24,652 nucleotides of DNA from contig MGSU01000337.1 of the NCBI GenBank assembly GCA_001799195.1, forward strand, positions 1 through 24,652. The letters are read 5' to 3'. This document shows, one piece after another, positions 1 through 24,652 of this stretch (the stretch's first letter is position 1; each line of letters starts with the position of its first letter). The stretch is from Deltaproteobacteria bacterium RIFOXYA12_FULL_61_11 (GTDB lineage Bacteria; Bdellovibrionota_F; JAHFAK01; YA12-FULL-61-11). Position numbers and translations under genes: made by a program. A model generated the notes under the pieces. It saw only the letters and a program-made list of their open reading frames with translations, was not told where the DNA came from and did not search any database.

Positions 1-276
1 CACCACGAGACCTTGTACCTCGGTGTCCTTCGTGGGGGTCTTGGCCACGTCCACCAAAAATTCGGTCTTGATCGTTTCCGTGACCGGCGTCACGTGAATG
101 GTCGCCGATACCGTCGAAATGTACACGACGGCCCCGAGCATCAGCGCAACCGCCACGACAAATCCAACCGCGATGCGGCGATACAGGTTAAGCGACGGGG
201 ACGGCTGTACTTCCCGCCTCACAGCCTTTCCACCACCTGGCCTTCCTAACTTAGTTTTCTTTGCAATGGACGACAT
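1..276 (-). CDS. Membrane-anchored protein, N-terminal part, cut by window edge
   Basis: The reverse strand reads an uninterrupted 92 codons from ATG at 276 to the window edge, with no stop, so the C-terminus is missing. A good ribosome site (GGAGGAATT directly before the ATG) fixes the start. Residues 1-33 are basic and Gly/Pro-rich and would be cytoplasmic; about residues 34-54 (RIAVGFVVAVALMLGAVVYI) form one transmembrane helix; what follows (STVSATIHVTPVTETIKTEF) is a beta-rich extracytoplasmic segment. The pattern 'one helix, then a strand with xATIxVxP and a VxGxV stretch' is familiar to me from large single-pass surface proteins of Patescibacteria. That match is from memory, not a search. 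It is the last of three tandem minus-strand genes and appears to have its own promoter. Function unknown. Confidence 0.75.
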   Translation of the reverse strand, partial: MSSIAKKTKLGRPGGGKAVRREVQPSPSLNLYRRIAVGFVVAVALMLGAVVYISTVSATIHVTPVTETIKTEFLVDVAKTPTKDTEVQGLVV

Positions 277-298
277 AATTCCTCCATTATTTGCCTCT

Positions 299-326
299 AT
301 AATACCACGGCTAGCCAAAAAACCAA
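299..326 (-). promoter_or_regulatory. Putative sigma-70 promoter for the membrane protein gene
   Basis: On the reverse strand a TATTAT -10 box lies at 304-299 and a TTGGTT -35-like box at 326-321, separated by 16 bases. It sits in the 61-base gap 277-337, about 23 bases before the start codon at 276. The -10 match is strong and the -35 match is partial. The gap is AT-rich compared with everything to its right. Confidence 0.4.
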
Positions 327-337
327 ACTATTCGAAC

Positions 338-625
338 TCATGCCGCAGCTTCATCGTCAAAAATAACATCAGTCGCGTACAGATACGGATTCTTATACAC
401 CGAGGAAAGCGCCGAAAGAAATGCGAATCCGTCGTCTGTTGTCATTGGTCGATTTGTCAGCGGATCCGTAATCCCCGCGTTCAACATTGCGACCGCGTCT
501 GGGTCGCCTGTAATGGCGACGATCCCATTTTCGATCGATGCCAGGGCAGCGAGCAATGGTTCACCGTGCTCCAAACGAAATAATTCTACGCGAGCACCCC
601 TGTTTTTATCGCATAGCTGATGCAT
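338..625 (-). CDS. Hypothetical protein, 95 aa
   Basis: This small acidic protein starts at ATG 625, the first start after an in-frame stop, and has no strong Shine-Dalgarno sequence. It has no signal peptide or membrane segment. The middle (residues about 50-85) has the pattern GITDPLTNRPMTTDDGFAFL followed by LSSVYKNPYLYATDV. I associate a 'DP-T-x-x-DG-x-FL-x-AL-x-Y-L-x-AT' pattern with small hypothetical proteins next to kinase-like genes in Patescibacteria, which is recall rather than a search. It begins 36 bases after the kinase-like gene ends and is probably co-transcribed with it. No function can be assigned; a partner or regulator of the kinase-like protein is a guess from position. 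Confidence 0.65.
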   Translation of the reverse strand: MHQLCDKNRGARVELFRLEHGEPLLAALASIENGIVAITGDPDAVAMLNAGITDPLTNRPMTTDDGFAFLSALSSVYKNPYLYATDVIFDDEAAA

Positions 626-660
626 ATCTCGTATTAAATATTCTCTTTATGCGCAAATTC

Positions 661-1872
661 TCATGTATTGCCGAAACGTAAAAATTCTAGGAAAAATTCC
701 CGACCGAAATCTTTCCTGAACGATACTGAATACGGAGGAAACGCTATACGCCTATCCATTGTGTCAAACGCGGCAAGCATCTGTGCGAGTCTCACCTCAT
801 ATGCTCGCCGGTATCCACTCATGTCTTCGGGAGCCAACGCAAATATCTGATCGAATATCTGACGTTCCGTAGATCTCCCCCACTCCCGGACGCATTGCCT
901 TACCTCCTCCGGAATCTCATAATCGAGCTTTGAAACCAGATATAACGCAGCGGAACTAAGCGCAACGGTCAAATCAGTTGAAAAATCCGAACCAAAGTCA
1001 ATCACGGCGATCGTATTTTCAATCGTGGTAACCAAATTGCGAGGAGCACCATCTGTCCGCCATGTCAGCCAATCATTCGCGGCTATATTGAAAATCTCCG
1101 GATGTATCCTTCGATCACTGTCAGTGAACCAATTGGAAACCATCTCGCACGAAGAACCGTCTAGGAATTCCATTAAGGTCGCCGGACCATACCGATCTAA
1201 CCGTCTGGAGACAACCGCAGGAGCGTCAACTCCCATGCCCACTGCGTGCATCGCGCCCGAGACCTCGCGCCAATAGCCATTGCCAGCCACAACGCCACTT
1301 CTAGAAAATCGTTCGGAGAAACCAAATTTGATAATCGCCCGATGCCGTTTTCCTTCGTGTGAGACAACGGCGACGTGCGGACTGCCGGAGTTTCCTTTCG
1401 GCGTTCTAAACAACGGCACTGGTGGAGAAACGATTTCTCCGTACATAAAAGCGACCTCAATCTCACGGCGTCGATCGAGCTGCGCCACGCGCTCAGGGTG
1501 CGCGGCCTTGATCGCAGCGCAGGCCTCCTCGAGGAACGCGAAGGAATCGCAATAGGTCGCCAGACCCACCAGGGCAGCGCCGTCGACGCCAGCCAGGACC
1601 TCGGTCACGGGATCGGCTTTCCGTCTGCAGTCCAGGACGCGGACCTCGTGCCCCAAACGACGGAGCAGGGTGGCCACCGCGGTGAACCCCTCGAAGGGAC
1701 CGCTGATCAGGAATTCGCGACCAGGAGTGGGTTCTTGGGGAGAGGGGGGGACGACCAATGCAATGGTCACTCCACTCGGTGGATCCGGCCGGAGAGCGAG
1801 GGTGGCGAGGCGGTCCTCCAGGGGATCCCGGGCATCACTGTGGAAGTAATGGGCAGGTGGCAGTCCGGACAT
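661..1872 (-). CDS. Apparent fusion: B12-binding N-terminus joined to kinase-fold protein
   Basis: One open frame of 403 residues with two unrelated halves. The start is ATG 1872, which follows GGGAGG and lies one base after the TGA of the preceding gene; a TTG at 1890 is less likely. Residues 1 to about 128 resemble the cobalamin-binding domain at the front of B12-dependent radical SAM proteins: a beta strand ALVVPPSP, then LLRRLGHEVRVLDCR, then GAALVGLATYCDSF and IKAAHPE, after which the expected GG motif and the radical SAM CxxxCxxC are absent. From about residue 143 a kinase fold follows: Lys182 in RAIIKF, Glu203 in REVSG, a hinge LMEFLDG, catalytic-loop DGAPRN (Asp274, Asn279) and DFG (292-294). 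An internal ATG at 1446, preceded by GAGG at eight bases' spacing, could start a free-standing 261-residue kinase-like protein. The fusion is probably not a natural protein. Substrate unknown; protein, lipid or small-molecule kinase are all possible. Confidence 0.6.
   Translation of the reverse strand: MSGLPPAHYFHSDARDPLEDRLATLALRPDPPSGVTIALVVPPSPQEPTPGREFLISGPFEGFTAVATLLRRLGHEVRVLDCRRKADPVTEVLAGVDGAALVGLATYCDSFAFLEEACAAIKAAHPERVAQLDRRREIEVAFMYGEIVSPPVPLFRTPKGNSGSPHVAVVSHEGKRHRAIIKFGFSERFSRSGVVAGNGYWREVSGAMHAVGMGVDAPAVVSRRLDRYGPATLMEFLDGSSCEMVSNWFTDSDRRIHPEIFNIAANDWLTWRTDGAPRNLVTTIENTIAVIDFGSDFSTDLTVALSSAALYLVSKLDYEIPEEVRQCVREWGRSTERQIFDQIFALAPEDMSGYRRAYEVRLAQMLAAFDTMDRRIAFPPYSVSFRKDFGREFFLEFLRFGNT
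1446..1490. other. Probable composition and homology breakpoint
   Basis: Homology to B12-binding domains stops after the AAHPE segment (about 1490), and the kinase-like protein has its own plausible start at 1446. Base composition changes here: the line 1381-1440 holds 31 G+C of 60, and the line 1501-1560 holds 39 of 60. Within 1441-1500, AT-rich sequence (gtacataaaa) gives way directly to GC-rich sequence. No insertion-sequence ends, target duplication or tRNA are visible, so an assembly join between two genomes is as likely as a biological insertion. Confidence 0.6.
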
Positions 1873-1873
1873 C

Positions 1874-2785
1874 TCAGGCCTCCCTGGCAAGAATGGCGGT
1901 AGCGCAGGCGAGACCGCCGGCGCCGCGAAGGAGTTGTTCGATAGGACAGGTACCCGAGACTTCGATCCCGGCCTCGGTCAGGAACTTCTCGGTGAAGGGA
2001 CGGTTCGCGGCCAGAAGTACCTTGCGCGGTGCGAGGGTGACGAGATTCATGGCCTGGAGAGAACGAACCTCGGGGTGTTCGGGCACGGCGACCACCTCGA
2101 AGCCCCGGTCCCGGAGCAAGCGCGGCACTTCGGCCTCGGTGACTTCGGTGCGAACCAGGGCGAGGTCCGGGGCCACGAGCTGGAGCACGCCGAGCAGGTG
2201 TTGGGTCGGACCGCCGGCGAAGGGTACCCGGGTCACCTCGACGGAGAAGGGGGCGAGTAGGGCTTCGAGTTGCGCGGCGCCCTCGGCGTTGGTCCTGGCT
2301 CCAACCCCGAGGAGCACCTCCGAGGAGTGCAACCAGAGGCTGTCGGCTCCCTCGAGCCTGCCCGGGGGCAGTATCCTGCCGAGGATCGGCACCCCGGCCT
2401 CGCGCAGGGTGCGCTCCGCGTAGCGGACCTCATTCCGGCGCAGAGGTTCTGCCATGGCCGAGAGCACTGCTCCGGCCGGGGTCATGAATACGAGATCCCG
2501 ACAATACAAGAGGTTGTAGAGGGCGTTGTTATGCTCCGGCGCGACCGAGCGGTAGTCCACGGTCAGCACCTCGATGCCCCGTTCGAGATAGAGCCGGCGG
2601 AGGGTCCGGCACTCCTCCTGCAATCCCGGGAAGTCGATGGGGCCGGCGTGCAGGTACTGTTCCGGCTCGTCCAGCCGATGGAGCCCGGGCCAAGGGGTAT
2701 GGAGCAGGACCGCGGTCAGCCGACCCCACTCGGTCGCCACCCCGAAACCACGTCCACCCTTCCCCGGTACTTCAGGGTCAGTCAT
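1874..2785 (-). CDS. Amidinotransferase / dimethylarginine dimethylaminohydrolase-like enzyme
   Basis: A 303-residue enzyme of the guanidino-group-modifying (pentein) superfamily, which attacks the guanidinium carbon of arginine-like substrates through a Cys nucleophile. Family marks in order: CRD at 95-97, EGAD at 145-148 (carboxylate that binds guanidinium), the GxGxRTN-type segment at 160-166, His196 in TQHLLGV, MNLV near 246 and the nucleophile Cys294 in AGGLACAT. Length and motif order fit DDAH/arginine deiminase proteins. ATG 2785 is preferred because AAGG precedes it; the frame extends further upstream but only inside the sulfotransferase gene. It starts 14 bases after the sulfotransferase stop and its TGA is one base from the next ATG, so the three genes are likely an operon. 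The substrate cannot be read from sequence: free or methylated arginine, or a guanidino natural-product intermediate. Confidence 0.85.
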   Translation of the reverse strand: MTDPEVPGKGGRGFGVATEWGRLTAVLLHTPWPGLHRLDEPEQYLHAGPIDFPGLQEECRTLRRLYLERGIEVLTVDYRSVAPEHNNALYNLLYCRDLVFMTPAGAVLSAMAEPLRRNEVRYAERTLREAGVPILGRILPPGRLEGADSLWLHSSEVLLGVGARTNAEGAAQLEALLAPFSVEVTRVPFAGGPTQHLLGVLQLVAPDLALVRTEVTEAEVPRLLRDRGFEVVAVPEHPEVRSLQAMNLVTLAPRKVLLAANRPFTEKFLTEAGIEVSGTCPIEQLLRGAGGLACATAILAREA

Positions 2786-2799
2786 GCTACACACCTTGC

Positions 2800-4170
2800 T
2801 CACACCCACTCCTCTCGCCGTCCGGGATCGTACCCCAAGGTTGCGGTGAGGTCCACCACGGCAGGCGTTTCGAGAAGGGGTTCGAAGAGAGCGGCGCGTT
2901 CGCGCCACCGGTAGGGAGTGGGAGCACGAGTGGCCTGGACCAGGGGGTGGGCGGCGAACTCGAATGCACGCCCGGCCTCCTTGGGCAACCCGAGGAACGA
3001 GAGGATGCCTGCCAGACAATGGCGGAAGGACGAGGCGTCGGTCACCAAGTGTTCGTGCCGCACCCTCATGCAGGTCTCGTTCGAAGCGGAGAGGTATTCC
3101 GACAAGGCGCGGTTAGCGCTCTCCCACTGGGCAGTGCAGACTTCGGCCAGGGGGAGCGCCGTCAGGGCAGGCCAACCCGGAGGCAGGTCGAATTTCCACC
3201 ACCGTCGTCCTGAGGGGTGTCGGCTGGAATAGGGCTCGAGGTCGAGACCGCTCGCCGGCAGGGTGGGTGAGTTCCCGAGATCCCAGGAATGGAAGCCCTG
3301 GTGCAACCAACCGTCGTACAGACCGTTGAGTGAGGACGCGGGATTGCGAACGAGGTGGAGCCAGCGCAACTCGGCCTCGGGGAAAAGGGCGCGGAGGAGG
3401 TGGGGACGGTGGCAATCAGCCGTGGTCTTGAGCAACAGCCAGGAAGTTTCCAGCTCTCTCGGCTCGAGAGGTCCTTCCGGAGCGAGCCTGAGGAAGGGCG
3501 GTTCCTCGAGGATAGGTCCATCGTGGGGAGGACCGAGTGGGTCGATGCCGGGGGAGGGCTCGCCCGAGGTCCTGACCGCACCGTCGTACCAACTCGGATG
3601 AAAACGCGGCTCGAGGCGGTGGAGGAACTCGGTCAGGTCGTTCCAACCCGGTCCACCGGAGACCGGACCGAAGCGAGGGTCCCAGCCGCGATGAAGCCCG
3701 GTGGAGATCCTCTCGTACAGCTCTGCACCATGACCGCGGAAGCCGGGCCATTGCAGGAGGAGGGTGCGGGTGAGGCGCGCGGTGTGGGCCTCGAGCAGCC
3801 CGGGGGTGTCGTAGCGGTCCTTGGAGGTTGCAGCGCTGCCGAGCATGGCGAGCATTTCTCCGGCCATGGCGTCGAGGTCGAGCTTCGAGGTCTCGGGTCC
3901 GAGGGCGTCACCTTCCGGACCCGGGTTCAGAGGGAGACCGTGCAGACGATAGTAGGGCTGGCATTCGCCTGGAGGGGAAATCACTCCGGGCAGCCGGCGC
4001 AACAAAGCGAAGAGGTGGCTCGAACCCGAACGAGAGGCTCCGGCGATGATCGCGACGCGACGGATACGCCGGAAGAGGTCACGGCAGGCGGCCATCCGGG
4101 GTGAAACCGGCGGCAAGGCTGCCAACTCGGCCCGGAGCAACTCACGGTGTTGTTCCAGGGAGTGGTCCAT
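2800..4170 (-). CDS. Sulfotransferase family protein
   Basis: A 456-residue cytosolic protein of the PAPS-dependent sulfotransferase fold, which transfers sulfate to a hydroxyl or amine. The 5'-phosphosulfate loop is RRVAIIAGASRSGSSHLF (about 37-54). The 3'-phosphate-binding segment is LRWLHLVRNPASSLNG (about 268-283), with the typical Arg-Asn-Pro followed by Ser. A MRVRHEHLV segment near residue 375 matches the family's RYEDL-type motif. The region between the loops is longer than in minimal sulfotransferases and contains Pro/Gly-rich linkers. Start ATG 4170 has only a weak ribosome site. It is the first gene of a minus-strand cassette with the amidinotransferase-like enzyme and a B12-binding protein, and is divergent from the histidine kinase. 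The acceptor is unknown; a small metabolite is favoured by the neighbours. Confidence 0.85.
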   Translation of the reverse strand: MDHSLEQHRELLRAELAALPPVSPRMAACRDLFRRIRRVAIIAGASRSGSSHLFALLRRLPGVISPPGECQPYYRLHGLPLNPGPEGDALGPETSKLDLDAMAGEMLAMLGSAATSKDRYDTPGLLEAHTARLTRTLLLQWPGFRGHGAELYERISTGLHRGWDPRFGPVSGGPGWNDLTEFLHRLEPRFHPSWYDGAVRTSGEPSPGIDPLGPPHDGPILEEPPFLRLAPEGPLEPRELETSWLLLKTTADCHRPHLLRALFPEAELRWLHLVRNPASSLNGLYDGWLHQGFHSWDLGNSPTLPASGLDLEPYSSRHPSGRRWWKFDLPPGWPALTALPLAEVCTAQWESANRALSEYLSASNETCMRVRHEHLVTDASSFRHCLAGILSFLGLPKEAGRAFEFAAHPLVQATRAPTPYRWRERAALFEPLLETPAVVDLTATLGYDPGRREEWV

Positions 4171-4345
4171 GACGTTGCTCGTACCAGTCTATTGATGTAT
4201 TTCGTTCTCTACATGGTTGCGACGGAATCTTCAATCGGAGCCGCCCGAGAAGTCAGCTATTATTGTCGCTCTACCTTGGTCCCCGGACGGTATGGAACGC
4301 CTTGGAATTTGCTTTCCCTCTGTTCTTGCTGTAGGTTCCCGGGGT

Positions 4346-4369
4346 CGATTCGATGCGCTCTTCGAATCG
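4346..4369. promoter_or_regulatory. Perfect 8-bp inverted repeat before the histidine kinase gene
   Basis: CGATTCGA at 4346-4353 pairs perfectly with TCGAATCG at 4362-4369 across an 8-base loop, ending 26 bases before the kinase start. It lies in the 225-base divergent gap 4171-4395 between the sulfotransferase and kinase genes, which must hold both promoters. I could not pick convincing -35/-10 pairs there. The repeat could be an operator or a leader hairpin. Confidence 0.35.
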
Positions 4370-4395
4370 TCGCTATCCACGATCCGGAGAAGTTC

Positions 4396-6393
4396 ATGGA
4401 TCAGCAGAGGATCCTGCTCGTCGACTCCAGTGAGGAAGAGATCTCCCGTCTCCGGGCCATGCTCCGGACCGAGCTCACGATCGACACGGCGCGGAGCCGC
4501 GACCAAGCCTTGCGAGTTTTTGACAAGGATCTCCATCAGATCGTCGTGGCCGATCACCTGCTCGCTGACGGTACTGCCCTGGAACTCCTCCAAGAGCTCA
4601 GGCTACTCGCTCCCGACTTGATTTTCGTGCTCATGACCACCGAGGGTGGGGAAAACCTCCTCCGGGAAGCCTTCCAGGCGGGCGCTCACGATTATCTCGA
4701 TAAACAACTGCTCGAGAGGGACCCTTATTTCCTCCAACAGGTCCTGGACAAGGCCTTCGAGAAGCTCGATTTCCAGATTCTCAAGCACAGCCTGGAGCGC
4801 GAGCTGTTCAACGCCAATCAAGACCTCCTGCTCCACAACCAGAACCTCCTGCGCAACACCGACCAGCTCCAGCTCGAGAAACTCAAGCTCGAGGAGAAGA
4901 ACCGCGAATTGGAGGAATTGACGGAGAATCTCGATAACTTCCTGTCGATCTGTTCCCATGACCTGCGCTCGCCGATCAGCACCGTCAAGTCCATGTCCCG
5001 TTTCCTCCTCGAACGTGCCCGCGAACGTTTGGACAACATCGAGCAGGATTTTTTGCACCGGATCATCAAGAACGCCGACTACAGCCTCGAGCTGATCGAG
5101 AAATTGCTCGACAGTCACGAATTGGAGCGCGGCGTGCGGCGTCACTTCGAGATGCTCGACGTGAACGCGATCATCAATTCGGTCAGCCATGCCTTTATAC
5201 TCCAGATCCGTCAGATGGACCTGAACTTCATGTGTTTCAACAAGGTCGACGATCTCGAGCTGTTCGGCGACCGGATCAAGCTGACGCAGCTCTTCAACAA
5301 CCTCATGGTGAACGCCATCAGGCATACCCCTCAGAAAGGCTCGATCAGCATCGAGGTAGAAGAGGAACGGCGAGGACCCACGCGCCACCTCGTGTTCAGC
5401 ATTTTCAACACGGGCAGTTATATTCCTCCCGAGTACCACGAGCGCATCTTCGACAAGTTCGAACAAGTACCGGGTGCTCCCCGCAGCGATGGGGGGCGAG
5501 GTCTCGGGTTGGCCATCTGCAAAGGGGTTTGCGACTTGCACGGCGGGAGCATTTCGGTGCGCTCCGACCAGGCCACCGGTACCACCTTCATCGTCTCCCT
5601 GCCCCAGTACAAGGACCTCGAGGACCTGCCCGGCGAACGTCCCCTGAGTCGGCCCAAGGTGTTGCTCTTCGGTTGCGACGAAGCTTTACAGAAGCTCTTC
5701 GAAACGCTCTTCGGTGACGCAGCGAGGGTCTTGGCTTTCAACGCCGTCAGCAAGCGGTTCAATCAACTCCTCGACCACCAGGTCACCCACGTCGTGTTCG
5801 ACGAGACCGTGCTCTCCTCGACTCCCTCCTCCGCCTTTCGCTCGTTGCAGAGCCGTGGCCCTAGCTTGCAAACCCTTGTGGTGGTGCACAAATACGATGA
5901 GTCCCTGCTCGAACGGTACTACCGCTCTATCAACGACGTCTTCAGTCTACCGAGCGACAAGGCCTATATGCGTTGGAAACTCGACTATCCTCTCGACCAT
6001 TGGTTGACCGAGGTGGCCGATCGCTCGAGGGTAGTCCTGCTGGTCGAAGCTGATCCCGAGCGCCGACAGAGCTTCTTCGATCAACTTGCAAGCGATGAGA
6101 ACCTGGGCGTGATCCCGGTAGCCAACGGCTATGATGCCTTGCTCGCCGTGCGGAAGATCGAGGTACACCTCGTGATTGCGGCCAGGGAATCGACGGTCAT
6201 GGATGGCCTCGAACTGCTCACCCGGCTCAAGCTCAATTACCCTGAACTGCCGGTGGTCCTTATCGGTGACCGGGAAACTCCGACCGAAGATCTTGCCGCC
6301 CGAGTTCTCGGTGCTGCCGCCGTATTCCCGAGCGAAGTCACCCTCGATACCTTCGGCCGAGAGGTACGGCAGATCCTGGGCGTTGCCGGGTGA
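4396..6393 (+). CDS. Hybrid histidine kinase with N-terminal receiver and two C-terminal receiver-like domains
   Basis: A 665-residue cytosolic sensor without membrane segments. Residues 1-125 are a CheY-like receiver with acidic residue D10, phospho-acceptor D53 (VVADHLL) and a YLDK lysine. About 126-175 is a Leu/Glu/Asn-rich coiled coil. The dimerisation domain has the H-box SHDLRSP with His188. The ATPase domain has an N-box LFNNLMVNAIRHT (299-309), G1 variant FNTGSYIP (Asn338 replaces Asp, a variant I know from other kinases), the F-box IFDKF and G2 GGRGLGLAI (366-374). About 490-style linker is absent; instead a middle receiver-like domain (about 405-530, D469) and a last one (about 545-660) follow directly. 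In the last, Ala596 replaces the phospho-Asp although MDGLELL is kept. ATG 4396 follows GGAG at good spacing. It may act as a phospho-input integrator; its partner regulator is not in the window. Confidence 0.9.
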   Translation: MDQQRILLVDSSEEEISRLRAMLRTELTIDTARSRDQALRVFDKDLHQIVVADHLLADGTALELLQELRLLAPDLIFVLMTTEGGENLLREAFQAGAHDYLDKQLLERDPYFLQQVLDKAFEKLDFQILKHSLERELFNANQDLLLHNQNLLRNTDQLQLEKLKLEEKNRELEELTENLDNFLSICSHDLRSPISTVKSMSRFLLERARERLDNIEQDFLHRIIKNADYSLELIEKLLDSHELERGVRRHFEMLDVNAIINSVSHAFILQIRQMDLNFMCFNKVDDLELFGDRIKLTQLFNNLMVNAIRHTPQKGSISIEVEEERRGPTRHLVFSIFNTGSYIPPEYHERIFDKFEQVPGAPRSDGGRGLGLAICKGVCDLHGGSISVRSDQATGTTFIVSLPQYKDLEDLPGERPLSRPKVLLFGCDEALQKLFETLFGDAARVLAFNAVSKRFNQLLDHQVTHVVFDETVLSSTPSSAFRSLQSRGPSLQTLVVVHKYDESLLERYYRSINDVFSLPSDKAYMRWKLDYPLDHWLTEVADRSRVVLLVEADPERRQSFFDQLASDENLGVIPVANGYDALLAVRKIEVHLVIAARESTVMDGLELLTRLKLNYPELPVVLIGDRETPTEDLAARVLGAAAVFPSEVTLDTFGREVRQILGVAG

Positions 6394-6418
6394 CAGGCCG
6401 GGAACCTTCTGGTATTGT
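6390..6418 (+). promoter_or_regulatory. Putative sigma-70 promoter for the first FGE-like lipoprotein
   Basis: GTGACA at 6390-6395 and TATTGT at 6413-6418 are separated by 17 bases. The -35 box overlaps the kinase stop codon, and the -10 lies 40 bases before the lipoprotein start. This would let the lipoprotein be expressed independently of the kinase. Confidence 0.45.
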
Positions 6419-6458
6419 TCCGTAACTATCGGTGACGTGGTTCCACCTGAGGACTGCT

Positions 6459-7703
6459 ATGACGAGTACTACTCGCATGCTCGTAGGAACTCTCGCCCTG
6501 ATGCTTGTCGGATGCACGGGATCGGCTCTGATCGACCCCACCTCGCCGACCGGCAACAACGAGCAGAGCCCCACGACCCGAGCCGACGCTGCAGCGGAGA
6601 CCGATCCCCAGATGGGAGACTCTCTTCACTTGGAACCCTCTGATCCTGACCTTGTGCTCCACACCGATCCCGTCGACACTCTCCCGGACGAAACCCAAGG
6701 GCCGGGGACGCAACCGCCCGTGGTCGATCCGAGCGGCATCGAGGACGGAGCTGCCACGGACGATGTTCCCCAGACAGGTACCCAATTCCCTACGAGTTCC
6801 GGGAACGAGGGGCCTCCGGCTGGAGGACCAACCTCCCCTGGTTTCGAGACCCCGGGCGACGACGCGACGGTTGATCCGAGTCCACCGGTCGTTCCACCCC
6901 CGGATCCGCCCGATCCGACCACGGATCTGCCACCGCCTCCTGATCCACCCGATCCGACCACCGACCCGTCGCCCCCACCGGCGCCGGCCGTGACCTGGAT
7001 CGACCTTCCCGATGGTACCTTCTCCATGGGAGATACGACCCTCGCGAGCCCAGTCCATCTGGTGCAGCTCAGCGCCTTCAGGATGACCGGCACCGAGGTG
7101 ACGGTGGCCCAGTACCGTTCCTGTGTCGCCGCGGGCGTCTGTATCTCGGCCGAGACCTGTACCTGGGGGGATCCCAACCAAGATGACGATAGCAAGCTCG
7201 ACCATCCCATCGTGTGCGTGAGCTTGGCCATGGCAAGGACCTGTTGCCAGTGGCTTGGCGGGGACCTACCCACCGAGGCGCAATGGGAATACGCCGCTCG
7301 CGGTGGGACCGATCGTGCCTACCCGTGGGGGAACACCGAACCCGACGGGACCTTGACCAATTGCGATCCCGACCTGTGTTCCGACGGTTTCGCCGAAACC
7401 TCCCCGGTCGGCAGTTTCCCCGCGGGTGCTTCGCTGCACGGCCTCTACGATATGGCCGGCAATGTCTGGGAATGGGTGCTCGATTGCTATGACGGTACCT
7501 ATTACGCGACCATGCATGCGACCTGTCCCGCCGGCTGTCTCGACCCCCTGAATCTTGCGTGTAACTCCAGTGCCTATCGGGTGTTGCGAGGGGGAAGTTG
7601 GCTGAACGATGCCGCTACCTTCCTGCACGCAGCGAACCGATCCCTGGCAGTCCCCAACGGCACAAAGAAGAGCGTCGGGTTTCGCTGCGCCGCCGCCCCC
7701 TGA
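6459..7703 (+). CDS. Lipoprotein with FGE/sulfatase-modifying-factor-like domain
   Basis: A 414-residue protein. ATG 6459 follows TGAGG at about six bases; upstream ATG 6432 would spoil the signal peptide. Residues 1-19 are a lipoprotein signal (LMLVGC, Cys19). Residues about 20-175 are a disordered Pro/Asp/Thr-rich linker, including the duplicated PDPPDPTTD coded at about 6901-6966. Residues about 178-414 are an FGE-sulfatase fold: DGTFSMG, GTEVTVAQY, HPIVCVS, LPTEAQWEYAARGG, AYPWGN, GLYDMAGNVWEWV, YRVLRGGSW, GFRCA. The segment after RGGSW reads LNDAATFLHAANR and lacks the cysteine pair that formylglycine-generating enzymes use for copper and catalysis, so sulfatase activation is unlikely and a binding or structural role at the envelope is more plausible. 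A paralogous domain ends the large protein at 11285-15412. Confidence 0.88.
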   Translation: MTSTTRMLVGTLALMLVGCTGSALIDPTSPTGNNEQSPTTRADAAAETDPQMGDSLHLEPSDPDLVLHTDPVDTLPDETQGPGTQPPVVDPSGIEDGAATDDVPQTGTQFPTSSGNEGPPAGGPTSPGFETPGDDATVDPSPPVVPPPDPPDPTTDLPPPPDPPDPTTDPSPPPAPAVTWIDLPDGTFSMGDTTLASPVHLVQLSAFRMTGTEVTVAQYRSCVAAGVCISAETCTWGDPNQDDDSKLDHPIVCVSLAMARTCCQWLGGDLPTEAQWEYAARGGTDRAYPWGNTEPDGTLTNCDPDLCSDGFAETSPVGSFPAGASLHGLYDMAGNVWEWVLDCYDGTYYATMHATCPAGCLDPLNLACNSSAYRVLRGGSWLNDAATFLHAANRSLAVPNGTKKSVGFRCAAAP

Positions 7704-7710
7704 AGCGAGC

Positions 7711-8763
7711 TTAAGGACAGTTGTCGCTGGTAACGGTCTGACCGGCGGTCGGAACGCCGTTGCCGCCGACATCCTCGAAGCTGAGCGGGATGGACTGACA
7801 CCACGAGCCGCCGCAGTCCTTCTGGCGCTGGGTGTGGAGGTGCGGACCCGTGGACCAACCGGTGCTGCCCGAGAGACCGATGACCTGCCCGCGGCTGACC
7901 CTGTCCCCCTTGCTCACTTTAGCCGTATTGAGATGTGCGTACAGGGTGTTGCTGCCATCGCCGTGATCGATGGTGACGGTGTTGGCGGCATTGATGCATC
8001 CCGAGCCTCCGCCGTTGTAACACGGCTCGCCCGGCTGCGTCGGCAGCGCGATCGCGACAACCAACCCCGCGGCCATGGCGTGGATAGGCGTGTTGACGGG
8101 TATCCCGAAATCGAAGGCATAGCGGGAGCTGCCGTTGTGCGAGAAGTTGGTGTTGTTGCCCTGGGTCACCTTGATCTTCTTGCCGCAGGCGAAGGGGAGG
8201 TAGAACCCCGGCCGGTCGGGGGCTTCGGGTAAGGGGTCAGGAGTGTTAGGCAAGGGCTGGGGAGTAGTCGGGTCGGGCGCGGTTGGCAAGAGGGCATCGT
8301 GCTGGGAACACCGGGTGTAGAAGGCCGAGATGTAACCTTCGTCGAGCCGATACCAGGTGGTTTCGCCGTTGACGTTCTCGCCTTCGACTTCCTCGAGGAC
8401 TTCGATCTGTTCGTTGGGTTCCAGACTGGCGACGATCCTGCCGTCGGTCGTGGGGGTGGAACGGATGTTCAGGACCTCGCCCCCGGTCTTGACGACCTTG
8501 ACCAGGGTGCAGCTCGTTCCCGGCGCCGCGGGGAGCAGCTCGGGGTTGAGCACGGGACTCGGGAGGTCCGGACGTTCTTCGTCCTCGGTTGGGACGAACA
8601 CCTGCTCGCTGCCGGGGATGACCGGCAAGTAACCGTAGACGGTCGGTTCTTCCTGGGACACGTCGATGGGTTCGCCGCACGCCCCGAGCAAGAGGAAGCC
8701 TAGCAGTGCGGGGGAAGGGAAGCGCCTCGGTCGCGGCGCGGGGTAGGGGAGCCGAGTATTCAC
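7711..8763 (-). CDS. Lipoprotein with SH3b domain and M23 (LytM-type) metallopeptidase domain
   Basis: A 350-residue envelope protein predicted to cut peptidoglycan cross-bridges. The lipoprotein signal ends at LLLGAC (Cys29). An SH3b-like domain spans about 85-152 ([30 protein letters not shown]). A Pro-rich linker runs to about 185. The M23 domain (about 195-345) has His209 and Asp218 ([13 protein letters not shown]), YAHL near 275 and the HxH pair His308/His310 (GPHLH), the zinc set expected of an active enzyme. Extra cysteines (192, 248, 256, 317, 322, 349) suggest disulfides. The start is uncertain: GTG 8763 is chosen because the signal peptide begins there and a promoter places its +1 near that base; TTG 8799 coincides with the -35 box. 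It converges on the FGE-like lipoprotein with 7 bases between stops. Confidence 0.85.
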
Positions 8764-8769
8764 CGCCTC

Positions 8770-8799
8770 ATGGTACCCGATATCCGGGGTGAGAGGCAA
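8770..8799 (-). promoter_or_regulatory. Putative promoter for the M23 lipoprotein, possibly leaderless
   Basis: On the reverse strand TTGCCT (8799-8794) and TACCAT (8775-8770) are separated by 18 bases. Six bases then precede GTG 8763, so transcription may begin at or next to the start codon. A GAGGC stretch lies too close to the GTG to act as a normal ribosome site. Confidence 0.4.
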
Positions 8800-8800
8800 T

Positions 8801-8813
8801 GGTGCAATGCACC
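8801..8813. promoter_or_regulatory. 13-bp palindrome beside the M23 promoter
   Basis: GGTGCA, a central A, then TGCACC form perfect 6-base arms. It abuts the -35 box of the M23 gene, one base away, in the 88-base gap 8764-8851, which suits an operator. No repressor gene is adjacent. Confidence 0.35.
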
Positions 8814-8851
8814 CACGTCTGAACTGAGACAGAGGTCGCAGGGGAAATGGT

Positions 8852-11128
8852 TTACCAAGGAGCGGTCGTCGCTACCCAGTCGTAGTTGCCTTGGGCGTCG
8901 AATAGCTTGATTTGTATGTATAGTGTTCGCGAGCCGTCTTTAGGAATGTCTGCCATGTCGTAGGTGATCTCGGCCGCGGCGTCGAAGGGCGTTTCGGTCA
9001 GTTTGAACCAGGTTGTGGTCTCGCCCTCGAGGACCTTGCCCAAGGGGTAGAGCTTCGAGCCGGCTTCCGGTTGCAGCTCGGCCCAGCCACCGTTGACCTC
9101 GGCATAGAGGGCGGATTGGGTCTCACCCGCGGGTTCGAGTCCGCCCATACCGGATTGGTAGGGAGTCGATTCTTTGTAGAGGACGAAAATTTCGCGGCCA
9201 TCGGCCGTTTCGTAGAGGAGCGGAATGCTGCCGGTGAAGAATCCGTACTCGGTGAACGTGGTTTCATCAACCCGTTGAGTGATGCTGGAGAGGCTGATGT
9301 AGGCTCGTTCCACGCGAGAGCCCTGGGTCAATTGGCCGAAACCCATGAACATCCATGGGACACTGAAAGTAGTTAATGTTGAGATGTCCACGTTGCCGTT
9401 TGTTTGGGAGAAAGAGTCATGCAGAATGATGGTCTTGCCGTTTTCGATCAAGCCTCCGAAGAATACCCCACTGACCACGCGCGCTGCGGCACCGGAAGCG
9501 AAGTCCGCTGAGATCCACGGCGCGTCACCGAAGGGGTTGAAGCCGGCGAGCTCGGCCGGGGGTTGATTGCCGCCCGCATGGTTCGGATTGGTAAAGAATC
9601 CGGTACTCTGCACGCTCGTCGGTACGGTCGGCGCAGGAGTGGTGACGTTGCCGCTGGCGTCAACTCCCGTGGTTTGGGGCGTAGCCGGGGTTTCCACGCT
9701 GGCGGGAGCGGTGATGGTGACATCGCGGCGATTGAAATAACCGTCGAGGAAGGTACGCCAGACCGCGACGTCCTGGAGGCGGTTGTACCCGCTGTTGTAC
9801 TCGCTGGCATAGAGCGGGAAGTAGATGGCGAGCCCTGTCGATTTATCCCGGGCCGGGCCCTTGTGATTCGTCACCACGGCCGCTGCGAGTGCCTGGGAGA
9901 AGACGGCGGTCTCAGCGGAGAAGTTCACGCCGGCGCCGAGGATGAACTCCCCGAGGTCGATCATCTGCGGATCGTAGGCTCCCTCTGGCGCCTCGCCGCG
10001 CACCACGCTGCCATACGCGGTTGCTCCGCTGCGCTTGGCCGAGTAGGCGGTGGCGCCATTGGCCATCTGGCCTCCGAGCTTGGACAGGACCGTTTGAAGG
10101 GCCGCCTCGAGTCGGGGCATGGCGTTGAGGTCGATGACCGATTGGGTCACGGTGTTGGACTGCCCGCGTTCCTGGGCTTGCTGGGCGAAACCGGCGACCA
10201 GGGCTTTCCCCAGATCGAGCGGAGAGGTCGAGGGATTGGTGGCCAGCACGCCGAAGGAACGATAATCCCAGCCGTGTCCGGGCACGAGTTCCTCGCTGGC
10301 GACGAGGTATTCGGAGAAGGGGGCCATGGCCATGGCGACCTCGTAGGTGGCCATCAGGCAAGCATCGAAACCGATCAGAGCGAAGCGTTGCAGGCCGGCA
10401 GCGGTCATGCCGTTGTAGATGCCTTGGCGCATTTCCGCCAGGGAGAGCATGTCGGGGGAGGCCGCCCCCTCGTCGATGCCGAAGCCTGGCCAGGCCGCGC
10501 CGTGGTCCCAGAACACCAGAGCCGTGCGGTCGGCCGGATAGGCGCCCACTCCCCAGGAGATGAAATCGGCCAGGGCCTCGGCGGTACCGGTGTTCAGCTC
10601 GCCGAGGTCGGAGATTTCCTCGACTGAGTTCTGTTTCACCAGGAAGCGTTTCGTGGAGGTGAACGAGCCCAACACACCCGCGTCGGCATCGTCCGTGAAG
10701 GTTGCAGACCGGTCGTGCTGGACCACCAGGTTGAGCCCGGTGGTCGATCCCACGGCCATGAGCTCTTGCATATCCTTGAAACTAGCGGCCTCGAGGTTGT
10801 TGTCCGCTGCCATGAAGACCAGCACGGTCCAACTGTTGCCGGTGGTCGAGTGCGGAGGCAACCGGTCGAGGGAGAGCACGCACACACCGTCCCGGCACAT
10901 AGTGCCCTCGGCGCATGGGGTGGCACAGGTCAGGGTCAGGTCGTCGCGGATCAGGTCGCCGCTGCGACCAGGATCGTAACCGCTTGGATCGTTTGGCTTG
11001 ACGGGATCGTCCGTGCCGCTGGGAGTATTGGGAGAAGCTGGGTTCTGGCTATCGACCGTGCTGTCGCTCGAGCATCCGGTTGCCAGTACCAGCATGAAGG
11101 ACAATAGGAGCGGGATCATATATTTCAT
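8852..11128 (-). CDS. Clostripain-family (C11) cysteine peptidase lipoprotein
   Basis: A 758-residue exported protein. ATG 11128 is set by GGGAGG six bases before it and gives a clean signal peptide ending at ATGC (Cys19). A Pro/Asp/Ser linker follows, then a four-cysteine cluster at 68-83 ([17 protein letters not shown]) like those in myxobacterial surface proteins. The peptidase domain starts near residue 98 ([16 protein letters not shown]); the clan CD dyad is His209 in VFWDHGAAW and Cys257 in [10 protein letters not shown]. These peptidases usually cleave after Arg or Lys and are often self-processed. After about residue 480 there is a Thr/Pro-rich linker (about 490-535) and a C-terminal beta-rich region of about 220 residues that I do not recognise. 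It is divergent from the large FGE-like lipoprotein, sharing the 11129-11284 gap. Confidence 0.88.
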
Positions 11129-11167
11129 CTCTGGCCTCCCGACCAAACAAGTTGAAGGCTTCTCTGC

Positions 11168-11234
11168 CATGAGAGCGAAGGGAAATGCAAGCCCCTCGTG
11201 CGGTTCTCGGCGAGGGCTTCTTTACATGAGAGCG
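11168..11234. repeat. Pair of 10-bp direct repeats in divergent promoter region
   Basis: CATGAGAGCG occurs at 11168-11177 and again at 11225-11234, starting 57 bases apart, one copy on each side of the inverted repeat at 11189-11219. The second copy overlaps the -35 box of the plus-strand promoter. This may be a paired regulator site. Confidence 0.35.
11189..11219. promoter_or_regulatory. GC-rich inverted repeat next to divergent promoter
   Basis: AAGCCCCTCG (11189-11198) can pair with CGAGGGCTT (11211-11219) with one bulged C, across a 12-base loop. It stops one base before the TTTACA box. As no plus-strand gene precedes it, it is unlikely to be a terminator for that strand; on the minus strand it would lie in the clostripain leader or its operator. 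Confidence 0.35.
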
Positions 11235-11250
11235 CCCGCTGGGCTACAAT
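11221..11250 (+). promoter_or_regulatory. Sigma-70-like promoter for the large repeat/FGE-like lipoprotein
   Basis: TTTACA at 11221-11226 and TACAAT at 11245-11250 are separated by 18 bases, each one base from consensus. The -10 lies 34 bases before ATG 11285. The same boxes read backwards give TTGTAG (11249-11244) and TGTAAA (11226-11221) with 17 bases between them, so a minus-strand clostripain promoter might overlap it. Confidence 0.55.
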
Positions 11251-11284
11251 CCGCCCACTCGTCTACCCCTCTCGGAGGCAGGCC

Positions 11285-14200
11285 ATGCGCCCGAGTTCCC
11301 GGTTCCTCCTCCCCGCCCTGTTCCTCTGTCTCGCCTGCTCTGACCAACCACCGACCAACTACGGTAACGGTCCCGGTCCGGAAGGCGCGAGCACCATAGT
11401 AGCCAGTGCCGGCAAGGCCAATTTCCTCGACGTGACCTCGCCCGAGGGCATCATCATGCAGCTTCGTAAGGATACCGTTTCCAAACCCGAGACTATCCGC
11501 ATCCAGCAACGTACACCGGATGCCCTGAGCCTTCGCCTCAAGTCCTCCATCCGCGCCTCGGTCAGTATTCCCGGTCTGCTCTATCGTTCCGAACCCATCA
11601 ACGTCGCTGGAGCCTCCCGCTTCCTGTTCCTGGCCGAGGTCGGCATCAACGAGCAGGCCCAGTTCGCCGGAGAGGGATTGACCTTCCTGGTCCCGGTCTC
11701 CCTCCTTCCCGTGACCACCCTGGCCAAAAACACGATCCCCGGCCACACCCTCTCACCCGTCGATATCCCGGAAGAGTCCCTGCCGAATGAGCTCATTCCC
11801 TCGCAAGCCCTTCCGGCAGCGCACTTCGCTCTGGCCGATCTCTCCGGCGATTCCCTTATCGCACAACCCGGTCACACCGACGACGAAGCCGATCCGACGG
11901 TCAAGACCCAACTCGTGAGGCAACCCAAGCACCAAGAGCAGTCGACCGCGGAGTCGACCAAGAAACCGGTCGTCACGGCGTTGCTCTTCGTCGAGCACGG
12001 TACAGGCGTCTACCGCATGCAGTGCCAGGTCGAGGACCAGCTTTCCGCTGCAAAACGCTTGGCCGTGACGTGTCCCATGACCGGGGCCATGCAACATCCC
12101 TTCTTCACCCTGGCGGTCTTCACCGCCTCGACCGGGGACTACTACCAGGCTCGGGTCGATGATCTACCTGTGGCCTTCCTCCCCAAACAGATCCACCTCG
12201 GTTCTGGTCGCAACACCCCGCCCGAATTGACCCTGGCCGCGGGCTATCTCGTCGGTGCCTCGACCCCGAACGTGCTGCTCATCGAAGCCGAGGATGCCGA
12301 GGGAGATTTCCTCAGCCTCGATTTCCAAGCCCCCGCCAACTTGGTGCACGAACGCCATCACCACCGCATCCTCCTGCGACCTTCGCAGCAACAACTCGGC
12401 ATGACCCTGGAGGTCCAGGTGACCGTGAAGGACAGCGGCAATCCCAGGTTGGAAGATCATAAGACCATCACCTTGCACGTGGTCGAGCGCGAGGTCCTGG
12501 CCAATCCCCTCGACCGCGACCTACCCCTCTCCATCGACAGCGCTCCTTCCGCGGTAGTGCAGGATTCGAACGCACGTTTCGTCTTTTCGACGGGACGTCC
12601 GGCCACCTTCTATTGCCGCCTGGATGCCGCGAAGTTCGAGATCTGCACGGCCGAACTCCTTCTCGAAGGCTTGACCGCAGGCCAACATACGCTCGCCGTC
12701 TTCGCCATTGACAAGGTCGGGGTCAAGAGCAGCGAACACCTGCACACCTGGACCGTGGACCTGAGCTTCGACACCACAGCGCCGAGCGGGACCGTTACCG
12801 GGCCGGATCCGAGCGCCGATCAGACCACCCCCGACTTGACCCTCGCCTTCGACCTCAGCGACGACACGGGGGTGGCCGCCTGGTGCGCCAGGAGCCCGTT
12901 CGAGGAGGATCCACCGGCAGTCGCGGACGCGTGCTGGCGGCGCTTCATACCAGCCACGAAGCTTCAGCGCGGGAACCAGGTCTTCGTGCTTGCTCCGGGC
13001 TATGGCGAGCAACAGGTCGAGGTCTTCGTCCGCGACCTCGCCGGCAACCTCACCGCACCCTTCCGCTTTACGGTGAACTACCTGCCGCCGCCGGACACCA
13101 CCTCCCCGGTCGAGGGTAGGGTGGTCATCGAGGACAATCACACCACGACCTATCAGCGTCAGGTGCTGCTCTCGCTCTCGGCCCGTGATGACGTCGCCGT
13201 GGCGGCTTGGTGTGTCCGGGATACCCTGCTCGAGCCCGAACCCGAGGACGCGTGTTGGCAGCTTGTCGAGCCGCCGAGCTCCAACCTTTACCTCGGGAAT
13301 ATCGCCAAAGAACTCTCGGAAGGACCGGGTCTCAAACAGGTCCATGCCTGGTTCCGCGATCTCTCGGGCAACGTCAGCACCGTGGCCAGCGATTCCATCC
13401 TCTATGAGCTACCCGGGGACGTCGTCCCCCCGGCTCCGCTGAGCGTGGAACTGGCCCTGGGAGTGGCGACCACCGCTTCTCAACAGATCCAAGTGAGTGT
13501 AGAGGCCTCGGACGAGGTCGGCGTCACCGCCTATTGCCTCAAGGAAGACCAGAACCCTCCTACGCTCGAACATCAATGTTGGAGGACTCTGGACTCCGCC
13601 CAACCTCTGTTTGAGCTCGCGGACGTGGATTTCTGGCTCAGTCCCGGGTATGGGCAGAAGACCGTCACCGCCTGGTTCCGCGATCTGGTCGGCAACATCT
13701 CTATGCCGAGCTCCGACAGCATCGAATTCACCGGTCCAGCGGACAGCGGCCCCCCAACCTCGGCGGCAATTTCCATCAATGACGGGGGTGAAACCACGGA
13801 CAATCTATTGATCTCGCGTGACATTGTTGCCTTCGACGATACCGGTATCACGGCCTGGTGCGTCAAGGAAACCTCGGACCTCCCCGGGCCGGAACATCCC
13901 TGCTGGAGAACCGTGAACCCGGCGGTGACCTCCCTCAGTCTGGCCGAAATTCCCTTCACGCTCTCCAACAACCCCGGGGAACACCGGCTCTCGGCGTGGT
14001 TCCGCGACCTCCCCGGCCAACTCTCGGAACGGGTCGAAGACCTGATCACCTATACGCCGCTGGCCGGTGGAGAGGATACCACCCCGCCCCTCGTGGTCTG
14101 GCTCGGCCGGCCCGACGATCCCGACAACCAGGCGGTGTTCACCTTCACCTCCGATGACCCGGGTGCGACCTATCGCTGCCGGACCGACGGTGTTGGCCCC

Positions 14201-15412
14201 GTGAGCTGCACCAGTCCAAAGGACCTCGCGGCGCTCCCCGACGGTCGGCACACCCTCGAGCTGCAGGGGGTCGACCAGGTCGGCAACACTTCGGATTGGT
14301 TGAGTTATTCCTTCTATCTGGACCGGACCGGGCCGGTCAACCCGGCCGTCGTCTCTCCGGTCGGAGCAGTTCCGGCCCGCGAGCTCACCGTGGAGCTCAG
14401 CGGAGACGATGATCAGGCCATCGGCGCGTACTGCCTGCTGGAAGACCTGGGGAGTCCAACGCCGGCGCCGGCCTGTTGGAATCCGGTGTCCCCTGTCGGT
14501 ACCTTCTCCCTCGCCGTCGACCTGACCCTGAGCGAGCCCCTGGGGACGAAACGCCTGCACCTGTGGCTACGAGACCTCGCCGGGAACGTCTCGGCCGAGG
14601 CTATCGAGGAAGTCGCCTTGATCGTCCCCTTCGTGACCAATGCGTGGCTCGGGGTGCCCGCCGGTTCCTTTGACATGGGGTTGGATGGGGGACGGGTCGA
14701 ACAGAGTCCTGCGCACCTCGTGCATCTCTCCGCTTTCCACATGCTGACCTACGAGGTGAGCGCCGAGGAATACGAATTCTGCGTGGACGCCGGAGCCTGT
14801 GTCGCCGCGGACACGGGGAACACCTGCACCGCGGGCCGGGTTGGCAAGGAAGACCATCCCATCAATTGTTTGAGCTTCCAAGCGGCCGAGGCCTATTGCC
14901 ATTGGCTGGGGGGAACTCTGCCCAGCGAGGCGCAATGGGAATATGCCGCAGCGGGTTCCAACTCCCTGGCCTATCCCTGGGGTGAGGTCTTCGAGAGCAA
15001 CCGCCTCAATTATGCCTCCAATGGAGATCCTTACGAAGTGGAAGCCCTCGAGACCACCCCGGTAGGGTATTTCACCGATACCACCCACGACGGCTCCTAC
15101 ACCTCGGCGAACGGCTCCTCGCCCTTCGGCCTGCACGACCTCGGCGGCAACGTCTGGGAATGGGTACTCGATTGGTATGACTGTTATCCCTCCAATAACT
15201 TCTGCGCCACCCCCGGGGCTTCTCCCTTCTACACCGCTTCCGAGGACATGGACGACCCGGTCAATCTGCAATACGTTGCCAACCTCAAGGTCATCCGCGG
15301 CGGGAGTTGGGCCAACGACCAGGCCAACCTGGGGAACACCTACCGGAACTATCAGACGCCGGAGTTTGGCAACGAGCTCATCGGACTGCGCTGCGTCGCC
15401 CCGGCCCCCTGA
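11285..15412 (+). CDS. Giant lipoprotein: Cys/Trp Ig-like repeats with C-terminal FGE-like domain
   Basis: A 1375-residue protein; ATG 11285 follows GGAGG at six bases. The lipoprotein signal ends at CLAC (Cys18). Residues about 30-330 form an N-terminal region I do not recognise, then a cadherin-like segment (about 325-415: NTPPELTLAAG, EAEDAEGD, VTVKDSGNP). Next comes an Ig-like unit with YCRLDAAKFEIC, then six units beginning D-x-x-x-P (coded from 12770, 13094, 13418, 13742, 14075 and 14321). Five of the six share A[WY]C, a later CW, and a closing WFRDLAGN-type motif; the unit from 14075 is of the YRCRTDG/SC type. Residues about 1119-1375 are an FGE-like fold (AGSFDMG, LPSEAQWEYAAAG, GLHDLGGNVWEWV, VIRGGSWANDQANL, LRC) again without the catalytic cysteine pair. 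It is likely a long stalk presenting a C-terminal domain. It converges with the HD-protein gene, 14 bases between stops. Confidence 0.87.
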   Translation: MRPSSRFLLPALFLCLACSDQPPTNYGNGPGPEGASTIVASAGKANFLDVTSPEGIIMQLRKDTVSKPETIRIQQRTPDALSLRLKSSIRASVSIPGLLYRSEPINVAGASRFLFLAEVGINEQAQFAGEGLTFLVPVSLLPVTTLAKNTIPGHTLSPVDIPEESLPNELIPSQALPAAHFALADLSGDSLIAQPGHTDDEADPTVKTQLVRQPKHQEQSTAESTKKPVVTALLFVEHGTGVYRMQCQVEDQLSAAKRLAVTCPMTGAMQHPFFTLAVFTASTGDYYQARVDDLPVAFLPKQIHLGSGRNTPPELTLAAGYLVGASTPNVLLIEAEDAEGDFLSLDFQAPANLVHERHHHRILLRPSQQQLGMTLEVQVTVKDSGNPRLEDHKTITLHVVEREVLANPLDRDLPLSIDSAPSAVVQDSNARFVFSTGRPATFYCRLDAAKFEICTAELLLEGLTAGQHTLAVFAIDKVGVKSSEHLHTWTVDLSFDTTAPSGTVTGPDPSADQTTPDLTLAFDLSDDTGVAAWCARSPFEEDPPAVADACWRRFIPATKLQRGNQVFVLAPGYGEQQVEVFVRDLAGNLTAPFRFTVNYLPPPDTTSPVEGRVVIEDNHTTTYQRQVLLSLSARDDVAVAAWCVRDTLLEPEPEDACWQLVEPPSSNLYLGNIAKELSEGPGLKQVHAWFRDLSGNVSTVASDSILYELPGDVVPPAPLSVELALGVATTASQQIQVSVEASDEVGVTAYCLKEDQNPPTLEHQCWRTLDSAQPLFELADVDFWLSPGYGQKTVTAWFRDLVGNISMPSSDSIEFTGPADSGPPTSAAISINDGGETTDNLLISRDIVAFDDTGITAWCVKETSDLPGPEHPCWRTVNPAVTSLSLAEIPFTLSNNPGEHRLSAWFRDLPGQLSERVEDLITYTPLAGGEDTTPPLVVWLGRPDDPDNQAVFTFTSDDPGATYRCRTDGVGPVSCTSPKDLAALPDGRHTLELQGVDQVGNTSDWLSYSFYLDRTGPVNPAVVSPVGAVPARELTVELSGDDDQAIGAYCLLEDLGSPTPAPACWNPVSPVGTFSLAVDLTLSEPLGTKRLHLWLRDLAGNVSAEAIEEVALIVPFVTNAWLGVPAGSFDMGLDGGRVEQSPAHLVHLSAFHMLTYEVSAEEYEFCVDAGACVAADTGNTCTAGRVGKEDHPINCLSFQAAEAYCHWLGGTLPSEAQWEYAAAGSNSLAYPWGEVFESNRLNYASNGDPYEVEALETTPVGYFTDTTHDGSYTSANGSSPFGLHDLGGNVWEWVLDWYDCYPSNNFCATPGASPFYTASEDMDDPVNLQYVANLKVIRGGSWANDQANLGNTYRNYQTPEFGNELIGLRCVAPAP
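12770..14630 (+). repeat. Six tandem Ig-like domain repeats (protein level)
   Basis: Unit starts are 12770, 13094, 13418, 13742, 14075 and 14321, so the first three intervals are exactly 324 bases (108 codons), followed by shorter spacings of 333 and 246. Shared marks are D-T-T-x-P at the start, A-W-C or A-Y-C, C-W about 15-20 residues later, and W-F-R-D-L-x-G-N near the end. The DNA has diverged, so the array is old, not a recent expansion. Confidence 0.75.
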
Positions 15413-15426
15413 CACGAGAACCCGGT

Positions 15427-16584
15427 TCAGGGCCAATCCAGGTAGCTCAGGAGGAGCTTCTTCCCCCCGAGGTCGCGATAGGGGTTGGAGCGGTGCTTCA
15501 GGAAACGCCGGTAGGAGGCGACGGCCTCGTGGTACTGGGCGAGGTCCCGGTAGGTTGAGGCCAGGTCGCAGCGATACAGGACGAGCAGCTTGGGGAACCA
15601 CGGGGATCCCAGGACGGGTTCGAGCTGACGCGGAGCCAGCGTGGGCAGCGAGGCCGGCAACATGTGGTGCCGGACCAGCCAGGTGACCTCGTCGATCAAG
15701 GAGGAGGGGTAGCCGAGCCGGTGGAGGAAGACCCTGGCGATTCTCTCACCCTGCTCGGCGTGTCCGGAGAACTTCCTGGTTCCCGCGGCATAGGTACTTG
15801 CCTTGCCGACGTCGTGCAGCAATAAGGCAAGCGAGAGGGTGAGGTCGGCGAGCCTTGGGTAATGGAGGGTTTCGAGGGTGTGTTGCCAGCCGTCACCTTC
15901 CGGGTGGTGGTCCTTGGAGTGTGTGACGCCGCGGAGTTCTTCGAGTTCCGGCCAGTGAGTTCGGACGAAGCCGCCTCGAGCCAGAAGTTCGAGGCCCTGC
16001 CAGGGGGTTTCGCCGAGGAGCAGAGCGGTGAGCAACTCGCGCTGGTAGCCGGGAGACAGGAGCGGACCTTTTCCGGTGCCGTGCGCCAGTTCGGGAGGGG
16101 GCTTGTACGCGTGTCGGCCGACCACGAGCGCGATTTCGGCGAGCGACAGCCAGGAACAGGTCATCGCCGGCGGGAGTAAGGCTTCGCTCGGCCGTAGCCT
16201 GGCCGCCCGCAGGTCGGGGTAGACCTCGTACCAATCCAGGAAACGCCCATGCTCTGGTTCGTAGAGGAGGTCGAGCACGCTCACGCGGTGGCGAGGAGGG
16301 CGATCGGGGAATTCCCCGCAACGCACACAGAGCTCGAGGTCGTCGCGGCGGAGCCGGGCTTCCCCCCGTTCGTCGGCACGATAGCTCAGATCATCGCAAG
16401 CTCGTGCCAAGTCGACCAGGGACCTGGTGGTATAGACCTCGAGCAGAGGCAGCATGGGGACGCGGTGGTACAGATCGAGCGCGGTGAGACCCGAGGCCCA
16501 ACAGGGCTGGGGCAGCCCGGCGAGAGCCACCCCGAGCTGCTCGGCCTGAATGGACGTCGGCGCTCGTACATTGGACTGAGCCAC
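15427..16584 (-). CDS. HD-domain protein with degenerate CCA-adding-type nucleotidyltransferase head
   Basis: A 385-residue cytosolic protein. GTG 16584 follows GAGGAAG at suitable spacing. Residues about 180-350 match the HD region of bacterial CCA-adding/poly(A) polymerases: SKDHHPEGDGWQHTLETL (His235), LLLHDVGK (His257-Asp258), SGHAEQGE (His275), VRHHM (His306/307) and CDLAST (Asp340). All metal-binding residues are present, so phosphohydrolase activity on nucleotides or phosphodiesters is plausible. Residues about 20-130 keep the outline of the polymerase head (CWASGLTALDLYH, YTTRSLVDLARACDDLSY, VSVLDLLYEPEHGRFLD) but lack the G-S/G-(x)n-R-D and D-x-D residues needed for nucleotide transfer. 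It is therefore not expected to be the cell's tRNA nucleotidyltransferase. Divergent from the dockerin lipoprotein across 16585-16773. Confidence 0.8.
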   Translation of the reverse strand: MAQSNVRAPTSIQAEQLGVALAGLPQPCWASGLTALDLYHRVPMLPLLEVYTTRSLVDLARACDDLSYRADERGEARLRRDDLELCVRCGEFPDRPPRHRVSVLDLLYEPEHGRFLDWYEVYPDLRAARLRPSEALLPPAMTCSWLSLAEIALVVGRHAYKPPPELAHGTGKGPLLSPGYQRELLTALLLGETPWQGLELLARGGFVRTHWPELEELRGVTHSKDHHPEGDGWQHTLETLHYPRLADLTLSLALLLHDVGKASTYAAGTRKFSGHAEQGERIARVFLHRLGYPSSLIDEVTWLVRHHMLPASLPTLAPRQLEPVLGSPWFPKLLVLYRCDLASTYRDLAQYHEAVASYRRFLKHRSNPYRDLGGKKLLLSYLDWP

Positions 16585-16712
16585 TCGATCTTCCTCGGAT
16601 ACTTGGATAGGAGCCTAGTCCGGGCATTTCCGGGATTGTGTACCAGGCAGGCAGGGATGGCAAGCGAGGGACGTGCTGGACTTCCGAGGCAGATCGGCCC
16701 ATCGAGGCCGGG

Positions 16713-16742
16713 ATGACAACCGGTTGTCGGCTGCGCTATACT
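16713..16742 (+). promoter_or_regulatory. Sigma-70-like promoter for the dockerin lipoprotein
   Basis: ATGACA at 16713-16718 and TATACT at 16737-16742 are 18 bases apart; the -10 ends 31 bases before ATG 16774. The spacer carries the palindrome described next. Confidence 0.55.
16715..16728. promoter_or_regulatory. 14-bp perfect palindrome inside promoter
   Basis: GACAACCGGTTGTC is its own reverse complement. It overlaps the last four bases of the -35 box and the first part of the spacer, where a bound dimer would block RNA polymerase. It is a strong operator candidate; the regulator is unknown. Confidence 0.5.
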
Positions 16743-16773
16743 TGCAACGGATCGGCAACCCCGAAGCGAGAGC

Positions 16774-18060
16774 ATGCTGTCCTATCGCCCCCTCGTTCTC
16801 ATCTTCTGCTGCTGCTTGGCCTGTATGGAACAGGGCGAGGAGTGGAAGACTCCGCCACCCGAGGATTCGTCTACGGGCATCGTTCCCGTGCCGCCGGCTC
16901 CGATCATCAAATATGCAGATCTCGACGACAGCGGACGGATCGAGAAGGCCGATGCCGACCTCTTCGACAAGGTCCTCGACGGTGACATGAGCAGCGCGGA
17001 CCCAGCCACGATGGCAGAACTGCTCAAGCGTATGGATCTGAACCAGGACGGCGCGGTCAACGAGCTGGACCGCCGCATGCTCGACGAATACCTGCTCGGC
17101 AACATCAAGGCGTTCCCAGTGCGCCAGATCCGTTACGGCGATGTGAACCTCGATGGCTGGGTCAATGACCGCGACGTGGACAAGGCCAAGGAAGTAGTGC
17201 GCAACCCGGGCGCGGTGCATGCCGGCAACCGGGTCGCAGCCGACGTGGACGACGATGGCGCCTTCACCGGACACGACGTGCAAATCCTCAGGCTCTACCT
17301 CGCCGATATCCTCACCTCGCTCCCCTTCAAGGTCGTGCCCGGCGATCTGAACTTCGACAAGAAGTACGATGGTGAGGACTATGCCCTAGCGTCTCAGATC
17401 CTTCGCGGAGGTCAAGATTACGATTTGCTCGAGACGCGGCTCAGTGGAACCAAGGACGAGGTCGTGCGGATCATGGCGCTGGACGTCAACCGCAACGGCA
17501 AGATCGGACCCTTGCTCGACCCCTTCGACGAGGCCATCCTCCTCGATTACCTGAAGAAACTCATCGCAGAGTTGCCGCACGACATCTATTTCGGCGACCT
17601 CGACGCCGATGGGAAGGTCACCGACGCGGATCTTACCCAGGCTCGCTCCCTCATAGAAGCCGACAGCGTGCCCGAGCTGGCCAGCGAGTTCCTGGCCCTG
17701 AACGTCAACCGCGACTTCGACGACAAGGGGAAGCCCTTGACCGAGGCGCGAGTCGATCGCCTGGACCTGACCTTGCTCGAACTGGCCGTCGAGGCCGAAC
17801 AGAATCATTTCGCGCAAGGCCAGACCACGTGCCGCTACGGCGACTTGAATCTGGACTTCCTCGTCGATCAGAGGGATCTCGCACTCTTGCAGAGTTATAT
17901 CCAAGGTACCGCTCTACCGGAAGACCTGTGTCTCATGCCGGCCGCCGACCTCGACCTCGATGGCAGCCTGAGCGCCGAGGACGAGGCGCTGCTGCGAGCG
18001 AAACTCGAAGGCACGCTCGAAGGTGGCCACTTCCCCGGAGAAGTGGGTTTGGGGGACTGA
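16774..18060 (+). CDS. Lipoprotein made of ten dockerin/EF-hand-like calcium repeats
   Basis: A 428-residue protein. The signal peptide ends in CCCLAC (probable lipid Cys17), then a Pro-rich linker to about residue 44. The rest is a chain of ten loop-helix repeats of the dockerin type, with D-x-D/N-x-D/N-G loops followed by a helix: examples are ADLDDSGRIEKADADLF, MDLNQDGAVNELDRRML, GDVNLDGWVNDRDVDKA, ADVDDDGAFTGHDVQIL, GDLDADGKVTDADLTQA and ADLDLDGSLSAEDEALL. Several units drift from the loop consensus (GDLNFDKKYDGEDYALA, GDLNLDFLVDQRDLALL), and one (about 305-330) carries an insertion. Dockerins normally have two repeats and bind cohesins; ten repeats with no enzyme domain suggest a calcium-dependent surface scaffold. 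No cohesin is visible in the window. Start ATG 16774 has a modest GCGAGAG ribosome site. Confidence 0.85.
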   Translation: MLSYRPLVLIFCCCLACMEQGEEWKTPPPEDSSTGIVPVPPAPIIKYADLDDSGRIEKADADLFDKVLDGDMSSADPATMAELLKRMDLNQDGAVNELDRRMLDEYLLGNIKAFPVRQIRYGDVNLDGWVNDRDVDKAKEVVRNPGAVHAGNRVAADVDDDGAFTGHDVQILRLYLADILTSLPFKVVPGDLNFDKKYDGEDYALASQILRGGQDYDLLETRLSGTKDEVVRIMALDVNRNGKIGPLLDPFDEAILLDYLKKLIAELPHDIYFGDLDADGKVTDADLTQARSLIEADSVPELASEFLALNVNRDFDDKGKPLTEARVDRLDLTLLELAVEAEQNHFAQGQTTCRYGDLNLDFLVDQRDLALLQSYIQGTALPEDLCLMPAADLDLDGSLSAEDEALLRAKLEGTLEGGHFPGEVGLGD

Positions 18061-18163
18061 AGCTGACCTCCCTCTTCCCTTCGAGGAAAGACGAACATGC
18101 GAACAGGGAATTTCTCAGACTGTTCAGGGGTTCGGCAGAGACGGGGGCGTTCCCAGAGAGGCT

Positions 18164-19672
18164 TCAGTCGGCCTGGTAGAGCGGCTTCATATCTTCTTCA
18201 ATCACCCGGATCAAGAGATTGTCCAGGCGTTCGACCTGGTAGCCGGTGATGTCCGGGGTGATGTGCGAACCGCCGACACCGGAATCGTCGGTCAGGAAAA
18301 TGTATTGGCCCTGGGTCGCCACGGCGATGTGCCGGAACAGGAACTCGGTGCTCTTGTTGATGCCCGAGGCAGCAATGGGGTAGATCTTGACCCCGGCTTC
18401 CTGCGCGTCGGCGATGCCCTCGACATAGGTGTACTCTTCGTCGTCGTACATGTTCGGGGGAGCATCGGCAACCAGGAAGCACAGCCTCGAGCGCGCATCG
18501 GTCTTCCAGCTCAAGTCCGAGAAGGTCTTTGCGAGGGCTTCGTTGAGAGCTTCGGGGAAGTCGCCGCCGCCCGAGGCGAAGGTACTGCCGAGGCGATCGT
18601 GGAAGATGTCGAGATCTGACGTGAAATCATACACTTTCGTGACATATTGGTCTCCACGGTCCTTGTAGAAGACCACGGCCATGCGCACGTCGTCCGAGCT
18701 GGTGTCGAGTTTGACCGTGTGGACGATGTCCCGGAGCTCTGCCTGGAGGTACTCGAGCTCGTCACCCATGCTGCCGGTAGTGTCGATCACGAAGGCCAAG
18801 TCCAGGGCCGGTTTCGCCGCGCGCACGTAGGAGGTCGTGAGCTTGAACTCGTGGAAGGTCTTGAGGCTCTCGTCCGCTTTGCGGCTGCTCAGGTCGGCCG
18901 TGACCTCGCTCTCGCCGTAGGTTACCGCCAGACGCAGGGTCTCGGGCACCTCGGCCGGGTCGCCCTGGACGAACCACACCACCTTGCCCTGGGGAGAGGT
19001 CCGACCGTCGTAGAGAGTGTTGTCCCCGGCCGAGAGCACGAACCTGGTGCTCGGCACGGGTTGATCGTTGGCACCCTTGACCAGGAAGGTCACCCTGGTG
19101 TCGTAGTCGAGGGCCCAGTCGCTCTGGTACTCGGGATACCGGTCGATGAAGGTGAGGAAGTCGTCGTAGTTCTCGAGGTCGTTCCAGATTGCGGCGGTGA
19201 GTACCCCGGATTGGGTCTCGGGATCCTCCGGTTCTGCCGGGTCCTCGGGCGCTTCATCGGTCACTTCGGTCGGTTCACCGTCTTCATCGAGGGGGGCCTC
19301 GGGAGGCGTGGGTGAGGGTGATTCATCATCTCCGCCTGCAGTCGTAGAGGACGCTTCGGTGGGGGGCATGCCGGGCTCGCCGGATTTCGTACTCGTCGAT
19401 GGCGCCATGGGTGCGGTACTAGCGCTACCCGAATCCTCAGCGGCGTAGCTCGCGTCCGCGTGAGCGCCCTCGCCGTCCCCGCCAGCTATACTCGGATCGG
19501 TCGGGCTATTGGTATTGGTCGTTTGTTCGACCGAGCCGTCTGTGGCCTCATCGGAGAGCGCTTCTGAGGCATTTGCGGTCTCGTCCTTCGAGGCCTCCTC
19601 GAGCACATCGCAACCGAGCCAGAACACACCGAGAAATAGCATGATAAGAACGTGTTGCAGTATCTGTCGCAT
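18164..19672 (-). CDS. Lipoprotein with von Willebrand factor A domain
   Basis: A 502-residue exported protein. ATG 19672 follows AGGGGG at about eight bases. The signal peptide ends at FWLGC (Cys21; Trp at -3 is unusual for a lipobox). Residues about 22-155 are a low-complexity Ser/Thr/Glu/Pro/Asp linker. About 157-285 is a beta-rich domain (TRVTFLVKGANDQPVPSTRF onwards) resembling a carboxypeptidase-regulatory or Ig-like insert. The VWA domain (about 288-495) has the metal site DTTGSMGDE (D297, S301) plus ASGGGDFPEALNEAL and VADAPPN, fitting the subgroup of VWA proteins with a D-x-T-G-S motif. Likely role: metal-dependent protein binding at the cell surface. It converges with the dockerin gene across 103 bases (18061-18163), where no terminator hairpin is clear. 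Confidence 0.87.
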   Translation of the reverse strand: MRQILQHVLIMLFLGVFWLGCDVLEEASKDETANASEALSDEATDGSVEQTTNTNSPTDPSIAGGDGEGAHADASYAAEDSGSASTAPMAPSTSTKSGEPGMPPTEASSTTAGGDDESPSPTPPEAPLDEDGEPTEVTDEAPEDPAEPEDPETQSGVLTAAIWNDLENYDDFLTFIDRYPEYQSDWALDYDTRVTFLVKGANDQPVPSTRFVLSAGDNTLYDGRTSPQGKVVWFVQGDPAEVPETLRLAVTYGESEVTADLSSRKADESLKTFHEFKLTTSYVRAAKPALDLAFVIDTTGSMGDELEYLQAELRDIVHTVKLDTSSDDVRMAVVFYKDRGDQYVTKVYDFTSDLDIFHDRLGSTFASGGGDFPEALNEALAKTFSDLSWKTDARSRLCFLVADAPPNMYDDEEYTYVEGIADAQEAGVKIYPIAASGINKSTEFLFRHIAVATQGQYIFLTDDSGVGGSHITPDITGYQVERLDNLLIRVIEEDMKPLYQAD

Positions 19673-19707
19673 GGTCTTACCCCCTTGGGTCGTAGAGAAC
19701 CTGGCGC

Positions 19708-19735
19708 AGTATACCAGAACGGCCGGCCTTGGCGA
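19708..19735 (-). promoter_or_regulatory. Putative promoter for the VWA lipoprotein
   Basis: On the reverse strand a strong TATACT -10 lies at 19713-19708 and a weak TCGCCA -35 at 19735-19730, 16 bases apart. The -10 is 35 bases before the start codon at 19672. Confidence 0.4.
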
Positions 19736-19846
19736 CCACCTGAGAGTATTTTTTCATAACAATTGTCTCCAACGACGGCAGCTTGCGTTCGACCGACCGG
19801 GGGTGCTAGGAAGGCGAGGCGACCCGATCCGGCGAGAGGTGGTAGG

Positions 19847-20377
19847 ATGATGCAGTTCTTCGGCCGGCAACCTGTGCTGGGCAAAGAGGTCTTCATCGCG
19901 CCGGGCGCGGTGGTGCTCGGAGCGGTCGAGTTGGGCGACGAAGCGAGCGTCTGGTTCGGCTGCGTGCTGCGCGGCGATGTCGACGCGATCAGCATCGGTG
20001 CGAGCACCAATGTCCAGGATCTCTCGATGCTCCACGTCACGCGCGGTTTTCCCTTGACCCTGGGGCGGGGGGTGACCGTGGGACACCGCTGCCTGCTGCA
20101 CGGTTGCACCGTGGGGGACGATTGCCTGTTGGGTATGGGCTCCATCGTGTGCGATGGGGCGGTGCTCGCGCCCGGGACCCTGCTCGGAGCGGGCAGTCTG
20201 GTCCCTCCGGGCAAGTCCTTCCCGCCCGGGGTCCTGCTCCTCGGCAGTCCGGCCAAAGTGGTGCGCGAGTTGTCCGCCGAAGAACGCGAACACCTCCGCC
20301 GGCAGGCCGTCAACTACAGAGAATACGCCCGGCAGTATCGTTCCGGGCTTGGAGGCACGACCGATGAGAGAAGCTGA
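19847..20377 (+). CDS. Gamma-carbonic-anhydrase-family left-handed beta-helix protein
   Basis: A 176-residue cytosolic hexapeptide-repeat protein of the gamma-CA/YrdA group. The metal ligands are in place: His63 (LSMLHV), His80 (TVGH) and His85 (LLHGC), with Arg42/Asp44 (VLRGDVD) and Gln57/Asp58 (NVQD) as in the archaeal Cam enzyme. The C-terminus has the family's GSPAKVVREL followed by a helix. Start ATG 19847 follows AGAGG; ATG 19850 is an alternative. Many members do not show carbonic anhydrase activity, so the exact reaction is open. It overlaps the HEAT-repeat gene by 14 bases, implying coupled translation. Confidence 0.88.
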   Translation: MMQFFGRQPVLGKEVFIAPGAVVLGAVELGDEASVWFGCVLRGDVDAISIGASTNVQDLSMLHVTRGFPLTLGRGVTVGHRCLLHGCTVGDDCLLGMGSIVCDGAVLAPGTLLGAGSLVPPGKSFPPGVLLLGSPAKVVRELSAEEREHLRRQAVNYREYARQYRSGLGGTTDERS

Positions 20378-20795
20378 ACCCGGACTCTCCGCTTCCGACG
20401 ACCTCCTCCAGCTTGACACTCCCGAGCTGGCTTCCATGCTCGCCTGCGTTGGGGTGTCAGCTCTGGTCGAGGCCATGTGCGCCCTCGGCCGTCCGTTCCA
20501 GAGTTTACCTGACTTGCTGTGCTCCGCGGATTTCCGGGCACGTCTCGGGGCTATGACCGTGCTCGAAGAACTAGTCGGCCGTTCGCGACCGGTGGCCTTC
20601 GAGTTGGTGTCTCCGATCCTCGCTCGGTACTCCACGCAACCACCCACGGTGAGGGGTGATCTCGCCTACGTACTCGGGCTCACAGGTGGAGAGGAAGCCC
20701 GGAAGGGACTGTCCGAGGCTTTGGCGTGTGAGAACGACCCCGAGGTGCGAGAGGCCCTCGACGAGGCCTTGTCAGAGTTGGGAACCGGGGGGTGA
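20364..20795 (+). CDS. HEAT-repeat-like protein, 143 aa
   Basis: A small helical protein with no signal peptide or membrane segment. ATG 20364 lies inside the end of the gamma-CA gene and follows GGAGG at eight bases. The C-terminal half is HEAT-like: RARLGAMTVLEELVG, PVAFELVSPILARYS, VRGDLAYVLGLTGGEEARKGL and DPEVREALDEALSEL, about two to three helix pairs with the typical DPxVRxALxxAL. The N-terminal 60 residues form a separate helical region that I do not recognise. A role as a protein-interaction adaptor for the upstream gene product is inferred from overlap only. Its last 24 bases overlap the end of the opposite-strand methyltransferase gene. Confidence 0.7.
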   Translation: MREAEPGLSASDDLLQLDTPELASMLACVGVSALVEAMCALGRPFQSLPDLLCSADFRARLGAMTVLEELVGRSRPVAFELVSPILARYSTQPPTVRGDLAYVLGLTGGEEARKGLSEALACENDPEVREALDEALSELGTGG

Positions 20796-21986
20796 TGCTG
20801 CTGCCTCACCGCCTCGCCGACGACTGCCCTCGTACAGGTCGAAACGGGCGAAGGTGCAGGGCAGTTCCCCATTGCGCAGGGCCACGCGGGCCGAGGTGCG
20901 CAGGCCGATCGAACGCAGAGCCTCCCTACCGCCGAACAAGATCCAGGCCGTGTAACCATTCCAGCGCTGTTTGAGCGTGTTCCCAAGTTCTTGGTAGAAC
21001 AGCCCGAGTTGTTCGAGTTGCAGCCGTTCACCATAGGGAGGGTTGCAGACCAGGGTACCCTCGGTGCTCGGGGGAGGGAGTTCGGCGAAGGGGCAGGTCC
21101 GGACCTCGACCACCTTCTCGAGCCCCGCTGCCTGGAGGTTCTGGCGGGTCTTCCGGGTCGCGGTGGGCGAGAGATCGGCGGCGAGGATCGTCGTGGACAC
21201 TTTCTTGCGGGCTGTGCGGGCCTCCTCTCTCAGCTCGGAGAACTCCTTGCGGCGGTGTCCCGGCCAACGCTGGAAAGGAAATTCCTTCCTGAAGGATCCC
21301 GGGCCGATGCCCGTGGCGAGGAGGGCGGCCTCGATGGCAATGGTCCCGGACCCGCACATGGGGTCGACCAAGGGCGTGGAACCGTCCCAGCCTGTCAAAG
21401 CCACCATGCCGGCTGCCAGGGTTTCCCCGAGCGGAGCACCTCCTTGCGTGATGCGATACCCCCGACGGGCGAGACTCTCCCCGCTGCTGTTGATGGCCAG
21501 GTCACAGCGGTCTTCGGCGAGATGGAGGTGCAGTTCGAGGTCCGGGCGCTGGAGGTCGATCGATGGACGGCCCCCTCGGGTTTTGCGCAACCGATCGACC
21601 ACCGCGTCTTTGACCACGAGGAGCGGGAAATGGGTGTTCGGAAAACACTCGGCTTGGACGAAGCCGCGCACGGCGAAGGTGGAGTTTGGACCGAGATGGT
21701 CCTCCCAGGGAATGGCCGAGGCTCCGGCGTAGAGGTCCTCGCGCGAGCGCACGGGAAAAGAGGTCAGGGGTACCAGGACCTTGATCGCGGTACGCAGCCA
21801 GAGATTGGCCTGGTACAGCAGCAGTTCGTCGCCTAGACAGCGCACGGCCCGGCGGGAAGGTTCGACCGCTGCGGCGCCGAGCGAGGTCAGTTCCGCGGCG
21901 AGGACGTGTTCCAGACCCGTCAAGGTGGTCACGACCAGGGGGAGACCGCCTGGCATCGAGACGGGACTGTGGGGGTGGTCAGTCAA
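20772..21986 (-). CDS. rlmL: THUMP-domain 23S rRNA guanine-N2 methyltransferase, RlmL type
   Basis: A 404-residue cytosolic RNA methyltransferase. Residues about 15-60 match the family's N-terminus (LVVTTLTGLEHVLAAELTSLGA), a THUMP domain follows to about 165, and the Rossmann methyltransferase has SAM motif DPMCGSGT (208-215) and catalytic NPPYGE (315-320), the N-P-P-Y that selects an exocyclic amine. The expected product is m2G in 23S rRNA helix 74 (E. coli G2445). It lacks the second RlmK half of the E. coli fusion, as in Bacillus YpsC-type proteins. TTG 21986, preceded by AGGA, overlaps the end of the HTH gene by 8 bases; ATG 21956 fits the family N-terminus equally well but has no ribosome site. 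Third gene of the C25-HTH operon. Confidence 0.87.
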   Translation of the reverse strand: MTDHPHSPVSMPGGLPLVVTTLTGLEHVLAAELTSLGAAAVEPSRRAVRCLGDELLLYQANLWLRTAIKVLVPLTSFPVRSREDLYAGASAIPWEDHLGPNSTFAVRGFVQAECFPNTHFPLLVVKDAVVDRLRKTRGGRPSIDLQRPDLELHLHLAEDRCDLAINSSGESLARRGYRITQGGAPLGETLAAGMVALTGWDGSTPLVDPMCGSGTIAIEAALLATGIGPGSFRKEFPFQRWPGHRRKEFSELREEARTARKKVSTTILAADLSPTATRKTRQNLQAAGLEKVVEVRTCPFAELPPPSTEGTLVCNPPYGERLQLEQLGLFYQELGNTLKQRWNGYTAWILFGGREALRSIGLRTSARVALRNGELPCTFARFDLYEGSRRRGGEAAASPPGSQL

Positions 21987-22746
21987 GGTCGGGTATCCTG
22001 GTCATGTGCCGGAAGAGGTCGAGGGGGACGATGGTGAAATGGAAACTCGCCGGGATGCGCGGGCGGTCTTCCCGGCGGATGAGGGACTCGCGGAACGCGA
22101 GGTCGGTGTATCGTTCGAGGAGTTGTTCGGCCTCCCTTCGGAATTCGTCGTAGGTCTCCTGACTGACCTTGAAATGCCCGACCATGGAGGTGTAATAGCG
22201 GGCGTCATCGAGGTGGTCGAGCAGGAGCCGGGTCAGCTCGTCGAGGTACTCGGGGTAACGTCGGCGCATCCACGGTCCTCCCTGCAGCCAACGCAGCTTG
22301 CCGTAGACCTTGAAGCGCACCCTGTTCTCGGGGTGCAGTTCCAGGAGTCCGAGCTTTTCCAATCGTAACAGGTACTTCAAGGTAGAGGCCGGGCTGAGAT
22401 GATAGTGCTCGGCAATGACCTCCGGCGATTTGCCCTCGAAGAAACAGTCGCGGAAATAATAATAATACTGTGGATGTTCGGCGAAAAACTGCTCCTGTTC
22501 GAGGGAGAAGGAAAACGTGCTGGCAGCCTCCTCGTTGGCGAGATTGACCAAGTCGGGGAAGGTAATGCCCACGGCCTCGCAGAGCTCGACCACGCGCTCG
22601 ATCGAAGCGTTGCCGTCGTGGAAGATGTTTTTAATCGTACTTTCGGAAAAGCTCACCTTCGAGGCCAACTCGCGATAGGTGATCCCGCGCGAACGAAGGA
22701 CCTGTTTGAGGCTGTCGAAGAGTTGACGGGAGTTGAAGGCGTGCAT
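21979..22746 (-). CDS. HTH regulator resembling TIGR02147/DUF4423 proteins
   Basis: A 255-residue predicted DNA-binding protein. Residues about 7-70 are an XRE-type helix-turn-helix (LRSRGITYRELASKVSFSES, then TIKNIFHDGNASIERVVELC). About 80-160 form a winged-helix-like part (SPEVIAEHYHLSPASTLKYL, RLEKLGLLEL, RVRFKVYGKL). The C-terminal 90 residues are mainly helical and end in a beta segment (ASFHFTIVPLDL). The layout recalls the TIGR02147 family, which is expanded in Fibrobacter and Bdellovibrio-type bacteria, but there the XRE part is usually less clear. ATG 22746 lies 8 bases after the peptidase stop and has only a distant GGCGGAA. It may control its own operon; the ligand is unknown. Confidence 0.75.
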   Translation of the reverse strand: MHAFNSRQLFDSLKQVLRSRGITYRELASKVSFSESTIKNIFHDGNASIERVVELCEAVGITFPDLVNLANEEAASTFSFSLEQEQFFAEHPQYYYYFRDCFFEGKSPEVIAEHYHLSPASTLKYLLRLEKLGLLELHPENRVRFKVYGKLRWLQGGPWMRRRYPEYLDELTRLLLDHLDDARYYTSMVGHFKVSQETYDEFRREAEQLLERYTDLAFRESLIRREDRPRIPASFHFTIVPLDLFRHMTRIPDLD

Positions 22747-22754
22747 GGGGAGGA

Positions 22755-24587
22755 TTATTCCGCCGCGACCGGACCGTGGAGGGGGAGTGCGGGGTCTCCG
22801 AACAGGGTCAGTTGGTAGTAGACCCAGCGCATGGCCGTTCCGGCGAGCAGCCCGAGGTTCTGTTCCTTGGAAAAGTGGTTCAATTCGCCCAGCCGGGTCA
22901 ACCCCTTGCCGAAGCGGCCGTGCCAGAATTGGCGATGGTAGAGGTGGGAGGGACCTTTCAGCGAGTGATCGTCCCCCCAGCCGTACCTGCTGTTACCGAG
23001 GTAGGCGAAGGCTCCGGTCGGGGATGAGACCAGGTTTTCGAGGATGGCGTCGGTGCTCGATACGCTCCCGTAGTGCGACTTGTTGTCGAAGGCCCCGGCA
23101 TAGCACCCCTGGGTGTACCCGAGGAAGGGACGCTGCTCGTTCCCCAGTCCAGTGATGGAACTGTTGGTCAGTTTCATGTTCATGCCGAGGCTGGAATGGC
23201 CGAGGTGGTTGATATAATGGGCTCCTTCTCGGATGGCTTGGAGCAGGGCTGGCGTGGTGAAGGTGTTGTTTTTCTCGTAGAGCTTCTGGAAGGTCGCCCC
23301 GAGGGGGATGCCGGTGGTGATGATGCCGAAGGCGTCCGAGCCCCCGACGAGCTGATCCATATGGTCCCCGCCCCAGATCTTGCCGATCTTGTTGCTGGTC
23401 CAGAGGTATTCTCCGACCATGAGTACCTTGGCACGGTAGGTCAGTTCGGCGCCGCTCTCGAGATAGAGCAGGGTCTTGCGCACGAACTGGTCGAGTTCGG
23501 CGGCGGAATCGATCGGGGCACGGCCCACGGCCAACTCACAGAGCAGATCGACCTCTTTACCGTCGGGACCGTCAGTAGGTTCCCCAAGGATGCCGTTCTT
23601 GTTGAAATCGAAATCGCCGTCGAGGCAACCATAATAGAGATCCGCGGGGATGGTCTTGTCGGTGTATCCCTCGGCTTCCGCGATGAAGCCCACCGCAGGC
23701 ACGACCATGAGTTGTTTGTCATCGGCATCGCCGCCGAGCAGGACCATGCGTGTGCCAAGGGTTCGGTAGGCGTGGGTCAGGAACGCGCGGATCTTCTCTG
23801 CCAGGTTCTTTCCCTGGTACGCGGCGGCAATGTCCTCGGTCAGGACGATGGCACCGGAGAGCCCCCGGGCGCTGTGCGCCGCGAGGAGGTCTTGAAAGCT
23901 GTGGTCGACCGAGGCATCGGCCAGAGCCCGGTTGGTCACGATCAGGTAGTCGGCTGAAGCGTCGCCCGGCTGCTCCGAGACCTCGAGAAGATCGTCGGGA
24001 TTGTCCACCAGGGCGCGCAACCGCTGAAGATCGGCGTTCCGGCGGGGCAGGGCGACCGGCTCGACTTCGTCCTGCCAGGTCACGGAGAGGGTCAGCTCGG
24101 TGGCGACCTCGAGAGCTTGTTCTGCAGGCAGGTAGCGGACGGGGTAGAGGTTCAAGAAAACCACGCGGTGGCCGGCGAGGTACTGTACCTGGAGTTGCGG
24201 CTCGGCCTGGGGGTATGCGGCTCCGGCGCCGTAGATGGCCGGGTCGGGTTGGGGCAACGGGATCGGTCCCTCGAGTTCGGCGGAGAGGGGATGGACGTGG
24301 GAACCGGGACGAAGCGGGGAGGAGAGGTCGAGGACCTCGCGTTCACCGCGATCGAGGTGCGCCGTGGCCGGTATCTTCCCCACGGGGGCGACCAGTGTGA
24401 CGGTATGTACGGGCAGGAGGGGCGCACCGGCGACGTTCAGCCGGGGCAGACCCGGTAGTTCAACGTCGCTATACCCGTGCCAGTCGCTCACGACGGGAGC
24501 GGAGTAATGATAGGTTGAGGTCGTCGTGACGGCTGCGGCCGTCACGCTGAAGAAACTGGCGATGCAGAGGACCACGATGGAATGCAT
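22755..24587 (-). CDS. Secreted gingipain-like (C25) cysteine peptidase
   Basis: A 610-residue exported protein. The N-terminus (IVVLCIASFFSVTAAAVTTT) is a cleavable signal peptide without a lipobox Cys. A propeptide-like beta-rich region (about 20-210) resembles the gingipain pro-domain (LPRLNVAGAPLLPVHTVTL). The peptidase domain starts near DYLIVTNRALAD (about 218); the clan CD dyad is His464 in NHLGHSS and Cys495 in YTQGCYAGAFD, and the end carries LFGDPALPL, usual at the end of C25 domains. An acidic CLDGDFDFNKNG segment could bind calcium. It stops right after the peptidase domain, with no C-terminal sorting domain of the Bacteroidetes type IX system. AGGGGGGG precedes ATG 24587. First gene of the operon with the HTH regulator and RlmL. 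Confidence 0.87.
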   Translation of the reverse strand: MHSIVVLCIASFFSVTAAAVTTTSTYHYSAPVVSDWHGYSDVELPGLPRLNVAGAPLLPVHTVTLVAPVGKIPATAHLDRGEREVLDLSSPLRPGSHVHPLSAELEGPIPLPQPDPAIYGAGAAYPQAEPQLQVQYLAGHRVVFLNLYPVRYLPAEQALEVATELTLSVTWQDEVEPVALPRRNADLQRLRALVDNPDDLLEVSEQPGDASADYLIVTNRALADASVDHSFQDLLAAHSARGLSGAIVLTEDIAAAYQGKNLAEKIRAFLTHAYRTLGTRMVLLGGDADDKQLMVVPAVGFIAEAEGYTDKTIPADLYYGCLDGDFDFNKNGILGEPTDGPDGKEVDLLCELAVGRAPIDSAAELDQFVRKTLLYLESGAELTYRAKVLMVGEYLWTSNKIGKIWGGDHMDQLVGGSDAFGIITTGIPLGATFQKLYEKNNTFTTPALLQAIREGAHYINHLGHSSLGMNMKLTNSSITGLGNEQRPFLGYTQGCYAGAFDNKSHYGSVSSTDAILENLVSSPTGAFAYLGNSRYGWGDDHSLKGPSHLYHRQFWHGRFGKGLTRLGELNHFSKEQNLGLLAGTAMRWVYYQLTLFGDPALPLHGPVAAE

Positions 24588-24623
24588 ATCCCCCCCTTTG
24601 GTTGCTGGCCACGAGCGGAGCGC

Positions 24624-24652
24624 ACCATACCCGAGAATCGGAGAGAAGGCAA
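24624..24652 (-). promoter_or_regulatory. Putative promoter for the C25-HTH-RlmL operon
   Basis: On the reverse strand TTGCCT (24652-24647) and TATGGT (24629-24624) are separated by 17 bases, 36 bases before the start at 24587. The -35 box reaches the window edge, so further upstream sites cannot be judged. Confidence 0.4.

Follow-up and report, generated by a model that had tools for sequence, protein, structure and literature searches.

The window analysed here, a stretch of 24,652 bases, is the entire contig of a genome bin of 4.64 Mb and 342 contigs, and the unusual segment described below therefore sits at a contig end. On the minus strand, a frame without stops runs from a TTG at 1890 to position 661 and encodes 409 amino acids. 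The first ATG of this frame lies at 1872 and gives 403 codons, and the plus strand is closed across the region. The initial annotation had described a single frame joining a B12-binding part to a kinase part, and this was confirmed. The first 125 residues (1516-1890, minus strand) are the N-terminus of a host B12-binding protein, the rest of which is lost at the join. The C-terminal 284 residues (126-409; 661-1515, minus strand) belong to a kinase-like protein of Candidatus Uhrbacteria, as judged from the ORF, a comparison of homologues and a structure model, and the preceding 125 residues of that protein are absent. Two further Uhrbacteria ORFs follow on the same strand: one of 95 amino acids at 338-625, which also occupies this place after the kinase-like gene in two related genomes, and one of 410 amino acids at 1-318, which the contig end cuts after 106 residues.

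The B12-binding assignment of the N-terminal part came from a profile match. Residues 1-125, together with the next eight, gave a weak and partial match to positions 16-65 to 16-80 of the 121 of the B12-binding domain (PF02310), scoring 16-18 bits (18.4 at most) against a Pfam cut-off of 32.1 bits for a domain that is incomplete and cut by the join. The match stops before the GG region and there is no radical SAM part, as the initial annotation had stated. The host bin contains a large set of such genes, with 53 B12-binding and 135 radical SAM matches; no close paralogue of the N-terminal fragment was found in the MAG. Directly upstream of the truncated gene, positions 1874-2785 (minus strand) encode a member of the arginine deiminase / dimethylargininase superfamily. 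In addition, two secreted-looking proteins are encoded on the plus strand at 6432-7703 and 11198-15412, and by eye their C-terminal domains are like those of formylglycine-generating-enzyme/sulfatase-modifying proteins.

Among 84,980 species genomes, the kinase part had one relative, with 100% identity over its 261 residues, and this sole relative is encoded by contig MGFA01000019.1 of Candidatus Uhrbacteria bacterium RIFOXYB12_FULL_58_10. No relative was found among viral contigs. At the nucleotide level, 1514 of the 1515 bases at window positions 1-1515 (minus strand) equal that contig (99.93% identity), the sole mismatch being base 612, which is C in the window and A in Uhrbacteria. The matching stretch occupies 95526-97040 of the 105,144 bases of MGFA01000019.1 (4932-6446 of the extracted locus L003) and is thus interior. 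The identity ends abruptly at 1515/1516, and window positions 1516-20000 had no match anywhere in the RIFOXYB12_FULL_58_10 genome. The suggestion that the left ~1.45 kb came from a different organism was therefore borne out, with a foreign segment of 1,515 bases. The breakpoint is about 70 bases farther than the boundary at 1446 that had been proposed.

The composition of the window changes at the same place. The GC content rises from 51% (1-1515) to 63% (1516-24652), which agrees with the shift that had been noted at the joint. Composition was also compared with an order-3 Markov score, for which 60 kb of host contigs and about 49 kb of the Uhrbacteria contig served as training sets. Per kb, the log-odds came to -36 left of the junction (1-1515) and +36 right of it, where the lowest 1515-base tile scored +15; the sign flips at the junction. 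The sequence from 1516 to 24652 is host-like in composition throughout.

In the Uhrbacteria genome, the corresponding ORF has 409 codons (L003:4557-5786), and its first 125 residues are unlike those in the window. The equal length of this ORF and the fused frame is a coincidence that arises from taking the TTG at 1890 as the start. Of 41 other genomes in the family, two encode homologues of the Uhrbacteria protein (39 and 34% identity), and these align with it from residue 1-3 to residue 400-403, across the breakpoint. In both genomes, the two genes that come next at the left end of the window follow in the same order. In a structure prediction for the complete protein, helix 98-130 is unbroken across the breakpoint at 125/126, and the pLDDT of this block is about 90. 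The full-length homologues, the kept neighbours and the continuous helix indicate that the window holds a decapitated Uhrbacteria gene, whose N-terminus is replaced by 125 residues of the host B12-binding protein. The initial annotation had given the kinase part a start of its own at ATG 1446, preceded by GAGG. A native start there is ruled out because the Uhrbacteria ORF and the homologues align upstream of it; this ATG is internal codon 148 of the 409-codon ORF, and the ribosome-site-like GAGG before it is incidental.

The contig is almost certainly a chimera of assembly (or of the library), in which a Uhrbacteria piece was joined to an unrelated host contig. A very recent horizontal transfer, in which Uhrbacteria DNA was inserted into the host B12 gene and truncated it, had been offered as the alternative; it would also produce near-identity with a sharp edge, and its other edge would lie off the contig. 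This reading is very improbable and gained no positive support. The two lineages are very distant, yet all bases except one equal those of a single MAG. No tRNA is present in the window, and neither an integrase nor an IS gene was seen at the edge. The segment begins in the middle of a gene and extends to the contig end. Furthermore, Uhrbacteria stretches of 10.8 kb and 20 kb at and beside the match (29 kb compared) were not matched at near-identity anywhere else in the host bin, where the only other matches were short, with 64-77% identity, as expected of conserved genes.

Two further explanations are less probable still, to the point of being negligible. A genuine fusion of B12-binding and kinase domains native to the host would account for a frame open over 409 codons, but the kinase half matches Uhrbacteria DNA at every base, both domains are cut (B12-binding near position 80 of its 121, the kinase-like protein within an N-terminal helix), and the fused architecture had no match in any of the 40 other genomes of the relatives set, of which only one is of the same class, while the Uhrbacteria-family homologues carry a different N-terminus. 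Equally implausible is the converse, a correct window and a chimeric Uhrbacteria contig with the kinase segment being the host's own: both records are metagenome assemblies, but the two family genomes hold homologues that span the breakpoint beside the same neighbours, and the composition of 1-1515 fits Uhrbacteria and not the host.

As to how the chimera arose, DNA from the genome of a co-occurring Candidatus Uhrbacteria bacterium would have been joined to the contig end of an unrelated, radical-SAM-rich bacterium through a word, some 20-27 bases long, that is common to the host B12-binding gene and the Uhrbacteria kinase-like gene. The probable word, GCGATCAAGGCCGCGCACCCTGAG, lies at 1492-1515 (minus strand) and encodes AIKAAHPE. 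Its bases equal those of Uhrbacteria, and the eight residues that it encodes suit the B12-binding profile as well, lifting the score from 14.3 to 18.3 bits. Genuine B12-binding domains have a comparable stretch ahead of the GG motif, as seen in two paralogues in the bin (TIKELHPSTFSIMGG and LAKAHNPAILVVAGG). The gain of 4 bits and the paralogues suggest that about 24 bases were common to both genes by chance and served as the bridge. Both genes would happen to share the same frame across this word, and the frame would for this reason have stayed open by chance. When the junction word was searched in the host MAG, exactly and with up to three mismatches, only the window itself and two near-matches at three mismatches were returned, and the real continuation of the host B12 gene was not found among them.

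The MAG probably comes from the Rifle aquifer study, judging by its identity. In that study, IDBA-UD was run on the short reads of each sample with 40 as the minimum k, and the authors reported misjoins and used read mapping to repair errors (PMC5079060). A word of 24 bases is shorter than this minimum k, so that the join more likely came from scaffolding, from gap closing or local assembly, or from a chimeric read or library molecule than from a plain k-mer path through the graph. A bridge by a shared 40-base k-mer was also considered and is unsupported, since the B12 similarity reaches only about eight codons past the break. The case resembles the interspecies chimeric contigs described for short-read metagenome assembly (PMC7299287) in having two genomes in one contig, an abrupt switch and a likely join at a short word. 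It differs from them in that the organisms are not closely related, the putative shared word is short and the frame happens to stay open.

The finding is a data-quality warning only, and the fusion ORF is not a real gene. Since the frame is open across the join, gene prediction would yield a B12-kinase fusion protein made by neither organism, and two Uhrbacteria genes would also be misassigned to the host lineage. The remedy is to trim the contig at about 1516, removing the first ~1.5 kb, and to drop the fusion ORF.

A separate and modest point concerns the kinase-like protein itself. The complete kinase fold that had been described stands as a moderate resemblance to the HipA/CtkA-type kinase fold; it does not stand as a gene on its own, because the join leaves the C-terminal 70% of the Uhrbacteria ORF. 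The structural matches to this fold had Z scores of 7-8.6 at 4-5 A rmsd, with a model pLDDT of 71 that is low in parts of the catalytic region. The highest VIA-align Z was 8.6, to CtkA (3akk; 186 residues, 4.0 A), and that to HipA was about 7, over model residues 146-381. A Foldseek search with the model returned no match at E 0.001, and no meaningful match in Pfam, NCBIfam, PHROGs or the PDB sequences named the protein. The ID[FY]GSD motif and the D.A.RN loop were present in all three homologues. In contrast to HipA and CtkA, the Uhrbacteria protein has an additional all-helical N-terminal domain, and it seems to represent a genuine family of Uhrbacteria, as yet unnamed. Its members lie upstream of two conserved genes, at L003:4557-5786 and, in the related genomes L028 and L029, at L028:970-2754 and L029:53-1747. 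At L003:4042-4600, two different frames (ORFs 4042-4578 and 4557-5786) share the coding sequence of its N-terminal part, possibly because of a frameshift or a sequencing error; L028 and L029 have one ORF instead, of 594 and 564 codons, respectively.
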